From: Desulfovibrio piger
GTDB taxonomy: Bacteria; Desulfobacterota; Desulfovibrionia; Desulfovibrionales; Desulfovibrionaceae
Direction: 5' to 3'
DNA: 64,000 nt
NCBI RefSeq assembly: GCF_951793255.1
Contig: NZ_OX636706.1
Coordinates: 2,226,001-2,290,000 of the forward strand
The position numbers and the translations under genes were made by a program. Below the pieces are notes generated by a model that saw nothing but the letters and a program-made list of their open reading frames with translations, had not been told where the DNA came from and did no database searches. Below are positions 1-64,000 of this stretch, piece by piece. Numbering within the stretch: the first letter of the stretch is position 1; every line of letters begins with the position of its first letter.

Positions 1-565
1 TGGGGCCCTTGGGAAGGCTCAGGGTCAGTTCGGGATCCAGGATCACGCTGGCGGGCAGCATATGGCGGCTGACGATGCCCATCTTAAGCTGGGCGGCTTC
101 GTCGGAGAGGATGGCGATGTCCGTGACTTCGCTTCCCGTACCGGCAGACGTGGGGACGAGGATCAGGGGCGCTCCCGGCTTGGACACCTTTTCGATGCCG
201 TACAGTTCGCGGATGTCCTGCTGGTTGCCCAGCAGCACGGAGCAGGTCTTGGCGGTATCCAGCGAGGAGCCGCCGCCGATGCCGATGACACAGTCGGCCC
301 CAAAGGCACGGGCCTGCTCGGCGGCGGCCAGGACGCTCTCCACCCGGGGTTCGGGTTCCACGTCGGCATGGATCGCCACCTCAAAGCCCTTTTCACGCAG
401 CAGGGCCGCGGTCTTCTCCGTCAGGCCCAGCTTGGCCAGGATGGGATCGCAGACCAGAAAGATCCTGTGGCCGTTCAGCGAGGCGGCCTCTTCGGCGATA
501 TTCCCGTAAAAGCTGCCGCATCCGTTGACGATACGGCGACAGATCTTGAACGTCGTGATGTCCAT
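1..565 (-). CDS. Iron-dependent alcohol dehydrogenase, partial (3' end outside window)
   Basis: N-terminal 188 residues of a group III (iron-containing) alcohol dehydrogenase, which reduces an aldehyde or oxidises an alcohol with NAD(P)H. The nucleotide-binding motif GGGSSLDTAK lies near residue 100 and PTSAGTGSEVTD near residue 143; both are hallmarks of the family. The metal-ligand half lies beyond the window edge. The start is an ATG at 565 preceded by AAAGAGAA. It is the third gene of a leftward operon after an MFS carrier and an amidohydrolase. In this setting it could reduce the aldehyde product of a glycyl radical lyase, as the Fe-ADH SarD does for sulfoacetaldehyde, but the substrate is not evident from the sequence. 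Confidence 0.85.
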   Translation of the reverse strand, partial: MDITTFKICRRIVNGCGSFYGNIAEEAASLNGHRIFLVCDPILAKLGLTEKTAALLREKGFEVAIHADVEPEPRVESVLAAAEQARAFGADCVIGIGGGSSLDTAKTCSVLLGNQQDIRELYGIEKVSKPGAPLILVPTSAGTGSEVTDIAILSDEAAQLKMGIVSRHMLPASVILDPELTLSLPKGP

Positions 566-603
566 GGTGTTCTCTTTGATGTTGATGGTTCCGGTACGCC
601 TGC

Positions 604-1443
604 CTACAGGCTGCTGAGGCCCAGCAGCTTCATGCCGTTCTCATAAAAGAGCTTGCGGCGGCATTCTTCAGTAAGATCGAGGCGCTGATATTTTTCGACG
701 GCCTTGTGGACTTCCACGAAGGGATTGGCGCTGGCAAAGACGACTTTGTCCGTGATGTATTCGTTGGCGGCCTGGATGTAGTTCTGTCCCATCAGCTTGG
801 ATTCGCAGGTGGAGAAGTCCATGTAGACATTGCTGTGGCGCAGGACCAGGGCGATGGCTTCCAGCACCCAGGGATAGCCGCCGTGGCTGAGCAGGATCTT
901 CAGTTCGGGGAAGTCGGTGGCCACGCGGTCGATGTGGCGGGGATCGGTAGAATCCAGGACTACCTTGGGCATGAAGGGCGAAAGACCGGCGGTCATGATG
1001 ACGGGGATGTCAAACTCGCAGCACATGGCGTACAGCGGATAGAATTTGGCATCGTCCACGGCACAGTGGGCCATGGCGGCGTCGATGGCGGCACCGCGGA
1101 TGCCGTCTTCGAGAACGGCCTTGCGGAAGCGGCGCACTGCCGTCATGCCCTTGTGGGGATCATAGGCCCAGAAGCCGATGAACAGGTCGGGTGCGGCCGC
1201 CATGCATTGCAGCACGTCGTCATTGGTGCTTTGGATGGCATAGGTGGATTCGATGTCGCGCCCGGAGACCACAGCCTTGGCGATGTCGAGGCCGCGCAGT
1301 TCGTCAATGCACTCCGGCAGGCTCTTCTCGGGGCGGGAGCAGAAATCCGTCTTTTTGATGTATTCGCAGTACACGGGGTTTTTGATGACACTGTCGAGAG
1401 AGGCACGGGTGCTGGGACGATAGCGGAAGTCGATGATCTTCAT
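604..1443 (-). CDS. Amidohydrolase_2 family protein (metal-dependent hydrolase or decarboxylase)
   Basis: A 279-residue TIM-barrel protein of the amidohydrolase_2 type. MKIIDFRYRP at the N-terminus stands where many members have a metal-binding HxH (typically DxHxH), so the first metal pair looks replaced (DFR). LLSHGGYPWV near residue 187 is the typical strand with the conserved His, and the C-terminal FASANPF matches the usual FGSDxP region with Asp missing. Members include ACMSD-like decarboxylases and lactone or amide hydrolases. The altered metal ligands suggest a changed mechanism or a non-hydrolytic role. It sits between the MFS gene (10 bp gap) and the Fe-alcohol dehydrogenase, and is presumably driven by the sigma-54 promoter upstream of the MFS gene. 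Confidence 0.7.
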   Translation of the reverse strand: MKIIDFRYRPSTRASLDSVIKNPVYCEYIKKTDFCSRPEKSLPECIDELRGLDIAKAVVSGRDIESTYAIQSTNDDVLQCMAAAPDLFIGFWAYDPHKGMTAVRRFRKAVLEDGIRGAAIDAAMAHCAVDDAKFYPLYAMCCEFDIPVIMTAGLSPFMPKVVLDSTDPRHIDRVATDFPELKILLSHGGYPWVLEAIALVLRHSNVYMDFSTCESKLMGQNYIQAANEYITDKVVFASANPFVEVHKAVEKYQRLDLTEECRRKLFYENGMKLLGLSSL

Positions 1444-1452
1444 GATGTTCTC

Positions 1453-2622
1453 TTATAGGTTGATGGTGAGGTTCTTGCGGACGAGGGAAAGGGCCAGAGC
1501 GAAGACGCCCGTGAGGCAGAGGACATAGGAAACGATGCCGAAGTGGCTGTAGACCATGACAGGCAGCCAGGTCCCCAGGGCGCTGAAGGTGTAGTAAACG
1601 GAAAGATAGACGCCATTGGTCATGTTCTTTTCGGCCAGGCTCATGCGGTTCACCACGCCGGGCAGCGTGGTGTAGACCAGTACGAAGCCCGTCGTCATAC
1701 CGAATATGGCCAGGAGCAGGGAGAGCGGGCTCGAAGGGAGAAGGCTCGGGACAGAGGCGAGGAAGAGCAGGACGCCGCAACGGATCGTGCGCATCTCACC
1801 GTGCAGCAACCGCATGATCTTTTTGGAAAAGATCCCCAGCAGGGAGCAGATGAAGGCAGGGACATAGAGCAGGCCTGTAGCCCAGCTGCCGGCATCAGGC
1901 AGGAGTTCCCGCATACGGAAGGGCGCCAGGTTCAGGACAGAGGCATGCGCGAAGATGCACAGGGGGCCGATGAGGATGAGCAGCAGCAGGCCCGGCTGGC
2001 GCAGCACCCCTAACAGGTGGGCCGGGGAGAAAACGTCATGCTGTGCGCTCCTGGTCCGCTGCAAAAGCAGGAGGCAGGGCAGTGCAGATCCCAGCAGAAG
2101 GGCATATGTCAGGAAGGCGGCCTGCCACCCAAGCCAGCTGGTGATGAAACCGGAACCTATCCTGCCCAGGAAGGCCCCGAACATGGTGGTCGTGGTATAG
2201 ATGGCCATGGCCCGTTGCAGGGACTCCTGCCGGCTGTGCAGGGAGATGTGCGTCATCAGGGCCAGCAGGATGGCAGGGACCAGCAGCCCGGTCAGGGTGC
2301 GCAGGGCCAGCAGCTGCCAGAAGGCCGTCGTAAACGAGGCTGCCAGCAGGACAAGAGCGCACAGAGCTGTGGTCAGCTGCAAAAGGCGGCGGGTACTGCA
2401 CAGGTTGAGGATATAGCCATAGCAGACCGGCGCCAGCCCCAGCGGCAGGATTGCCAGCGTCATGAGCAGACTGGCAGACTGGCTGCCGACCCCGAAATGT
2501 TGCTGGATGACCGGCAGCAGAGGCTGGGGACCATAAAGAGCGGCAAAGGCCGCAAAGGTCGTCCAGAGCAGGACAAGGAATTCCACCTTGCCCAGGCTGG
2601 GGGCCGGTGAACGCATGGACAT
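1453..2622 (-). CDS. MFS transporter (about 12 TM, YnfM/CynX-like size)
   Basis: A hydrophobic protein of 389 residues with about 12 predicted membrane segments. It has the size and spacing of a major facilitator carrier, with a cytoplasmic loop (NLCSTRRLLQL) after TM2. The chosen start at 2622 has GGAGGAAG nine bases upstream; a longer frame from 2691 would run into the sigma-54 promoter and lacks a site. It is the first gene of the leftward operon MFS - amidohydrolase - Fe-ADH and probably imports or exports the substrate of the pathway. It is a different carrier from the one at 10271, so the locus has two transporters. Confidence 0.8.
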   Translation of the reverse strand: MSMRSPAPSLGKVEFLVLLWTTFAAFAALYGPQPLLPVIQQHFGVGSQSASLLMTLAILPLGLAPVCYGYILNLCSTRRLLQLTTALCALVLLAASFTTAFWQLLALRTLTGLLVPAILLALMTHISLHSRQESLQRAMAIYTTTTMFGAFLGRIGSGFITSWLGWQAAFLTYALLLGSALPCLLLLQRTRSAQHDVFSPAHLLGVLRQPGLLLLILIGPLCIFAHASVLNLAPFRMRELLPDAGSWATGLLYVPAFICSLLGIFSKKIMRLLHGEMRTIRCGVLLFLASVPSLLPSSPLSLLLAIFGMTTGFVLVYTTLPGVVNRMSLAEKNMTNGVYLSVYYTFSALGTWLPVMVYSHFGIVSYVLCLTGVFALALSLVRKNLTINL

Positions 2623-2686
2623 GGGGACTGCTTCCTCCGCATGGTTTTGGGGAGGCTGGCAGGATCTCCCCGTTGCGGAGGGGCAA

Positions 2687-2702
2687 AGCAAAAAGGGTGC
2701 CG
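2687..2702 (-). promoter_or_regulatory. Sigma-54 (-24/-12) promoter of the leftward operon
   Basis: Read leftward, CGGCAC-N5-TTGCT matches the sigma-54 consensus TGGCAC-N5-TTGCW with one change. It lies 65 bp upstream of the MFS start at 2622 and about 120 bp from the palindromes at 2821-2887, a usual distance for an enhancer-binding protein. The adjacent gene encodes exactly such a protein. Confidence 0.75.
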
Positions 2703-2820
2703 TTATGGGGAATTTACTATGTTTTTACGTATAACTAGTTTATAATATTTATTAAATAGTTTTTTATGGATGGCCTGCCCCTCGCAGACAGGGGAGGAGT
2801 ATAGAAGGAGGGTATTGCAT

Positions 2821-2887
2821 ATTTGCATTGCGCAAATGCATGATGATCCCTGTAGCAAAGGAAAGTCTTCACAATTTGCATAAATGC
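2821..2887. promoter_or_regulatory. Candidate upstream activator sites for the sigma-54 regulator
   Basis: ATTTGC-ATTGC-GCAAAT (2821-2837) is a perfect inverted repeat with a 5-base spacer. A half-related copy, ATTTGCATAAATGC, is at 2874-2887. Similar TTGCAA-centred palindromes occur upstream of the other sigma-54 promoter (8446-8500), so these are likely operators for the regulator encoded at 2970. Binding is inferred, not shown. Confidence 0.55.
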
Positions 2888-2969
2888 AGTATCATCGCAA
2901 AAACAGCCGGGGCCGCTCCGGCCTGCCGGTCTGTACCGTGACATATCTCCAATCTTTTCAGGGCGTGCC

Positions 2970-4775
2970 ATGAGTTCTATGGGTATTCAACTTTTGCCGC
3001 AGCAGCTTGTCCCCCTCATGCCCATCCTGGATGCCATGAGCGATGGTGTCCTTGTGGTGGATGCCAGCGGCAGCATCATTGCCGTCAATAAAAGCATGAG
3101 GCGCTTTTACCAGGGGGGCGAGACGCCTTTTCCCGGGTATCCGCTGGCGGATTTCAATGCCGCTGACTGGGTGGAAGCCAAACGGGTCCTGACATCGGGA
3201 AAACCGCTGCTGGGGCAGACCATGCACCTGCCTGCGGCCACGGTGGTGGCCAACCGGTTGCCTATCCTGCAAAACGGCAAGGTGGCGGGCGTGGTCTGCG
3301 CCATGCAGGAGATCTCATCGCTGGATGCCGTGGTGCGCCAGCTGGGGGCGTATCGGGAGCTGGACAGCCAGCTGAAAGGATTGCTGGAGGCCTTGCCGCA
3401 GGCCGTACTGGTGACGGATGCGGAAGGGCGCATCCTGCGGGTCAATGCTCCCTGCTGTCGCTTGTGCGCCATGGAGCGCGACAGCTTGCAGGGGCGCAAC
3501 GTGCGCGAGCTGGAAAAAGATTTTCCCGAGCTGGCCGTGGAGGTTGCGCACTGCCTCCAGCGGGCCCTGCCTGCCCAGAGCATCGCCCGCTGCCAGGGAC
3601 GGCCCCTGCTGTTGTGGTCGGTCCCTTCTCTGGACAATCACAAAAAGCCCCGCTTCGTCGTGGTCTCGCTGATGGATCTGGAGCGTTTCGATTATGTGCG
3701 CCAGCAGCTGGAAGACAGCCGCCGGAGTGCCGAAGAGGCGGAAGCCGTGGCACACGGGGGCGACATCTTCAGTCAGGTGACCCAGGAAGTGGGCATGGTC
3801 GTCCGCAGCGCGGCCATACGTCGCGTGGTCGACAGGGCCATCAAGGTCAGCCAGACGGACAGCTCCGTCCTCCTGCAGGGAGAATCGGGGGTGGGCAAGA
3901 GCATGCTGGCGGCCATCGTCCACCGTCTTTCGCCCCGGAAGAGCGGGCCGTTCGTTTCCATCAACTGCGGTGCCATCCCCGAGCAGCTCATGGAGAGCGA
4001 GCTTTTCGGCTACGAACGTGGGGCCTTCAGCGGCGCCAATCCCAAGGGCAAGACAGGCTTGCTGGAAGCGGCCCACGGCGGTACGGTCTTTTTTGACGAG
4101 ATCGGCGAACTTCCCCTGCCCATGCAGGTCAAGCTGCTGGAAGCACTGGACAAGCACGCCTTTTTGCGGGTGGGGGGGACGAAGCCGGTCTCCGTGGATG
4201 TCCGCATCGTGGCGGCCACCAACAGGAACCTGGCCGAGGATGTGGAGCAGGGCAGGTTCCGCAAGGACCTTTTTTACCGGCTCAACGTCATCCCGATCCT
4301 GATCCCGCCATTGCGGGAACGCAAGGAAGATATCTATGCGCTGGCCCTGGACATGCTGGACAGGCATAACGCCCGGCATGGCTGCCGGAAGCGCCTTTCT
4401 CCCGAGGTCATCGACCTGCTGCTTTCTCACTCCTTTCCGGGCAATGCCCGGGAGCTGGGCAATATCATGGAGTGGATGCTGGTCATGTCCGAAGGCAATG
4501 TCCTGCGGCCCGAAGACCTGCCCCTCGCCATGCGGCAGGGAGGGGCGGCGCAGGCGGCAGCCCCGGCCGAACAGGAGGGGGATGCCGCGAGCCTGGTCTA
4601 CCAGCACGGCAAGCCCCTGAAGGACATCCTTTTTGCCGTGGAGGAGGAATGCCTGCGGCAGGCGCTGCAACGCTGCGCGACCATGCATGAGGCGGCCCAG
4701 ATGCTGGGCATGCATCCCACCACCCTGTGGCGCAAGCTCGCGCAGCACAACATGGGACAGGAAGGTAAGGCGTGA
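2970..4775 (+). CDS. Sigma-54-dependent transcriptional activator with two PAS-like sensor regions
   Basis: A 601-residue enhancer-binding protein. Two PAS-like regions (about residues 15-115 and 130-235) probably sense a metabolite. The AAA+ domain follows: Walker A GESGVGKS near 303, the sigma-54 contact loop GAFSGA near 351 (the canonical loop is GAFTGA; Ser is a tolerated variant), Walker B VFFDEIGE near 373, and PGNARELGN near 490. A Fis-type helix-turn-helix (AAQMLGMHPTTLWRKL) ends the protein. It is co-oriented with, and overlaps by TGATG, the activase gene, and so probably activates the two flanking operons through the -24/-12 promoters at 2687 and 8561. There is no receiver domain, so it is not a two-component regulator. 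Confidence 0.9.
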   Translation: MSSMGIQLLPQQLVPLMPILDAMSDGVLVVDASGSIIAVNKSMRRFYQGGETPFPGYPLADFNAADWVEAKRVLTSGKPLLGQTMHLPAATVVANRLPILQNGKVAGVVCAMQEISSLDAVVRQLGAYRELDSQLKGLLEALPQAVLVTDAEGRILRVNAPCCRLCAMERDSLQGRNVRELEKDFPELAVEVAHCLQRALPAQSIARCQGRPLLLWSVPSLDNHKKPRFVVVSLMDLERFDYVRQQLEDSRRSAEEAEAVAHGGDIFSQVTQEVGMVVRSAAIRRVVDRAIKVSQTDSSVLLQGESGVGKSMLAAIVHRLSPRKSGPFVSINCGAIPEQLMESELFGYERGAFSGANPKGKTGLLEAAHGGTVFFDEIGELPLPMQVKLLEALDKHAFLRVGGTKPVSVDVRIVAATNRNLAEDVEQGRFRKDLFYRLNVIPILIPPLRERKEDIYALALDMLDRHNARHGCRKRLSPEVIDLLLSHSFPGNARELGNIMEWMLVMSEGNVLRPEDLPLAMRQGGAAQAAAPAEQEGDAASLVYQHGKPLKDILFAVEEECLRQALQRCATMHEAAQMLGMHPTTLWRKLAQHNMGQEGKA

Positions 4776-5761
4776 TGGCATACGGGGAAGCAGTGGAGAA
4801 TCTTTCCAGAGAGATGGTCCTGGTCTCCCATATCCAGCGGGGGGCCGTCCAGGACGGGCCCGGCTGGCGGACGACGGTCTATCTCAAGGGCTGCCCCTTG
4901 CGCTGCCCGTGGTGCTACAATGCCGAGAGCCTGCATTTTCAGCAGGAATTGCGCTATGTACCGCAGTTCTGCATCGGTGCGGCGGCCTGCGGCAGGTGTC
5001 TGGAGGTATGCCGGTCCGGAGGGATCGTCCCGCCGGGACCGGATACGGACGGCAGGCCCGTGGTGCGGCGGCAGCTTTGCCGTGTCTGCGGAGAGTGCAC
5101 GCAGGTCTGTCCCTCGGGGGCGCTCTCGCTGGTAGGGCGGGCCATGACGGCCGCGGACATCGTGCAGGAAGCGGAAAAAGACAGGGATTTTTACTGCACC
5201 TCCGGCGGGGGGCTGACCCTGAGCGGCGGTGAGCCGCTGGTCCGGCCGACCCTGGCCGCCGCAGTCATGACGCTGGCCCATCAAAAGGGACTGCATACCG
5301 CTATCGAGACCTGCGGCTGGTTCGATCTGGATGCCCCGGAAAACAGGACGGCCCTGCGGCATTGCGATTTGCTGATCTTCGACCTCAAGCATCTGGACAG
5401 CCGCCAGCACCGGGCGTTCACCCATATGGACAACAGCCGGATACTGGAAAATCTGGACAGGATCGTGCGTGAGTTCCCGGCCTTGCCCCTTTGGGTCAGG
5501 ACCCCGGTCGTCCGGGGCTTCAATGACAATGAGGCGGATATCCGGGACATGGCACGGCATGTGGCCCAGTTGCCCACGGTGACGCGCCACGAGCTTTTGC
5601 CGTGCCTGCCGGTGGGGGAAGAAAAATATGCCCAGCTCGGGATGGTCCGTTCCCAGCTGGCCAGCGTTGGTCCCGACAGCGCCCAGTTGCAGGAGCTGCG
5701 GGCCGTGGTGGCGGCCTGCCGTCGTGAGGCGCGGCACGGACGGGCAGAAGGGGCGGCGTGA
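4775..5761 (+). CDS. Glycyl-radical-enzyme activase (radical SAM) paired with GRE-1
   Basis: A 328-residue radical SAM activase that would install a glycyl radical in its partner using S-adenosylmethionine. The SAM cluster motif CxxxCxxC is at C40/C44/C47 inside GCPLRCPWC, after QDGPGWRTTVYLKG. An inserted ferredoxin-like segment follows. Its second cluster is regular (CRVCGECTQVCP), while the first is irregular (C-x5-C-x2-C-x3-C). SGGGLTLSGGEP is the family signature. ATG at 4775 overlaps the regulator stop, and the stop overlaps the next start (TGATG both times), so regulator, activase and GRE-1 are translationally coupled. A GTG at 4772 is an alternative start. Confidence 0.9.
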   Translation: MAYGEAVENLSREMVLVSHIQRGAVQDGPGWRTTVYLKGCPLRCPWCYNAESLHFQQELRYVPQFCIGAAACGRCLEVCRSGGIVPPGPDTDGRPVVRRQLCRVCGECTQVCPSGALSLVGRAMTAADIVQEAEKDRDFYCTSGGGLTLSGGEPLVRPTLAAAVMTLAHQKGLHTAIETCGWFDLDAPENRTALRHCDLLIFDLKHLDSRQHRAFTHMDNSRILENLDRIVREFPALPLWVRTPVVRGFNDNEADIRDMARHVAQLPTVTRHELLPCLPVGEEKYAQLGMVRSQLASVGPDSAQLQELRAVVAACRREARHGRAEGAA

Positions 5762-8193
5762 TGAAGACTGTCATGACGAGTCCGCGGGCACGTACGGCCC
5801 GCATATTGTCCCGCTTCGCGGGCCAGGTGCCTCGCCTGTCGGTGGACAGAGCACGTTATTTCACCCGTTCGTTCCGCACTACCGAGCACCTGCCGCTGGT
5901 GGTGCGCTGGGCCAAGGCCCTGGCGCACGTCATGGAGAATATAGACGTGCGGATCCTGCCGGACGAGCTCATCGTGGGCAGGGGCGGGCCTGAAGGGCGC
6001 TACGGCATCCTTTATCCCGAACTGGAAGGAGCCTATTTTGCCACCGCCGGCAGCCTGCTGGAGTCGGCGGAAGATATGCCGCATCATTTTTCCGGGCAGG
6101 ACATCGCCGTCATACGCGACGAGCTGCTGCCCTTCTGGGCCGGCAGGACCTTCCGGGAAAGTCTGGCCGATGCGGTGCCCTTGCATCTGCGCAGGCTCCT
6201 CTACAAGGACGGGGACATCTACGTACCGTCCTTCATCATCCACGAGACAGCCACGGTCCGCCATTCCCTGCAGTGGGTGCTGGATTACGGCAAGGTCCTG
6301 CAACGGGGCTTTTGCGGCATCTATCAGGAGGCCGCCCGGCGCCTGGATGCCCTGGACATCAACGACCCGTCCAACAACTGGGACAAGGCACCTTTTTACC
6401 GGGCGGTGATGATCCTTTGCGAAGGCATACGGAGCTTTGCCTGCCGCTATGCCGCGCTTGCCCGGCAGCAGGCGGCGGCCTGTGGCGATACCGTGCGCCG
6501 TGAAGAGCTGGAGCGCATCGCGGCCATTTGCGAGCATGTGCCCTGGCAGCCCGCCCGTACGTTCCACGAGGCCTTGCAGGCCCAATGGTTCACCCAGCTG
6601 GTGTCGCGCCTGGAACAGCTGCACGGCGGCATCATCAGCAACGGCCGCATGGATCAGTACCTGTATCCTTTTTACAAGAAGGATAGGGAGGAGGGCCGCC
6701 TGGACGAAGATCAGGCCCTGGAGCTGCTGGACTGCCTGTGGCTGAACATGGCGCAGTTCGTGCGTGTCCAGCCGACGGCGGCCGGGATCCAGATCTATGA
6801 AGGCAATGCCCACTGGGAACACACCTGCATCGGGGGCCAGCTGGCGGACGGCAGTGATGCCACCAACGAGCTTTCCTGGCTGCTGCTGCGTTCCCGGCGC
6901 GAGTTCCCGCTGGATTATCCCGAACTCAGCCTGCGGATCCACGAAAAGACGCCGGAAGATCTGCTGCAGGCGGCCTGTGCCGCCATCCGGGAGGGGCGCG
7001 GACCGAAATTCATGAACGATGTCGAGATCATCGATCTGCTCGTGAGGAAAGGGGCCGGCCTTGAGGAGGCGCGTGACTACAGCGGCTCCGGGTACAGCGA
7101 GGTGCGTCTGATCAACCGGACGACTTATCTGACCGGCACGACCTGGTTCAACCTTGCGGCCGTGCTCGAGATGGTGCTGTATGACGGGCATTGCAGCATG
7201 GAGGGAAGCGGCCGGCTGGGGCTGGAGACAGGCGATCCGTGTGCTTTCAGCACATACGCTGCCTTTGAGGAAGCCTTTTTCGCCCAGCTTTCCTTCATTC
7301 TGGAGCAGGTCCTCATCCAGCAATATGTGGCGGATACCCTGCGCCCCGCCCATGTGGCGGCACCGTTGCTTTCCAGCCTGCATGACCTGTGTATGGAGCA
7401 GGGCAGGGACATCAACGTGGGCAGACTGGAAGGCGCCCTGATCCTGGGCGGGCAGATCGGCCCTACCGGCTTCGCGACAGTGGTGGATTCGCTGGCGGCC
7501 ATCCGCTGGCTGGTCTATGAGCGGCGCGTTCTGGACATGGCCCGCCTTCTGGAAGCTCTCAGGAACAACTTCGAAGGTTTCGAGCTGGAGCGTCAGTACT
7601 GTCTGGCCGCTCCCAAGTTCGGTAATCAGGATGACAGGGTCGACGACATCGCTGCCAGGCTCGACCGTTTCATGGTCGAGTTCTGTGGCCGCCATCTCAA
7701 TTATTACGGCGGCACCCCCGAGATCTTCTACGTGCCTGTGACCAGTCACCGGGCCATGGGGGGCGTCACGGGCGCCACGCCTGACGGGCGCCGGGCCGGC
7801 GATGCGCTTTCCGCAGGGATCTCGCCGGGGGCGGGCTGCGCCCGCAACGGCTTTACGGCGATCCTGCATTCCGTGGCTGCCTGCAAATATGAGCGGGGCC
7901 TGGCCCGTGCCGCCCGCATGCTGGAGATCCCCATGCCGCCGCGTGCGGTGGCTGGTAAGGACGGCTGCGCCAGGATGGCGGCTTTTGTCAGGACCTGGAG
8001 CCGGCAGAAGCACTGGCACCTCAATATCTGCATGCAGGATGCCCTGCAGCTGCTGGCCGCTCGTAACGACAAAGAAAAATTCTATGCCCAGATGATGCCT
8101 TTCGAGGGCTATGCGGCCCTTCCGGGGCCGCTTCGACCGGAGGTCCAGGCGGAATTGTTGCGGGATGCGCTGGAGCAGGACATCCAGACATGA
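5761..8193 (+). CDS. Glycyl radical enzyme homologue GRE-1 with Tyr in place of the catalytic Cys
   Basis: An 810-residue pyruvate-formate-lyase-like protein that aligns end to end with GRE-2 (11726-14218). Where GRE-2 has SGCAE, this protein has SGYSE: Tyr445 replaces the thiyl-radical cysteine, while the Glu two residues later stays. The C-terminal radical loop keeps Gly783 (PFEGYAAL) but loses the conserved Arg and Phe of the usual RxxGYxxxF. Arg167 and Gln171, and the Trp before EHTCIGGQ, are shared with GRE-2; an Arg in GRE-2 (R678) is Phe here. It could be a pseudo-enzyme or regulatory partner of GRE-2, or a radical enzyme with different chemistry. Its dedicated activase argues that it still receives a glycyl radical. 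The frame is intact, which argues against decay. Confidence 0.85.
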   Translation: MKTVMTSPRARTARILSRFAGQVPRLSVDRARYFTRSFRTTEHLPLVVRWAKALAHVMENIDVRILPDELIVGRGGPEGRYGILYPELEGAYFATAGSLLESAEDMPHHFSGQDIAVIRDELLPFWAGRTFRESLADAVPLHLRRLLYKDGDIYVPSFIIHETATVRHSLQWVLDYGKVLQRGFCGIYQEAARRLDALDINDPSNNWDKAPFYRAVMILCEGIRSFACRYAALARQQAAACGDTVRREELERIAAICEHVPWQPARTFHEALQAQWFTQLVSRLEQLHGGIISNGRMDQYLYPFYKKDREEGRLDEDQALELLDCLWLNMAQFVRVQPTAAGIQIYEGNAHWEHTCIGGQLADGSDATNELSWLLLRSRREFPLDYPELSLRIHEKTPEDLLQAACAAIREGRGPKFMNDVEIIDLLVRKGAGLEEARDYSGSGYSEVRLINRTTYLTGTTWFNLAAVLEMVLYDGHCSMEGSGRLGLETGDPCAFSTYAAFEEAFFAQLSFILEQVLIQQYVADTLRPAHVAAPLLSSLHDLCMEQGRDINVGRLEGALILGGQIGPTGFATVVDSLAAIRWLVYERRVLDMARLLEALRNNFEGFELERQYCLAAPKFGNQDDRVDDIAARLDRFMVEFCGRHLNYYGGTPEIFYVPVTSHRAMGGVTGATPDGRRAGDALSAGISPGAGCARNGFTAILHSVAACKYERGLARAARMLEIPMPPRAVAGKDGCARMAAFVRTWSRQKHWHLNICMQDALQLLAARNDKEKFYAQMMPFEGYAALPGPLRPEVQAELLRDALEQDIQT

Positions 8194-8227
8194 TGGCCTG
8201 TTTCATGTGAACCTTTTCCTTATATGC

Positions 8228-8260
8228 GAAAAAAGGGAACGCTGTGCGTTCCCTTTTTTT
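8228..8260 (+). terminator. Rho-independent terminator after GRE-1
   Basis: AAAAAGGGAACG - CTGTG - CGTTCCCTTTTTTT: a strong stem followed by a T run, 35 bp after the GRE-1 stop. It separates the regulator operon from the next sigma-54 operon. Confidence 0.9.
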
Positions 8261-8445
8261 GTGCCCTGATGTCCTTTGTCGGCATCATTTTCCCCTTCGT
8301 TTTCGAAAGGATGCATTCCATTTAATATTATGGATAATCATTATTTACTTTTACATTGCATCCCTACAGTATTGCAAAAATGAAATAAATATTATAACTA
8401 TTTGTTTTTATTTATTTTATTTATGAAATAGAATGTACACTGCGA

Positions 8446-8502
8446 ATTTGCAAATGTGCAGGCGTCGCACGGGCATTGATTATTGCAATAATGCAATAAT
8501 CA
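8446..8502. promoter_or_regulatory. Candidate activator sites upstream of the amidohydrolase-GRE-2 operon
   Basis: ATTTGCAAAT (8446-8455) and ATTATTGCAATAAT (8479-8492) are both perfect palindromes around TTGCAA. The second is overlapped by another near copy running to 8500. They lie 60-115 bp upstream of the -24 box at 8561 and resemble the repeats at 2821-2887. The stretch 8262-8445 between terminator and sites is AT-rich with nothing else recognisable. Confidence 0.55.
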
Positions 8503-8560
8503 CAAAAGGAATCGAGAGGATTATTTTTTAACATATTGAAAATATTGCTTGTTATTTTTG

Positions 8561-8576
8561 TGGCACAGCCTTTGCT
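8561..8576 (+). promoter_or_regulatory. Sigma-54 (-24/-12) promoter of the amidohydrolase-MFS-GRE-2-activase operon
   Basis: TGGCAC-AGCCT-TTGCT is a full match to the sigma-54 consensus TGGCAC-N5-TTGCW. It lies 35 bp before the start at 8611 and therefore excludes an upstream in-frame start at 8536. Confidence 0.88.
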
Positions 8577-8610
8577 TTATACGGACCAAGAAATCAACAG
8601 GAGTTTCCCA

Positions 8611-10257
8611 ATGGCAAACCATAAGATCACCATTTACCATGACGGTACCATCCTGACCATGGATGCGGATTTCCCCCAGGTCGAAGCGCTGGCCGTGATG
8701 GACGGGCGTATAGTGGCCACGGGCTCTCTGAAGGATGTGAAGCAGGCTGTGGGCGATGGCGCCGACCTGGTTTCTCTGGAAGGGGGCACGCTGCTGCCGG
8801 GATTCATCGACGGGCACAGTCATTTTTGCAGCGGCGGCATGAACCGTCTGTATGCGGCCGACTGTGCTGTGGAGAACATGGAAGCCCTCAAGGAGAGCCT
8901 GCGCCGCAAGCTGCATGACGACCGTCCTTCCCAGTGGGTCGTCGGGCACAGCTTCGACGAAAAAGGCATGGAGGAGCAGTGTTATCCCACCCGCGAGATC
9001 CTGGATGAAGTTTCCACGGACGTTCCCATCTTTTTCCGCCGTGTGACGGGCCATACGGGCATCGCCAACAGCAAGGCCCTGGAGATCGCGGGCATCACCC
9101 GTGATACGCCCGATCCGGCCGGCGGCATCATCGGCCGTGATGCCCAGGGCGAGCCCAACGGCATCCTGGAAGGCATCCCGGCCCAGACCCTGGTGCGCAA
9201 GCACATCCCCGGCTTTACCCTGGACGAGATGCGTGCGGCCCTGGCTGACGACAGCGCCCGCTATGCCTCTTGCGGCATCACCACGGCGCAGGGTGGCCCG
9301 GCCTTTTCTCCCATGGATGCGGAACTGGGCCACAAGGTGACCGAGCTGGTCCTGGACTGCGTGCACGACGGCACCCTGACCATCCGTACCGTGCTTTTCA
9401 TCCGCGCCAATGACATGAGCCGCCTGGCTCCGTATCCCAACCATGTGCCCGGCACGGATCTTTCCGGCAACGGCCGGGTGACCATGGGCGCGGCCAAGCT
9501 GTGGGCCGACGGGGATCCGCGCGGCCATACCGGTTACTTCCTGGAGCCCTATCCCTTCGTGGATCCTGCCAAGGGCGCGGATTACCGCGGTGAATTCCTC
9601 TATACCGTGGACGAGCTGGTGGAAAAGATCCTGCCCATCCACAAGGCCGGCTGGCAGATCGCCATCCATGCCAATGGCGACGGTGGCATCGAGATCGTGA
9701 CCCAGGCCTACGAGCGCCTGCAGCAGCTCCATCCCCGTCCCAATGCGCGGCACCTGGTCATCCATTGCCAGTATCCCAGCTACAGCCAGTTGCAGCGTCT
9801 CAAGGCTGCCGGGGCCTATCCCTGCTTCTTCATCAGCCCTCTGTACCACTGGGGCGAGATCCATGCCGGTTATGTGGGCGCGGACCGTGTGGCCCGCTTC
9901 TGCCCCTGCCATGACGCTGATGAACTGGGCCTGCCCTACAACCTGCATACCGACGCCCCCATCACGCCGGTGGATCCCCTGATCCAGGTCTGCACGGCCG
10001 TGACCCGCACCAGCCGCAAGGGCACCGTGTACGGGCCTGACCAGGCCGTGACGGTCATGTCGGCCCTCAAGGCCGTGACCATCCATGCTGCTTTCCTCAA
10101 CTTCGAGGAGCATGTGAAGGGGTCCCTGACGCCCGGCAAGTACGCCGACATGGTCCTGCTGGCCGAGAACCCCCTGACGGTCGCCCCCGAACACATCAAG
10201 GACATTGCCGTGCTGCGCACCTATGTGGGCGGCGATGTCGTGTACAGCCGCTCCTAG
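8611..10257 (+). CDS. YtcJ/AepA-type metal-dependent amidohydrolase (amidohydrolase_3)
   Basis: A 548-residue amidohydrolase of the YtcJ type. An N-terminal beta domain leads into LLPGFIDGHSHF, which carries the HxH metal pair. IAIHANGDGGIE and LVIHCQ supply the later His ligands, and NLHTDAPI the catalytic Asp. A C-terminal beta segment (LTPGKYADMVLL) closes the sandwich. These enzymes hydrolyse amide or related C-N bonds, but few have known substrates. ATG at 8611 has CAGGAG about 8 bp upstream and follows the sigma-54 promoter. As first gene of the operon with an MFS carrier and GRE-2, it may free the GRE substrate from an amide precursor (inference). No signal peptide is seen, so it acts in the cytoplasm. 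Confidence 0.85.
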   Translation: MANHKITIYHDGTILTMDADFPQVEALAVMDGRIVATGSLKDVKQAVGDGADLVSLEGGTLLPGFIDGHSHFCSGGMNRLYAADCAVENMEALKESLRRKLHDDRPSQWVVGHSFDEKGMEEQCYPTREILDEVSTDVPIFFRRVTGHTGIANSKALEIAGITRDTPDPAGGIIGRDAQGEPNGILEGIPAQTLVRKHIPGFTLDEMRAALADDSARYASCGITTAQGGPAFSPMDAELGHKVTELVLDCVHDGTLTIRTVLFIRANDMSRLAPYPNHVPGTDLSGNGRVTMGAAKLWADGDPRGHTGYFLEPYPFVDPAKGADYRGEFLYTVDELVEKILPIHKAGWQIAIHANGDGGIEIVTQAYERLQQLHPRPNARHLVIHCQYPSYSQLQRLKAAGAYPCFFISPLYHWGEIHAGYVGADRVARFCPCHDADELGLPYNLHTDAPITPVDPLIQVCTAVTRTSRKGTVYGPDQAVTVMSALKAVTIHAAFLNFEEHVKGSLTPGKYADMVLLAENPLTVAPEHIKDIAVLRTYVGGDVVYSRS

Positions 10258-10270
10258 GATGGAGGAGATC

Positions 10271-11671
10271 ATGGAAAACCAGTCCCTGATACATCGCGAG
10301 GCCAATTGCCTGTCCCGCTTCGACCGCCTGCCGGTCAAAAGCGAAATGCTGAAGATCATCGCCGTGCTGGCCGCGGTGAGCGTGGTGGAAGCCTTTGACC
10401 TGGGCCTGATCGGCCAGACCGTGCTGGTCCTCAAGCAGATCTGGAACCTCGGCCCGGCGGAGACCGGCCTGCTGGCCACCTGCTCCACCATCGGTGTGGT
10501 GCTGGGCACCTTCAGCTGCGGCTTCCTTTCGGACCGTTATGGTCGCAAGCGCGTCCTTTTCTGGGCCGTGTTCATCTTCACGGTCTTCACCTTCATGGGC
10601 CCCCTGATGGAGAACTTCTACTGGGTCGTGGCCATGCGCTTCCTGAGCGGCCTTGGTTCGGGCGCCGTCTTCCCCATCCCGTACCTGTACATTTCCGAGC
10701 TGGTGGGGGCCAAGCAGCGCGGCGTCACCTTTGCCTACTGCAATTCCATCCTCGTGCTCTCCTATGTGCTGCCGTCTTCCTTCGGCGCCTGGGCCGTGGC
10801 CACCTTCCCGCTGGAAGTGGCCTGGAAGCTGCCCTTCCTCGTGGGTGGTCTGCCCATCGTGATGCTATACTTCATCCACAAGTACATGCCGGAATCTCCC
10901 CGCTGGCTCATGCGCCACAACCGTCATGACGAAGCCGAGGCCCTGGTGGAACGCCTGGAAAGCAGCCTGGGCATGGAGCATGACAAGAACTACATGGATC
11001 CCGCCATCCTGACCGCCGTGAACGAAGCCCGCTCCGGCAACAAGCCCAAGGTCAGCTGGACCATGCTCTTCAAGCCCCCGTACCTGAGCCGCACCATCGT
11101 GTCCTACTCCATGTTCTCGGCCGCCCTGGTGTTCTGGTACGTGGTCATGGTCTATGCGCCCACCATCCTCACGGGCAAGGGCTTCCAGATGTCCAGCTCC
11201 GTGCTGATGGGCGGCCTGATGATGGCCATCGGTGCCGTGGCCGGCATGGTCTGCGGCCACATGATCGAAAAGTACGGCCGCAAGCCCATGTACATCATCC
11301 TGGCCCTGCTGACCGCCGGTTGCAGCATCCTGCTGACCATGGTGGAGAGCCTCAATGCCTGGCTCATCGTGGGTACGGCCCTGGCCTTCTTCGGCAATGC
11401 CATCTTCTCCATCTGCAAGCTCTACATCGCCGAACAGTATCCCACGGAACTGCGCGGTACGGGCGCCGGTCTCGGCGAAGCCGTGAGCCGCATCTGCGGC
11501 GGCGTGCTGGCGGCCTACTTCATCGCCTTCCTCATCGCCTCCGGCAACCAGCACGCGGTGTTCTGGTTCCTGGCCATCTGCTACCTCGTCTCCACGGCGC
11601 TCCTGGCCATCTGGGGACAGGAGACCATGGGCAAGAGCGTGGACGCCACGGGCAGCTCCAGCGGCAAGTAG
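10271..11671 (+). CDS. MFS transporter (sugar/aromatic-acid-porter-like)
   Basis: A 466-residue, 12-TM carrier with MFS signatures. FLSDRYGRKRVLF lies between TM2 and TM3, PESPRWL follows TM6, and HMIEKYGRKPMY is the matching motif of the second half, before the C-terminal LYIAEQYPTELRGTGAG. This is the family containing sugar and aromatic-acid proton symporters. ATG at 10271 has GGAGGAG directly upstream (10261-10267), 13 bp after the amidohydrolase stop. It probably imports the substrate of the amidohydrolase or GRE-2. Isethionate in this lineage is usually taken up by TRAP systems, so the use of MFS carriers hints at a different substrate. Confidence 0.88.
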   Translation: MENQSLIHREANCLSRFDRLPVKSEMLKIIAVLAAVSVVEAFDLGLIGQTVLVLKQIWNLGPAETGLLATCSTIGVVLGTFSCGFLSDRYGRKRVLFWAVFIFTVFTFMGPLMENFYWVVAMRFLSGLGSGAVFPIPYLYISELVGAKQRGVTFAYCNSILVLSYVLPSSFGAWAVATFPLEVAWKLPFLVGGLPIVMLYFIHKYMPESPRWLMRHNRHDEAEALVERLESSLGMEHDKNYMDPAILTAVNEARSGNKPKVSWTMLFKPPYLSRTIVSYSMFSAALVFWYVVMVYAPTILTGKGFQMSSSVLMGGLMMAIGAVAGMVCGHMIEKYGRKPMYIILALLTAGCSILLTMVESLNAWLIVGTALAFFGNAIFSICKLYIAEQYPTELRGTGAGLGEAVSRICGGVLAAYFIAFLIASGNQHAVFWFLAICYLVSTALLAIWGQETMGKSVDATGSSSGK

Positions 11672-11697
11672 AGGATCGTACAACAAGAACAAACAAC

Positions 11698-11711
11698 GGG
11701 CCTGCGGGCCC
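11698..11711 (+). other. Short intercistronic hairpin before GRE-2
   Basis: GGGCC-TGCG-GGCCC forms a 5-bp GC stem in the 54-bp gap between the MFS and GRE-2 genes, just upstream of the GGAGGAAC ribosome-binding site. It may stabilise the downstream mRNA after processing. No T run follows, so it is not a terminator. Confidence 0.4.
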
Positions 11712-11725
11712 TGGAGGAACATATC

Positions 11726-14218
11726 ATGTCGTGTGCCTGCACTTATTCCGAACAGGAACAGCTCCTTCTCGATACCATCGCCGGCAAGAGCAATCCCTAT
11801 GCTGAAAAGCATCCCCGCCTGTACCGTCTGGTGGCTGCCTTTGAAGGTAAAAAGCCCCATATCGACGTGGAGCGCGCGCTGCTGTTCACCGAATCCATGA
11901 AGCAGACCGAAGGCGAACTGCTGGTGCTGCGCTGGGCCAAGGCCCTCAAGCACATCGGCGAGAACATGACCGTCTACATCGACGATGACCAGCTCATCGC
12001 CGGTCGTTGCGGCCAGCAGGGCGCCCGTTACGGCATCCTGTATCCCGAACTGGACGGCGACTATCAGGCGTCCGCCCTCAAGGAACTGCCCGGCCACGAG
12101 GCTTCCCCCTTCGACGTCAACGCCGAAGACGCCCGCGCCGTGGAAGAGATCATCACCCCCTACTGGAAGGACAAGACCTTCCACCAGGATCTGAACAGCC
12201 GTCTGGATCCCGAGTCCCACCGCCTGGCTTATGCCGACAAGGGCGGCTACATCTCCCGCTACATCTGCTGCGAAACGGCCTCCAATCGTTCCAGCCTGCA
12301 GTGGTGCCTGGACTGGGAACGCCTGTTCAAGCTGGGCTTCAAGGGCATCCGTGAAGAAGCCCTGGCCCGCATGGCCGAACTGGATCCCGACGATCCGGTG
12401 GACCAGAGCGAAAAGCGTCCCTACCTGGAAGCCATCGTCACCGTCAGTGAAGGTATCGTCACCTGGGCCCGCCGCCATGCGGAACTGGCCCGCCGCAAGG
12501 CCGCCGAAGAGACCGATCCCCGCCGCAAGCAGGAGCTGCTGACCATCGCTTCCAACTGCGAATGGGTGCCCGAGAACCCGCCGCGCACCTTCCATGAAGC
12601 CATCCAGGCCCACTGGTTCACCCAGGCTTTTGCCCGCCTGGAGCAGAAGATCAGCTCCAACCCCACCAACGGCCGCATGGACCAGCTTTTCTGGCCCTAC
12701 TACCAGAAGGACCTGGCCGAAGGCCGCATCGACGAGGAAGGCGCCATCGAGCTCTTCCAGTGCATGTGGGCCAGCATGGCCCAGTGCCTGGACCTGGCCA
12801 TCACGCCCTACAACAAGGCCACGCATGAAGGCTATTCCCACTGGGAAGCCGTGACCGTGGGCGGCCAGACCCGCGACGGCCGCGACGCCACCAACGAGCT
12901 GTCCTACATCATCATGCGTTCCAAGCGGGAATGCCCCCTGCATTACCCCGACCTGGCCGCCCGTGTGCACAGCCGTTCTCCCGAGCGCTTCCTGACTGCT
13001 GTGGCCGAGATGATCAAGCAGGGCTGCGGCTTCCCCAAGCTGCTCAATGACGACGAGATCATCCCCCTGCATCTGGCCAAGGGCGCTCCCCTGGAAGACA
13101 TCTATGACTATGCCGCTTCCGGTTGTGCCGAGATCCGTATGCCCCGCGTGGATACCTACACCAGCGGCCATGCCCAGATGAACTTTGGTGCCGCCGTGGA
13201 ACTGGTGCTCTACAACGGCCGCATGAAGAAGTACGGCGACGAACTGCTGACCGTGGAAACCGGTGACGTGCGCAACTTCACCACCTGGGAAGAGTTCTGG
13301 CAGGCCTACGCCACCCAGCAGAACTACCTGATGCGCCACGCCTTCATGCAGCAGTACCACATCATCAAGGCCCGCGCGCAGCACTTTGCCACGCCCATCT
13401 CCGATGCCCTGCATGTGCTGGCCATGAAGGAATGCGTGGACCTGCACCAGGATCACCACTACGAAGGCGGCCTGGATCTCGGCTACTTCGAATGCCTGGG
13501 CTACAGTACGGCCATCGATTCCCTGTCGGCTGTCCGCAAGCTGGTCTTCGACGACAAGAAACTGACCATGCAGGAGCTGCTGGACGCTCTGGAATGCAAC
13601 TTCGAAGGCAAGGAAGACGTCCGCAAGATGCTGCAGAGTGCCCCCTGCTACGGCAATAATGATGATTACGCCGACAGCATCGGCCTGGAGATCGACCGCC
13701 TGGCCCAGGAATTCAGCAAGAAGTACGCGCCCCGTCTGGGCATCAAGTGCGACTTCCGCATGGTGCCCTTCACCTCGCACGTGCCCTTCGGCCGCGTGGT
13801 CTCCGCCACGCCCAATGGCCGCAAGGCCTGGACGCCGCTGTCCGACGGCTCTTCCGCTTCGCACGGCGCCGACGTCAACGGGCCTACCGCGGTGCTGCTC
13901 TCCAACTTCAACTCCAAGAACTACAACATGTTCCAGCGTGCCGCCCGCCTGCTGAACATCAAGTTCACCCCCAGCTGCCTGGCTGGCAAGGAAGGTACCC
14001 GCAAGCTGGTGAGCTTCATCCGCGCCTTCGTGGACCTGCGGCTGTGGCATGTGCAGTTCAACGTGGTCAACCGCCAGACCCTGGTCAATGCCCAGAAGGA
14101 TCCGGAAAAGTACCGCGGCCTCATCGTCCGCATCGCGGGCTACAGCGCCTACTTTACGGAACTGTCCAAGGATCTGCAGGACGACCTCATCGCCCGTACC
14201 CAGCACGAGCAGGTCTAG
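11726..14218 (+). CDS. Glycyl radical enzyme GRE-2 (canonical; possibly C-S lyase-like)
   Basis: An 830-residue glycyl radical enzyme with all key residues: Cys467 and Glu469 in SGCAEIRMPR, and Gly805 in RIAGYSAYF. It is not pyruvate formate-lyase, which has a Cys-Cys pair. The CxE pair fits the eliminase-type group. Arg188, Gln192, Trp373 and Arg678 occupy positions within one residue of those I recall for isethionate sulfite-lyase (R189, Q193, W374, C468, E470, R678, G805); this numbering is from memory and needs checking. If right, the enzyme may cleave a C-S or similar bond and release sulfite for respiration. The -CAEI- context differs from the -CVEP- common in dehydratases. Its activase follows, and the paralogue GRE-1 is in the neighbouring operon. 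Confidence 0.88.
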   Translation: MSCACTYSEQEQLLLDTIAGKSNPYAEKHPRLYRLVAAFEGKKPHIDVERALLFTESMKQTEGELLVLRWAKALKHIGENMTVYIDDDQLIAGRCGQQGARYGILYPELDGDYQASALKELPGHEASPFDVNAEDARAVEEIITPYWKDKTFHQDLNSRLDPESHRLAYADKGGYISRYICCETASNRSSLQWCLDWERLFKLGFKGIREEALARMAELDPDDPVDQSEKRPYLEAIVTVSEGIVTWARRHAELARRKAAEETDPRRKQELLTIASNCEWVPENPPRTFHEAIQAHWFTQAFARLEQKISSNPTNGRMDQLFWPYYQKDLAEGRIDEEGAIELFQCMWASMAQCLDLAITPYNKATHEGYSHWEAVTVGGQTRDGRDATNELSYIIMRSKRECPLHYPDLAARVHSRSPERFLTAVAEMIKQGCGFPKLLNDDEIIPLHLAKGAPLEDIYDYAASGCAEIRMPRVDTYTSGHAQMNFGAAVELVLYNGRMKKYGDELLTVETGDVRNFTTWEEFWQAYATQQNYLMRHAFMQQYHIIKARAQHFATPISDALHVLAMKECVDLHQDHHYEGGLDLGYFECLGYSTAIDSLSAVRKLVFDDKKLTMQELLDALECNFEGKEDVRKMLQSAPCYGNNDDYADSIGLEIDRLAQEFSKKYAPRLGIKCDFRMVPFTSHVPFGRVVSATPNGRKAWTPLSDGSSASHGADVNGPTAVLLSNFNSKNYNMFQRAARLLNIKFTPSCLAGKEGTRKLVSFIRAFVDLRLWHVQFNVVNRQTLVNAQKDPEKYRGLIVRIAGYSAYFTELSKDLQDDLIARTQHEQV

Positions 14219-14240
14219 TAAATCGCCAATCCAACCTCAG

Positions 14241-14262
14241 GGAGGGGGCTTCGGCCCCCTTC
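14241..14262 (+). other. UUCG-loop hairpin between GRE-2 and its activase
   Basis: GGGGGC-TTCG-GCCCCC, extended by further pairs on both sides, is a very stable tetraloop hairpin in the 64-bp gap. There is no T run. It could block exonucleases or lower read-through, so that the catalytic activase is made in smaller amounts than the abundant enzyme. Confidence 0.6.
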
Positions 14263-14282
14263 CGCCTTTCGGGAGAGATGCC

Positions 14283-15194
14283 ATGTCGGACAAGAATCGC
14301 GGTACCGTTTTCAACATCCAGCGCTATTCCGTGCATGACGGCCCGGGCATACGGACGCTGGTCTTCCTCAAGGGCTGTCCGCTGCGCTGCCTGTGGTGCA
14401 GCAATCCCGAATCCCAGGAGGCCGCACCGCAACTGGCGTACAATGCGGACAAATGCCTTGGCTGCGGGCGCTGTGTGGCCACCTGTCCGCAACAGGCCCT
14501 CCGCCTCGAGCAGGACGGCATCCATCGGGACAGGGAACGCTGCGATCCTGCTTGCCGTGCCTGTGCGGAGGTTTGTCCGGGACAGGCGCTGACCTTTTAC
14601 GGCAAGACCATGACGGCCCGCGAAGTGCTGGACAAGGTGGAAGAAGATGCCGCCTTTTATGCCCGCTCCGGCGGCGGCCTGACCCTGAGCGGCGGCGAGC
14701 CGTTGCAGCAGGGGGATTTTTGCCTCTCCATCCTGGAAGAGGCGGAACACCGGGCCGTGCATACCGCCATGGAAAGTTGCGGTCAGGCCCCCGAAGAGAC
14801 CATCCTTGCCGCCTGCGGCAAGCTCGACTACCTTTTGTTCGACATCAAGCATCTGGACAGCAAGGCCCACAAAAAGGCGACGGGCATGGGCAATGAGCGC
14901 ATCCTGCGCAACCTTGCGGCTGTGCGGAGCGCGTATCCGCATCTGCCCATCCACCTGCGTACGCCGTTCATCCCCGGTATCAATGATGACGAAGAGCTGA
15001 TCCGGCGTATCGTCGAGCTGGCCCGCTCCATGGATGCCGTCCATTACGAGCTTTTGCCCTACCACCGTATGGGTGAGCAGAAATACCGCTTTTTGGGCAG
15101 GGAATATCCCTATGGCGGCCCTGCTCAGGTGGACGCCGGGATACTGGCGCGCCTGCGGGGTATCGTCGAGGAAGTTTTCCCGGAAAAGGACTGA
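14283..15194 (+). CDS. Glycyl-radical-enzyme activase (radical SAM) paired with GRE-2
   Basis: A 303-residue activase. The radical SAM cluster is at C32/C36/C39 (GCPLRCLWC) after VHDGPGIRTLVFLKG. Two inserted ferredoxin-like clusters follow: CLGCGRCVATCP and CDPACRACAEVCP. ARSGGGLTLSGGEP and the FDIKHLDS strand are family marks. It belongs to the class with auxiliary 4Fe-4S clusters, like activases of dehydratases and C-S lyases, rather than the short PFL activase. ATG at 14283 has GGGAGAG upstream. It is the last gene of the operon and is followed by a terminator. It aligns with the activase at 4775, but its first auxiliary cluster has regular spacing. Confidence 0.92.
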   Translation: MSDKNRGTVFNIQRYSVHDGPGIRTLVFLKGCPLRCLWCSNPESQEAAPQLAYNADKCLGCGRCVATCPQQALRLEQDGIHRDRERCDPACRACAEVCPGQALTFYGKTMTAREVLDKVEEDAAFYARSGGGLTLSGGEPLQQGDFCLSILEEAEHRAVHTAMESCGQAPEETILAACGKLDYLLFDIKHLDSKAHKKATGMGNERILRNLAAVRSAYPHLPIHLRTPFIPGINDDEELIRRIVELARSMDAVHYELLPYHRMGEQKYRFLGREYPYGGPAQVDAGILARLRGIVEEVFPEKD

Positions 15195-15225
15195 TGTCCG
15201 TTAAAGAATGTGTCTCCATTGCCGG

Positions 15226-15264
15226 AATATCCTCCAGTGCTGCCAGCATTGGAGGATATTTTCA
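15226..15264 (+). terminator. Rho-independent terminator of the GRE-2 operon
   Basis: AATATCCTCCA and TGGAGGATATT pair around a GTGC-TGCCA-GCAT top, followed by TTTTCATTTTT. It lies 31 bp after the activase stop and ends the catabolic locus. Confidence 0.85.
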
Positions 15265-15608
15265 TTTTTGAATATAGGTATGTATTGATTTTTTATCCTG
15301 ATAATAGAATGTTGTTTATGTATTTCTTGAATAGATCATGTTATATGTTTTAATAGCTATTTATTATGTATTAGAATGATGACGGATTGTTTATTTTTCG
15401 ACTAAATTGTTTTTATAATAAAATTATTGCTTATTGTGTATTTATTCTTGAAAGCATCATCCTTGAAATAATTTTTTATTTTTGCTATCGGTGCCGTCGG
15501 CATCCAGGAAAGGAAGGAAGAGAAGCCAGGATACATGATGAAGGGAGTGCTTTCTGCTGATGCAGAAAATATTGCCTGCTGATATGCCAGGGAATTAGCT
15601 ATTGATTA
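15265..15608. other. AT-rich non-coding spacer
   Basis: A low-GC gap between the catabolic operon and the IS5 element. No protein longer than about 15 codons with a ribosome-binding site was seen, and no RNA gene was recognised. The base composition is clearly unlike the preceding operon and marks the start of the accessory region. Confidence 0.6.
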
Positions 15609-16467
15609 GAAGTCATTTCATAATTCTGGAGAAAATTTAAGGTTTCGGTTAGTCTCAAAAAATGAGCAAAGCCGAAATGCTAACTGATGATCAATGGTCT
15701 GTCCTGGAACCTCTTTTTCAGAAAGAGCGCACAGGCGCAGGACGTCCACAAATTCATTCTGACAGAGAAGTTTTAAATGGCGTCCTCTGGGTCTTGCGTA
15801 CAGGCGCGGCATGGGCGGACTTACCGGACAGGTTTCCATCTTCCGCAACTTGCTATCGGAGATTCAGCAAATGGGTAAAAGATGGAAGGCTTCGAAAAAT
15901 TCTGGAGTCTCTGGCCCGGCATCTTGAAGATAATGGCCTGATAAATCTGGAAGAATGCTTCATTGACGGCACATTCGTTGTCGCAAAAAAAGGGGCCCAA
16001 AAGTGGGAAAGACCAAGCGGGGCAAAGGTACGAAGCTCATGGTTATTGCTGACGCTTCTGGTTTACCTATCGCCGTGTACACGGATTCTGCTAACCCTCA
16101 TGAAGTCAGACTTGTCCAGGCTACAATCAATGAAATTGTCACGTTGGGACGATCCCGAAGAATTATTGGGGATCGTGCCTATGACAGCGATCCGCTTGAT
16201 GAAGCCCTTGCTTCTCAGGGAATTGAACTCATCGCGCCGCACCGCAAGAATCGTAAAAAGCCGGCGACGCAAGACGGACGGCTCTTGCGCCGTTACAAAA
16301 GAAGATGGAAAATTGAACGCCTTTTTGCGTGGCTTAACAAATTTAAAAAGGCAATAACTCGTTGGGAAAGGTGCGTTGAACGTTTTACGGCTCTTGTCCA
16401 CCTTGCTTTTTCTATGATTTTGTTGAGAAGAGTTATAAAAATTGCCCATTAATTATGAAATGAGTTC
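15609..16467 (+). mobile_element. IS5-family (IS427-like) insertion sequence, complete
   Basis: An 859-bp element with 17-base terminal repeats that match except at one position: GAAGTCATTTCATAATT on the left and AATTATGAAATGAGTTC on the right. It is flanked by a TA dinucleotide on each side (15607-15608, 16468-16469), the duplication usual for this group. It contains one frameshifted transposase. Confidence 0.85.
15662..16452 (+). CDS. IS5-family transposase made by programmed -1 frameshift
   Basis: Two overlapping frames form one DDE transposase. Frame A (15662-16357) starts MSKAEMLTDDQW and carries the N-terminal part up to DGTFVVAKK. Frame B carries KTKRGKGTKLMVIADA, ANPHEVRL, GDRAYDSD and RYKRRWKIERLFAWL, the catalytic D and E regions. 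A run of seven A followed by GGGG at 15985-15995 is the slippery site, and frame B is -1 relative to A. IS427-group elements normally express their transposase this way, so it is probably functional. Confidence 0.85.
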
Positions 16468-16485
16468 TAGCTTGAGGAGAATACT

Positions 16486-16830
16486 GTGAGAAACGTGTTT
16501 GTGCTGATGCTCATGCTTTTGGCGATACCTTTGAATGCATTCGCTTTTGATATCCGTGGCTGGTGGCAGCTTGAAGAGATGCCATCCATCTTCATGAAGA
16601 TCAACGAAGAAAAGATATACGGATTCAAGTATAGGATAAGCAAGGAGACCGAGGAAAGGGTGGAGATCTTTGTCGATAACTCGGATGTTCCCTGCTATCT
16701 TGATAAAAAAGGCGAAGATGGGCTTTTGCTCATTAATGCCCTTGGAGAGCAGAAGTCCTACAAGCTGGTGACGCGAGATACCAGCCTTCCGCAAAAGGAC
16801 GTACGGAAATTGTGCGGTATTGAAGAATAG
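16486..16830 (+). CDS. Small secreted protein of unknown function
   Basis: A 114-residue protein starting with GTG at 16486 (GAGGAGAATACT upstream). Residues 1-20 form a signal peptide (MRNVFVLMLMLLAIPLNAFA, cleavage after AFA). The mature part, about 94 residues, begins FDIRGWWQLEE and is rich in charged residues with two Cys (PCYL, KLCG). The FDIRGWW start is reminiscent of small lipocalin-like or META-type beta proteins, but I do not recognise the family. It lies just after the IS5 element, with a terminator downstream. Confidence 0.6.
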   Translation: MRNVFVLMLMLLAIPLNAFAFDIRGWWQLEEMPSIFMKINEEKIYGFKYRISKETEERVEIFVDNSDVPCYLDKKGEDGLLLINALGEQKSYKLVTRDTSLPQKDVRKLCGIEE

Positions 16831-16832
16831 TC

Positions 16833-16862
16833 CCCCTGTGCCCCAATATTGGGGGGCAGGGG
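16833..16862. repeat. Long GC palindrome around CCCCAATATTGGGG
   Basis: CCCCTGTGCCCCAAT pairs with ATTGGGGGGCAGGGG at 13 of 15 positions with no loop. It begins only 3 bp after the small secreted gene. No T run follows, so it could be a protein-binding site or an mRNA 3' end. Confidence 0.5.
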
Positions 16863-16881
16863 AGAGTGCTTTTGGAATATG

Positions 16882-16917
16882 ACGGCATGCCTGCAGATAA
16901 CGGGCATGCCGTTTTTA
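16882..16917 (+). terminator. Rho-independent terminator
   Basis: ACGGCATGCC - TGCAGATAAC - GGGCATGCCG followed by TTTTT. It lies downstream of the small secreted gene and ends its transcript. Confidence 0.8.
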
Positions 16918-16966
16918 TGTATGCTCTGTAGAAACGGTATCGTATGCTGTGCGGTAGCAGGGTACC

Positions 16967-17359
16967 ATGCGTATGATGCTGGCATGTGGAGGCGTCCCGG
17001 TGTTGCTGGGGCTTCTTTTAGGGAGGAGCTTGCACTTCGGCGTAGACATCTGGAGCTGTCATCCCACGCAGGAAGGGAATGATGGGCGGCCTTACGGCCA
17101 ATGGGTCCCCACCCATGTCATCGCCGAGCCGTACCGCACCATCATCCACTGGCACCCCAATACGGAGTTTCGCGAGGATCAGTCCAGCTGCGAGGCCCTG
17201 TATCAATCCGTTCTGCAGGCCAATGAGGTTTACGCCCAGGAGCAGGCCAAGGCGGATCAGGAGCGCCGCGAGCGGGAAAGCCGCTGCGAGGCCTTCTGGC
17301 AGGAACACACGTCGGAATGGGCCAAGGGCTACATCGTCGCCGAGCTGCGCGAGGAATGA
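16967..17359 (+). CDS. Hypothetical protein, possibly membrane-anchored
   Basis: A 130-residue protein. The N-terminal stretch LACGGVPVLLGLLLG could be a signal anchor. Then WSCHPTQEGN, a central HVIAEPYRTIIHWHPN with several His, and a charged coiled region (QEQAKADQERRERESR) follow, ending WAKGYIVAELREE. I do not recognise the family. No strong ribosome-binding site is seen before the ATG, so the start could be slightly later (second Met). It is probably co-transcribed with the next gene, 10 bp away. Confidence 0.5.
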   Translation: MRMMLACGGVPVLLGLLLGRSLHFGVDIWSCHPTQEGNDGRPYGQWVPTHVIAEPYRTIIHWHPNTEFREDQSSCEALYQSVLQANEVYAQEQAKADQERRERESRCEAFWQEHTSEWAKGYIVAELREE

Positions 17360-17369
17360 GAGAGATATC

Positions 17370-17669
17370 ATGACCGACTACTTCGCGCATAGCGTGACCA
17401 GGCGCGTCCTGCTGGGCTTCTCCAAGTCCGACCGCAACAACTTCCGCGAGATGCGCAAGCTGGCGGCCACCTTCGGCCCCACGGAAAAGCTGGCCACGGA
17501 AGGGGAGGAGAATCGCGAGAACTATGCGGGCGGCTCCGGCTACTACCTGAGCGGCCCCTATCGTCACTCCGGTTGGACAATCCGCAAGGAGAGCCTCAAG
17601 TACGGCCTGCCTCGCGGTAGCCAGGCCGTTCTGGATGTCGCCCACTGGCTGGAGACCGCTTCCCGCTAA
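17370..17669 (+). CDS. Hypothetical 99-residue basic protein
   Basis: Starts with ATG at 17370 after GAGAGATATC. The sequence is soluble and positively charged, with TRRVLLGFSKSDRNNFREMRK near the N-terminus, a Gly/Tyr-rich centre (GGSGYYLSGPYRH) and GLPRGSQAVLDVAHWL near the end. There are no Cys and no membrane segment. The function is unknown. It is followed by a terminator, so with the preceding gene it makes a two-gene unit. Confidence 0.5.
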   Translation: MTDYFAHSVTRRVLLGFSKSDRNNFREMRKLAATFGPTEKLATEGEENRENYAGGSGYYLSGPYRHSGWTIRKESLKYGLPRGSQAVLDVAHWLETASR

Positions 17670-17676
17670 ATGACAA

Positions 17677-17700
17677 AGGCCCCGGCAGAAGCCGGGGCTT
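17677..17700 (+). terminator. Terminator-like hairpin
   Basis: AAGGCCCCGGC-AGAA-GCCGGGGCTT is a 10-bp GC-rich stem 8 bp after the hypothetical gene. The T run is short. Confidence 0.7.
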
Positions 17701-17868
17701 AAAGAAATATGCAGGAAAGATACAAGTATTTACTGACGTCTATAGTAAGTATACATTATACTATTATTCTTCAGGATAGACGCGCTCAACAAAACTGAGG
17801 AACTTTTCTGATGCGCGCAGTACTTCTAAATCTCTATCTTTATTACACTTTTAGTTACACGGTTGGTA

Positions 17869-17930
17869 AGCCTCCTTTCGAGGGGCTATATCAACACCAC
17901 CTCTGGTGGTATCTGATTTTTCGATTGTAG
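17869..17930. repeat. Pair of adjacent hairpins, possibly an insertion-sequence end remnant
   Basis: AGCCTCC-TTTCG-AGGGGCT and ACACCACC-TCT-GGTGGTAT lie side by side in a 257-bp AT-rich gap. This arrangement resembles the subterminal hairpins of IS200/IS605-type elements, but no transposase or TnpB remains nearby. The leftward regulator gene stops 28 bp to the right, so they might instead act at its mRNA 3' end. Confidence 0.35.
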
Positions 17931-17957
17931 TATCAAGATACCTTTTGCCAAAACAAC

Positions 17958-20429
17958 TCAAAAAGTACGAATACTCTTCAATTCCGCTTTGCTGTTGATA
18001 TTCAGTTTGCGGTATATATTTTTTAATATAGTGTTTACAGTGTGTATACTGATACAGAGTCGCGCCGAGATTTCTTTTGCGCTCAGCCGCTCTCGGGCCA
18101 AGACAAATACCTCACGTTCCCGCAGTGTCAACAGTAAAGCTCCCTCCTGCTCTTTCCTCAGGCGTACTACTCCTCGTTCACGGCGGGAACAGACGGCCCG
18201 CAATTCCGCAACCTGTTGCGGCATGAGGGCAAAAAGCGGCTTGAGGTCGGAAGCCAAGCGGGCAAACGGAAGATATATCCCGTCCGGCAGGGCAAGCTGC
18301 AAAGCCTCTTCCATATGGGAGGCAGCGCCCGACATGGCACCTTCCCTCGCTTCGACTATGGCCAGATACAAGGCATGGTACAGTCGAGGAAGGATATAGT
18401 TCATTGCGCGAGCCTGCTGCATAATCAGATCCTCGCACCTGCGCAATTCCGCGTGTCGTCCCTCCAGCAGGAGATAGTGCTCATACAGAATCAGGGCATA
18501 GGGAATGCTGTGGGTGTAAACTACCCGCTGTATTCCCGCAATATCGCGCAACCATTGAGGAATATTCTCAGTCTGTCCCAGACTGAGGTCCAGGGTCGCC
18601 TGACATAGTTCCCCTAAACGCAGCACGGAACGTTGCCCTGATTCTTTCATATTGCGGACAATGCTTTCACGGGTCATTCCATAGGTTTCAACGTCTCCGC
18701 GCAGAATCGCGACTTCGGCCAGGAGAAGATCCGCGCTGAGAATGACTCCGTATTGCCCCTCCTTGCGTGCCCGGTATGCAGCCTTGTAAGCCATGAGTTC
18801 CGCTGCCTCGTCATCACCGGAGGCAAGAGCCGCCTCTGCGCGGAAAATGTGTTCCGCTCCAGCACCGTGTCCGGAAGCCAGCTCAGAATACACTGGCAAG
18901 TAGGTGTCCATAAGATCCGTCAGATGGCTCAGACTGCCCAGGCTATTCCAGTACAGGCAAAGAACAGAGACCGTACCGAAGGGCATGGTGCCCCGGAAAA
19001 CCTCGGAACGGGGAATGTCCGAAACAGCCCGCAGATGATGCAGGGCCTTGCGGTGGAACTCCCCCATTCTGGCGATGTCGTTATATTCGGTGAAGGACAT
19101 GAGCATGGCATATTCACCGCAGGCTTTCTCCCATTCAATTCCATGCCTTCCTTTGTTCGCCTCAAGCAGATTACTGAGAACTTCCGTGGCATGCCGAAAA
19201 TAGGCATGAGCCCCTCTCCGAAAAAAATTATACGCCATGAGTACGAGAAAAACCGGGTGAGCCTGTAGAATTTCCCGTGGGCATCTGTCCATTAAGCTCT
19301 CGAACAGGGCTGTGATGTCCCGTTCTTGATTATTATAGACATACTGGGTGGATATGGGGAGGGCCAAAATTGCCTGGTAGTCTTCCACCTTCATGAAGAA
19401 GAGAGCTGCCTGCAACAGGTCGTCTATATCAAGACTGGCAAGGGCGGCCTTGCGGTACGCTGCTTTTTTGAACTCTGCGGACTGCATGGAAAAGCGTTCC
19501 AGCAGATAATCTCGCAGGATGCTGTGCATGATATAGGCCTGTCTATCCGCTGCGTAGCGAATGAAGAAATCAAGAGAAAGCAGCTCCGCGACAGTATCTG
19601 GCAACGCCATGCCGCCACTCATGATGGCGGCCTGATGGCTGTTGAAGGACTCCAGCAGGGAGAGTGCCATTATGAGGTTCCGTTCTTCGGGTGAAAGTCG
19701 ATTCCATATGGCAGTTTCCACCAGAGGACGAATGTCACTGAAATCGAGAAAATTTCCGGTGTGCCTGTAGTTTTGCAGCTGCAGACGGATGGCGGCTACC
19801 CAACCCCTTGAGCTCGTCTGGAGCAACTCTATCTGTTTCTGTGAGATGTCTATGCCCGTCAGACGGCAATATTCAACAATGCATTTATTATCGAAAAAGA
19901 GGTCGCGCGTCGTGATACCGAGATATGGCTGAGCATGAAAGGTCAATCCTTTTCCTTCATCCTTGAGGGGCTGTGTCACTAGAATGATATGTATGTTCTC
20001 ATCCCGGCAGGCGGAAAAAGCGGCGATGCAGCGCTTTCGCACCGGGCTATCGAAGAGCTGGTAATTGTCGATGACCACAAACGTGGGTTCTGCGCAGGTA
20101 TAGCCGGAAATGAGAAAAGCTATATCAGCCAGATTCTCCAGAGAGGGTTCACCAAGTTCCAACAGCTCATCCGTTATGCTGTCCTCCGCCCCGCCGAAAA
20201 GTGCGCAGATCCCCGCCCATGTCCTGCCTGCTGATTCGCCGAAACAGGTATACCAGCGCACTTCGGCCATTTGTTGTTCCCGTGCCAGATATTCGCGCAA
20301 CGCCGTGGTTTTGCCGAAGCCTGACGGTGCCTCAATGACCGTCAGGCCATACATGGGAATATCCGCCAGAGTTTCCCGAATGTGTTGAGAGAAGTAGTAA
20401 CTGTTATTCTTTTGCGGACTGCACCTCAT
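17958..20429 (-). CDS. MalT-like STAND ATPase regulator with LuxR helix-turn-helix
   Basis: An 823-residue transcription factor. Walker A APSGFGKTTAL (residues 34-44) opens a STAND-type NTPase, and FVVIDNYQLF near 137 is the Walker B strand. A long helical, TPR-like sensor region occupies the middle. The C-terminal LuxR/GerE domain reads LTLREREVFVLA then AKEISARLCISIHTVNTILKNIYRKL. MalT-type proteins are activated by a ligand that triggers oligomerisation. It is divergent from the secreted-protein cluster starting at 20579, with a 150-bp shared upstream region, so it most likely controls that cluster. The ligand is unknown. GTGAGGGA precedes the ATG. Confidence 0.88.
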   Translation of the reverse strand: MRCSPQKNNSYYFSQHIRETLADIPMYGLTVIEAPSGFGKTTALREYLAREQQMAEVRWYTCFGESAGRTWAGICALFGGAEDSITDELLELGEPSLENLADIAFLISGYTCAEPTFVVIDNYQLFDSPVRKRCIAAFSACRDENIHIILVTQPLKDEGKGLTFHAQPYLGITTRDLFFDNKCIVEYCRLTGIDISQKQIELLQTSSRGWVAAIRLQLQNYRHTGNFLDFSDIRPLVETAIWNRLSPEERNLIMALSLLESFNSHQAAIMSGGMALPDTVAELLSLDFFIRYAADRQAYIMHSILRDYLLERFSMQSAEFKKAAYRKAALASLDIDDLLQAALFFMKVEDYQAILALPISTQYVYNNQERDITALFESLMDRCPREILQAHPVFLVLMAYNFFRRGAHAYFRHATEVLSNLLEANKGRHGIEWEKACGEYAMLMSFTEYNDIARMGEFHRKALHHLRAVSDIPRSEVFRGTMPFGTVSVLCLYWNSLGSLSHLTDLMDTYLPVYSELASGHGAGAEHIFRAEAALASGDDEAAELMAYKAAYRARKEGQYGVILSADLLLAEVAILRGDVETYGMTRESIVRNMKESGQRSVLRLGELCQATLDLSLGQTENIPQWLRDIAGIQRVVYTHSIPYALILYEHYLLLEGRHAELRRCEDLIMQQARAMNYILPRLYHALYLAIVEAREGAMSGAASHMEEALQLALPDGIYLPFARLASDLKPLFALMPQQVAELRAVCSRRERGVVRLRKEQEGALLLTLREREVFVLARERLSAKEISARLCISIHTVNTILKNIYRKLNINSKAELKSIRTF

Positions 20430-20578
20430 GGGGTTCCCTCACCTGTTCCTGATTCTCTTCCTGTTTGCTCTCCTGTATATACCTAATTTCTGGTGATAGC
20501 TACTTTCTTCTGTTTGGGGTAGTCAGATATTTAAATTAGCATGACCCTATAATGGTAGAATTGCAGGGAGAGACTGGT

Positions 20579-21787
20579 ATGAAACGGTTTACTTCATTCG
20601 GATGCCTGATGATGTTTTTTCTCCTTTTGACGCCTCTTCCGGCCAGGGCGGAGATGACTGTAACTATCGTCAATGGTTCGTCACTGGAAATCAATTATCT
20701 GTATCTGGATAGTGGAGAAGGCGGTATGGGGTCATCGATGAGCCTTGTCCCCGGCAACAGAATCAATATGAATGACGGCAATGCTTCTATCCTCAAGGGG
20801 CTTACGGTATTTGCCGGAACCAAGCGCTATGTCTTTGAGTCAATGAGTCTTCCCGGCCCGAAGCAGGTCCTGCGTTTTGTCCTGCACGATGACGGTGTAC
20901 CGGCGCTTGTCCCTGAGGGAGAGTCCCAGTCGTCTGCCCAAGGAGAGAGCTTTGATGTTGAAACTGGTCCCATCTGGGACAACGATGATGCTCAGGAACG
21001 CTGTCCTGAAGTGCTGGCAGCCTGGATGGAAGCCAATCCCGGCAAGGAGGCCGAATGGACAGGCAACTGGACGACGACTGTTGAAGGGGAGACGAGTGTT
21101 TGCAATCTTCGGCTCAGAAATGCTTCTTCCAAGGTTTCGGCGTTATCTTCCGGAAGTATCACCGGAAAATCAATCCCGCTGATCCCCGAAGGAACGGTAC
21201 CCGTTGACCTGGCACAGGTGCTTGCCGCCCACACTATGGCGGATCTACGCCCGATGAACATCACTGAAGCATCCTATCCATTCGCGGGTGAATTCTTCCT
21301 GCCTGTAAACTTTGCGGAGACAACCTGGCTGGCCAGAATTATTCCTGAAAACAGTGGAGAATTTTTCGGCAAAAACGTGGATGAATGCCCCATCAGCAGC
21401 ATCGTGTTTCATACGGCCATTGACGATGAAGGTCTCAAGAACATCATTCTCGCTTTGTCCTCCGCAGGATACCGCCCCTGGTTCGCTTATGTGAAGAACG
21501 GGGAAAAGATGAATATTACCGATGCAATACATTTCTGGGATAATGCGGATACGCCCACTCAGTCCGATGCCGAGGAAACGATGGCCGAGAGTTGCGTTAC
21601 TGTTTTCAGCGAGACCGATCCCATCATCCTGGAAGGTATTTATATTTCTGCGAAATGCTGGGACGAGGCCGTCAAGGGGGAAAACCCGGTCGCCCCTGTC
21701 ATGCGTCTGCATGTTACCTCCAATAAGAACCTTTCCCTAGTCTGGATGGCCGATGGTTCCACGCTTATTGAGGCAAGCCGCGAATAG
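20579..21787 (+). CDS. Secreted protein of unknown function
   Basis: A 402-residue protein starting with ATG at 20579 (GGGAG upstream), preferred over 20552 because it begins the signal peptide MKRFTSFGCLMMFF...LPARA. The mature part has an N-terminal beta-rich region (EMTVTIVNGSSLEINYLYL) that resembles Ig-like or lectin-like folds, an acidic linker around residues 120-150, and a C-terminal half with two widely spaced Cys. I do not recognise a family. It is the first gene of a rightward run of nine genes, and the STAND/LuxR regulator is divergent to it. Confidence 0.6.
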   Translation: MKRFTSFGCLMMFFLLLTPLPARAEMTVTIVNGSSLEINYLYLDSGEGGMGSSMSLVPGNRINMNDGNASILKGLTVFAGTKRYVFESMSLPGPKQVLRFVLHDDGVPALVPEGESQSSAQGESFDVETGPIWDNDDAQERCPEVLAAWMEANPGKEAEWTGNWTTTVEGETSVCNLRLRNASSKVSALSSGSITGKSIPLIPEGTVPVDLAQVLAAHTMADLRPMNITEASYPFAGEFFLPVNFAETTWLARIIPENSGEFFGKNVDECPISSIVFHTAIDDEGLKNIILALSSAGYRPWFAYVKNGEKMNITDAIHFWDNADTPTQSDAEETMAESCVTVFSETDPIILEGIYISAKCWDEAVKGENPVAPVMRLHVTSNKNLSLVWMADGSTLIEASRE

Positions 21788-21791
21788 AATC

Positions 21792-22097
21792 ATGCGTAGG
21801 GGAGTAGCGATTGTAGCGACGATAGTAGCCTGTGCCGTACTGTTCTGGGTCATGGGAGTCCTGCTGCTGACACGGCAAACCTGCCAGCTGCTGATTCTCA
21901 TGTCCGGAGTAGGTATCGGGGCCATCTGTATGGCTTTCCACGCCCGGAAAAGAGGCAGCCGAGTTCTTCTTGTCATTGCTCTTGCAGGCTTGGCGCTGGC
22001 TGTGGGGCTTGGCTTCATGGCCCTAGTGGACATGCTCGAACCGGAAATCCTCTCCTTCCGGATCATGCCGGAATATTCGCCAAAAACTCTCTCATAA
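21792..22097 (+). CDS. Small membrane protein of unknown function (3 TM)
   Basis: A 101-residue, very hydrophobic protein. Three membrane segments are visible: IVATIVACAVLFWVMGVLLL, LLILMSGVGIGAICMAF and VLLVIALAGLALAVGLGFMAL. A short basic loop (HARKRGSR) lies between the second and third. ATG at 21792 comes 4 bp after the upstream stop. No strong ribosome-binding site is seen, so translation is probably coupled. No family is recognised. Confidence 0.55.
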   Translation: MRRGVAIVATIVACAVLFWVMGVLLLTRQTCQLLILMSGVGIGAICMAFHARKRGSRVLLVIALAGLALAVGLGFMALVDMLEPEILSFRIMPEYSPKTLS

Positions 22098-22119
22098 GCC
22101 ACATGTAGGTGAGGAAGGT

Positions 22120-22503
22120 ATGAAACATTATTTTTTCTTCTGGAATGTCTGTCTATGCACACTTCTGCTCTGTTTTGGTCCTTGTTGCGGACAGGTGTTT
22201 GCCGAGAATGCTGGTGAAGTTCGGCCCGGCAAATGCGCGATTACGTCCGGTGGACATACATACAGGCCTTCAGGTTGTCTAATCAGGAAGGGAACAGATG
22301 AGGGGCTCGGCTGGCGTATTATCGAGAAAAAGGACGGCAGCCCTTTGCTGGATGAAATACTTACCGTTTCCATAGTCGAAACTGGCCCCGGGACTGCCGA
22401 GGTAAGCGGACTGACGCAAGGCGGCATCAATTCCCGCTGGGGGGAGGCCAAGCGCGACGGAACCTGCTGGTCAGGAGAAGACTTCCGTATCTGTATCGAA
22501 TAG
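22120..22503 (+). CDS. Small Cys-containing secreted protein
   Basis: A 127-residue protein with GTGAGGAAGG before ATG 22120. The signal peptide ends around GQVFA. The mature part has Cys in GKCAIT, SGCLIR, GTCWSG and FRICIE, so two disulfides are likely in the periplasm. The family is unknown. It lies between the small membrane protein and LemA in the same direction. Confidence 0.55.
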   Translation: MKHYFFFWNVCLCTLLLCFGPCCGQVFAENAGEVRPGKCAITSGGHTYRPSGCLIRKGTDEGLGWRIIEKKDGSPLLDEILTVSIVETGPGTAEVSGLTQGGINSRWGEAKRDGTCWSGEDFRICIE

Positions 22504-22554
22504 GATGATCGATTTTGCGCACAACGCAGAGCAGGAAAAAACTCGGGAGGATAC

Positions 22555-23103
22555 ATGAACATCTGGCTTTTGGGGGCGCTGGCAATCGTGGTGGCAGCGG
22601 TTCTGTGGTACATCATGACCATGAATCGCTTCGCCAGACTTCTGGTGAAAATCAGGGAAGCCGATTCCGGTATTGAAGTGGCTCTAACCAAGCGTTTCGA
22701 TACCCTGACCAAGATGCTGGAGGTGACTAGGGCTTATGCTAGGCATGAGGCCGACACTCTGGGGAACATAGTAAAAATGCGCCAGGGGATGAACATGACG
22801 CAGCGGTCTGATGCCAACAGTCAGATGGATGTCCTGCGTGAAAAAATCAACGTGCTGGCCGAAGCCTACCCGGAACTGCGTTCCAGCGACAATTTTCGCG
22901 CATTGCAGACCTCCATTACAGACGTCGAAGAAGACCTGCAGGCCGTGCGGCGTATTTATAATATGAATGTCTCGCAATTCAATCAGATGCTGGTGACTTG
23001 GCCAGACAGTATTGTGGGGCATATACATGGACATAAAAATCAGGATTTCTTTAAGGCAGAGAAAGATAAAAAACAGGATGTGGCAATACATTTTTTCCTG
23101 TAA
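22555..23103 (+). CDS. LemA family protein
   Basis: A 182-residue LemA-like protein: one N-terminal membrane helix (WLLGALAIVVAAVLWYIM) followed by long antiparallel helices. Family marks are VEVALTKRFDTL-type (IEVALTKRFDTLTKML), EAYPELRSSDNFRALQ, VEEDLQAVRRIYNMNVSQFN, and the terminal WPDSIVGHIHGHKNQDFF, comparable to the usual FPSxxxAxxxxxxxxxFF. LemA proteins are cell-envelope proteins of unclear role, often next to a DUF3137 gene. One occurs here at 24644. ATG is preceded by GGGAGG. Confidence 0.85.
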   Translation: MNIWLLGALAIVVAAVLWYIMTMNRFARLLVKIREADSGIEVALTKRFDTLTKMLEVTRAYARHEADTLGNIVKMRQGMNMTQRSDANSQMDVLREKINVLAEAYPELRSSDNFRALQTSITDVEEDLQAVRRIYNMNVSQFNQMLVTWPDSIVGHIHGHKNQDFFKAEKDKKQDVAIHFFL

Positions 23104-23135
23104 CCTTTAACATCTTTCCCGATAAGGAGTGGAAG

Positions 23136-23669
23136 ATGAAACACACACTGAAGAAGCTGTATACATATTTTTCTATAATACTCTTGACTGCATTCTGTAC
23201 TTTTTCCTTCGCTCAGGATGCCTTTTCCGCGCCAAAATGGATCAAAGTCACCTACAGTAAGCCTACACTTCAAGTTATCGGAAAAGATAAAAATAATTCA
23301 GGCTACCTAGCTTTAAAAGTTTCTGTGACCCACAAAAACAACAGTAAAAAGGGCGAAGTAATTAAAGCTATTTTTGATAAAACCCTTCAGGTTTCATATG
23401 CATTAGGACCAGGCCGGTATACTTCCTTGTCTAACCCCGTCAATGTCACCTCAAGAGTTAAATCAAATAAGGTTAATAAAGTCGAGATATACCCTGGTCA
23501 GAAATTCACCCTTTACTATTTAGTTCCCATTGATAAAAAAGGAAGTATTGGTAAAAGCTGGAGTTCTTTAAACGATCAGATTATTTCTGATTACAAGGCA
23601 GGGAGAGTGAACGATATTTTTAAAAATAGAAAATATGCTTATGACTTCCAGGTAAAAAAGGGCAAATAG
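23136..23669 (+). CDS. Secreted lysine-rich protein of unknown function
   Basis: A 177-residue protein with AAGGAGTGGAAG before ATG 23136 and a signal peptide ending near FSFAQDAFSA. The mature domain (WIKVTYSKPTLQVIG...LALKVSVTHKNNSKKGEVIKAIF) has the look of an immunoglobulin-like beta sandwich. It is rich in Lys and Asn and has no Cys. The low GC content relative to neighbours suggests recent acquisition. The KVSVTHKNNS strand resembles the FSLKNNT strand of the next protein, so the two may share a beta domain. Confidence 0.55.
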   Translation: MKHTLKKLYTYFSIILLTAFCTFSFAQDAFSAPKWIKVTYSKPTLQVIGKDKNNSGYLALKVSVTHKNNSKKGEVIKAIFDKTLQVSYALGPGRYTSLSNPVNVTSRVKSNKVNKVEIYPGQKFTLYYLVPIDKKGSIGKSWSSLNDQIISDYKAGRVNDIFKNRKYAYDFQVKKGK

Positions 23670-23763
23670 ATTTCATGGAGTTAGGCAGTAGAATGCCATA
23701 ACGGCTCTTCCTCTCTCAAGAGTTTTTATTGATGAGCGGCCTTTGGTGAAGGATGTATTTTTG

Positions 23764-24597
23764 ATGTGCATACATCAAATTGCACAGCAGCATATACGTT
23801 GTATGCGTGTCTTGGTGCTGGCTGTAGCGCTGTTTTTTCTACTGCCCGTGAAATGGAGTTTTTGCTCCCCAAATGACATTTCAGTACATTTCAAGGAATT
23901 TGTAGTCAGAGATGGCAGATGGGGAGCAAAATTCTCGCTGAAGAACAACACCAGAGATCATGTGGTAACACACATCGACTACCGCGGCGAATATAAGAAA
24001 GATGGCAAGAAGAAAACCTTCACGAGAAAACGCGAGGGGAAACTGAAGCTGAATAAACCGCTGCTGCCAGGGAAATCCTTTACACTCACAGTTCTTTTGT
24101 CCGCTCCTGCGACATCCCATATTGAGAATATCACTCTTGCCGTTACTGATTACAGGTATAGAAATAAAGCCCAAAAAAGTACCTCTCCGGGAGACCATCT
24201 CGGCAAACAACTCGCTGCAACAGTGCAGGATTATCTGGGAAGCCAATATGTCTGGGGTGGTACAAGTCCTGCAGGCTTCGATTGCAGCGGCTTGGTGCAG
24301 TATGTCTGCAAGAAACATGGCATTACCATCCCCCGCACCAGCGCAGAACAGGCCAAAAGTGGAATATTTGTTGCCAAAGAACATGTTCGCCCCGGAGATC
24401 TGGTATTTTTCGGCCGAAAATCTTCAGGTCCGGTGGATCATGTAGGCATATATATCGGCAATGATATCTATGTTCATGCTCCAAACCCGGACTATACCGT
24501 CATGAAGACACGCCTCAGCGACAACTCCTTTACCATGGATGGCACTCGTTATGTTTTTCAGGGGAAATATGTGACGGCACGGCGGGTGACTCCCTGA
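23764..24597 (+). CDS. NlpC/P60 (C40) endopeptidase with N-terminal beta domain
   Basis: A 277-residue secreted cell-wall hydrolase. ATG 23764 has GAAGGA upstream; a later Met at 23803 starts the hydrophobic segment MRVLVLAVALFFLLPV and is an alternative start. Residues about 35-140 form a beta domain similar to the preceding gene product. The C40 domain follows: Y-VWGGTSPAGFDCSGLVQYV with catalytic Cys174, HVGIYIG with His226, and YVHAP with His238. These enzymes cut peptide stems of peptidoglycan. The presence of a wall hydrolase implies the cluster acts at the envelope. Confidence 0.85.
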   Translation: MCIHQIAQQHIRCMRVLVLAVALFFLLPVKWSFCSPNDISVHFKEFVVRDGRWGAKFSLKNNTRDHVVTHIDYRGEYKKDGKKKTFTRKREGKLKLNKPLLPGKSFTLTVLLSAPATSHIENITLAVTDYRYRNKAQKSTSPGDHLGKQLAATVQDYLGSQYVWGGTSPAGFDCSGLVQYVCKKHGITIPRTSAEQAKSGIFVAKEHVRPGDLVFFGRKSSGPVDHVGIYIGNDIYVHAPNPDYTVMKTRLSDNSFTMDGTRYVFQGKYVTARRVTP

Positions 24598-24643
24598 CGC
24601 CATATTCGTTTTATTCCAAACCGGCACACGTTGCTCAATCGAT

Positions 24644-26170
24644 ATGTCTGACGTTATTTTTATTGTCATTGCCCTTCTTTTCGAGTTTGTCGGCCCTGTT
24701 CTGCTTGCGGGTCTGCTGATCTGGGGAATCTGGAAATTCATACGGATCCGCCGTCTCCGCAGGAGTCTCAAGGCCGCAAAGAGCGATGCCGCGGCCCTGC
24801 AGATGGAATATACCCGCATCGGAGCCGGCGCTGTTACCTTTCTTGGCTGGGCGTCGTTCCCTGTGGTCATGGCTGCGGCCATGAGTATGGGAATGGAGAT
24901 GGGAGTGTCCCTGATCTTAGCGAGCCTGTGCTGCAGCCTAATCCTGTATGGCTCACAGCGTCTGAAAGGCCGCTACAACCAGGATTTCAAGGAAAAAGTT
25001 GTCCGGGCGGAACTGGAAAAAGCCTTTGACGATCTTTCGTTCCAGCCTGAGGGCGGCCTGAATACCGATGTTCTGGGTTCCCTCGGCCTGTTCCCTTCCG
25101 GCAGCATACATTGCAATGACCTGATCACAGCCAAGTATCACGGTCTTGACTTTTCCCAGTGTGATATCCGCATTCAGGAGAACAGCGAGGTCGTCACCAC
25201 CACGGAAGACGGTCACGAAGAGCGCCATACCTCCAGACAGACGTGTTTTCAGGGCAGGGTCATGCGTTTTGCCGTCGCCTCATCGGTCAAGGGCCCTGTG
25301 CAGGTGATACGGCGCGACTTCAGCGCTGCCTGCGTACTTTCGAATCCGGGCCAGTGGCAGCGGGTGGAAACGGAACTCGCGGCCTTTGGGGAGCGCTTTG
25401 AAGTCTTCGCACACGATCCGCGGGACGCTATGCGTGTCATGACGGCACAGATGATCGAGGGGATGTATTATCTCGATCGAAAGCTCAATGTTCCCTTGGC
25501 GTTCCATTTTGAAAACGGGGAGATGTTTGTCTTCATAGCCCTGCGCCGCGACGCATTTGATGTCTCCGGTAAAAAAACACTGCTGGAAGAGCGGAAACTG
25601 CTGGAAGAAGATATCAGCCTGATCACGGGATTTCTGGACACCATGTACTTCAAGGAAGACAGGAGGCACATGGATGGCGAAGGGAACGAGGAGAAGGCGC
25701 GAGAAACGGCAGCATTGGAAGCGGCATCTGCCGGCAGTGCCGGATTTCCCCTGCCCGGCAGACTTTCTCGCCTGAGAGTTGGGCTGCAAAGGCCCATTCG
25801 ACTGCTTTGCCACCTCGTTTTCTGGCTTCCCGCCGCTGTGTGGGGAATTTCTGTGATTGCAGCATTCCTGCGCCTGCCGGACGGCATCGCTCTTTCCTTC
25901 AGCATCACGAACGGGACAACAGAATTAACGGACTCCTGCAACACATTCGCATATATTGTAGTGGGGGCCTTTTTTGTTCTGCCGTCGGCCTTTTTTGTGG
26001 GGAGCGTTATGGCCAGGGCCTTAAATGTGTTCCTGCTGGGCGGAGGGAGCGGCATTAACAGCGGCAGCCGCATTCTCCAGATGCTCAAGTCTCTCGTTCA
26101 GGCCCTGTTCGTCGGTATTCCCCTGTGGCTACACCTTTTAATCATCAACATCAATTTGGACGCGCTCTAG
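24644..26170 (+). CDS. DUF3137 membrane protein
   Basis: A 508-residue protein. N-terminal TM helix (VIALLFEFVGPVLLAGLLIW), two further helices near residues 60-105, a soluble domain with the DUF3137 pattern (DLITAKYHGLDFSQCDIRI ... CFQGRVMRF), and two or three C-terminal helices. DUF3137 proteins have no known activity but repeatedly occur with LemA genes, as here. A Gln-rich acidic insert (EDRRHMDGEGNEEKARETA) separates soluble and membrane parts. It probably forms an envelope complex with the LemA protein (inference). Confidence 0.75.
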   Translation: MSDVIFIVIALLFEFVGPVLLAGLLIWGIWKFIRIRRLRRSLKAAKSDAAALQMEYTRIGAGAVTFLGWASFPVVMAAAMSMGMEMGVSLILASLCCSLILYGSQRLKGRYNQDFKEKVVRAELEKAFDDLSFQPEGGLNTDVLGSLGLFPSGSIHCNDLITAKYHGLDFSQCDIRIQENSEVVTTTEDGHEERHTSRQTCFQGRVMRFAVASSVKGPVQVIRRDFSAACVLSNPGQWQRVETELAAFGERFEVFAHDPRDAMRVMTAQMIEGMYYLDRKLNVPLAFHFENGEMFVFIALRRDAFDVSGKKTLLEERKLLEEDISLITGFLDTMYFKEDRRHMDGEGNEEKARETAALEAASAGSAGFPLPGRLSRLRVGLQRPIRLLCHLVFWLPAAVWGISVIAAFLRLPDGIALSFSITNGTTELTDSCNTFAYIVVGAFFVLPSAFFVGSVMARALNVFLLGGGSGINSGSRILQMLKSLVQALFVGIPLWLHLLIININLDAL

Positions 26171-26205
26171 GGACGATTCCGCCGGAGGCTACCAAGGAGA
26201 ATGTC

Positions 26206-27438
26206 ATGCACGCACTTCACCCGAGAAATCTTTTTGCGCTGTTTTGTCTTCTGCTGCTGACAGCATCGGCGGCAGCCGCCACCCCGGCAAATCACGATGC
26301 CCTCATGACCGACGGCGAATACCGGAAAGCCTTTGAGGCCTATTCCACAACAGAGCAGGAAGCCGGGGAACGCCTTGACGCCCAAGATTTTGCCGCCGTC
26401 CAGAAAGTTGTGCAGGCAGAAATGGCGGAATGGGCCGAGATGGAAATATCCGCTGGCTCATCGGAAACCGAAGCATGGAGCAATGCCTATGCGACGGGAC
26501 GCGACAGCCTGAACCGCGAACTGATGTGGGACTGGCTGCGCCGTCACCCTGAAGGCGTTCAGGGATTCTACCGGATGCAGAGCAAGACCTTTGACGGCTG
26601 GATGACCGTGCGGAAGGAAAAAAACGCGGATATGTACGCAGTGCATATTGTTGCCAGCCAAAAGAGCACTCCTTTCAACAGCGGTGAGCTGGATGGCGTG
26701 AGCAGGCTCAAGGACAACAGCATGCAGGTTGCGGATCAGTCCGATGAAAAGAATCCTGTCCAGATTGCCTTTCATGGAGAGACGGCAACCATCGTCGAAC
26801 CCGAGGCTTTCAAAAAAAGCGGAGCCCTGGGCTCCGGTGTCAGCTTTGACGGTGACTTCATACGTGAAAAGAAATTCGAGGAAAAAAACTTTTCTACGGA
26901 AGAGAGAAAACGTATGAGCGTATTCCTGTCTTATTTCACCGAAATCGGTATGATGAATTTCACGGCTGAAGATGTGCTCAGTACAGATACCCCCTATGAA
27001 ATGATTCGATTCGGCATTTGGCATAATTTCATGAACGACGATAGCCACATTCAACCTTGTGCCGCGCATGGATGTCCATGGGGTTCTCTGACCATAGACT
27101 GCGCTTACGTCAAAGACAGCCTTCAGCATTATTTTGGCTATAACCTCAGGCAATGTCTCTCTGCAACACATCCGGATTCGAGTTCTCCCTATGACAAGTA
27201 TCAGTTCGATGGCACGCGGTATCATTTTGAAGGGGCTGCCGGTGAGGCTGTCTACTATACGCAGGTCAACGAGGCCAGGCAACGCACGGATGGGTTGATT
27301 GAGATGAAAGGCATAGTCTACAACGCGGACGGCAAAAAGGACATTCTAGGCAACGTTACCGCCCTAGCCAAACCTCATACCTGGAAAGGAAAGGACACTT
27401 TGGCTATTGTGAGCCTGAAAACACAATTCAAAGAGTAG
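26206..27438 (+). CDS. Secreted protein, paralogue A
   Basis: A 410-residue protein. ATG 26206 with AAGGAG upstream begins the signal peptide (FALFCLLLLTASAAAA). The mature N-terminus is helical and acidic (AYSTTEQEAGERLDAQDF), vaguely like LprI/DUF1311 proteins. A beta domain follows (VQGFYRMQSKTFDGWMTV ... MYAVHIVASQ ... ATIVEPEAFKKSG), and this pattern is repeated in the next gene. The C-terminal part, residues about 230-410, is unique to this copy and contains AAHGCPWGSLTIDCAYV with Cys residues. The function is unknown. Confidence 0.55.
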   Translation: MHALHPRNLFALFCLLLLTASAAAATPANHDALMTDGEYRKAFEAYSTTEQEAGERLDAQDFAAVQKVVQAEMAEWAEMEISAGSSETEAWSNAYATGRDSLNRELMWDWLRRHPEGVQGFYRMQSKTFDGWMTVRKEKNADMYAVHIVASQKSTPFNSGELDGVSRLKDNSMQVADQSDEKNPVQIAFHGETATIVEPEAFKKSGALGSGVSFDGDFIREKKFEEKNFSTEERKRMSVFLSYFTEIGMMNFTAEDVLSTDTPYEMIRFGIWHNFMNDDSHIQPCAAHGCPWGSLTIDCAYVKDSLQHYFGYNLRQCLSATHPDSSSPYDKYQFDGTRYHFEGAAGEAVYYTQVNEARQRTDGLIEMKGIVYNADGKKDILGNVTALAKPHTWKGKDTLAIVSLKTQFKE

Positions 27439-27494
27439 CTTTGTATCTGTTTCGGAACAAGGCCAACCTATGCAACCTGATAAAGGAGTAGACA

Positions 27495-28241
27495 ATGCCT
27501 AAAGCCATACCTTTTCTCTTTCTTGTCCTCTCGTCTTTTTGTCTATGCCCGTTCGCTTTCGCTCTGCCGCAGCAGCATGAGGCATGGTATCAAGATAATG
27601 ATGCCTACCGCACAATGTATGACCGTTACGAGATCGGGCTTCAGAGAGCCTATGACGCATTACCCGAAGAATCATACAAAATATTGGAGAAAGAAAATGA
27701 TGCGGCCATTGACGAAAGTGTGAAGCATGCCGAACCTGCAGGGAAAAACGCCGCCTTGACCTGTGCTCAGGCTTTGGCGGAACGCATCTTGATTATGGAA
27801 GAAATGGTGAGCAATGCGGACTCGGAACGGGTTGCGGGCACGCCCAATCCTCTTGAGGGATTCTACCGCCTGATCGGGCGTCAGGGGGATGATGGCTATC
27901 TGACCATTAGCCGGGATGGAAACGGCTGCTACTGCCTGGAAATTGCCGTATGGCAGACAGACACGCCGCAAAGTTTCGGGTGGAGCCAGGCTCAAGCAGC
28001 TACAGTGAGCGATAGTTTCAGCACTACGGCGGTGTATCATCCGCAAGCTGCCGAAGAAAGCAACGCCAGGGACATCCAACTGCATTTCACCATCAAAAGC
28101 GGCCAAGCTACGGTCACTACCACAGAAGTATTCAAAAAAGGGGGATACGTCTGGTTTAGCCGAGGAGAAAAATTCGTTGCAAAAAATATTATCCTGGATG
28201 GAACCTATCGGCGTATGCCCTACAGCCAAACTGGCAAGTAA
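27495..28241 (+). CDS. Secreted protein, paralogue B
   Basis: A 248-residue protein with AAAGGAG before ATG 27495 and a signal peptide ending at CPFAFA. It shares with paralogue A the helical N-terminal region and the beta domain: LEGFYRLIGRQGDDGYLTI, GCYCLEIAVWQT and ATVTTTEVFKKGGYVW. It lacks the C-terminal half. It is the last gene of the nine-gene run, since the next DNA (from about 28245) is transposase debris on the other strand. The family is unknown; a weak LprI-like resemblance is noted for the helical part. Confidence 0.55.
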   Translation: MPKAIPFLFLVLSSFCLCPFAFALPQQHEAWYQDNDAYRTMYDRYEIGLQRAYDALPEESYKILEKENDAAIDESVKHAEPAGKNAALTCAQALAERILIMEEMVSNADSERVAGTPNPLEGFYRLIGRQGDDGYLTISRDGNGCYCLEIAVWQTDTPQSFGWSQAQAATVSDSFSTTAVYHPQAAEESNARDIQLHFTIKSGQATVTTTEVFKKGGYVWFSRGEKFVAKNIILDGTYRRMPYSQTGK

Positions 28242-28244
28242 CAA

Positions 28245-28665
28245 TGGATGCGAAAAATAACCTCGGAATGGCCGCCTGGAAAATCTTTGTCCCTGTTTTT
28301 GACGTAGAGCCGTAAAATTTGTAGGGCAGAGCGTGGTTCCGTTCGAGCCTCGGGAATAATTGCTGTATAGACTCTCCCGTTTCTCTTCAGCAGACCCAAA
28401 ACAGCTATTTTTCCGGCAGATCTCCGCCCCCGTTTACCTTTTCTTACTCCTCCAAAGTAACTTTCATCAGCTTCTATCTCACAGGCCATGTGATAACTGG
28501 GGAGATGAGAAGCAATAAGACGGCGTAAGCGCATGAAATAGAATGCAGCTGTGTTACGTTTTACTCCGACTATCTCTCCCGGCAGCCCTTGCCGTAGCAC
28601 CTGCTACAAAAAATTTTATGAGTTCTGTCTGTTGCCGATTACTTAGTTTGCTGCGCCTTTCACAT
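28245..28665 (-). pseudogene. IS1595-family (ISXO2-like) transposase fragment
   Basis: Remnant of a DDE transposase. KLSNRQQTELIKFFVAGATA (zinc-less HTH part) continues in another frame as EIVGVKRNTAAFYFMRLRRL, then IEADESYFGGVRKGKRG with the first catalytic Asp. One frameshift lies near 28590, and the protein breaks off after LYVKNRDKDFPGG, so the second Asp and Glu regions are gone. It is non-functional. Another, intact, ISXO2-like gene is at 33490. Confidence 0.75.
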
Positions 28666-28673
28666 ATATGTCG

Positions 28674-29579
28674 CTATCCTCTGTCCAGGATGGAAGCCGG
28701 AGGTTTTCTGCCTAACGCCGAGTGAGGACGGAGAAAATTGTAATACTGTGTCCATCTCGGCAGGCAGACTGTCCTCTTCCATGAGTGGGTATACGTTTAC
28801 GCGTATGCCCACTCTTTTAACGCCGTTCGGATGAACCGCTCCGCTTTACCGTTGGTTTGGGGTTGGTAAGGACGAGTACGCTTGTGCCGAATACCGAACT
28901 CACGGCAGGCTTCCCGGAATTTGTATGGTCTGTAGCAGTAAGTACTCTTTCAATCCTGATGCCGCAGGAGGCATACCAGGCAAAACCGCACACCACAAAA
29001 ACTCGACGGCGGATTCGACAGTTTCGTCTGGGTAAATGCCCGTACAGGCTGCCCGGGAAGCATCATCCACACAGACATGCAGATATTCCCAGCCGGGACG
29101 GCGACGAGGGACTTGTCGCGTTCTCGTCTTTCTGTGTCCCACGCCATCAATCTTGCCCAGACGCTTGATATCCAGATGAAGCATTTGTCCGGGCTTTTCC
29201 TATTGATAACGTCGCACAGGAAGTTTTTCCTCCAGAGAGGAGAGGTGGGCGCAATCAAGTTTGTGCAGGATGCGAAAACCGTACTGCGCGAAAGGCCGAG
29301 ACTTGCCGCTATGTCATCGCCGGTCTGCCGTTGTTTGCGCAGGGCAAAAACTTTTCCGTGTATCGACTCTGTCAGCTTGCTTCGACAGCGGACAGAGCGG
29401 GAACTCCTGTCAGCCAGAACTTCTACGCCACCCTGCTGATAACGTTTTTTCCGTTTTCTGGCGGTTCGTACACTCACGCCAAAAACAGCCGATACTATCG
29501 CGGCTGGGCTATGCGCCATCCGCCTGACCATTTCCTCTCGACCTCGTGCCGTCAATTTGGCATTCTTATGGCTGTTCAC
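28674..29579 (-). pseudogene. IS481-family transposase, frameshifted
   Basis: Begins intact (MNSHKNAKLTARGREEMVRR, a typical IS481 start with HTH FGVSVRTARKRKKRYQQGG). It then shifts frame near 29250 to LHLDIKRLGKID and VCVDDASRAACTGIYPDET. It shifts again near 28930 to FGIRHKRTRPYQPQTNGKAE, where the DDE domain ends with an in-frame stop before THSWKRTVCLP and FLRPHSALGRKPP. At least two frameshifts and one stop make it dead. Confidence 0.8.
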
Positions 29580-29636
29580 CTTCTCCCCAAATTCTGTTGC
29601 TGTTCTATGATAAGAGAATGTCCGGCCTACACCTTG

Positions 29637-30450
29637 CTATACCAGTTTTTTCCAAAGGATACAGGCCAAAGCAAGGTAAAGTAGTCCCATAAAATTGACG
29701 AGGTAACAACAGTAGCGAGTGCGTAAGCTCCGAAAACCCTTCAGCCAGGCAAATGTCCGTTCCACTACCCAGCGGCGGGCTGGATTCCTCCGGCCTTCAC
29801 GGACTTCTTCCCCCCGGCTGCGGATATGTTCCTCAAATCCGTTAACATAAACTTCCTCGCTGACTCGCGGATAATCATACCCCTTGTCCAGACAGAGGTG
29901 TCGAACTTCAGCCCCCAGGAACCAGCCGCCCATTTCCCGAGATTTTTTCAGCGTTGCTCCTATCAGGCGGCTGTCATGCTCATTGGCGCCTACAGCCGTC
30001 ACTCCCAGAGGAATACCCTGACCGTCCACATGGAGATGGATCTTGCCGCCACTTCGCCCTCTATCCGTCGGGTTGCGTCCGAGGCCCTCAGCCGCTGATT
30101 TTTTGAGAGCGCGTCGGCGCTTGCAGCAAGGTGCCGTCCATAGCTTGCCATTGGGCATCTACGCCGACCTTTTCCCCATATTCCGCAAGAAATATGCGAA
30201 AAATCTCCGCCATGACACCGGCTTTGTTCCAGCGTTGGAAGTGTTCGTGGACAGTGCTTTTTGAGCCATAGCAGGCGGAAAGCATGGCCCATTGGCATCC
30301 GCTCCGGCATTTGTAGAGAATCCCGGCAAGAATCGTGCGCTGTGAAAGCGGCTTGCTGCCGCCACTTCTTTTTCGTTTGAATGGGGCAAGAAGAGTCTCG
30401 ATACGTTCCCACAGTTCATCAGGCACATCGCGAAAGTCTGTCTGTTTCAT
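29637..30450 (-). CDS. IS5-family transposase in two frames (second IS5 type)
   Basis: Frame A (30450-30088) begins MKQTDFRDVPDELWERIETL and ends in MDGTLLQAPTR. Frame B (to 29637) carries GRNPTDRGRSGGKIHLHVDGQG, ANEHDSRLI, LCLDKGYDYPRV and RRWVVERTFAWLKGF. The join is at a run of six A in CTCAAAAAATC near 30100. Frame B is +1 (or -2) relative to A, so this is either programmed shifting as in related IS or a lesion. It is unlike the IS5 element at 15609. Terminal repeats were not found, and on its upstream side it cuts into a DUF6236-like gene. Confidence 0.7.
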
Positions 30451-30485
30451 GGGACGAGCTTACCAGATTTTTTTAGAATCAAAAA

Positions 30486-30635
30486 TCATGCCGGATATCC
30501 TCTTAATTCTGGATGATCTTCACACTCTATACCTTCTGGAACAATGCGATATATTTTATCCCATAAGAGCGAGGCTCCTAAAACCCAATTCTTATATCTA
30601 AAATTTATTGAAGGATAATAAATTGCTGCATTCAT
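30486..30635 (-). pseudogene. Truncated N-terminus of a DUF6236-like protein
   Basis: A 49-codon remnant: MNAAIYYPSINFRYKNWVLG, then SLLWDKIYRIVPEG. This is the characteristic start of DUF6236 family proteins, which are normally several hundred residues long. It stops at the junction with the IS5-type transposase region. The rest is gone. A weak GAAG motif precedes the ATG. Confidence 0.5.
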
Positions 30636-30680
30636 TTCTATTCTTCAAGATCATTTGTTGACTATATTTTGTGCAAGCAC

Positions 30681-30974
30681 TTATCTATCCTGCGCATCAA
30701 GATATGCATCCAGTGCCGCCCGCACGACATCAACCTCTGAGCGCTCCTGTTCAAAAGCAAAGCGGCGCAAACGTTGATTCAGGCCAACAGGCAAGGCAAA
30801 GGACTTGACCTTGACGGCCTCTCCCTTTGGCCTGCCAACGGGACGTATTTCGGCTTTTTCCACGAGGGACTCTCCTGATGCCGCCGTGCCAGTAGTCTCA
30901 GTCGGTTTGAAAAGTTCATTTACTTTCAAAGCATTGCCCTCGATACGGTGCTTTCCTCGTTCGCCAAGGCCCAT
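30681..30974 (-). CDS. Small partition partner / DNA-binding protein downstream of parA
   Basis: A 97-residue protein, starting after GGAGATAGGGAT. The N-terminal half is basic and flexible. The C-terminal half (VKVKSFALPVGLNQRLRRFAFEQERSEVDVVRAALDAYLDAQ) looks like a ribbon-helix-helix fold, as in small ParB-like proteins of type Ib partition systems. It lies 58 bp after parA on the same strand. Role by analogy: it binds a centromere and recruits ParA. Confidence 0.65.
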   Translation of the reverse strand: MGLGERGKHRIEGNALKVNELFKPTETTGTAASGESLVEKAEIRPVGRPKGEAVKVKSFALPVGLNQRLRRFAFEQERSEVDVVRAALDAYLDAQDR

Positions 30975-31032
30975 ATCCCTATCTCCATATTTTCATATAT
31001 CACTATTATTATTTTTTAATATAGAAAAATAA

Positions 31033-31788
31033 TCATATTTTTCTTGTGCGTGCAAGGAACTCGTTGGCAAGAGCGCCGTAATCCTGTGCGCCAAAGGACT
31101 TCGCCCGGTACTCAAAAATGCTCTTGCCATTACTGGGCGCTTCGGCCAAGGCAACATTGTCGCGGATGCAGGTAGAGAACAGCATATCCCCCAAACTTTC
31201 CCGCAGTCCCTCGGCCACATCCCGATTCAGGGACTTACGCTTATCATAAAAAGTCAGGAGAACCCCCAGAAGAGACAGCGATGGATTGAGGGCCTCCCGC
31301 ACGCTTTGCATCGTCTGCTGGATCAGTTCCAGCCCCGCCAACGCATAATATTCTGCCTGAACCGGGATCAGCAGGCTGTGCGCTGCGGTCAGGGCGTTGA
31401 CGGTCAACAGCCCCAGTGAAGGAGGACAGTCAAGCAGGATGTAGTCATAATCGAGACCCAGCAAAGCCTTTTTAAGCAGGTTTTCCCGTCCCATGCGCGT
31501 TGCAAAGGCCAGTTCGGCCACAGCAAGATCCCGCGACGCCGGGAGAAGATGCAATGTATTGGACAGAGGGAATACTGCCTCCGGGACAGCTCTGTCTCCT
31601 GCCATGACTTCGTAGGAAGACGCCTGAACATCGGCAGAGGCCAGTCCGCAGGCATCCGTCAGATTTCCCTGGGCATCGAGATCGACCAACAGGGTTTTCA
31701 TCTGGCGGCTCAGGGCCATTCCCAGATTGTGCACTGTGGTGGTCTTGCCAACGCCCCCTTTCTGATTTGCAACTGCGCAAACATGCAT
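31033..31788 (-). CDS. parA: ParA/Soj-type partition ATPase
   Basis: A 251-residue ATPase with deviant Walker A KGGVGKTTT at residues 10-18, LLVDLDAQGNLT (switch I), and YDYILLDCPPSLGLLTVNAL (Walker B / switch II). There is no N-terminal HTH, so it is the short type Ib / Soj form. AGGAGGTGCGCT precedes the ATG. It segregates the element with the RHH partner next to it. The 170 bp upstream and the gap before the partner are AT-rich and share the word TTTTCATAT (about 30988 and 31847), a candidate operator or centromere half-site. Confidence 0.88.
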   Translation of the reverse strand: MHVCAVANQKGGVGKTTTVHNLGMALSRQMKTLLVDLDAQGNLTDACGLASADVQASSYEVMAGDRAVPEAVFPLSNTLHLLPASRDLAVAELAFATRMGRENLLKKALLGLDYDYILLDCPPSLGLLTVNALTAAHSLLIPVQAEYYALAGLELIQQTMQSVREALNPSLSLLGVLLTFYDKRKSLNRDVAEGLRESLGDMLFSTCIRDNVALAEAPSNGKSIFEYRAKSFGAQDYGALANEFLARTRKI

Positions 31789-31959
31789 AGCGCACCTCCT
31801 GTTTTATATAAAAATATATCTATATTAAAATTTTTTCATGTCAATATTTTTTCATATGGAAATATTAAAAAGCAGTTTCCAAGTCCTAGAAAAATCATCG
31901 TCTCCCCGTCCGCACAAAAATCTTCTTAGGCGTAACACGTTAATAATAAATAAAAATAT

Positions 31960-32718
31960 GAGAGTATTGCTAAAAGAATGATAAAATATCTTCTCTTTGC
32001 CCGTTCACATGAAATCTGGCAAAGAGAGATATTGTGAGATCAACCATTCGCAAGGACCTTGAAACCACCTGAGATTTACGTTTGAAACGGGCAAACCAGT
32101 GTCTTTGGCGGGCATTATTTCGTTCAATTCGCACGGTTCCCCGTTTTCCTTGAATGAGGTCGTCCTCGGGTATTTCCCGTGGATATACTTTCCAGTTGTC
32201 GGTACAGAAGAACCAGACAGACCAACAGCGAAGCCTTGCCATCAATCTTGCAAGAGTGCTTTGGTCACGATTGCCACATTCCCAGTCAATGAGTTGACCG
32301 GTATCGCGACAATAAGCTTTCCAGAGCCATAGTTTGTTTTTTTTGAATGCAAATAGTGCCACATCTCATCAAGTTCTATGATGACAGCTTCCCCAGGAGA
32401 AGGCTTTTCATAAGTTTTTTCAGCGAAATCCCGGACCCAACGCATGACGGTCGATGTTGCAACTCCATAAATACGTGCTATGGCATTAAACGAAAGGCCC
32501 AAAGTATAAAGCAGGATGGCCATTGCCTTTTCCGTTGCCGGTCGTCCTCTGGGAGTGTCACGGGTAAATTGAAAACCGCAGTCTTTGCAGCGAAATCTCT
32601 GACGCTCCAAGTGTCTTCCATTCTTCACAATCCGCTCTGACGCACATTTTGGACAGTATTGCATAAAGAACTCCTTAACTGGAGTATGCCATTATAACAT
32701 TCTTTATGCAATACTCTC
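31960..32718 (-). mobile_element. IS1-family element with perfect 8-bp target duplication
   Basis: A 759-bp element. The ends are GAGAGTATTGC on both sides (imperfect inverted repeats continuing into AAAGAATG). The 8-bp direct repeat AAAAATAT flanks it at 31952-31959 and 32719-32726, so the insertion is recent and the flanks have not been rearranged. It sits between parA and the helicase fragment. Confidence 0.9.
31970..32664 (-). CDS. IS1-family transposase (InsAB' by -1 frameshift)
   Basis: The upstream frame (32664-32242) is InsA-like: zinc motif YCPKCASERIVKNG...FRCKDCG, then an HTH (FNAIARIYGVATSTVMRWV). The downstream frame (to 31970) has the catalytic part: WLWKAYCRDTGQLIDWECGN, FCTDNWKVY and IERNNARQRHWFARFKRKS. 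The run of eight A before CAAAC at about 32336-32345 is the slippery site. Both parts are undamaged, so the element is likely active. Confidence 0.88.
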
Positions 32719-32831
32719 AAAAATATCAGTTCCCCCTTCCTGACAGTCGGGATTCTCTCCCTGCTTTCCTTGGCCTGCCGAATAGGGTATACAAAGGTTT
32801 CTTTAAGATTTTTCAGGAGTTCCGGCAATCC

Positions 32832-33497
32832 ATGAAAATTATTGACAATATCAATATTCTTCTTGGTGATGACCTCAAAAAAGCACTTGGAAGAAAGGGC
32901 CGTCTGAAAATAGCGGCTTCCTGTTTCTCCATGTACGCCTATGAGGCATTATGCAAAGAACTCAAGCACCTGGAAGCCTTTGAGTTCATATTTACGGAGC
33001 CGACATTTGTACCGGACGAGGCCGCAGGCAAGATCAAAAAAGAGCGGCGTGAATTTTTCATTCCCCGGCAGCATCGGGAAAGCAGTCTGTACGGCACGGA
33101 ATTTGAGATACAATTACGCAACAAGCTGACGCAACGGGCCATTGCCCGGGAATGCGCTGACTGGCTCCGGCGCAAAGCCACGTTTCGATCCAACCGGACA
33201 CAGGCTCCCATGCAGCAATTTGCCTGCGTGTCATCTCCGGAAGGAGAGACTGTCTACTGCGGCATTCAGGGATTCACGGCTGTAGAGCTTGGCTATCAGA
33301 AAGACAATGCCGTCTCCCGCATGATCAACTGTCTGGAGGAACAGCCCTTCACATCAACCTATCTTGCCCTGTTTGACCAGATTTGGAACAACACCGACCA
33401 GCTCCAGAACGTGACGGAAACAGTCTGCGACCATATCGCTTCCGTCTACACGGAGAATGCGCCGGAACGCATTTATTTTTGGCTCTTGACTAGCTGA
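32832..33497 (+). pseudogene. N-terminal fragment of a PLD-domain SNF2-type helicase
   Basis: Starts with ATG 32832 (CAGGAG upstream). The first 216 residues carry a phospholipase-D-like N-terminal domain (INILLGDDLKKALGRKGRLK ... FEFIFTEPTFV) and a middle region ending in ENAPERIYF. At this point related proteins continue into a helicase domain of several hundred residues. Here the frame runs into the terminal repeat of the IS1595 element, reads a few foreign residues (WLLTS) and stops. The remaining gene is missing on the other side, so it is a true truncation. The original role may have been defence or DNA processing on the element. Confidence 0.7.
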
Positions 33498-34220
33498 GAG
33501 GATTTTCTCTGAGCAGTTTTAGCACCAGAAGGTAAATGTTCTCTTGTCTATGATTAAACCGAAACTCACATTCTTTCAAATGGAGATAAAACGTTTGTTT
33601 TTGAAGGCCCCTAAAACGAACCAGCCGGGTTTTTGCATAGCTCCAAAAACTTTCTATCCCATTGATATGTGAGTGCTTATTGGAAAATTCATTGTGCGAA
33701 TGCTGGACGCGGAAGTGTTTTTGGTATCCCAAATCGACGAGCCCGTCATAACCTCGCCAACCATCGGAATGAATGACGCTTTCAAGGTCTACACGTCCAC
33801 GTATGATGCCCTGGAGAGTGGCTCTGGAGCAATCAGGAACGATTTCCGTATAGACGTTATCATTGCGTTTGAACAGGCCGAAAACAATGGTTTTTTCGCG
33901 TGCTCCACGGCCTCTGATGCCCCTGACCCGGCGAGCGCCGAAGTAGCTTTCATCAACCTCGACTTCCCCTTTGACGGGAGACTCCGCCTCGCAATAACGG
34001 GCAATTCTTTCCCGGAAAGCCGTCACATACCGGTTGACGGTGTTTCGGTTAACACCGGACAATTCCGCAATCTGTGAAGCTGTCAAATCAACGGAAAAAA
34101 GCTTCACAAGTTGCCGAATTTTTGCCTCGGAAATTCTTGAACGATATGCGTACTTGTTTTTCATTGCCATGGCTGCCTGGATAACCTTTTTAGGATATCT
34201 CAGCTAGTCAAGAGCCAAAA
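33477..34220 (-). mobile_element. IS1595-family (ISXO2-like) element
   Basis: A 744-bp element bounded by a perfect 23-bp inverted repeat (33477-33499 and 34198-34220; core GGCTCTTGACTAGCTGAGA). The expected 8-bp duplication is absent: the flanks read GCATTTAT on the left and TTAATAGC on the right. A deletion or recombination therefore took place at this copy after insertion. Confidence 0.85.
33490..34170 (-). CDS. IS1595-family transposase (ISXO2-like)
   Basis: A 226-residue DDE transposase, complete. HTH region SQIAELSGVNRNTVNRYVTAF, first Asp in EVDESYFGARRVRG, second Asp in VIHSDGWRGYDGLVDLGY, and His/Asn motif HSHNEFSNKHSHINGIESFWSYAK with Glu. This short form lacks an N-terminal zinc ribbon. 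It is likely active and related to the fragment at 28245. Confidence 0.88.
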   Translation of the reverse strand: MAMKNKYAYRSRISEAKIRQLVKLFSVDLTASQIAELSGVNRNTVNRYVTAFRERIARYCEAESPVKGEVEVDESYFGARRVRGIRGRGAREKTIVFGLFKRNDNVYTEIVPDCSRATLQGIIRGRVDLESVIHSDGWRGYDGLVDLGYQKHFRVQHSHNEFSNKHSHINGIESFWSYAKTRLVRFRGLQKQTFYLHLKECEFRFNHRQENIYLLVLKLLRENPLS

Positions 34221-36157
34221 TTAATAGCAAATATCTTATTATGCGATCTTATACTGTCACTATTAACCTCAGTATTCTCTGTTTGTAATATCTTTGGCGT
34301 CCATTGTGAGATATAGCTGGCATCCTCCTGCATCCGTTGCAATTCACGAATGACGGCGCTGTTATTCTCGCGTGCCAGCGCCAGTTCCGCCTTCTGGGGG
34401 AATTCCTTGCCCAGAGCGTCCTGTACTGTTGCCAGTTCGGCCTTTTCCTGTCGGCATTTCTCCCTGAATTTTTCCATACTTTCGTCCAGTCCCTTGCCCA
34501 GAAAGTTGTCCATGCGCAGGAACAGACCGGACAGGCTGAGTTTGTCATCGAACGTGTAGATCAAATTGTCGGGCCTGAACTCCTGCTCTCCAGGACCACT
34601 GACGACAATACGGAACCCGTCCTTGCCGCCAAAGGGTTGCGTATAGCGCACAATGTGCATGGCAAAGCCCCGGTAGGAGCCGAACAGGGCCTTTGCGCCG
34701 ACATTGCGCGTAACACCCTTGACGCAGCCCAGCAGCAGGTCTTTCATCTTGTCGCCGTCCTTGTCGGTCAGCAGCCCTTCATCCGTGCGCAGCTCGATCC
34801 GGATTTTCTCTTTGTCCTTTTCCCGGACAATATGCGTATTGGCGTCGCGGCAACGCAGATTTGCGGCATGGTCGGCTTCTGCTGCGGCAAGACGCGCATC
34901 CGTGCCTTCGAGCCATTTCAGGCGGTCACGCAGGCGATGCTGGCCACGCTGATGCTGGGAATACAGCGCTTCCAGCTTGCGCAGATCGGCGGCAAGCTGC
35001 ACCTGCATGAGTATGAGCGGATTGCCGGATGCGGCAGCCTTCATTTCCGCCGCGTTGGCGGCCTCGCTCTGGACATCGTCAATCACGCGCTGCAACAAGT
35101 CCCCCTTGCGGAACTGCTCAATGGCAGCCGCCTTGTACTCGATGGTTTGCCACATCCGGGCGTCATAGGTCTGCTTTGTGGCATAGTTGTAAATGCCCAC
35201 CGAAAAATTGTCGGGATCGCGCTCATAGAACAGATTTCCCTGCCGGATGATGCGCCCGTTCCGCTGCTCCAGGTCGGAAGGACGCCACGGCGCATCCAGA
35301 TGATGCGCGGCCACCAGACGTTTCTGGACGTTCATGCCCGCTCCCATCTTGCTGGTGGAACCAAGCAGAATGCGAACGTGCCCGGAGTTCATGTCGGAAA
35401 AGAGCTTTGCCTTGCGGACATCGGTATTGGCCTCATGGATGAAGGCAATCTCTTCTGCCGGAATCCCCCGCGCAACGAGTTTGCTTCGAATGTCGTCATA
35501 CACGGAAAAGCGGGATGACAGCGCAATAACGGCATCCATATCAGAAGCAACGGTCGCGTCCTCGCCGTTCTCGTCTCCCTCTTCAAGGCTATCCGTGCCG
35601 CGTGCCGCCAGTTCCTGCCGTTCCGGGATCAGCGTCCCGTCCACGTCCAGCAGCGTTTCAAATTCCGTATCCCGCTGAGGGCTGGCATCAGTAAAGAGTA
35701 CCTTGCCACCCTTGGGGGTGGACAGATCGCAGAAAACAAGCTGCGTTCCTCTGTCGGCTGCCGTGCCCTGCCAGATGCTATGAATGCGCTCGACAGCAGC
35801 ATTGATCTTGGAGCCTGCAAAATCCTCGGCTTCCGGGAGAATCAGGCGAAAATCCAGACCTGCCTTGCGGGCGTCATTGGTAATCTTGAGCGGATTGTCC
35901 TGACGCGGGTCTGGCGGCAGATTCTCCATGCGGTGAATGATGCTGTTCATGTATTCGGCCTGATTCGGAGATCGCTCAGCCACGTCATTATACGGCTTGC
36001 CGCCGGTAACAGGGGGCGTCAGAGGACACAGCCCGGCCTGCTTTGCCTGTTCGTCAAGATCGTTCTTGGTGACAACATCGGCAAATGTCCGGTACATAGA
36101 GAGCAGTTCCGGGATATTCTGGAACTTTGCGAACCGGCTTTTCAGCTTGTAGTTGAC
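34208..36157 (-). pseudogene. 3' half of the giant methylase-helicase gene (DarB-like), split by the mobilizable element
   Basis: 650 codons that continue the frame of the gene fragment at 50,219-54,454: VNYKLKSRFAKFQNIPELLS begins here at the attachment site. It holds the second helicase lobe: LLGSTSKMGAGMNVQKR, then DLEQRNGRIIRQGN (motif VI), and a long helical tail ending ISQWTPK. The last codons are supplied by the IS1595 terminal repeat (INFGS-stop), so a few natural residues may be lost. Separated from the methylase and helicase lobe 1, it cannot be functional alone, although ATG 36097 could start a fragment. Confidence 0.85.
36144..36157. repeat. attL of the integrative mobilizable element
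   Basis: AGCTTGTAGTTGAC; the partner at 50376 is AGTTTGTAGTTTAC (12 of 14 identical, TTGTAGTT exact). It lies where the giant gene's codons for VNYKL are interrupted, and both ends read as codons for V-N-Y-K-L. Confidence 0.75.
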
Positions 36158-36195
36158 ACTTGTTTTATGTCATAATTACATGAAATAATAGATTG

Positions 36196-36786
36196 AACAC
36201 TCCACCGGCTAAAGCCGGTGGATTCACCGTGGCGACTAAAGTCGCGTTCCGGCTAAAGCCGGTATGGCCCCTGCTGAAGCAGGCTGAAGTCATTCCCCCT
36301 CAATTCGGAAGGTTTCATCTGCATCTTCCTGTTGCGTGATGTATTGCTTAATGACCTCATCGGTCACATTGCCACTGCTGCAACAGAAATAGCCACGCGC
36401 CCACATATGACGTCCCCAGTACTGGCGGCGCAACAATGGAAATTCATTTATCATGGCATGCGCGGTTCGGCCTTTCAGTTGTTGCATCAACTTGCTCACA
36501 GCAAGGCTTGGTGAAATCGAAACGAAAAGATGGATATGGTCGGGTGCTATATGTCCTTTGAGAATTTCCACCTGATGCTTTTCACAGATGCCGCGTATCA
36601 GCGACCTGGCTCTCTGGGCGATGTCGCCTGACAAAATCTTTTTCCTGTACTTGGTTATCCAGACCAGGTGCAGGTGAATTGAAAAAACACTGTGGGAGCC
36701 TTTACGATAATTGCTCATGCCCACAGACTACAAAAGAAACGCTAAAGCCGCCACCTAAAGGTGGGGGTTTTACCCCTCCCTGAGTG
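36196..36786 (-). mobile_element. IS200/IS605-type element
   Basis: A single Y1 transposase gene flanked by subterminal hairpins with CTAAAG loops: CCACCGGCTAAAGCCGGTGG, GCGACTAAAGTCGC and CCGGCTAAAGCCGG at 36200-36260, and CCACCTAAAGGTGG at 36752-36765. Exact ends are estimated to within about 10 bp. There is no tnpB. It lies between attL and the left arm sites of the mobilizable element. Confidence 0.8.
36290..36724 (-). CDS. tnpA: IS200-like Y1 transposase TnpA
   Basis: A 144-residue HUH single-strand transposase, complete. HUH motif in APDHIHLFVSIS, with the catalytic Tyr in EVIKQYITQQ. HLVWITKYRKKIL at the N-terminus is typical of the family. The start is 36724 or the second Met at 36718. 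It moves by single-strand peel-and-paste using the hairpins at each end. Confidence 0.92.
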   Translation of the reverse strand: MGMSNYRKGSHSVFSIHLHLVWITKYRKKILSGDIAQRARSLIRGICEKHQVEILKGHIAPDHIHLFVSISPSLAVSKLMQQLKGRTAHAMINEFPLLRRQYWGRHMWARGYFCCSSGNVTDEVIKQYITQQEDADETFRIEGE

Positions 36787-36814
36787 GGACAATAAAAACT
36801 TTAAAAATATTTTT

Positions 36815-36825
36815 GATACCCTGAA
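36815..36825 (+). repeat. Left arm-type integrase site GATACCCTGAA
   Basis: Identical to GATACCCTGAA at 50239-50249 on the other end. Two further GATACCC copies are at 50129-50135 and 50164-50170. The placement at both ends of the element suggests arm-binding sites for the DUF4102-type N-terminal domains of the integrases. Confidence 0.5.
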
Positions 36826-37007
36826 ATTTACCCTGTAAAATACTGGATGAGAAAAGCTGCTCCTAGTCAGTACCAGACAGAAATGAGGGGCGGCGCTGTA
36901 CCGGGATTGATCAGTATGTCCAAGGAACGAATAGGCTGGTAAGCTGCTTGCCGGGTAACCTTTTGCCTGCTAACCTTATATTTCAGAAATTTTTCATGGA
37001 GAAGAAA

Positions 37008-38513
37008 ATGGGGAAGCAGAGTACAAGCAATATTGGTTTTGAAAAACAGATATGGGATGCCGCCTGCGTTTTGCGTGGCAATCTGGATGCTTCTGAATAC
37101 AAATCCGTCGTGCTTGGGCTTATTTTTCTCAAGTACATATCCGATAGCTTTGAAGCCAAATATCAGGAGCTTCTCGCTGCTGGAGAGGGGGACGAGGAAG
37201 ATCGGGATGAATATACCTACGAAAATATTTTCTTCGTGCCTCCTTCTTCCCGCTGGTCTCGCATAGCGCAAGCGGCGCATACGCCGGAAATCGGTGTAGT
37301 TATTGATGAGGCTATGCGCGAGATTGAAAAGGAAAATTCGCGCCTCAAGGATATATTGCCCAAAAATTTTGCCCGCCCGGAGCTGGACAAGCGTCGCCTT
37401 GGGGATGTGGTGGATCTCTTCACCAATATCAAGATGATTGAACACGGCAATGAGAAAGATATTCTGGGGCGAACCTATGAATATTGCCTTTCCCGTTTTG
37501 CTGAGCAGGAAGGCAAGCTGGCTGGAGAATTTTACACGCCTTCCTGTGTAGTTCGTACCCTTGTGGAAATTTTACAGCCTTACAACGGCAGAGTGTATGA
37601 CCCATGCTGCGGTTCCGGCGGCATGTTCGTCCAGTCGGCAAAATTTGTCGAAAATCACGGCGGCACAATCAACACCATTTCCATTTTCGGGCAGGATTCC
37701 AATCCCACCACATGGAAGATGGCGCACATGAACCTTGCCATTAGGGGGATTGAAGCCAATCTTGGAAAATTTCATGCCGATACGTTTTTTGACGACAGGC
37801 ACCCCCAGCTCAAGGCGGACTTCATCATGGCTAATCCGCCCTTTAACCTCTCAGACTGGGGCGCGGACAAGCTGAAAGATGATGTGCGCTGGAAATACGG
37901 CCTTCCTCCGGCGGGAAATGCCAACTTTGCCTGGATGCAACACATGATTTTTCATCTGGCCCCACGGGGGAGGATCGGGCTTGTGCTGGCCAACGGCTCG
38001 CTTTCCTCGCAATCCAGCGGAGAGGGAGAAATCCGCAAAAAGATTATTGAAGATGATTTGGTGGATTGCATCATTGCCATGCCGCCGCAGCTTTTCTATA
38101 CCACCCAAATCCCCGTCTCCCTCTGGTTTCTGGCTAGAGACAAGAAACAGAAAGGAAAAACGCTATTTATGGATGCCCGGAATATGGGCACAATGGTGAC
38201 GCGAAAGTTACGAGAACTAACCGGAGAGGACATAGCGAAGCTGACGAAAACCTATGTCGCTTTTACCGAAGGTTCCCTTGAAGAGGTGAAAGGCTTTTGC
38301 GCTATTGCGGCAACGGCTGATATTGCCAAGCAGGATTATATCCTCACCCCCGGACGTTACGTGGGTATTGAAGAGCAAAAGGACGATGGCGAACCCTTTG
38401 AAGAGAAGATGGGGCGTCTGACAAAGGAACTCTCGGAACTGTTCCAGAAGTCCCATGAGCTGGAGGCACAGATTAAGAAACAGCTGGAGGCGATTGGGTA
38501 TGAAATATCGTAA
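37008..38513 (+). CDS. hsdM: Type I restriction-modification DNA methyltransferase subunit HsdM
   Basis: A 501-residue N6-adenine methyltransferase subunit. The N-terminal helical domain starts NIGFEKQIWDAACVLRGN, then the cofactor motif YDPCCGSGGMFVQSAKF, and the catalytic NPPF motif (ANPPFNLSDWG, Asn276). The start at ATG 37008 has GGAGAAG upstream. It methylates host DNA together with HsdS and forms the M2S core of the restriction complex. The hsdS start lies inside its last codons (38500), so the genes are coupled. Length is normal. Confidence 0.93.
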   Translation: MGKQSTSNIGFEKQIWDAACVLRGNLDASEYKSVVLGLIFLKYISDSFEAKYQELLAAGEGDEEDRDEYTYENIFFVPPSSRWSRIAQAAHTPEIGVVIDEAMREIEKENSRLKDILPKNFARPELDKRRLGDVVDLFTNIKMIEHGNEKDILGRTYEYCLSRFAEQEGKLAGEFYTPSCVVRTLVEILQPYNGRVYDPCCGSGGMFVQSAKFVENHGGTINTISIFGQDSNPTTWKMAHMNLAIRGIEANLGKFHADTFFDDRHPQLKADFIMANPPFNLSDWGADKLKDDVRWKYGLPPAGNANFAWMQHMIFHLAPRGRIGLVLANGSLSSQSSGEGEIRKKIIEDDLVDCIIAMPPQLFYTTQIPVSLWFLARDKKQKGKTLFMDARNMGTMVTRKLRELTGEDIAKLTKTYVAFTEGSLEEVKGFCAIAATADIAKQDYILTPGRYVGIEEQKDDGEPFEEKMGRLTKELSELFQKSHELEAQIKKQLEAIGYEIS

Positions 38514-39621
38514 ACTATCTGAACTATGCGAATATGCAAGTGACAAGATTTTAGTAAGTATATTATCTCGGCAAAATTATATTTCTACAGAAAATATGCT
38601 TCAAAATCGTGGTGGGATATGTGACGCAGAGATATTACCAAGTACATTGAAAGTATCTAATTTTGCAGAAAATGATATCCTTATTTCCAACATCAGACCA
38701 TATTTTAAGAAAATATGGAGAGCAAAATTTTGTGGCGGTTGTTCAAATGATATACTTGTAATGCGTGCAAAACAAAATTGCAATCCGATTTTTTTATATT
38801 ATATACTTTCTAGTGATAGTTTCTTTTCGTATGCTACACATACATCAAAGGGCACAAAAATGCCTCGCGGTGATAAAAAAGCTATTATGAATTATCAAGT
38901 TCCAGATCTTTCATATCAAGCTCAAAAAATAATAGGGGAATTCTTAAATGTCTTTGATCGCAAAATCGAACTGAACAACAAGCTAAATGATAATTTAGCT
39001 GAAATACTTCAAACGCTTTATCAGCAGCAGTTTTGCTATTCAAAAGGCACTGGTAATCAGGGGAGACTGGCCGATCTCTGTGACTACTCTAAAACAAAAG
39101 TTGCCGTAGCAGAACTTTCGCTTAGCACTTATTACTCAACAGAAAATATGCTACCTGGAAAAGCTGGTGCAGTAGATGCTGCAAGTTTGCCAACAACAGC
39201 ACAGGCGACAAAATGTCAGATTGGCGATGTTTTAATTTCTAATATCCGCCCCTACTTTAAGAAGATTGTCTACTGCCATTCTGATTGCGGCTGTTCTGCG
39301 GATGTTCTCTGCTTTACTCCTAAAGTGTCACAGTTGTCAGCCTATCTATATAGCACTCTATATGTGGATTCTTTTTTTGACTTTATGGTAGCGGGTTCAA
39401 AAGGAACTAAAATGCCGCGCGGCGATAAACAACAGATTATGGCTTATGTTATCCACATTCCCACTGAGGAAGAGATTAGAACATTCAATAAGCTTGCCAT
39501 ACCAATCTTGGGGCAAATGGAAAGCACTCATCGCGAAAATATGCGTCTATCATCTTTACGGGACAGCCTTCTTCCTAAACTCATGTCCGGCGAGCTGGAT
39601 GTCTCCGAACTCGACATTTAG
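38500..39621 (+). CDS. hsdS: Type I restriction specificity subunit HsdS with two similar target-recognition domains
   Basis: A 373-residue subunit. Two TRDs (about 20-140 and 205-325) each contain STENML, ISNIRPYFKKI and GTKMPRGDK in the same order, so the halves are close relatives. Helical spacers follow each (IIGEFLNVFDRKIELNNKLN; and MESTHRENMRLSSLRDSLLP). Each TRD reads one half of the bipartite site, so similar TRDs predict a nearly symmetric recognition sequence. The start at 38500 overlaps hsdM. The AT-rich sequence contrasts with hsdM, which is common for exchangeable specificity genes. Confidence 0.9.
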   Translation: MKYRKLSELCEYASDKILVSILSRQNYISTENMLQNRGGICDAEILPSTLKVSNFAENDILISNIRPYFKKIWRAKFCGGCSNDILVMRAKQNCNPIFLYYILSSDSFFSYATHTSKGTKMPRGDKKAIMNYQVPDLSYQAQKIIGEFLNVFDRKIELNNKLNDNLAEILQTLYQQQFCYSKGTGNQGRLADLCDYSKTKVAVAELSLSTYYSTENMLPGKAGAVDAASLPTTAQATKCQIGDVLISNIRPYFKKIVYCHSDCGCSADVLCFTPKVSQLSAYLYSTLYVDSFFDFMVAGSKGTKMPRGDKQQIMAYVIHIPTEEEIRTFNKLAIPILGQMESTHRENMRLSSLRDSLLPKLMSGELDVSELDI

Positions 39622-39709
39622 GCCGCTAAATTATCATTTATCGGCGGATATTGCCATTCTGACGGTTTCCTGCCATACCTGCAATGAGCGATAACGCGGA
39701 GAAAACGCC

Positions 39710-42700
39710 ATGTCGGAAAAATATTCAGAAAGTAATTATGAAAATGCCGTACTGGAGATTTTCAGAGCCTCGCTTGGCTATAACTATATCTATGGTCCTG
39801 ATTTTGAAAGGGATTACCATAAACCTTTCCATGAAGCAGCGTTGCGGGATGCCCTGCCGCGCCTCAATGCGCATTTGCCCCGTCAGGCTATTGCCGAAGC
39901 CCTTTCCAAACTGGAAAATCTGGAAAGTGGTTCGCTGCTTCAAAAAAACATGGTTTTCATGGATTATCTGCAAAACGGCATTCCTGTAAAATTTTTTGAA
40001 AACGGTACGGAACGTTCTTCCATTGTCCATCTGCTGGATTACAATGATCCATCAAAGAATAATTTTGTTGTTGCCAATCAGTGGACATTTATTGAGCATT
40101 CAGAAAAACGGCCAGATATTATCCTCTTTATCAATGGGCTTCCTCTGGTTGTTATAGAACTGAAGTCTCCTTCTCGTGAAGAGACGGATGCTTCCGCAGC
40201 GTACCGGCAACTGCGTAATTATTTCCATGAGATCCCTACCTTGTTTGCGTATAATGCCATCTGTGTCATGAGCGATATGACGACCTCAAAGGCAGGCACT
40301 ATTACCTCCGGTGAGGATCGCTTCATGGAGTGGAAAACAAAGGATGGAAGCTATGAAAATACGCAGTATGCGGATTTTGATACCTTTTTTGAGGGGATGT
40401 TCGAGAAGGAACGTTTTCTCGATATTCTGAAAAATTTTATCTGCTTCAATGTCGATGGGCAAAATACTTTCAAAATCCTTGCGGCCTATCACCAATATTT
40501 TGCTGTGAAAAAGGCTGTGTCCTCAACACTGACTGCTAGTGTTGGCAATGGGAAAGGCGGTGTCTTTTGGCATACTCAGGGAAGCGGGAAATCCCTCTCG
40601 ATGGTTTTCTATGCTCATGCCTTGCAAGAGGTGATGGAAAGCCCGACCATCGTTGTGCTGACAGACAGAAACGACCTTGACGACCAGCTGTATGGACAAT
40701 TTTCCCGCTGCCGCGATTTTTTGCGGCAAATTCCGCAGCAGGCAGAAAGCCGAAAGCATTTGCATGAGCTTTTGGCCAATCGACAGGCCAACGGTATCAT
40801 TTTTACCACCATGCAAAAGTTTGAGGAAAGTTCCGAGGCTTTATCTCTGCGAAAAAATATCGTCGTTATGGCGGATGAGGCACATCGCGGACATTATGGA
40901 TTGGTGCCCAGAATACAAACCCGCACACGGGAAGATGGCGAGGTGGAAACAAGAACAATAACAGGCTCAGCCAAAATCATTCGTGATAATCTGCCACATG
41001 CCACGTTTATTGGCTTTACCGGTACGCCAATATCCTCCAGAGATCGCAGCACACGAGAAGTGTTCGGCAATTACATTGATATATACGATATGACTCAGGC
41101 GGTCGAGGATGGAGCAACCCGCCCGGTATACTATGAAAGTCGTGTTGTCCATTTGAATCTTGATGCTGAGATTCTCAAACTCATTGACGCCGAGTATGAT
41201 TTGATGGCGCAAAACGCCGAGCCTTACGCCATCGAAAAAAGCAAGAAAGAACTTGGCAAGATGGAGGCCATTCTCGGAGCGGATCAAACACTGAACTCAT
41301 TAGTTGATGATATTCTTGAACATTATGAAGGAAACCGAGCGTTTTTGCTGACAGGCAAAGCCATGATAGTGGCCTATACACGCTCCATTGCCATGAAGAT
41401 TTACCACAAGATACTGGAACGGCGTCCTGACTGGACGGATAAGGTGGCAATCGTCATGACGCAGGGGAACAATGACCCGGAAGAATGGAGAAAAGTCATT
41501 GGAAATCAGGCCCACAAAGAGCATATGGCGCGTCTCTTCAAAGATAATGCCTCGTCCCTGAAAATTGCCATTGTCGTTGATATGTGGCTCACGGGGTTTG
41601 ACGTGCCATCTCTTGCCACCATGTACGTCTACAAGCCCATGTCCGGACATAACCTGATGCAGGCTATTGCCCGTGTAAACCGTGTGTTCGGCGACAAGGA
41701 AGGCGGGTTGGTGGTGGATTATGTGGGTATCGCATCGGCACTCAAACAGGCTATGCACGACTATACCGGACGAGACCAGAAAAACTACGGCGATACGGAC
41801 ATCAGCAAAGCGGCTCTGCCCAAATTTCAGGAAAAGCTGTCCATTTGCCGTGACTTTCTGCATGGTTTTGACTATGGGGCATTCCTGCACGGCAATGATC
41901 TGGATCGGGCGAAAAGCATCAGCGGCGCGGCCAACTTCCTGCTTGCAAAAAGCACTGCTGAGCATCAAGCCGGGGTTGATGACAAAGATACCAAGGAAAA
42001 ATTCATCAAAGAGGCCTTGCTGCTGCGGCAAGCTCTCTCTTTATGTGCGAGTTTGGTAGATGAGCTTACCCGCCTTGAAGCCGCTTTCTTTGAAGCCGTG
42101 CGCACTGTGCTGGTGCGTCTTGCCAGCGGAGGAACAGAGCAGAAGTTATCCCTTGATAAAATAAATGCCCGTATTAATGAGTTGCTGAAACAGAGTATTA
42201 AAAGTGATGGAGTCATCAATCTTTTTTCGGATGTTCAAAAAGGATTTTCACTTTTTGATCCAAAGTTTCTTGAAGAAATAGCCGGTATGAAAGAAAAGAA
42301 TCTGGCTATAGAAATACTGAAAAAGCTTATCGCTGAGCAGGTTTCGGTATACCGAAGAACAAATATTGTCAGATCGGAAAAATTTTCTGAAATCATTCAG
42401 CGCGCTATGAATCAGTATCTCAACGGTATGCTTACCAATGAAGAAGTAATTCAGGAACTCTTGAAGCTTGCTGGTGATATTACCGCTGGAAATGAAGAAG
42501 GTGAATCTCTTGGCCTTACGACAGAAGAACTGGCCTTTTATGATGCCTTGACAAAGCCTCAGGCTATCAAAGATTTTTATCAGCATGAAGAGTTGAAGTC
42601 ACTTACCAAAGAATTGACTGAACTATTGAGGAAAAATCGTACTATCGACTGGCAGAAGAAACAAAGCGCACGCGCCGGTATGAGGATACTTGTGAAGCGT

Positions 42701-42793
42701 CTTCTCAGACGTTACAAATATCCTCCTGAGGGTATGGAGGATGCTATCCAAACTGTGATGAAACAATGTGAATTATGGGTAGATAATCAATAG
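39710..42793 (+). CDS. hsdR: Type I restriction endonuclease subunit HsdR
   Basis: A 1027-residue motor-nuclease. N-terminal PD-(D/E)xK nuclease: RPDIILFINGLPLVVIELKS (about 133-152). SF2 translocase: Walker A TQGSGKS near 289, DEAH box MADEAHRGHYG near 388, FIGFTGTPIS, and motif VI QAIARVNRVFGDK. A C-terminal helical region contacts the methylase. The length is normal and no lesions are seen, so the system appears complete. The 88-bp gap after hsdS includes a GCGGAGAAAACGCC stretch before the ATG. Confidence 0.93.
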   Translation: MSEKYSESNYENAVLEIFRASLGYNYIYGPDFERDYHKPFHEAALRDALPRLNAHLPRQAIAEALSKLENLESGSLLQKNMVFMDYLQNGIPVKFFENGTERSSIVHLLDYNDPSKNNFVVANQWTFIEHSEKRPDIILFINGLPLVVIELKSPSREETDASAAYRQLRNYFHEIPTLFAYNAICVMSDMTTSKAGTITSGEDRFMEWKTKDGSYENTQYADFDTFFEGMFEKERFLDILKNFICFNVDGQNTFKILAAYHQYFAVKKAVSSTLTASVGNGKGGVFWHTQGSGKSLSMVFYAHALQEVMESPTIVVLTDRNDLDDQLYGQFSRCRDFLRQIPQQAESRKHLHELLANRQANGIIFTTMQKFEESSEALSLRKNIVVMADEAHRGHYGLVPRIQTRTREDGEVETRTITGSAKIIRDNLPHATFIGFTGTPISSRDRSTREVFGNYIDIYDMTQAVEDGATRPVYYESRVVHLNLDAEILKLIDAEYDLMAQNAEPYAIEKSKKELGKMEAILGADQTLNSLVDDILEHYEGNRAFLLTGKAMIVAYTRSIAMKIYHKILERRPDWTDKVAIVMTQGNNDPEEWRKVIGNQAHKEHMARLFKDNASSLKIAIVVDMWLTGFDVPSLATMYVYKPMSGHNLMQAIARVNRVFGDKEGGLVVDYVGIASALKQAMHDYTGRDQKNYGDTDISKAALPKFQEKLSICRDFLHGFDYGAFLHGNDLDRAKSISGAANFLLAKSTAEHQAGVDDKDTKEKFIKEALLLRQALSLCASLVDELTRLEAAFFEAVRTVLVRLASGGTEQKLSLDKINARINELLKQSIKSDGVINLFSDVQKGFSLFDPKFLEEIAGMKEKNLAIEILKKLIAEQVSVYRRTNIVRSEKFSEIIQRAMNQYLNGMLTNEEVIQELLKLAGDITAGNEEGESLGLTTEELAFYDALTKPQAIKDFYQHEELKSLTKELTELLRKNRTIDWQKKQSARAGMRILVKRLLRRYKYPPEGMEDAIQTVMKQCELWVDNQ

Positions 42794-42810
42794 TAGTATA
42801 GGATATTACG

Positions 42811-43164
42811 ATGGAAAACAATTTTTGCGACATTTCTGTAGATGATTTTGTGGAACTTTTTCGTAATGCTCAGGTAATGCACAGTACGAAAGTGAAGATT
42901 TTAAAAACACATTTTCAATGCACAGAACATACCGCGACAGCAAGACAATTATCTGAACTTCTTGGATATAAAAATTTTAATGCTGTTAATTTACAATATG
43001 GTCTATTTGTAAAATCTTTAGCTCTAGAATTTGGGATTTCAAAAAATCAACAGAATTTTGATTGGCTTTTCTTCCTTATGGATTTTATTCATCAACCAAA
43101 TGAAGAATGTAAGTTAAGGCTCAGAGAGAATACTGTTCAGGCATTAAGAAAAATTGGTTGGTGA
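42811..43164 (+). CDS. Small protein after hsdR with an N-terminal domain seen in HNH restriction proteins
   Basis: A 117-residue soluble protein 17 bp downstream of hsdR. HTATARQLSELLGYKNFNAVNLQYGLFVKSL resembles a helical domain that I associate with the N-terminus of some HNH-type restriction enzymes (a DNA-contacting module), but no nuclease part follows. The rest is helical and charged. It might be an accessory or control factor of the restriction system. The base composition is AT-rich. The assignment is tentative. Confidence 0.55.
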   Translation: MENNFCDISVDDFVELFRNAQVMHSTKVKILKTHFQCTEHTATARQLSELLGYKNFNAVNLQYGLFVKSLALEFGISKNQQNFDWLFFLMDFIHQPNEECKLRLRENTVQALRKIGW

Positions 43165-43258
43165 AAAACAACATGTTCGTAGTGTTATATGGAATTATGA
43201 ACATGACTAGCAGTAAAAATAAAGGAGCCTTAGAATATATAGGTATAGATATACTATT

Positions 43259-43867
43259 TCAATATGTTATTAAATAAACAAACATGCTGCATCCTGTAAA
43301 AATAAGTAATAGTGCCGAGATTCCTTGTTTCCATATCCCCTTTTTTTCTTCGACGAAGCTCTTTGCGCTCAAAACGCCGCAAAATAACCCTGCCGCGAGA
43401 CACAGCCCGCTGATGAGCCAGCCTGAGGGCATGTGCAGAATTGCCGCCAGAGGAACATCCCGTCCGGTGTTGATACGGAAGCCCGCCCAGAGCATCAGAC
43501 TCCCGTAGGCCAGCAGGCAAATCAGAGCAAGCAGTCCCATCGGCACCAGCCTGTCGTATCGAATTTTCGAGGCAAGATTCCGCGATTCCTTCACCACACT
43601 GTTGGTAAGCCGGGCTTGGGCGGCGGCAGTTTCCTTTTCGGCGGCAGCGGCCATGCTGTCCACGATGGCTCTGGACGCTCCGGCGATTTTTTCCGGCAAC
43701 GCTTCATAGTAGATGCGTTGATATTCCATCGCGGCCAGCAGCGGCCAGAGCGCGTCATCCTCCCGGAGATTCAGCCTGTTGCCGATTTCCCGCAAACGCG
43801 CCGCTTCCGCTTCGGACAATTCCCTGCCGCACGCCTTGCCGAGATCAATCACAGTATCCATGCTCAT
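43259..43867 (-). CDS. Membrane protein of the mobilization operon
   Basis: A 202-residue protein. The N-terminal 110 residues are helical and soluble (EAEAARLREIGNRLNLREDD ... ASRAIVDSMAAAAEKETAAAQARL). Then three TM segments: MGLLALICLLAYGSLMLWAG, WLISGLCLAAGLFCGVL and GISALLLIFTGCSMFVYLI. Its ATG overlaps the stop of the ATPase gene (ATGA), so the two are coupled. It is similar in layout to accessory proteins of small mobilizable elements. The function is unknown; it may anchor the relaxosome to the coupling protein. Confidence 0.55.
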   Translation of the reverse strand: MSMDTVIDLGKACGRELSEAEAARLREIGNRLNLREDDALWPLLAAMEYQRIYYEALPEKIAGASRAIVDSMAAAAEKETAAAQARLTNSVVKESRNLASKIRYDRLVPMGLLALICLLAYGSLMLWAGFRINTGRDVPLAAILHMPSGWLISGLCLAAGLFCGVLSAKSFVEEKKGIWKQGISALLLIFTGCSMFVYLITY

Positions 43868-44568
43868 GACGCTTCCCCCATGACGGAATCAAACATGTTC
43901 GCGCACACTCTCCGCCAGCGCTGCAATTCCACCCGTGTGCCGATGGGCATTTCAGTCTGGGCGGCGCGGATGGACATGCGTCTGGAATACAGCCAGTCGG
44001 CCACGCGGTTGCCGACCGCCGGAAAGTCCAGCGTCCTGCCGTTCTTCTCCACCGCTTCCCGTGCCTTGGAACTGTTATACATATCAAAACGCCGCGCTTC
44101 ACCGAAATACAGATTCCGGCAAACGTGGATGGGCACGTCCGTGAATACTTCCTGAAAGGAGTGCAGAAGCTCGATGGAATCGCGGTGACGATTGATTATC
44201 CAGAAGACAACCAGTTCCCGCCGCATCTCTCGCAGAGCTTGCTTCATGATGTCGCCGTGACTGGCCGTGCTGGTCTTGGTACGGGCGGCGGCATTGATGA
44301 CCACGGCATGATCCGGGTAGTTCTGTACAGTGTCCAGCAAATCCGCCCAGCCGTCGGCGTCGTCCAGACAGTTCAGACGGCAGAGCAGATTCGGCAGGGC
44401 AAGCTCCTTGTGCGCCTTGAAGACATCAGGGTTGTCGGTATCGGTATCCACAAGCAGGACGTTTGCGTTTCTGTTGAGAAGATAGTCCACAAGGGCGAAG
44501 GAAAAGAGGCTCTTGCCGACGCCGCCCTTGCTGCCGCCGACATAGAATACGCTGTTCTGAATGTTCAT
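43864..44568 (-). CDS. ParA/MinD-like P-loop ATPase of the mobilization operon
   Basis: A 234-residue nucleotide-binding protein. The deviant Walker A GGSKGGVGKSLFSFALVDYL is at residues 10-29, followed by VLLVDTDTDNPDVFKAH, and later VVFWIINRHRDSIELLHSFQ. ATG 44568 has GGAGC seven bases upstream; a TTG at 44574 is less likely. The position between a RHH-like/TraK-like gene and a membrane protein, within the relaxase operon, suggests a role in DNA transfer or maintenance rather than chromosome partition. It differs from the backbone parA (31033). Confidence 0.7.
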   Translation of the reverse strand: MNIQNSVFYVGGSKGGVGKSLFSFALVDYLLNRNANVLLVDTDTDNPDVFKAHKELALPNLLCRLNCLDDADGWADLLDTVQNYPDHAVVINAAARTKTSTASHGDIMKQALREMRRELVVFWIINRHRDSIELLHSFQEVFTDVPIHVCRNLYFGEARRFDMYNSSKAREAVEKNGRTLDFPAVGNRVADWLYSRRMSIRAAQTEMPIGTRVELQRWRRVCANMFDSVMGEAS

Positions 44569-44570
44569 GA

Positions 44571-44942
44571 TCAAAGCTCCGAATCGGGTTTGTCCGGCGT
44601 GTAGAAGTCCGGGATTTCTTCCTGTGCGTGGGACGTGACGGGAGGAGCCGCGACGGGTTTCGCGGTTTCGGGCCGGGGCTTCGGCTCACGTTTTCGCGAA
44701 GCCGCCTTCGCGGGAAGCACCTTTGCCCTGATGACGGGCGCGGGAATGACCACGTTGCCCTGGGCCAAGATGTCCGCCAGCTCCTTCACCGTGTATCCCT
44801 TTTCAAACGCTTTCAGGATATTGGCGTTGAGCAGTTCGGCGGCTTCCTCCCGTGTCTTGCCGAGATTTTTGTCCGGCAGGTCGTCAAGGATTTTCCGCAT
44901 GGCATTGATGTCTTTCACCGGAATGCGTTTGAACTTTCCCAT
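44571..44942 (-). CDS. Small accessory mobilization protein (TraK/MobC-like length)
   Basis: A 123-residue protein: N-terminal helices (DINAMRKILDDLPDKNL ... EEAAELLNANILKAFEKGYT), then an HTH-like VKELADILAQGNVVIPAPVI, then a Lys/Pro/Ala-rich tail (SRKREPKPRPETAKP). The folded part recalls the family of small DNA-binding relaxosome proteins such as TraK, but identity is not certain. It lies between the relaxase and the ATPase on the same strand and 12 bp after the relaxase stop. Confidence 0.6.
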   Translation of the reverse strand: MGKFKRIPVKDINAMRKILDDLPDKNLGKTREEAAELLNANILKAFEKGYTVKELADILAQGNVVIPAPVIRAKVLPAKAASRKREPKPRPETAKPVAAPPVTSHAQEEIPDFYTPDKPDSEL

Positions 44943-44954
44943 GCGCGTCGCTCC

Positions 44955-46169
44955 CTATCGCATCCGCATACGCGGTCGGTTCTGCCGTTCGCCTTCTATG
45001 CGCCGTTTTTCAAGGTCGCCAGCAAGGTCTGCAAGCTGCTGTACACTTCGCTGACATCGGTGAACAATCGCTTCAAGGTGCGCAGTTCCGTCTGAATCAG
45101 CATCTGCCTGTCCTCCAGTACGTCGATCCTCGTGCCGAAGGCCGTCAGTCGGGCGTTGCAGTTCTCCTCCATCCGTTTCAGGCTTTGCATCAGCATCCGT
45201 TCGGTTTCGGTCATGAAGGGGCTCCTCCTGAAGCTGGGGCAAAAGAAGGGCTTCCTCGTCAGGGAGCTGTTTCCATTTTGCCGGATAGCGTTTGATGTTG
45301 CAGGCGGCGCGTTTTTCAATGACGCGCTCAAAAGCCGGTTGCAGGCGGGCGACCATGCGCCGTGCTGTTTCCTTTTTCTTTTCTTCGGATTCTTCTTCCT
45401 GAGCGACTTTGGGTGTCCAGCCTCTGGCGTAAAAACCTCCCCGGAAGCGCATCTTCATGCCGCTGTTCGGGGCAATGACGCTGATGTAGTCCCTGCCTTC
45501 GCGGTTGATGCTCAGCCCCTGTTCCTTCAGGGCGCTCAGAATATCTTCCCGGTTCCGGACAAGTCCCTGCGTCACTTTTTCCTTTAGGAAAGCATGGATA
45601 ACCTCTTTGGCCCGGTCGCGGTCGCTTTCTCTGATTTCCTTGCCCCATCTCGCCATTCGCGCCTTGAACAGGTTGGCTTTTTTCGGAAGCTCATCCCTTG
45701 CCCGCGCCGGGTCGTCAGGCCGCGCCCAGCCTTCGCGCCAGTTGAACAGGTCGCGGAACACGTCAAAGTCCTTTTGCCAGCCGGGAGGACAAGCATTGAA
45801 ATCCTTGCCGCTGGAAAGCTCCAGGCGCGGAATGAGGAAATGCAGCTCGTGATGCCCGGCATGGGTATGCCTCACCCAGAGGATATTGCGCTGATCCGCG
45901 TCCAGACCGGCGAAGGCCACCCGCTCGAAAGCGTCCATGACTTCCTCTTCCTGTGCCTCGCTGATCTTCTCATCCGGGTGCCATGACAGAACGCCGGAAG
46001 TGAATTTCCATCGCCGCTCTATGCTGTCGATAAGCGCGCGGGTCATGACTGGATCGCCGCGCAGCACCTGGGGCGGGGCTGTGTCTCTCCCCGGATAATC
46101 CGGGCGTACAAGATAGCGGCTGGGCTTGTCGCCTTCTCCGGTGCCGTGCGGAAAGACCTTCATCAGCAT
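44955..46169 (-). CDS. mobA: Relaxase (MobA/MbeA-type, MOB-P class)
   Basis: A 404-residue nicking enzyme. Motif I with the probable catalytic Tyr in KPSRYLV (Tyr19), and the metal-binding motif VRHTHAGHHELHFLIPR (residues 99-115) with the HxxHELHF pattern of the ColE1-like (MbeA) relaxases. The C-terminal third is charged and helical (EEESEEKKKETARRM...). It cuts oriT and leads the strand through the coupling protein of a helper. The start overlaps the mobC stop. A second protein is encoded within its last part in another frame (44996-45214). Confidence 0.88.
   Translation of the reverse strand: MLMKVFPHGTGEGDKPSRYLVRPDYPGRDTAPPQVLRGDPVMTRALIDSIERRWKFTSGVLSWHPDEKISEAQEEEVMDAFERVAFAGLDADQRNILWVRHTHAGHHELHFLIPRLELSSGKDFNACPPGWQKDFDVFRDLFNWREGWARPDDPARARDELPKKANLFKARMARWGKEIRESDRDRAKEVIHAFLKEKVTQGLVRNREDILSALKEQGLSINREGRDYISVIAPNSGMKMRFRGGFYARGWTPKVAQEEESEEKKKETARRMVARLQPAFERVIEKRAACNIKRYPAKWKQLPDEEALLLPQLQEEPLHDRNRTDADAKPETDGGELQRPTDGLRHEDRRTGGQADADSDGTAHLEAIVHRCQRSVQQLADLAGDLEKRRIEGERQNRPRMRMR
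44996..45214 (-). CDS. Nested small coiled-coil protein inside the relaxase gene (MbeB/MbeD-like)
   Basis: A 72-residue protein in a different frame within the relaxase gene. AGGAGGAG at seven bases before ATG 45214 is one of the best ribosome-binding sites in the element and has no purpose for the relaxase frame. The protein is a heptad-like helix: MTETERMLMQSLKRMEENC, then LTAFGTRIDVLEDRQMLI and LRTLKRLF. ColE1 mobilization genes mbeB and mbeD lie likewise inside mbeA, so the analogy is close. A longer in-frame extension upstream is unlikely. Confidence 0.65.
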   Translation of the reverse strand: MTETERMLMQSLKRMEENCNARLTAFGTRIDVLEDRQMLIQTELRTLKRLFTDVSEVYSSLQTLLATLKNGA

Positions 46170-46513
46170 GGTTCCGCCTCCGGTTCATCTTCCGTTGAGG
46201 CGCATGATGCGAACTCGATAATGCGCTGTTCGATGCCCGCCAGCGCCACCAATACCTCCACGGCTTCCGCCGCGCGTTTATAGGTGTTGGCCCATCTCGC
46301 AAGTTGATTGATGTTCGCGCCGATGCGTGCCAGTTCCCGCAACCGCCGTTTCTCTTCCGGCGTTTTCCGCAGACGGATGCCAAGGCAGGTCTGGCGGATG
46401 TACTCCGACATGCTCATGCCGTGCAGCCCCGCGTTGAGGCGGAGGATGTCGCGCTCCTCCGGGAACACACGCACGACGACAGAGGCAGTGCGAACGGGTT
46501 TGACGCGTTTCAC
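46163..46513 (-). CDS. mobC: Mobilization accessory protein MobC (MbeC-like)
   Basis: A 116-residue relaxosome protein. The N-terminal ribbon-helix-helix (ASVVVRVFPEERDILRLNAG ... MSMSEYIRQTCL) precedes the MobC signature: LARIGANINQLARWANTYK. It binds oriT and helps the relaxase nick. Its stop overlaps the relaxase start (ATGCTGA). The upstream oriT-like region supports the role. Confidence 0.88.
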   Translation of the reverse strand: MKRVKPVRTASVVVRVFPEERDILRLNAGLHGMSMSEYIRQTCLGIRLRKTPEEKRRLRELARIGANINQLARWANTYKRAAEAVEVLVALAGIEQRIIEFASCASTEDEPEAEPC

Positions 46514-47231
46514 CGCTTTCCCTGCCTTTGGGCTTTGCGGGGTTCAAAGGGGCAGCGCCCCTTGCCAGCCGTGAGGCTATACGCGCAGCGTATAGACGAA
46601 ACGTAGGCTGGCCCTCGGAGACAATGCCGGACGAGCGAACAGGCATCCGCGCAAAAACGGGGATGCATGATGCGGGCATCGGGAATGCGGCGGGTGCGTA
46701 TCGGGCGCGGCGCGGACTTGTATTCGGCGAGTCGCTGGTGGGTATACTGACGGCTCCAGATAAACATCCGACACATGAGGAGATGGTATGCGGCAAATGC
46801 CTGAACGCCATGCACAAGCCGTGTAGTCAGTATCCGACACAAGGCAAGGTCGGCATAACGCACATGACGGCGCGGACATATAAACGCTGGGCGGGCGGTC
46901 ACAGCGCATGTATGGGGAGAACTCTGCGGAGCGCAAGCCGGGGCGGCCTTATGTGCATCGTGTCCGCCGCTTGTCGGTATGCGGGAAAATTGCGGGAGGC
47001 GGAAAATGCTTTTTTGTATTGCTGCGTTTGTGTTTTTGAACAGCGGACTTCCTTTGACAGAGCCCCCGCCGGAGGCTTCCTCGTCCGTCGCCCGCAACCG
47101 TCCATAGCCGGAAAGCAAGGGCATCCTGTCAAGGCCCGCGAAGCGGCCCGACAGGGCATGGCCTTGACCGGATGACCGCTTCCGGCACCCGTGCGGGTGT
47201 GACGGACGAAAAGCCGGGGAAGAAGCGAAGT
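46514..47231. other. Non-coding region with candidate oriT
   Basis: A 718-bp gap upstream of mobC. A perfect inverted repeat CTATACGC-GCA-GCGTATAG (46577-46595) is followed by ACGAAACGTAGGCTGGCCCTC, which has the layout of MOB-P oriTs (repeat, then nic with GCCCT-like bases). A 215-codon frame on the + strand from 46528 has no ribosome-binding site and low-complexity Cys/Arg content, so I do not call it. Nothing else is recognised. Confidence 0.5.
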
Positions 47232-47435
47232 TCATTTTTCCTCCGGTTCGGCGGTGAGCTTTTCCAGAAGTGCGGCAATATCCGCCGCTCTCCACGCCGT
47301 TGTGCGCGGGCCGAGTTTGACGGGTTTCGGATAGCGGCCGCTTTTGCAGCCCGCCCACCACGCGCTGCGGCTGACGGGAATGAGCGCGAGTACCTGCGGC
47401 AAACGAAGCAGAGCGTTATTGGGTATATTTTGCAT
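47232..47435 (-). CDS. AlpA-like excisionase/regulator
   Basis: A 67-residue MerR-like HTH protein of the AlpA family: LLRLPQVLALIPVSRSAWWA, then GRYPKPVKLGPRTTAWRAAD. This is the standard pattern (RLPxVxxxxGxSRSxxY...FPxPxxLGxRxxxWxxxxI). AGGAGGAACTCC precedes the ATG. Such proteins regulate integrase genes or act as excision factors in integrative elements. It lies 276 bp from the integrase pair. Confidence 0.85.
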   Translation of the reverse strand: MQNIPNNALLRLPQVLALIPVSRSAWWAGCKSGRYPKPVKLGPRTTAWRAADIAALLEKLTAEPEEK

Positions 47436-47711
47436 GGAGTTCCTCCTGGCTGGTTATGTTCGGCACAGTATATCATGGGTTTTCCCGCTCTTTCGTTTTC
47501 GAAGTCCCCGCATACAGCGGGATAAATCCAATAGCGTCCTGTGAGATGCCGCTTGTGTTCAAAAAAATTCAAAATACAGCTTGACATGTTTTTGTGCTTT
47601 AAAGCGATATCGTGCAATATATTGAAATTACACAACTCTAACAACACATAAAAACACTGTTTGCACTGTGTTGTATTAGCCGTATTTGTCTTTTACGGAC
47701 TTCAGATGGCG

Positions 47712-48917
47712 CTATAGCATGTCATTGTCCGTCTGTGTTGCTTCGCGCAAGCCGTCCAGATAGTCGGCCCATGCCTGCATCATCTGGTGCCGCTGGGGAA
47801 GATATTGGGCATGGTTGTAGGCGAACCGGGAAGTATTCTTTTCCTTGTGGGCCAGCTGACGCTCAATCCAGTCAGGCTCAAAGCCCTGTTCATTGAGCAG
47901 GGTTGAGGCCATAGCCCGGAAGCCATGAATACACATCTCTTCCTTGCCGTATCCCATAGCGCGTAACGCCTGTAAGGGCGTGGAGTAGTGGATAGGCTTC
48001 CTCACACTGTTCCTTGAGGGGAAAAGGTATGTTCCGCCTCCGGTGACGGCGTGAAGCTCTTTGAGAATGGCAACGGCTTGTGATGACAGCGGAACAATGT
48101 GCGGCTTTCGCATTTTCATGCGTTCGGCCGGTATGTGCCATTCCCGCGTTTCCAGATTGAACTCGCTCCATTCGGAACGGACAAGTTCGGCGGAACGGAC
48201 AAAGAACAGGGGAAAAAGGCGCAGCGCGCATTTGACCTGAAAATGTCCGTGATAGTTGTCCAGCCTGTTCAGAAGCACGCCGATTTTTTCGGCGGAAACG
48301 ATGGTGGCCCTGTGCCTGCCCCGATGCGGACGTATGGCTCCGCGAAGATCGGCGGCAATGTTGCGCGGCACTCTGCCTGTGGCAACCGCATAGCGGAAAA
48401 CCATGCCGCAATACTGGATGATTCTGTGGGCGATAAGTTCCTTTCCCTTTCTTTCAAGCGGCTTGAGTATCAGCAGCAGGTCTTGCGCCGTGACCTCGGA
48501 AATGGGCTTCCGTTTCAAGGCGGGGAAAAGATAGTGTTTGAACGTGTGCAGTTTTCTCCCTCTGTCTTTTTCGGAATTGTGGACTGTCTGCGTATCGTGC
48601 CATTCACGGACAACATGCTCGAAGGTATTGGCTTCCGCGAGGAGGGCGGCGTTTTTCATCTCCTTCTTGCGTTTGCCCGGATCAATGCCGTCGGCAAGCA
48701 GCTTTTTCGCCTCATTTCGCTTTGTCCGGGCATCCTTCAGGGAGACAATCGGATATTCCCCGAAGCTGAGCAGCTTTTCCTTATCGTTGAAACGGTACGC
48801 CATACGCCAGAGTTTTGAGCCGGTTTTGGCGACATAGAGGTACAGGCCGCCGCCGTCCGCGTACTTTTTCGCTTTTTCAGCGGGCTTCAGATTCCTGATT
48901 TGCGTGTCGGTCAGCAT
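47712..48917 (-). CDS. int: Tyrosine integrase 1 (DUF4102 type, complete active site)
   Basis: A 401-residue phage-type integrase. The arm-binding DUF4102 domain (MLTDTQIRNLKPAEKAKKYA, DGGGLYLYV, SFGEYPIVSLKDAR) is followed by the catalytic domain: Arg in VRSAELVRSEWSEF, HxxR in IHGFRAMASTLLNE, the second His in LAHKEK, and the Tyr nucleophile in HAQYLPQRHQMM. AGGGAGG precedes ATG 48917, which overlaps the integrase 2 stop (ATGCTGA). It should integrate and excise the element at the TTGTAGTT core. Confidence 0.92.
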   Translation of the reverse strand: MLTDTQIRNLKPAEKAKKYADGGGLYLYVAKTGSKLWRMAYRFNDKEKLLSFGEYPIVSLKDARTKRNEAKKLLADGIDPGKRKKEMKNAALLAEANTFEHVVREWHDTQTVHNSEKDRGRKLHTFKHYLFPALKRKPISEVTAQDLLLILKPLERKGKELIAHRIIQYCGMVFRYAVATGRVPRNIAADLRGAIRPHRGRHRATIVSAEKIGVLLNRLDNYHGHFQVKCALRLFPLFFVRSAELVRSEWSEFNLETREWHIPAERMKMRKPHIVPLSSQAVAILKELHAVTGGGTYLFPSRNSVRKPIHYSTPLQALRAMGYGKEEMCIHGFRAMASTLLNEQGFEPDWIERQLAHKEKNTSRFAYNHAQYLPQRHQMMQAWADYLDGLREATQTDNDML

Positions 48918-50110
48918 GACGTACCTCCCTGACTGGATGTATCCTGCAACGCCTTGTCCCGCAGAAGAAAAAGATATCTGGCCCATTCCCGCATCATGGT
49001 TTTTCTTTCCGACAGATGCCGCCACGGGTCAAAACGTGTGCGCCCGGAGTGTGCCAGCTGCACGTCGATGATGTTCTGTTCGTACCCAAGGTCGAACAGT
49101 AATTTGGCGACAAGAGAGCGGATTCCGTCAAAGGACAGTTTTACGCCGTCATATCCGCGTCTGCGCAGGGAAACGGTGATGGTGGATATGTCGATGGGGC
49201 GTTCAGGAGAACGGACGCCGGGGAACAGCAGGGTTCCATGACCGGAGTATTCCTTCAGTTCCCTGAGTATTTTGACTGCCTGTGGCGCGAGAGGCACAAC
49301 ATGCTCATGTTTCGTCGCCATGCGTTTCGCGGGGATAACCCAGAGCCTGCGGGAGAAATCAAATTCATTCCATGCCGCACAGCGCAATTCACCGGAACGG
49401 ACGAACAGCAGGGGAACCAGCCGCAGGGCGCACCGCACAGGGAAATAGCCGTCATGCCGCTCAAGGTTCAGCATAATCTGACCGAGTTTCCCGGCGTCGA
49501 GCGCGGCGGCTCTGTGCCCTGTCTGTCTGGAACGCAGCGAAGCGGGCAGGTCTTCCGTGGAGTTCCGCGCGGTCTTGCCGGTGGCGACGGCATAGCGGCA
49601 TATCTGGCCGCAGACATCCGTCAGCCTGCGTCCTCCGCGCAATTTCCCGGATTGCCGCAACGGTTCGATGGCGCTCATAATGTCCTCGGCGGTAACGTCT
49701 GTCATGGCCTTGCCGCCGAAGACGGGAAAGAAATATTCCGTCATCCCCCGCATCATGAAGGAGCGATAGCGGTTTTTACAGTGAAGGGTTTCCCGCTCGT
49801 ACCATTCCATAGCCACGGATTGGAACGTAGCGTTGGAGGCGGATGTCCGTGCGGCCTTCCTGTGTTCCGCCGGGTCGATGCCGTCCTTGAGCAGGGCCTT
49901 GGCTTCATCCCGGCGTTGCCGTGCGGCGCGGAGTGATACCTGAGGATATTCACCGAAGGAAAGGAGCTTGGCCTTTCGCTCAAAACGGTACGCCAGCCGC
50001 CAGAGTTTTTTGCCGCTGGTCGGAATGAACAGGAACAGCCCACCGCCGTCCGCATACTTTTTCGGTTTGTCGGCGGCTTTCAAGCCTTGAATAATGTGGT
50101 CATCCAGCAT
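48911..50110 (-). CDS. Tyrosine integrase 2, lacking the catalytic Tyr and the HxxR His
   Basis: A 399-residue paralogue with the same DUF4102 N-terminus (KKYADGGGLFLFI, SFGEYPQVSLRAAR) and catalytic fold: RSGELRCAAWNEFDF keeps the first Arg. But HxxR is DGIR (SFDGIRSLVAKLL), and the Tyr position is His (DPWRHLSERKTMM aligned with NHAQYLPQRHQMM). Codons are GAC and CAT, so the Tyr change is one transition. It keeps the other segments intact over 399 codons, which argues for selection. It may act as a DNA-bending or regulatory subunit of integrase 1. It is the promoter-proximal gene, 270 bp from attR. Confidence 0.85.
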   Translation of the reverse strand: MLDDHIIQGLKAADKPKKYADGGGLFLFIPTSGKKLWRLAYRFERKAKLLSFGEYPQVSLRAARQRRDEAKALLKDGIDPAEHRKAARTSASNATFQSVAMEWYERETLHCKNRYRSFMMRGMTEYFFPVFGGKAMTDVTAEDIMSAIEPLRQSGKLRGGRRLTDVCGQICRYAVATGKTARNSTEDLPASLRSRQTGHRAAALDAGKLGQIMLNLERHDGYFPVRCALRLVPLLFVRSGELRCAAWNEFDFSRRLWVIPAKRMATKHEHVVPLAPQAVKILRELKEYSGHGTLLFPGVRSPERPIDISTITVSLRRRGYDGVKLSFDGIRSLVAKLLFDLGYEQNIIDVQLAHSGRTRFDPWRHLSERKTMMREWARYLFLLRDKALQDTSSQGGTSC

Positions 50111-50128
50111 GATTTTCTCCGTATTCGG

Positions 50129-50249
50129 GATACCCGTAAATCCCCATGAATCCAGTGGTATCAGATACCCACAAATAAAAATATTTGTAGTATTATCAAT
50201 TGACTATATGAGAATATTTCAGAATGCCAATTTGTATGGATACCCTGAA
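50129..50249 (+). repeat. Right arm-type integrase sites (GATACCC x3)
   Basis: GATACCC at 50129-50135, 50164-50170 and 50239-50245 (the last is GATACCCTGAA, matched at the left end). They lie between integrase 2 and attR, where arm sites of DUF4102 integrases are expected, and overlap the likely integrase promoter, which suggests autoregulation. Confidence 0.5.
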
Positions 50250-53200
50250 TAATACCCGGAAAACAGCGGGATGCAAGGCGCTATTTCTGGACTTCTCTGG
50301 ATGACTGTTTTAATATAACATATTGAAATATAAAATATTATAACTCTAAACAAGTCTATTTGGACGTAAAATGAGAGTTTGTAGTTTACCCCGGTGGCAT
50401 CAAGTTCCCAGCCGTTGGTAATCTGGCCGAATGTGGATGCCCAGGCATCAAAATGCTCGATGCCCTTGGCCTGCAATTCCTCATACTGCATATAACGCTG
50501 GAGCGTGTAGACTTCGGCTATCGTGTTCGATATGGGCGTGCCGGTCAGGAAGTAGACGCCGCGCCCTTCATTCTTGCGTTGCAGATAGCGGCACTTGATG
50601 AACAGATCGAGGGCCTTGGCAGAGCCGGTGATATTGCCCAGACCGGAAACATTCATGGTCGTCTGATAGGCAAGATTCTTGAATTCGTGACTTTCATCCA
50701 CAAAGAGCGCATCAACGCCCAGATCGGCAAAATCAACGGACGTATCTTTCCTGCCCGTTCCGGCCAGCAGAAGCTCATAGCGGGCCTCCATCTTTTCCCG
50801 CTGTTTCTCAAGCTGCTTGATCGTCGCCCGTCCGCCTTTGGCTTCTTTGACGGCTCCGATGGCGTCCACGACAGCGTCAATCTGCTCCTTCAGAATTTCC
50901 TGCTGAATGTCACGGGGCATGTCGATCTTGCGGAAGGAACTGTGCGCGACCACAACGGCATCCCAGTCCCCCGTTGCAATACGGGAAAACAGGCGCTCCC
51001 GGTTCTGTTTGGTGAAGTCCGTCTTGTCTGCCACAAGAATATGCGCATCGGGATAAAGCTTGTAGAACTCATCCCGCCACTGATGCAGCAGATGGTTGGG
51101 GACGACGACCATCGGCTTGGAGACAAAGCCCATGCGCTTGGATTCCATGATGGTGGCAATGCAGGCCATTGTCTTGCCCGCGCCGACAACATGATCATAA
51201 AGGGCGGTTCCTTCCTGAATGGCTCTCCAGACAACGTCCTTCTGATGCGGGCGGAGCTTCACTTCTGCGGAGGCTCCGACCAGCTCAAGGTGGGAACCGT
51301 CATAGCGGGGCGGCACATGCGTATTGAAGCGGTCATTATACAATCTGGCCAGACGCACCCGCCGGTCGTCATCCGTCCATATCCAGTCCACAAAGGTCTG
51401 CCGGATTTCATCGGCCTTTTGCATGGCAGCCGCCGTCAGCTCCTGATCCAGCTCCATAATCGGCCTGCCCTGTTCATCCCTCTGGCCGGTATCCTTCTCC
51501 ACCTTGATGGGCTTGTTCATGAGCAGGGCTTCGATAATCCTGCTTGCCGGATATTCGGGAATGCCCCAGACGCTGGTATTCAGGGCCCCGTCGGTAATAC
51601 CCACATGCGCATTCCATCTGCCGAGCGTCGGCAGATATTCCACGCGTTGAAAGCCGTGCCCGCCATGCAGATGCTCAATGAATGCGTGCACCACGTCAGG
51701 CGGCAGCCAAGTTGAGCCAAGTTTTACCCCGATATCCACGGCTTCGATGTCGGGGGGCTGCGCAGCTGTCAGGGCTTCCACATTGCTTAAAAAACGGCTG
51801 TCCGTTCTGGCGGCTTCCTGTGCCAGTCGCAACTTTTCCCGGACATTGCCGGTCAGATATTTGTCGCGTATCTCCCAGAGTTCCGTCCCAGGATTGAGAA
51901 AAATCAGCCCCTGCCCCTGCAGCTCCTGCCGCACAGTGTCGGCAGGCTTCCCAAGGAGCTGCTCCATACGGGCAAAGTCCACCTTGCCGCTTTCCCTCAA
52001 GGCAATAAGTAGCGCATCCTTGGGACTGTCGGCAGTCTGCGCTGTTTCCGCCGGTTTAAGAACGCGCTGCCGGAAGATGGCCGCCTTTCGTGCGGAAGCC
52101 GGTCTGGCGGCCCTGCCGGTCTTGCGGGCCATATCCGGGGAAATGCCCTTGTCATACTCCATTTCCAGAGATTCCAGCAGGGCATGTTCCGGGTCTTCCC
52201 GCATAAGACTTCTGTTTGTCTGGGAATTGAGATGGCCGTATTTTCTGACAAAGGTGTCATACTGCGTATTGAGCCTCTGTCGCAGCGAGGCCATGCGCCC
52301 TTCATCGCCGCTCCCCTTTTCCTCATTGAGCAGCTCGCGCACGCTGTCCCTGATTTGAATCATAGAAATCAGACGTTGCCGGGCAGACTCGCTCTTTGTG
52401 GAAACAGGTTCATAGCCGCCGTCGCCAAAGTTGCCGGAGGTCTTGAAAACGATTTTTCTGCTTCGGGGTTCGAGGCAGAATGCCCCCATTTTCAGCGCCT
52501 GGAAGTAGGCGGAGTCAATAAACTCCCGGTTCAGCGTCTGTGAGGCGGGCGCTTTTTCCTGCTGTTGCTCTCGCGGCCTGAACTGTGCCGCAGGCAGGAT
52601 CGCAAGGCGGGACTCGATCTCCTGTCCCAAATCCGTAGCGGGACTGTCTTTGACGCAGTTCAGCGCATCGGCAAACATGCCCCCGGAGTAGACCATTCTC
52701 CCGATAATCTGCTCCGGGTGTGCGGCAAAGAAGCTGTTGACGACAGCAGGCCGCCTGATGCCCTGCTTGAGGTCGTCAACCTCAATTTCTGACGTGGTAA
52801 TCCAGTCCCGGCTGCGCTTGTTTTCGCCGTTGTGCTTCTGGAAAAAGACAATATCCGTCGTAACGTCCGTCAGGGCATTCTGACGGAATGCCGTCTCCGG
52901 CAGGCGCACAGCCCCCAGAAAATCAGCCTGATCGGCAATATACTCACGGGCGGACGAGTCTGCCGCATCCATGAAATAGCGGCTGACGACAAATGCCGCT
53001 ATGCCGCCCTCACGGAGCAGCCGCATGGACTTGGCAAGGAAGTAGTTATGGATGGAAAACTTTTTCAGTTCCGGGAAATCCGGATCATACAGGGACTGCT
53101 GGCCAAAGGGCGGATTCCCTATGATGAGATCAAAGTTCGGAGAAAGAAGACCGGAAGATTGAAAGCCCTTATTGTTATGGCTTGATTTGGGATACAAATA

Positions 53201-54454
53201 GCTGGCGATAGCCGCCGTCGTGGGATCAAGCTCCACGGCCAGAAAACGCGCATTGAACTCTTCCGGGCAAAGGCCGATAAAATTACCGATGCCCGCCGAC
53301 GGTTCAAGGACATTCAGTTTTTTCCCGGAACCGACGCCCAGCCGGGAAAGTCCCTGATACATGGCCCGGATGACGGTTTCCGAAGTGTAATGCGCATCCT
53401 GGGTGGAACGGCGGGCGGCAGCATAATCACCCGGAGAAAGAATCCCTTGCAGCTCCCGATATTCTGCCGCCCACTGCTCATTCTTCGCATCAAAGACCTG
53501 CGGCAGGCCACCCCAGCCGACAAAGCGCACCAGCGTCTTCTTCTCTTCCGGGGTGGCCAGTTTTACGCCGCCAGCCTGTAGCTGTTGCAACAGGCGAATG
53601 GCGGCCACATTGTCCGCGTATTTGCTTTTTGCGCCGCCGACGCCGAGACGGTCTTCCGGCGTTATGCGGTAGTTGGCAGGTTCAGTTCCACCCCGCAGCT
53701 CTCCAGAATTTCCCAATCCGACATCCCCCTCAGGCTCGCCTGCCGGGCTGTCTCGCTGCACAGAATCCTTCTCTCCAGAGATTGCTGCTGATCGAGGCGA
53801 ATCATCAAGTCGAGATTGTCTCTCGCTTCCAGCTTCTTCAGTTCGTCCGGGCAGTTCAGCGCCCAGCGATCCAGAATCAAATAGGCTGAATTGGGAAATC
53901 CCCCCGTCTTTACTTCCTCTATTGTTTCCGGCTTGAGTACGGTTCTTGCGATGTCCAGCGGGTTTGTCGGCTTGTCCAGCATGTTGTCGCTCCAAAGAAG
54001 GGGAATGTTGTTGTCTGAAGGCTGCAACTTCCTGAATCGTCAGGAAGTTGTGGTTATTTTGCAGGAACAGTTCTTCCGGGGTGCTGCCGTCTCCGTCAAC
54101 GGTCTGCATGAATTCGGGATTACGGCTGTACATCCGTACCCCGTTTTCCATTTCATATACCGTCTCTCCGCGTCCGTTGAGGCCAAGCGGTCTCATCGTT
54201 TTCGGAGAATCGCCGAGCAGCTCGAACCAGCCTCTGGAAGGCCTGGTCTGCCTGTCTTCCTGAATGTTCTGTTGGTCTGATGCGGGAATAACGCTTGCAG
54301 GCCGCTGTTCATCCCTTGGAAAAGACGCCGACTGCGCCTCTTCCCGCATGTCATCCTGAATATTTTCTTTTCGTATCTGCTCAATATGATGCACCATCGC
54401 ATCGAACAGAGACATCTGGCGGGGATCATGGGTCTGCTTGCGTCGTCTGGCCAT
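50219..54454 (-). pseudogene. 5' part of the giant methylase-helicase gene (DarB-like), interrupted by the mobilizable element
   Basis: About 1356 native codons: a Gln-rich leader, a methyltransferase domain with motif I VLEPSAGIGNF and NPPF catalytic motif (IIGNPPFGQQ) around residues 380-470, a helical region, and helicase lobe 1 with LRPHQKDVVWRAI, Walker A HVVGAGKTMA and Walker B LFVDESHEFKN. Native sequence ends at ELDATGVNYKL at attR; about 56 residues of element-derived tail follow. With the 3' half it would be about 2000 residues, the size and domain order of large MGE methylase-helicases such as P1 DarB, which protects DNA from type I restriction. Start ATG 54454 follows GAGGGA. Confidence 0.85.
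50376..50389. repeat. attR of the integrative mobilizable element
   Basis: AGTTTGTAGTTTAC; partner of attL at 36144 (see there). It lies at the last native codons (V-N-Y-K-L) of the 5' half of the giant gene. Confidence 0.75.
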
Positions 54455-54510
54455 CACTTTCGTCCCTCAAGGCGCAGGAAGCGAAAGCGCGTGGCGCGCC
54501 CTGTCGATTC

Positions 54511-54684
54511 CTATTCGCCGGAATTCTGTCTGGGCGCGACTGTCAGCTTTGCGGCATTTTCCACAACAATGCGCCCGTTTTCTTCATAAAAAACGACTTT
54601 ATCCCCTTCCTGCACCTCAAGTTTTTTCCTGATGGCCAGGGGCAGGGTTATCTGTCCGCGAGACGTTACCTTGGCAATTTCCAT
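54511..54684 (-). CDS. AbrB/MazE/SpoVT-type transcription factor or antitoxin
   Basis: A 57-residue protein: MEIAKVTSRGQITLPLAIRK, then KLEVQEGDKVVFYEENG. This is the swapped-hairpin AbrB fold used by MazE-type antitoxins and regulators. No toxin gene is adjacent: the next gene downstream (57 bp) is the giant methylase-helicase. It probably controls its own operon. An inverted repeat ATTTTCA-T-TGAAAAT (54714-54728) lies 30 bp upstream of the start and is a candidate operator. Confidence 0.8.
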   Translation of the reverse strand: MEIAKVTSRGQITLPLAIRKKLEVQEGDKVVFYEENGRIVVENAAKLTVAPRQNSGE

Positions 54685-54769
54685 GACCTTTTCTCCCTGA
54701 ATCTTACTTAAAAGATTTTCATTGAAAATAAGATTTACAGGGAGAAAAGGCAGGTGTCAACGGGAAGGG

Positions 54770-57700
54770 TCACATCAGGGCTTCATGCAGCAGACCATGC
54801 GTAATCATCTCAACGATACGCTCCCCGGCTTCCGCATCCCCGGAACGTGCCCTGTCGGCAAGTTCCAGAGCATGGCGAAGCTGCGCTGCCGTAAAATCGC
54901 AGGCAGGGAAACGGATTCCTTGCAGCACATAGGTAGGCGTCGAAGTGATGCGGGAACGCGCGGCAAACATATCCGCGCTTACCAGCGTGGACGCCTTGCG
55001 CAGGGCGTCTCCAAAGGCTTCTGGCGCAATGGCCGCTTCCTGCAGCGCCGCTTGAAGGATGCCTTCATAGGGGGCGGGAATCCCTAGTTCCGTTCTGGGA
55101 ACAACAGCATCCCAGAACCGATGCGCGGCATTGACTGAAAAGCTGTGCAAGGCCTCATAGCAGAGCGCCTTTTTCAGGGATTCTCCATAGGCCTCTGCGG
55201 GCGCATGGCGCACCACAATGCACAGATTGATATCTTCGCGCTGTGCCCTGATGACTTCCTGAATGCCGCAGTAGGAGGTAGAGTAGGGGCGCGTTATCCG
55301 GTCTGGATGCACTACCCCTCTCTCCGAACCGTGCTTGCACCTTTCGATGCACACGGCTCTCACGGATGCCTCCTTGCTTTGGCTCGCCAATAGGGAAGGT
55401 CACGGCGGTGAAGCTCATTGTGGCAATCAACACAGAGAACCATGGTCTTTCGACGCATGGCGCACATCATTTGTTGCCACAGTTGCTTCTTTCCCTGTAC
55501 ATCCTTCAGAGCTTTAATGTGATGAACCTCCATATATCCCCCTGTTTTCCCACAATATTCGCAGGTGTTTGCATTTAATCGCTGCACCAATTCTGAACGA
55601 GTCATTGTGAATCGTGTAGTATCCCAAGGAGTATCCACATTAGAATTATGGATTTTTGGAGGTTCATGGTCTTTCAACCTGAAAAGCCTGTAGGATTTTG
55701 GAATTCCGTTGATATTTACCTTCAGTTCATATCCAGATTGAGCAGATAGTTTCATTTTACGAGCTACTTTTCCTATGGAACTCTTGTGCTTATGAGAGAG
55801 TGTTGCAAAGAAACTCCATTGGGCTAGACCAATAACTCTTTGCAGAGCTGTTTTGTAGCCTTGAGCAAGGGAATAATAATTTGCTAATCCTCTCATTTCC
55901 GCATTATATGTCATCAATATTTCCACATCGCTACGCCGTAACAATGCAGGACGACTTTTTGGGCGGAATATTGCCATATCTCCATAGCCATTTTTACTCG
56001 CGTATTGGAACATCTTTTCAGATGGAATGTGGAGCTGCATTTTTTCTGAAATTGTCCTTCGATTACAAGTTCCCTTTCCCCATGCAATTTTTGTCGTCTT
56101 TGTGCTTGTGTATGTCTTTATATCATACCCAAGAAATCTAACTCCATCATTTGCATCTGCGATACAAGTTTTCTCTTCAGACACTTCAAGCAGAAGAACA
56201 TTATTTATATATTCCTTCACTTGTAGCATTACTGATTCAGCTTCTTTGCGTGTACCAATGACTCCAATGATGAAATCATCAGCATACCTAACGTAACGAA
56301 GCCTCCTATATTCAGAGTCAACGTGTAATCTGGAATTGATAACTCGCATTTTTTTCTGTATCTCTCGGCGTTCGCGTAGTATCTCCTTGCGGGCATCATT
56401 CAAAGGTTTGCCTTCTTTGAATTTCTGCCTAAGCTCTCTAAGCTCACGATTGATTATAATCATCTGCCTACACAGCTTTTTGTAATCGGGATTATCCTTT
56501 CGTCTTTCACCTTTGTTGAATTGGCAAATCATATCTTCCATAAACGTATCAAGTTCATGAAGGTATATGTTAGCTAATATTGGTGAAATGACGCCACCTT
56601 GTGGTGTCCCACTCCATGTAGCATTGTATTTCCAATCTTGAGCGTATCCAGCTTTGAGCATTTGACGAATAATATGAATTATGCGCTTGTCATCAATCTT
56701 CTTCTCCAGAAATTCAATCATCTTATTATGATTGATATTGTCAAAGAATCCTTTGATATCAAACTCAATAATCCACTTCGTTCCGTTCCAGACGTTTTTT
56801 ACCTGTCGCAAAGCAGAATGACAGGATTTTCCCGGTCTGAATCCATGAGAATTTTCAGAGAAAATAGGCTCATAGATTTGCTCAAGAAGGATTCTGACCA
56901 CTTCTTGCACCAGTTTGTCGTCTCCGGTTGGAATACCGAGAGGACGCAACTTTCCATTCTTTTTGGGAATGTATGTGCGCCGTACAGGTTTCGGACAATA
57001 TTCACGCCTTGCCAACAGCCCAATCAAATGGTTCACCCTTTCTTCGGAGAACCCATCAAGCGTATTTCTATCTACGCCCTTTGTTATGGCTCCCTTGTTA
57101 GAGTATATGTTGGCATAGGCTTGCTTCCACAGAACTTCAGGGTTGGTCGCCAGCCTGAACAGGCCATTGACCCTTCTTCCACTCATGGAAACCTTTGCAA
57201 TGGAATTCATAGCCTTTATCGTAGTTTCTGTTCGCATTAGCGCAACCTACTTATGACTTGTAATTCCGACATCCATAGCTCCCTTCCCCCACATATTTCC
57301 GGCTTTCGTCGCATTCCTGCTTTACTTATACCGTAATTGCGGACCGATTGGATACGTTCTGCCATTGTCATTACAACATGACTTTGGGTACTACGGAGCC
57401 TCCGTTGCCATACAGGTTGTCTTTTATAACAAACCAGCTTAGGCAATCCTGTGTTTATCTGTAAGTAAAGATACGTCATGGTTAGGTGCCCTTTTCGTCT
57501 TTTCATCCCTATTGGGAAGTGCCATGAGGCAGCAAATTATGACAGATAGAATGCCAGTCCATCATATACCTCATTACAACGTCTCAATCACCTTTTCTTC
57601 GTTGTTATAGAAACCAAATATTGCTCAGACTAGGGTTCAGGCAATTCAGCTTTCACCATACATGACTTGCACTTGCATAAGACTATGACCGGTGATTGTC

Positions 57701-58103
57701 ATTCTTTGTGCCTTTTCCAGAGATGCTATGTTCACGTTCCGCTTTCGCAGTTTCAGCTTTTACAAGCACCGCTAACTCTGGCGTGCATGGAATCTATTTG
57801 CAATTCCAGGGTATTCAACCCACTTCCCTTACAAACTTACACAGCGCACCATTCAAGATTGGCCCAGTATTCGACGACTTCCCCCTGAATGCCGTCCACG
57901 GGCCTGCCGTCAAGACAGCGTCTGCCGGAAAGATCGGACAAGGCCGGAGGCGGCAGGGCCAGGTCCTTTGCAAGCTCCGTTCGTACTCCGGCCTCCACGG
58001 CAACACGATCCGACATCGGCGTTCCGGCCCGAAGCGACGACACAGGCAACACGAAAGAACAGGCAATCGCCAGTATGAACAACACATTACAGAGCGGATG
58101 CAT
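54770..58103 (-). CDS. Thiol-disulfide interchange protein (TrbB/DsbG-like), interrupted by a group II intron
   Basis: Exon 1 is 58103-57850 and exon 2 is 55277-54770. Joined they give a 253-residue frame: signal peptide (CNVLFILAIACSFVLPVSS), then VVEYWANLE, then CSYCGIQEVIRAQ, then TPTYVLQGIRFPAC near the C-terminus (the cis-Pro loop of thioredoxin folds). The active site CxxC is C-S-Y-C, and its first codon TGC is split TG/C by the intron. In IncI plasmids the trbA-trbB-trbC genes include such a protein, which folds disulfide-containing transfer proteins in the periplasm. AGGAGG precedes ATG 58103. Function depends on splicing. Confidence 0.85.
55315..55365 (-). ncRNA. Group II intron domain V (and start of VI)
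   Basis: GAGCCGTGTGC-ATCGAAAGGTGC-AAGCACGGTTC reading leftward is the diagnostic domain V hairpin with its bulge (AGC-type catalytic region), followed by GGAGAGAGGGG. It is the catalytic core of the ribozyme. Confidence 0.85.
55360..57237 (-). CDS. ltrA: Group II intron-encoded reverse transcriptase/maturase with HNH endonuclease
   Basis: A 625-residue LtrA-like protein. RT fingers-palm: RTYIPKKNGKLRPLGIPTGD, then ENSHGFRPGKSCHSAL, FDIKGFFDNI, GTPQGGVISPILANIYL, and the catalytic YADD in VRYADDFIIGVIG. Maturase domain X follows (LMTYNAEMRGLANYY). The C-terminal HNH nuclease has two Cys pairs: TCEYCGKTGGYMEVHHIKAL and CVDCHNELH. All parts are intact, so splicing and retrohoming are plausible. 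Confidence 0.95.
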   Translation of the reverse strand: MRTETTIKAMNSIAKVSMSGRRVNGLFRLATNPEVLWKQAYANIYSNKGAITKGVDRNTLDGFSEERVNHLIGLLARREYCPKPVRRTYIPKKNGKLRPLGIPTGDDKLVQEVVRILLEQIYEPIFSENSHGFRPGKSCHSALRQVKNVWNGTKWIIEFDIKGFFDNINHNKMIEFLEKKIDDKRIIHIIRQMLKAGYAQDWKYNATWSGTPQGGVISPILANIYLHELDTFMEDMICQFNKGERRKDNPDYKKLCRQMIIINRELRELRQKFKEGKPLNDARKEILRERREIQKKMRVINSRLHVDSEYRRLRYVRYADDFIIGVIGTRKEAESVMLQVKEYINNVLLLEVSEEKTCIADANDGVRFLGYDIKTYTSTKTTKIAWGKGTCNRRTISEKMQLHIPSEKMFQYASKNGYGDMAIFRPKSRPALLRRSDVEILMTYNAEMRGLANYYSLAQGYKTALQRVIGLAQWSFFATLSHKHKSSIGKVARKMKLSAQSGYELKVNINGIPKSYRLFRLKDHEPPKIHNSNVDTPWDTTRFTMTRSELVQRLNANTCEYCGKTGGYMEVHHIKALKDVQGKKQLWQQMMCAMRRKTMVLCVDCHNELHRRDLPYWRAKARRHP

Positions 58104-59862
58104 GACTGGCCTCCTGAGATATTTGAAGAAGCTGGGGGATTCGCAGCTGCGCATTTTTCAGGGGAGGATTGGCAAAGAACATATCCCCGCGAACAATCTG
58201 TCCGTTGAAGATGAAATGTGCCTCGCCTTCGATCTGCTCCTGCAAATCCCGCAGGACGACGCGGTCTTCCATCTCCACCGTTGTGGCGTTGGCATCCCGA
58301 TATTCAGGACTGATTTTTTCATCAATGCTGTAGCCGGTGGTGCGGAGAACAGTGCTTTGTCCGGCTTGTCCGCGCAGCAATTCCCAGGTTTTCTCGGCAT
58401 CCTGCATCTTCATGAAGATTTTGACGCAGGTATTGGCAACCATCTGCTGCGCCCCCTTCTGGTCAGCTTCAAGGATGCCCGCATAATCCTGACTGGCCAC
58501 AATGGCGGCGATGCCCAGCCCGCGTCCCTGAGTGAGGACAACTTCAAATCCGGGAGTGACAATGGCCGCATACTCGTCCACGATGCAGAGGTAAGGCCCT
58601 ATGCCTATGGTATCTGTGGGCAGAGACTCCAGCACATCGGCGGCATTACCTTCGATACGCGCCCCAAGACCCACGGAACAGGCATTGCGAATGGCGGAAA
58701 GACTGATTTTTCCGAGGCTCTCAAGTTCGGCGGGAGCCTTTTCCAGAGAAGGCAGGGGAACAACCAGAATCCGGCGCTGCATGATGGCATCAGCAAAGTC
58801 CACTTCTCCATCTTCCACGCCATAGATATGGGAATAGGTATCCGTCAGACTGGCCAGCGTCTTGCCGAAATATGACTGGGCGTAGCCGAACTGCTCCGCA
58901 AAGGACGGCGGCTGATCCTTCAGCTCCCGTCCGGCAATCCAGCTGGTGCTTCCCAGAGCTGCCTGAATGGAGGCGCGGGATTCCTCGTCCAGCTCCGGGC
59001 GCATGGCCAGCTCTACGCACTTTTCCAGCGTCAGCGTCTCACGGAGGACTCTGGTGGAGAGCTTGATCAAGCCCTTGTCGCGCAAATCCACCAGCGCATA
59101 CATGATGCCGGTGATCAGAGTCTGCGCCTTGTCGGCAAAGATGCTGTTTGCTCCATCCGAAACCGACATCAGGGAGACAAGAAGCTGGGTCAGGCCCTCG
59201 GCACTGCCGAATGTGAAGGGATTGTTCGTGTTTGACAGCCGTTCCGGCGTCTTATCCCGTGTTTTGCCGCTGGTGCTGTAGTTGAGAACCCGGAAATCAT
59301 CGTCACGTCCCAGAAAACGCGCCATCTGCCAGAGTTGCACAGGGAGTTTGGCGCTCGATTTGGGATCGATGTAAAAAAGGCCGCTTCCTGTGGCCAGCGC
59401 ATTGTAGGAAAGCGAGACAAGCGTTTCCGTCTTGCCGGAACCGGTTGTGCCGAACAACAGGCAGTGCGTGAGAATATCCTTGGCTTTCAGCCAGAGTTCC
59501 TGCCCGTCCTGCGTGCGATTGCCCAGAAAGAAGATTCCTTCCGGCGCAGCGTATCCGCGCCGTCCGGGCAAGGGATCGCCCCAATCCTTTCCCCTTTGTC
59601 CCAGCGGCATACGAAAGGGCAGATGCTCTCTGGGGATGGCACAGCGCCGGGCGGCAAAGAAAGCCATGCCCACACAGAAGAGCGGGATGGCATAGCCGGG
59701 AAAGAGGACAAGACACAGCCCGGCCGCACAAAGACCGCCGGTCTGAACCTGTCTCAGCTTGAGCATATCGTTCAGACGCTGCAAGGGAGAGCGCACATCC
59801 CGAAGGAGCTGTTTGCGCTCCTGGGTTTCATGATCTTCAAGACCGCGTATTTTTCTGGTCAT
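58087..59862 (-). CDS. Type IV coupling protein, DotL/IcmO/TrbC type
   Basis: A 591-residue membrane ATPase. Two N-terminal TM segments (TGGLCAAGLCLVLFPGYAIPL..., about 45-70), Walker A LLFGTTGSGKTETLVSL near 130-146, YLCIVDEYA (Walker B) near 420, and QGRGLGIAAIVASQDYAG. The EGIFFLGNRTQDGQELW start of the ATPase domain and gene order identify the DotL (Dot/Icm) or TrbC (IncI R64) subfamily rather than VirD4. It links relaxosomes to the transfer channel and could also serve the mobilizable element. It overlaps the start of the trbB-like gene. Confidence 0.85.
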   Translation of the reverse strand: MTRKIRGLEDHETQERKQLLRDVRSPLQRLNDMLKLRQVQTGGLCAAGLCLVLFPGYAIPLFCVGMAFFAARRCAIPREHLPFRMPLGQRGKDWGDPLPGRRGYAAPEGIFFLGNRTQDGQELWLKAKDILTHCLLFGTTGSGKTETLVSLSYNALATGSGLFYIDPKSSAKLPVQLWQMARFLGRDDDFRVLNYSTSGKTRDKTPERLSNTNNPFTFGSAEGLTQLLVSLMSVSDGANSIFADKAQTLITGIMYALVDLRDKGLIKLSTRVLRETLTLEKCVELAMRPELDEESRASIQAALGSTSWIAGRELKDQPPSFAEQFGYAQSYFGKTLASLTDTYSHIYGVEDGEVDFADAIMQRRILVVPLPSLEKAPAELESLGKISLSAIRNACSVGLGARIEGNAADVLESLPTDTIGIGPYLCIVDEYAAIVTPGFEVVLTQGRGLGIAAIVASQDYAGILEADQKGAQQMVANTCVKIFMKMQDAEKTWELLRGQAGQSTVLRTTGYSIDEKISPEYRDANATTVEMEDRVVLRDLQEQIEGEAHFIFNGQIVRGDMFFANPPLKNAQLRIPQLLQISQEASHASAL

Positions 59863-59871
59863 AGAGCCACC

Positions 59872-61170
59872 TCAGTACTGTTCCTGCGCCAGAGTCTGAT
59901 CTTCATTAGCGTCATATTCGGGATCGTCTTCGGCTTTGGAAAAAACGATTTCCGGCAAGGATGCGTCATGGGCGCCGGACATGGGAGGAATGAAAATCTC
60001 CGTCAGCCAGCCCTGGGCATTGAGCGCCGCCCTGAGACTGTGCACGACAGCGGCCACATGCGGCTCGGAAAGAGCCTGTCCGGCCTGTTCTTCCGCATGG
60101 TAATGCGCCCATGCGGCAGCCCCTTCCATCATGGCCGTGCGTCCCCCGCATTGGCAGAGCGCATACCAGAGGGGCCGATCCAGCGGACGCAGCCAGAGAA
60201 ATTGCGAATTGGCCAGCACCCCCTTGCGCCGTGCGCGGTACAGCAGGGCCATGAACCACGGCAGTTCAAAGGCCGCATGGCGGGAAAGGCAGCGCTCGGA
60301 GAGCAGCGCGTTATGCCGCTCCCAGAGTTCTTTCAAGCGATACTGGAAGGTTTTCTTTTGCAGAATGGAGCACGTCGCCCACTCTCCTTTTTCGACGTAG
60401 GACAGGGACATGGCATCCAGAATGGAGACACCGCTTTTTTTGTCCCCACCTGCGTATGCCAGAAACGCAACGGCCAGAGCCTGGCGGCATGGCGCAAGTT
60501 CCGCATAGTTCTCAAACGGTTTACCGAGTTGCGCCCGCAGCACCTCAAGCGTTTTTGCCTCGTCCAGACGGGCATTGCCCCAGACGGGAAGTTCCGTATC
60601 CGGGAGTCCGTCACGCAAGCCCTGTTCGGGGGAAAACGGCTGTCCGTCCGCATCAAGCAGCAGCCCCTGCTCCAGCGCAAACTGGCCAGGCGTGCGGGCA
60701 ATACGCCACAGTCCGCTATCAAAGGATTTCTGTGAAAGCAGATAGCTGCCACGCTCGACAACAGGCCACAGACAGGGGAAGGAGGCCGCATTGTTCTTCA
60801 GCAGACGATTCATGTTGAAACGACGAACAAGACGCCCGACACGGTCATGGAAAAAGACATGCAGGAAGCAAAGGGCAAGAATCAGTGCCAGCGGCCAGCG
60901 TATCCAGGAAGCGGAGTAATGCAGGATATGCCGCATTTGCTCCCAGTTCAGCGATGCCGGGTCTATGTCAGACAAGCGGGCGAGGGCTGTCCGGGCTTCT
61001 TCCGAAAAAGGCGCAAATATCTTGACCTGCGCCAGAGCCAGACGGAGCAGCGGCCCGTTGATACTGCCGCAGTGAGCAGCATACAATCCCGGAATGACGA
61101 CACAGAACAGAATAAGCAAGGCGCAGCACAGGAAGAGCAGATCATCCCTGTTATCGGAAGGCTGACTCAT
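59872..61170 (-). CDS. DotM/IcmP/TrbA-like transfer protein
   Basis: A 432-residue protein with AGGAGG before ATG 61170. TM helix LLFLCCALLILFCVVIPGLYAA, then a second near residue 100 (WPLALILALCFLHVFFHDRV), then a soluble domain (FALEQGLLLDADGQPF ... YGRKGVLANSQFLWL-type region). It forms the coupling subcomplex with DotL in Dot/Icm and IncI systems (TrbA-TrbC). The gene order DotM, DotL agrees. Its start overlaps the stop of the transglycosylase gene (ATGA). Confidence 0.8.
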   Translation of the reverse strand: MSQPSDNRDDLLFLCCALLILFCVVIPGLYAAHCGSINGPLLRLALAQVKIFAPFSEEARTALARLSDIDPASLNWEQMRHILHYSASWIRWPLALILALCFLHVFFHDRVGRLVRRFNMNRLLKNNAASFPCLWPVVERGSYLLSQKSFDSGLWRIARTPGQFALEQGLLLDADGQPFSPEQGLRDGLPDTELPVWGNARLDEAKTLEVLRAQLGKPFENYAELAPCRQALAVAFLAYAGGDKKSGVSILDAMSLSYVEKGEWATCSILQKKTFQYRLKELWERHNALLSERCLSRHAAFELPWFMALLYRARRKGVLANSQFLWLRPLDRPLWYALCQCGGRTAMMEGAAAWAHYHAEEQAGQALSEPHVAAVVHSLRAALNAQGWLTEIFIPPMSGAHDASLPEIVFSKAEDDPEYDANEDQTLAQEQY

Positions 61171-61685
61171 GGGCGCGCCTCCTGAAGGGATGGCAACATG
61201 GCAATTCCCCGGTGATGCAGCTTCTCCAGATTGGCCCGTACCCGCGCCATATAGGCATCCCGGTGATGGGGGGTTCTGGAGTGATATGCGCCGATGGCCT
61301 GCCAGATGTCTCCGGTACGCAGGTATTCCCTGCGCAGCAGCCAGGCTGCCGCATACGCATTGACGCAGCCGTCCTGAAGGACGGCTTCCGGGGCGATGCC
61401 CATTGCCGCCAGCGTATCGACATGAACCGTATTGACTTGAAACGGTCCCATATCCCATGTGCCATTGGTGTTGCGCAGAGCTTCGCCCGTCTTGCCGCCT
61501 TCTGTCGCAAGGATGCCAAACAGCGCGGCTGCAGGCAGACCTCCGGCACGGGCCGCATCAAGAACGCAGGCCGCCGTCAAGGGGCGTGTCTGCGGTAACG
61601 TGACTCTGGCGCGTTCGGCGGCACAGGAGATGCCCGCCAGGAAGCAAAGGGCCACAAGCGAAAAAAGCATGGCCGGCACCTTCAT
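61167..61685 (-). CDS. Lytic transglycosylase (SLT-type) of the transfer operon
   Basis: A 172-residue secreted protein with signal peptide LFSLVALCFLAGISCAAERA. SLT fold: FGILATEGGKTGEALRNTNG with the catalytic Glu, then WDMGPFQVNTVHVDTLAAMG, and AIGAYHSRTPHHRDAYMARV. It is comparable to PilT/TrbN-like pore-clearing enzymes of conjugation systems. The genes on both sides overlap by 4 bp, so it belongs to one tightly coupled operon. Confidence 0.85.
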   Translation of the reverse strand: MKVPAMLFSLVALCFLAGISCAAERARVTLPQTRPLTAACVLDAARAGGLPAAALFGILATEGGKTGEALRNTNGTWDMGPFQVNTVHVDTLAAMGIAPEAVLQDGCVNAYAAAWLLRREYLRTGDIWQAIGAYHSRTPHHRDAYMARVRANLEKLHHRGIAMLPSLQEARP

Positions 61686-62101
61686 TTGAGGCCCCCTTTC
61701 AGCTGGAGGAGAAATTCTCCGCTTGTGCCATAAACCTTGAAGGGGTTGTTACCGCCGATGCCGTTGACGCTGTTGAGCACCTGATTGTGGGCGTCATTGA
61801 CTTTCTGCTGGATCAGGGAATCCACCTGATTGCACATGCCCTCGATAAGCTGTTCTATGCCCGGCAGAGTGACGCCGAGATTGAAGGCATCGCCAATGTC
61901 ATTGACGCAGTCCAGACAGGTAGCCAGAGGTTTTCGTTCGGACTCAGGATCAGGAACAAGGGTGTTGTAGACATCCGTAATGCGCCCGTTTCGCTGCTGC
62001 ATGGCCGTGCCTGCAACGTCCTGAACATCCTGACACGACGAGGCAGGACAAGGAGAGGCGAAGGAAAGGCAGAGGACAGAAAGGAGAAGAATGCGCTTCA
62101 T
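61682..62101 (-). CDS. Small secreted conjugation-associated protein
   Basis: A 139-residue protein. ATG 62101 (GGAGCAGGAA upstream) opens a signal peptide MKRILLLSVLCLSFASPCPA. The mature part has Cys pairs (SSCQDVQDVAG, LATCLDCVND, GMCNQVD) and amphipathic helices (IEQLIEGMCNQVDSLIQQKV). Disulfides may need the nearby TrbB-like protein. No family is recognised. It overlaps topB and the transglycosylase gene. Confidence 0.6.
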   Translation of the reverse strand: MKRILLLSVLCLSFASPCPASSCQDVQDVAGTAMQQRNGRITDVYNTLVPDPESERKPLATCLDCVNDIGDAFNLGVTLPGIEQLIEGMCNQVDSLIQQKVNDAHNQVLNSVNGIGGNNPFKVYGTSGEFLLQLKGGLK

Positions 62102-64000
62102 TTCCTGCTCCTTTTTTTCGTGTCGGGAGCGCCATTTGCGCCGACAGGATAGATTTGCTTGCAGGCGGGATAGCCCGAACAGCCAAAGAACTCGCCTTTT
62201 GCACCTGTCCGCAGTATCAGCGCCCTGCCACAAACGGGGCAGACATGTTCAGATAGTACCGGTCTGGCCCTGGGAGTGCCGGGTTTGCCCTTGTCATCGG
62301 GCAGCAGACGCTTGCAGGCCGGATAGGCGGAGCAGCCCCAGAACCATGAGCCGTCTTTTTTGCTTTTGCGGCGCAGAAGGGCCGCGCCGCAGTCCGGGCA
62401 GGGATAAAGCGGCTTCTGTTTACGCTCCAGAATCGGGGCCAGCAGTTCGGGCAGAATGCGCTTCTGCTCCTCAAGGAAGAATTCCAGAGATTCCTTTCCC
62501 TGCGCTATGGATTCCAGTCGCTCTTCCCAGGCGGCTGTGGTGACGGGGTCTTTCAGCGCCGGGGGCGTCAGGTCGATGACTTCTCTTCCAAGAGGCGTGG
62601 AAACAAGCGATTTCTTCTCAACAGCCAGATAACCGCGTTCCTTCAGGGTTTCGATGATGTTGGCGCGAGTGGCTTCTGTCCCGATGCCATTGCTGTCCCT
62701 GAGTGTGGCTTTTGCCCGTGCATCCTGAACATGGCGATGGACATTGGCCATTGCCTCAATCAAACTTCCTTCTGTAAATCTGGAAGGCGGAGCAGTCTTT
62801 TTGAGCACGCTTTCCGCAGTGTCACACCGCACGCCGTCCCCCTGTTCCACCAGAGGAAGAAGGGGCTGTTCCTGCGCATCTTCGTCTTCCTGCTCTCTGG
62901 CAAAGGCCGTCCACCCGGCTTCCAGAAGACGGCGTCCCGTGGCTTCCCAGCGGGTATCTCCAAGAGCAACCACGATTTTCTGCGATTCATGGCGCATGGG
63001 AGGATGAAATTGCAGGCAGAAGGCTGTGGCGATCAGCAAAAACAGAGAGCGTTCATCCCCGGAGAGCTGTTCCGGGCATTCGCCGGTGGGAACAATGGCA
63101 TGATGCGCTGTTACCTTCCGGGTATTCCAGACAGCACTTTTTCTTTTGCCGTCCGCCTTGCCCGCGCACTGTTCCAGACCCGGAATCGAGGCCAGTGCCT
63201 TCAGGACTCCGTCAGCTGCCTCAAACTGCTCCTCCGGTAGATACCGGCAGTCAGTTCTGGGGTAGGTGGTCAGCTTTTTTTCATAAAGGGATTGGGCGGT
63301 ATCAAGGACGCGCTTCGCGGACATGCCGAACCGGGAAGAGGCGGCCTTTTGCAGCGAAGACAGAGAGTGCGGCAAGGGAGCGGGAGTGCTTTTCTTCTCC
63401 CGCAGGGATTCCAGAATAGTCCCCTGTACCCCATTGACCTGCTCAATGATGGATGCAGCCTGTGATATGTCCACAAGACGTCCGGCGTCATCCAGCCCGC
63501 CCTGTGTTTCAGAAGGCATAAAGACGGCTGAGAAGTTGCCGCTGGCATGAGCAAGCCCGACGCGCAACACGAAATAATCCGAGGGGGTAAAACTGGCGAT
63601 TTTCCTGTCGCGACCAACGACCAGCGCCAGTGTGGGCGTTTGTACGCGCCCCAGGGACAGCACTTCCGCTCTCCCGCTTTCTCTGCCCGAAATGGTCAGG
63701 GCACGAGTGGCATTCATGCCCACCAGCCAGTCGGCCAGCATCCGGGCGCGTGCGGCATCCCGCAACGGGGCGTTGGGCGCATTGTCCCTGATATCGTTCA
63801 GCGCGATACGAACAGACTTGTCATCAAGAGAGGGAAGCCAGATACGGAACACTGGGCCGCGATAGGCGAAATGTTCAAGCACCTCGTCAACAAGAAGCTG
63901 CCCTTCGCGATCCGGATCACCGGCATTGACAACGGCAGCCGCGTCACGCAGCAATTTCCCGATGAGCTTGAGCTGGGCAGCCGCCTTTTGCTTGACGACA
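62098..64000 (-). CDS. topB: DNA topoisomerase III, 5' part outside window
   Basis: 634 residues of a type IA topoisomerase are in the window; the N-terminal TOPRIM part begins before it. NAGDPDREGQLLVDEVL is the TOPRIM DxDxE-like region, and LTTYPRTDCRYL carries the catalytic Tyr. ALSISGRE-type repeats (NATRALTISGRESGR) mark the TopB fold. The C-terminus has two zinc-ribbon modules: CPDCGAALLRRKSKKDGSWF and CPVCGRALILRTGAKGEFFG. Plasmid and ICE TopB enzymes decatenate or relax transferred DNA. The frame runs off the right edge. Confidence 0.92.
   Translation of the reverse strand, partial: VVKQKAAAQLKLIGKLLRDAAAVVNAGDPDREGQLLVDEVLEHFAYRGPVFRIWLPSLDDKSVRIALNDIRDNAPNAPLRDAARARMLADWLVGMNATRALTISGRESGRAEVLSLGRVQTPTLALVVGRDRKIASFTPSDYFVLRVGLAHASGNFSAVFMPSETQGGLDDAGRLVDISQAASIIEQVNGVQGTILESLREKKSTPAPLPHSLSSLQKAASSRFGMSAKRVLDTAQSLYEKKLTTYPRTDCRYLPEEQFEAADGVLKALASIPGLEQCAGKADGKRKSAVWNTRKVTAHHAIVPTGECPEQLSGDERSLFLLIATAFCLQFHPPMRHESQKIVVALGDTRWEATGRRLLEAGWTAFAREQEDEDAQEQPLLPLVEQGDGVRCDTAESVLKKTAPPSRFTEGSLIEAMANVHRHVQDARAKATLRDSNGIGTEATRANIIETLKERGYLAVEKKSLVSTPLGREVIDLTPPALKDPVTTAAWEERLESIAQGKESLEFFLEEQKRILPELLAPILERKQKPLYPCPDCGAALLRRKSKKDGSWFWGCSAYPACKRLLPDDKGKPGTPRARPVLSEHVCPVCGRALILRTGAKGEFFGCSGYPACKQIYPVGANGAPDTKKRSRK

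Follow-up and report, generated by a model that had tools for sequence, protein, structure and literature searches.

Two P4-type tyrosine-recombinase genes, int1 and int2, occupy the minus strand at 47712-50110 of the window, the whole 64,000-nucleotide stretch of the Desulfovibrio piger genome that was analysed (Table 1). They are transcribed with int2 first and int1 second, and were correctly described in the initial annotation as paralogous genes overlapping by 7 bp, their products being 44% identical. A ribosome-binding-like sequence for Int1, GGGAGG, lies inside the 3' end of int2 and reads GAGAGG in one of five copies of the pair. Arm-DNA-bind_3, Phage_int_M and Phage_integrase were detected by Pfam above cut-off in both proteins, and by this predicted domain architecture Int1 is an ordinary P4-type integrase; Int2 and the Int of P4 are 35.5% identical. 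The two are the only integrase-like frames among window frames of at least 120 aa, no third recombinase being found there.

Table 1. Positions in the window of the integrase pair, of the surrounding element and of the gene that it interrupts.
Feature	Position	Strand	Description
Int2	48911..50110	-	399 aa; P4-type tyrosine recombinase paralogue, dead active site
Int1	47712..48917	-	401 aa counted from ATG; P4-type tyrosine recombinase, active site intact
int2/int1 overlap	48911..48917	-	7 bp, ATGCTGA; same overlap in 5/5 copies
Host gene, N-terminal part	50387..54457	-	N6-methylase/SNF2 helicase, interrupted
Host gene, C-terminal part	34208..36146	-	Helicase_C, interrupted
attL core	50379..50386	-	AACTACAA; junction with N-terminal part of host SNF2/methylase gene
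attR core	36147..36154	-	AACTACAA; junction with C-terminal part of host SNF2/methylase gene
Four GGGTAT repeats	50257-50252, 50245-50240, 50170-50165, 50135-50130	-	presumed arm-type sites, motif match only
Promoter-like sequence	50230-50203	-	flanked by GGGTAT repeats
GGGTAA/GGGTAT pair	36816..36833	-	12 bp spacing; presumed right-arm sites, motif match only
AlpA-family small regulator	47232..47435	-	Pfam
NikA/MobC-like relaxosome protein	46163..46513	-	
MobA/VirD2-like relaxase	44955..46169	-	
ParA-like ATPase	43864..44574	-	
Type I restriction-modification cargo	36948..42793	+	HsdM 36948-38513, HsdS 38455-39621, HsdR 39710-42793
IS200-type transposase (Y1_Tnp)	36290-36724		between presumed right-arm sites and attR

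The identity of the catalytic residues is well established for the tyrosine recombinase family. Int1 harbors the complete set, R-K-H-R-H-Y, and the same columns read R-A-D-R-H-F in the window Int2. The catalytic Lys is replaced by Ala265, the His of the HxxR motif by Asp328 (within D-G-I-R, a substitution already seen in the initial annotation) and the nucleophilic Tyr by Phe360. The annotation was mistaken in placing a His at the latter position. This His (residue 365 of the window Int2) aligns with a later, non-catalytic Tyr of the 'QYL' stretch, which is still a Tyr in two of five Int2 copies; since the alignment runs ungapped from QYLPER back to Phe360, the Tyr column of Int2 is Phe360, ahead of which the alignment opens a four-residue gap in Int2 relative to Int1.

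Int2 retained both its fold and its length, as the annotation had claimed: it measures 399 aa against 401, shares the three Pfam domains with Int1 and yields an AlphaFold model that matches known recombinases. The mean pLDDT and pTM were 83.3 and 0.50 for Int2, 88.5 and 0.60 for Int1, and the order of helices and strands is almost identical in the two models. The Int2 model was matched to lambda Int (1z19; Z 14.9, rmsd 7.3, 248 aligned), to the Tn1549 Int (6en2; Z 15.1, rmsd 7.3, 255 aligned), to 6emy (Z 14.5, rmsd 7.5, 254 aligned) and to the P4-like arm domain of the HPI integrase (3jtz; Z 13.8, rmsd 0.9, 77 aligned). As 6emy is the Tyr-to-Phe form of the Tn1549 integrase on DNA, such a change can spare DNA binding in that enzyme. 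By its Pfam domains and its model, Int2 retains the recombinase fold and the predicted DNA-binding domains.

Losses in Int2 are unevenly distributed over its domains. Among columns conserved at 90% or more in 45 intact relatives, the arm domain of Int2 kept all 24; its core-binding domain lost 2 of 12 and its catalytic domain 17 of 61, with 13 of these 17 falling in residues 328-363, a clustering for which the tests were picked after the pattern was seen. Int1 loses 4 of 100 conserved columns when scored against the 40 other intact rows. The total loss of Int2 is not unique, since 15-16 columns are also lost from the second integrases of loci L039 and L040, which have all six catalytic residues. 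Int2 is set apart by having lost the very residues of catalysis and by the way its losses cluster.

The same pair, with the same overlap and the same losses, is found in five distinct genomes, a comparison that the initial annotation had suggested. Searching 348 genomes of the window's order with an Int2 profile gave five Int2 places at 917-923 bits, the next best match reaching 424, and the four other copies are 89-95% identical to the window Int2. The active-site profile is R-A-D-R-[H/R]-F in all five distinct genes, the second active-site His (354) being an Arg in two of them; the nucleophilic Tyr, the His of HxxR and the Lys are missing throughout. R-K-H-R-H-Y was found in 59/59 other distinct integrase rows kept, the five Int1 genes included. 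This check covers the fetched loci, after removal of 11 of 75 distinct frames that were shorter than 330 aa or below 150 bits; the removed frames include two distant XerC-like ones that were gapped at the Tyr column in an earlier check with fewer loci, and a truncated one that lacked the first Arg in it. The pattern shared by the Int2 genes is not a product of chance or of sequencing error. A scan of GTDB contigs, seeded with only two short peptides and possibly excluding the window's own record, returned three loci (CAJTFO010000010.1 of a Desulfovibrionaceae bacterium, Desulfovibrio sp. ZJ369 and Candidatus Mailhella merdavium), all already counted among the five copies (G025, G002 and G238).

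No relative was obtained from viral contigs by a single-protein scan; an alignment scan of these contigs gave seven, at 23-40% identity and all intact at the six catalytic residues, three of which (L062-L064) were kept in the final residue check. In the plasmid and phage collections, all matches (783 and 423 records) stayed below 60% identity. As the close orthologues are all dead (5/5) and the intact relatives examined are less than 50% identical, the loss is old and inherited. Local decay, which the annotation would have recognized by Int2 homologues with intact sites, was not upheld and is ruled out by the five orthologues together with their dN/dS.

Averaged over 10 pairs, this ratio (NG86) amounts to 0.192 in Int2 (bootstrap 0.14-0.25) and to 0.128 in Int1 (0.09-0.17), figures of limited power that come from five close sequences and non-independent pairs. 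By domain, the arm, core-binding and catalytic values are 0.118, 0.386 and 0.161 in Int2, and 0.037, 0.360 and 0.107 in Int1. Variable sites of int2 number 44, 30 and 109 at codon positions 1, 2 and 3, and the reading frame is open in all five copies. Since the five Int2 share their losses, divergence under purifying selection most simply came after these losses, and retention of the pair in five genomes suggests that the dead copy is still functional.

Int2 could nevertheless be regarded as a functionless relic in decay, left by a tandem duplication or by an integrase that was replaced, given that it lost three to four catalytic residues, that its stem branch is long (1.58 changes per site) and that a single-integrase sister element demonstrates the need of the backbone for one enzyme only. 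We consider this very improbable in view of the open frames, a dN/dS of 0.19, changes mostly at third positions and conserved-column losses concentrated in the active-site region; moreover, no stop codon was observed in the five copies for about 15 expected under neutrality, a rough and assumption-laden estimate. Similarly, it is hard to believe that the Int2 protein is irrelevant and that the gene is kept only for the translational coupling of int1. The 7 bp overlap and the ribosome-binding-like sequence in the last part of int2, present in 5/5 copies, would agree with it, but coupling would not preserve the amino acids of the arm domain (dN/dS 0.118) or of the catalytic domain (0.161).

The pair belongs to an integrative and mobilizable element (IME) of about 14.2 kb found in gut Desulfovibrionaceae, which possesses its own integrase, attL and attR, a relaxase and a NikA/MobC protein, and for which empty sites exist. 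These natural empty sites revealed the 8 bp att core, which had escaped a search for direct repeats because of its length limit of 11. In addition to the genes of Table 1, the element encodes a small protein between relaxase and ParA and an uncharacterised protein after ParA. The AlpA protein is likely the directionality factor. No conjugation gene was detected among the longer ORFs of the element, to which the scan applied; genes for a coupling protein and a DotM-like protein are located beyond the att sites. The number of GGGTAT motifs did not clearly differ between elements with the pair and elements with a single integrase. Other copies align by blastn from about 43.4 kb across the integrases into the host gene, leaving the restriction system outside the block, and genome G237 holds a second two-ended copy of about 17.2 kb. 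A group II intron reverse transcriptase/maturase (55360-57237) lies beside the interrupted gene, and the blastn alignment to copies L037 and L061 breaks in the stretch around it. An IS1595-type transposase (33490-34170) is found immediately past the C-terminal part of the interrupted gene.

The host gene itself is part of a larger conjugative element that also encodes a coupling protein, a DotM-like protein and a topoisomerase. An insertion of this kind was observed in 6 of 29 homologous places in the 348 genomes, the remaining 23 being only partly checked as intact. Six occupied sites (the five pairs and G019, counted though only its left end is seen) are interspersed with eight empty ones on the host-gene tree, which needs six state changes, at least five of them forced by starred branches. 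The sister of the window's site is an empty site 97% identical to it, and the occupied and empty copies of G025 are likewise sisters. This interspersion makes it very likely that the element moved since Int2 died. Homologous recombination between conjugative elements could explain part of the changes between occupied and empty. The window and G025 are 73.8% identical over the 1000 bases of host gene before the core and 92.0% in int2. G019 (L053, 1-330) carries a more divergent element with the same att site and a similar left end, the first gene of which begins like int2 (MLDEKLIQR) before the contig ends about 28 bases into it; no further close copy was found in the G019 genome.

Related elements of the same integrase clade provide a natural comparison. 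L083 (genome G029; 11074-12333) has the same ParA-relaxase-NikA-AlpA backbone (ParA 80%, relaxase 64%, NikA 74%) with a single, intact integrase, and interrupts a gene whose remaining part resembles a coupling protein, for which AAA/HerA matches are weak and below cut-off. L085 (upstream of 2897) is inserted at the same point of a similar gene, and L093 (G237; 1-380) has a single intact integrase soon after a match to a different part of the SNF2/methylase gene. Several elements of the clade thus prey on genes of conjugative elements. Int2 was only found in the lineage that uses the SNF2/methylase att site and reactions of this class do not generally require it, since L083 has one intact integrase only.

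The most likely role of Int2 is to bind DNA at the att sites as a partner or a regulator of Int1, with no catalysis of its own. We see about an even chance for the more precise proposal that this maintained dead paralogue, in an overlapping unit with the active Int1, serves as its DNA-binding partner. Int2 would occupy the GGGTAT arm-type sites and core sites beside Int1, and the complexes at att would be mixed, with the chemistry performed by Int1 and the architecture, stoichiometry or direction provided by Int2, in a ratio of the two proteins that would be set by translational coupling. The putative Int1-Int2 mixed synaptic complex is plausible, and the division of labour advanced in the initial annotation gains support from the purifying selection on Int2 and its constant position upstream of Int1.

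The main alternative, a repressor role at the att/promoter region, accounts for most of the same facts nearly as well. It is a possible, if less favored, explanation that Int2 represses its own operon at the GGGTAT sites of attL and limits Int1, staying outside the recombination complex. The gene int2 is promoter-proximal and a promoter-like sequence lies between GGGTAT repeats, but the 3 promoter-like matches obtained lie close to what shuffling gives (mean 1.3, sd 1.0). Integrases with a promoter overlapping attL are often negatively autoregulated, as described for IntS of KplE1, which offers a precedent for repression at attL (PMC2951348), although an active integrase that can repress itself makes a dead copy unnecessary. 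Another precedent is MrpR of SPbeta, reported as a protein of the tyrosine-recombinase fold that turned into a repressor on losing its recombinase function (PMC10516654). Among the structural matches of the Int2 model is the phage repressor SroF, at a level no better than Cre and below lambda Int. Finally, the catalytic domain of Int2 is under constraint (dN/dS 0.161), which argues against mere repression, even if, as MrpR shows, this domain can serve a repressor as well.

Int2 might otherwise interfere, by blocking either the target or att sites against incoming relatives or the excision by Int1. It keeps all family-conserved arm columns and could therefore compete for the same sites, and other elements of the clade also target genes of these conjugative elements. 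We find this doubtful; G025 and G238, which each carry an occupied as well as an apparently uninterrupted target gene, speak neither for nor against it. A variant of the DNA-binding partner, to which we would grant a small probability, is an intasome that is always mixed, with naturally dead subunits making up half of its protomers, so that Int1 could exchange only one strand pair and would leave a Holliday junction. Replication or a host resolvase would then finish the junction. A single strand-pair exchange, with the Holliday junction finished by the host, is known for the CTX phage. Replicative resolution has been described for integron integrases (PMC4792948). If such an intasome exists, integration would depend on host replication and its direction would be biased.

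Dead partners with a recombinase fold are already known, as are IMEs inserted in snf2 or traG with serine integrases. The nearest precedent with experimental support is GinC, a degenerate recombinase of a multi-recombinase operon, reported as essential for the excision and integration of GInts (PMC5385486). Int2 resembles it in lacking catalytic residues beside an active recombinase at the end of an integrating element (PMC5385486, PMC10214605). GInts are described with three recombinase-like genes and ginD (ginABCD) and as putatively non-mobilizable (PMC10214605), whereas the element in the window has two integrase genes, a relaxase, AlpA and P4-type arm domains, and Int2, unlike GinC, is a clear full-length P4-type paralogue. 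With only two integrase-like frames, followed by AlpA and mobilization genes, the element was not assigned to GInts. It is not a strand-biased circularizing integrative element (SE) either, having one active and one dead integrase. RIT elements consist of three recombinases in tandem. Assignment to them was rejected because the window holds two integrase genes only. Their RitA, RitB and RitC are tabulated in PMC10214605. In the SE module intA-tfp-intB-srap, Tfp has a recombinase fold without RHRY, and its knockout was reported as unobtainable (PMC10214605). Like Tfp, Int2 is a non-catalytic gene with a recombinase fold and an overlap suggesting translational coupling; as described there, SEs differ by a four-gene module with tfp between active recombinases, a restriction to Gammaproteobacteria and a putatively non-mobilizable state (PMC10214605).

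MrpR (YopR) shares with Int2 a recombinase fold with lost recombinase function, but is described with a core-binding and a catalytic domain only, keeps the Tyr and Lys that Int2 lost, and represses a prophage with a serine recombinase, a setting unlike that of Int2 (PMC10516654). P4 Int and IntS exhibit the same architecture and arm domain as Int1 and Int2, Int2 alone being without catalytic residues. Streptococcal IMEs sit in snf2 or traG of Tn5252-type ICEs (PMC5357655, PMC5704250). Similarly, the present element uses a fixed site in a conserved SNF2-helicase gene of a conjugative element, and the related L083 and L085 lie in a coupling-protein-like gene; the streptococcal elements are reported with serine integrases in Firmicute hosts, those described here having P4-type tyrosine integrases in Desulfovibrionaceae (PMC5357655, PMC5704250). 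No active/dead P4-type pair in a relaxase-bearing element was found in the literature searched, from which subscription journals were mostly absent.

In the laboratory, Cre, XerH and lambda Int are inactivated by changes of Tyr to Phe and of Lys to Ala (PMC10516654). Nature has fixed both types of change in Int2 and retained the protein beside an active enzyme. As related single-integrase elements provide a ready comparison, two genes and short att sites make the role of a non-catalytic recombinase testable. Should Int2 govern direction or site choice, it would also help to control integrases that serve as tools.

The origin of the pair may lie in a duplication in place or in an assembly from two elements. 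Int2 adjoins in the tree the integrases of L009 and L011 (91/79), located in a coupling-protein-like gene, and Int1 adjoins that of L093 (94/81); a common clade of Int1 and Int2 is not rejected (p-AU 0.096). As the five copies give different trees for Int1 and Int2, inheritance as one unit is not clear. Other tandem pairs occur in the same genus, at L039 (8077-10710), L040 (8676-11324), L041 (470-4181) and L038 (7447-11054); both members of these pairs are intact at the six catalytic residues, and the second member belongs to a more distant lineage.

Follow-up and report, generated by a model that had tools for sequence, protein, structure and literature searches.

Group II introns in conjugation genes are a known kind of element. 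Ll.LtrB, a group IIA intron of the ML class, resides in the ltrB relaxase gene of plasmid pRS01 of Lactococcus lactis and reduces both the expression of its relaxase and the conjugation of the plasmid (PMC6003770). Another gene on which conjugation depends is trbB of the IncI and IncM plasmids: its deletion abolishes conjugation of pCTX-M3, and R64 requires it for efficient transfer (PMC6112013). Here we describe a group II intron in a trbB-like gene, found in a window of 64,000 nucleotides from Desulfovibrio piger (NZ_OX636706.1, positions 2,226,001 to 2,290,000), which is a new and recently mobile member of this kind; no report of it was found in open-access papers. We are highly confident in the reading that an LtrA-like intron retrohomed recently into a target of ~20 nt lying over the W..LEC codons of the trbB-like gene, where splicing and mobility are what we infer from the sequence.

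An earlier note on this DNA had placed an intron in the first Cys codon of a CxxC motif; the coordinates it gave, 54770-58103, delimit the interrupted gene as a whole (Table 1). Exon 1, which shares 17 nt with the end of the trbC-like gene, starts with an ATG at 58103 and ends in ...CTTGAATG at 57850, while exon 2 begins with CTCCTACTGCGGC and closes with a stop at 54770. As read, the junction is GAATG/GTGCG...CTCTAC/CTCCTACTGC, so that the intron splits the Cys85 codon between its second and third bases (phase 2), in agreement with that placement. The claim that the frame is restored also held: joining the exons yields one open, stop-free frame of 253 codons, whose protein reads ...YWANLE-C-S-Y-C-GIQE... 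around the junction. As an unspliced message would give only a truncated protein lacking the CxxC, function would need exact splicing, as the earlier note had maintained.

The boundaries are corroborated by an empty site. In a second species of the same genus (genome G181, locus L031), a near-identical conjugative element carries the trbB-like gene without the intron. Positions 6566-12715 of L031 match window 57850-63999 at 97.5% and positions 1664-6565 match window 50376-55277 at 94.4%, with the alignment breaking exactly at 55277/57850, the intron ends. The insertion is therefore precise, with nothing duplicated or lost. No intron interrupts the trbB-like homologues of other genomes in the genus and of one additional genus (49-92% identical, that of G181 being the closest), and all of them keep E-C-x-[YF]-C-G; the same insertion site, which the earlier note had proposed to look for in other TrbB genes, is not interrupted in any of these homologues. 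Because this exact empty site is accompanied by a second intron copy elsewhere, identical at 2571 of 2572 positions, chance is excluded; we confirm that a group II intron lies within the trbB-like gene and that its boundaries are correct to the single base.

Table 1. Features of the interrupted gene, the intron and the neighbouring transfer genes (window coordinates).
Feature	Position	Strand	Remarks
trbB-like exon 1	57850..58103	-	codons 1-84 and the first two bases of Cys85
trbB-like exon 2	54770..55277	-	last base of Cys85, then S-Y-C-G, up to the stop
Group II intron	55278..57849	-	2572 nt; 5' GTGCG, 3' CTCTAC
Intron-encoded protein, 625 aa	55360..57237	-	RT (YADD), maturase domain X, HNH endonuclease
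Domain V (catalytic hairpin) and two preceding bases	55326..55361	-	RF00029; folds alone
Domain VI	55278..55325	-	folded with bulged A at -7
Candidate EBS1, CAUUCUA	57547..57553	-	intron nt 297-303; hairpin loop; inferred
Candidate EBS2, AUAUUUG	57615..57621	-	intron nt 229-235; inferred
Candidate delta, GG	57554..57555	-	directly before EBS1; inferred
trbC-like coupling ATPase gene (DotL/TrbC type)	58087..59862	-	NF041447 E 4.8e-86, below its cut-off; Pfam TraG-D_C
trbA-like gene (DotM/IcmP)	59872..61458	-	PF23127 E 9.8e-44
trbN-like lytic transglycosylase	61167..61685	-	PF01464, NF010463

Genes resembling trbN, trbA and trbC lie upstream of the trbB-like gene in the same direction, the trbC-like gene in the same operon, so that the order trbN-trbA-trbC-trbB, known from the trb region of the IncI and IncM plasmids, is common to this locus and to R64 and pCTX-M3. 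The coupling ATPase (trbC) and DotM (trbA) genes adjoin, as for TrbB of an IncI-type type IV secretion system. The spliced protein itself has no match in Pfam or NCBIfam and, against plasmids, nothing at 1e-5 (one 30% match at 5e-3); it thus differs from plasmid TrbB in lacking a detectable sequence match, while its CxxC and TPT motif, invariant among the trbB-like homologues, suggest a thioredoxin fold. A profile of seven homologues matched protein disulfide isomerase 4n30 weakly (E 0.0096, residues 78-202), and one family member gave sub-threshold matches to Pfam DSBA (0.022) and Thioredoxin_4 (about 0.02). From gene order together with this weak fold evidence, the product is likely a TrbB-like thiol-disulfide protein.

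An island interrupts another gene of the surrounding element. Window 36151-50376, a stretch of ~14.2 kb, is missing from the near-identical G181 element and cuts a helicase/methylase gene (truncated ORF 50219-54457); it contains two tyrosine integrases, a relaxase, a ParA-like ATPase, type I restriction-modification genes and an IS200-like transposase. The trbC-like genes of loci L059 (genome G045) and L060 and L061 (both G181) are broken near codon 365, in L059 and L060 with a tyrosine integrase like those of the window island beside the break. L059 additionally has ParA- and relaxase-like genes. This suggests an island family whose members enter these conjugative elements at their transfer genes. 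Between the trbB-like and helicase/methylase genes, a small frame at window 54500-54690 (minus strand) resembles, by eye, an AbrB/SpoVT-type protein.

The intron-encoded protein, whose gene lies in domain IV as is usual for group II introns, passes TIGR04416 with 309.7 bits (cut-off 300) and matches RVT_1, Intron_maturas2 and HNH. Among solved proteins LtrA is the nearest, aligned over the full length with 423 bits compared to 160 for the next. The intron is probably LtrA-like, of the mitochondrial-like, IIA class; a chloroplast-like IIB assignment was dropped once LtrA had proved to be the nearest solved protein. Searches of genome contigs returned only distant Bacillaceae relatives of the protein (37-38%), viral contigs contained no match to it, and the intron DNA had no match among phages.

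On the RNA side, Rfam RF00029 matches 55278-55361 with 63.6 bits (cut-off 40; E 3.6e-10) and ends on the last intron base. The unpaired A of domain VI, at window 55284, is likely the branch point; group II introns are expected to bulge this base 7-8 nt from the 3' end, and the intron ends, GTGCG and AC, conform to the group II pattern 5' GUGYG / 3' AY. Candidate EBS1, EBS2 and delta are arranged in the order described for IIA introns, in which delta adjoins EBS1 (PMC4424553). The candidate delta pairs with exon 2 bases +1/+2, which are CU at trbB and CC at the second insertion site, in genome G045, and the candidate EBS2 pairs at 7/7 positions with the G045 exon and 5/7 with the trbB exon. Over all three elements, 13/16 pairs form at trbB and 16/16 at G045; a random window position reaches 13 of 16 with a frequency of 0.0007, which serves as a consistency check only, as the EBS stretches were picked post hoc, after the exons had been seen. 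At -6, -8 and -12 the trbB exon does not pair with the candidate EBS1/EBS2, which may mean that splicing is weak or that the EBS assignment is partly wrong. Folding of the whole-intron D1 was no better than that of shuffled sequences (z -1.26), and we therefore claim no D1 architecture from energy.

To determine where else the intron occurs, 79 genomes of the genus were searched. Besides the single copy in the window genome, it is found only in G045, another species, where the sole difference between the two copies is a synonymous change. There it interrupts an ADP-forming acyl-CoA-synthetase-like gene in frame and in phase 0 (GKYGM/PVTRE); relatives of this gene (52-53% identical) are uninterrupted. 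At the threshold applied, the window's genome lacks this gene, and trbB in turn finds no match in G045. Upstream of the insertion, 15/19 bases are common to the two sites (ACTGGGCnAATnTnGnATG/C; binomial P about 4e-6, for a pattern derived from the same two sites on which it is tested, the only two known), and the +1 base is C at both. The agreement reaches as far as -19, past the EBS pairings, which would be expected of a target that the intron protein also reads; the window genome contains no other good match to the common target. Since the same intron thus occupies a common target in two unrelated genes, at different codon phases, its position at the CxxC is best read as ordinary homing, with the target sequence deciding the place of insertion. 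The better pairing of the G045 exon with the candidate EBS suggests that trbB may be a secondary site, and the presence in G045 of a related, damaged conjugative element makes a conjugative vehicle for the intron plausible. In genomes G242, G230 and G061, the intron DNA matched only in short pieces, with no full copies. One of these, at 2939-3104 of L028 (G242), is a stretch of 166 nt, 78% identical to intron nt 62-227, with no matching intron protein nearby in the fetched stretch; it may be a remnant, or else a relative that lacks an ORF.

By analogy with established group II introns, we propose that the intron ribonucleoprotein would recognise the upstream target bases through EBS1/EBS2 and its protein, and +1/+2 through delta, and would move by reverse splicing into DNA followed by target-primed reverse transcription. 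It would have entered the trbB-like gene of this IncI/Dot-type conjugative element by chance of sequence, through either retrohoming or low-frequency retrotransposition to a similar site. Maturase-assisted excision from the trbCB message would then restore the 253-aa protein. Alternatively, the insertion could be a dead end, unspliced here and effectively a knockout of trbB. The exon mismatches to the candidate EBS would fit this, as would the 14-kb island in another gene of the element, and so recent an event would have left too little time for visible decay; however, both exons, the maturase gene and domains V/VI are intact, as is the G045 copy in another gene, and we consider a dead end unlikely.

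We also asked whether the intron regulates conjugation, with splicing efficiency setting the TrbB level and, through it, transfer frequency, as Ll.LtrB does with its relaxase. The dependence of pCTX-M3 and R64 transfer on trbB (PMC6112013) and the lowering of relaxase expression and conjugation by Ll.LtrB (PMC6003770) are in its favour, and the latter makes an effect on conjugation plausible here; the coupling of conjugation to splicing conditions put forward in the earlier note is speculative. But the near-identical G181 element has no intron, so the intron is no constant component of how the element is controlled, and there is one recent insertion; this role, too, is improbable. Somewhat less probable again, by analogy, is a brake on the conjugative element that would depend on splicing of the intron and work via an oxidoreductase required for assembly of the transfer machinery. 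If it did, transfer would be balanced against intron spread, as proposed for Ll.LtrB, at a different step.

Mobile introns commonly sit over conserved codons, and the target within the trbB-like gene covers the conserved codons W80, E84 and C85. The earlier note had gone further, stating that the intron lies in the most conserved site and is thereby protected from loss; however, the 26-nt window around the insertion ranks 90/733 in nucleotide conservation (10 homologues), and many residues besides Cys85 are invariant. That the intron was selected at the CxxC, where only exact excision would be tolerated, or was favoured there for that reason, is very improbable despite the split invariant codon, and was rejected after the G045 copy was found: that copy shares the ~20-nt target but falls between two codons of an unrelated gene, no other trbB homologue has the intron, and protection from loss would hold for any intron in any needed gene.

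Among plasmid-borne group II introns, those of Sphingomonadaceae and Escherichia (for example NZ_CP101723.1 and NZ_CP019954.1) encode the nearest plasmid proteins (44-46% identical over 98%), but the two inspected lie between annotated genes, whereas the present intron lies inside one. With the insertion described here, the transfer genes that harbour group II introns come to include a second kind, one encoding a TrbB-like oxidoreductase. It also offers a clean natural pair, one intron with one difference in 2572 nt in two unrelated genes of two species, alongside a near-identical element without it; together these indicate recent movement between genes and species, define a usable target sequence and could allow an effect on conjugation to be tested outside the lactococcal system. 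Like Ll.LtrB, the intron encodes an LtrA-like protein with RT, domain X and HNH, is located in a conjugation gene, has a candidate EBS1 hairpin with an adjoining candidate delta, and appears directed to its target by sequence. It differs from Ll.LtrB in that its host is a trbB-like rather than a relaxase gene, its target is unlike and its phylum another; the two proteins align over their whole length yet are divergent, and the present case is read from sequence alone.
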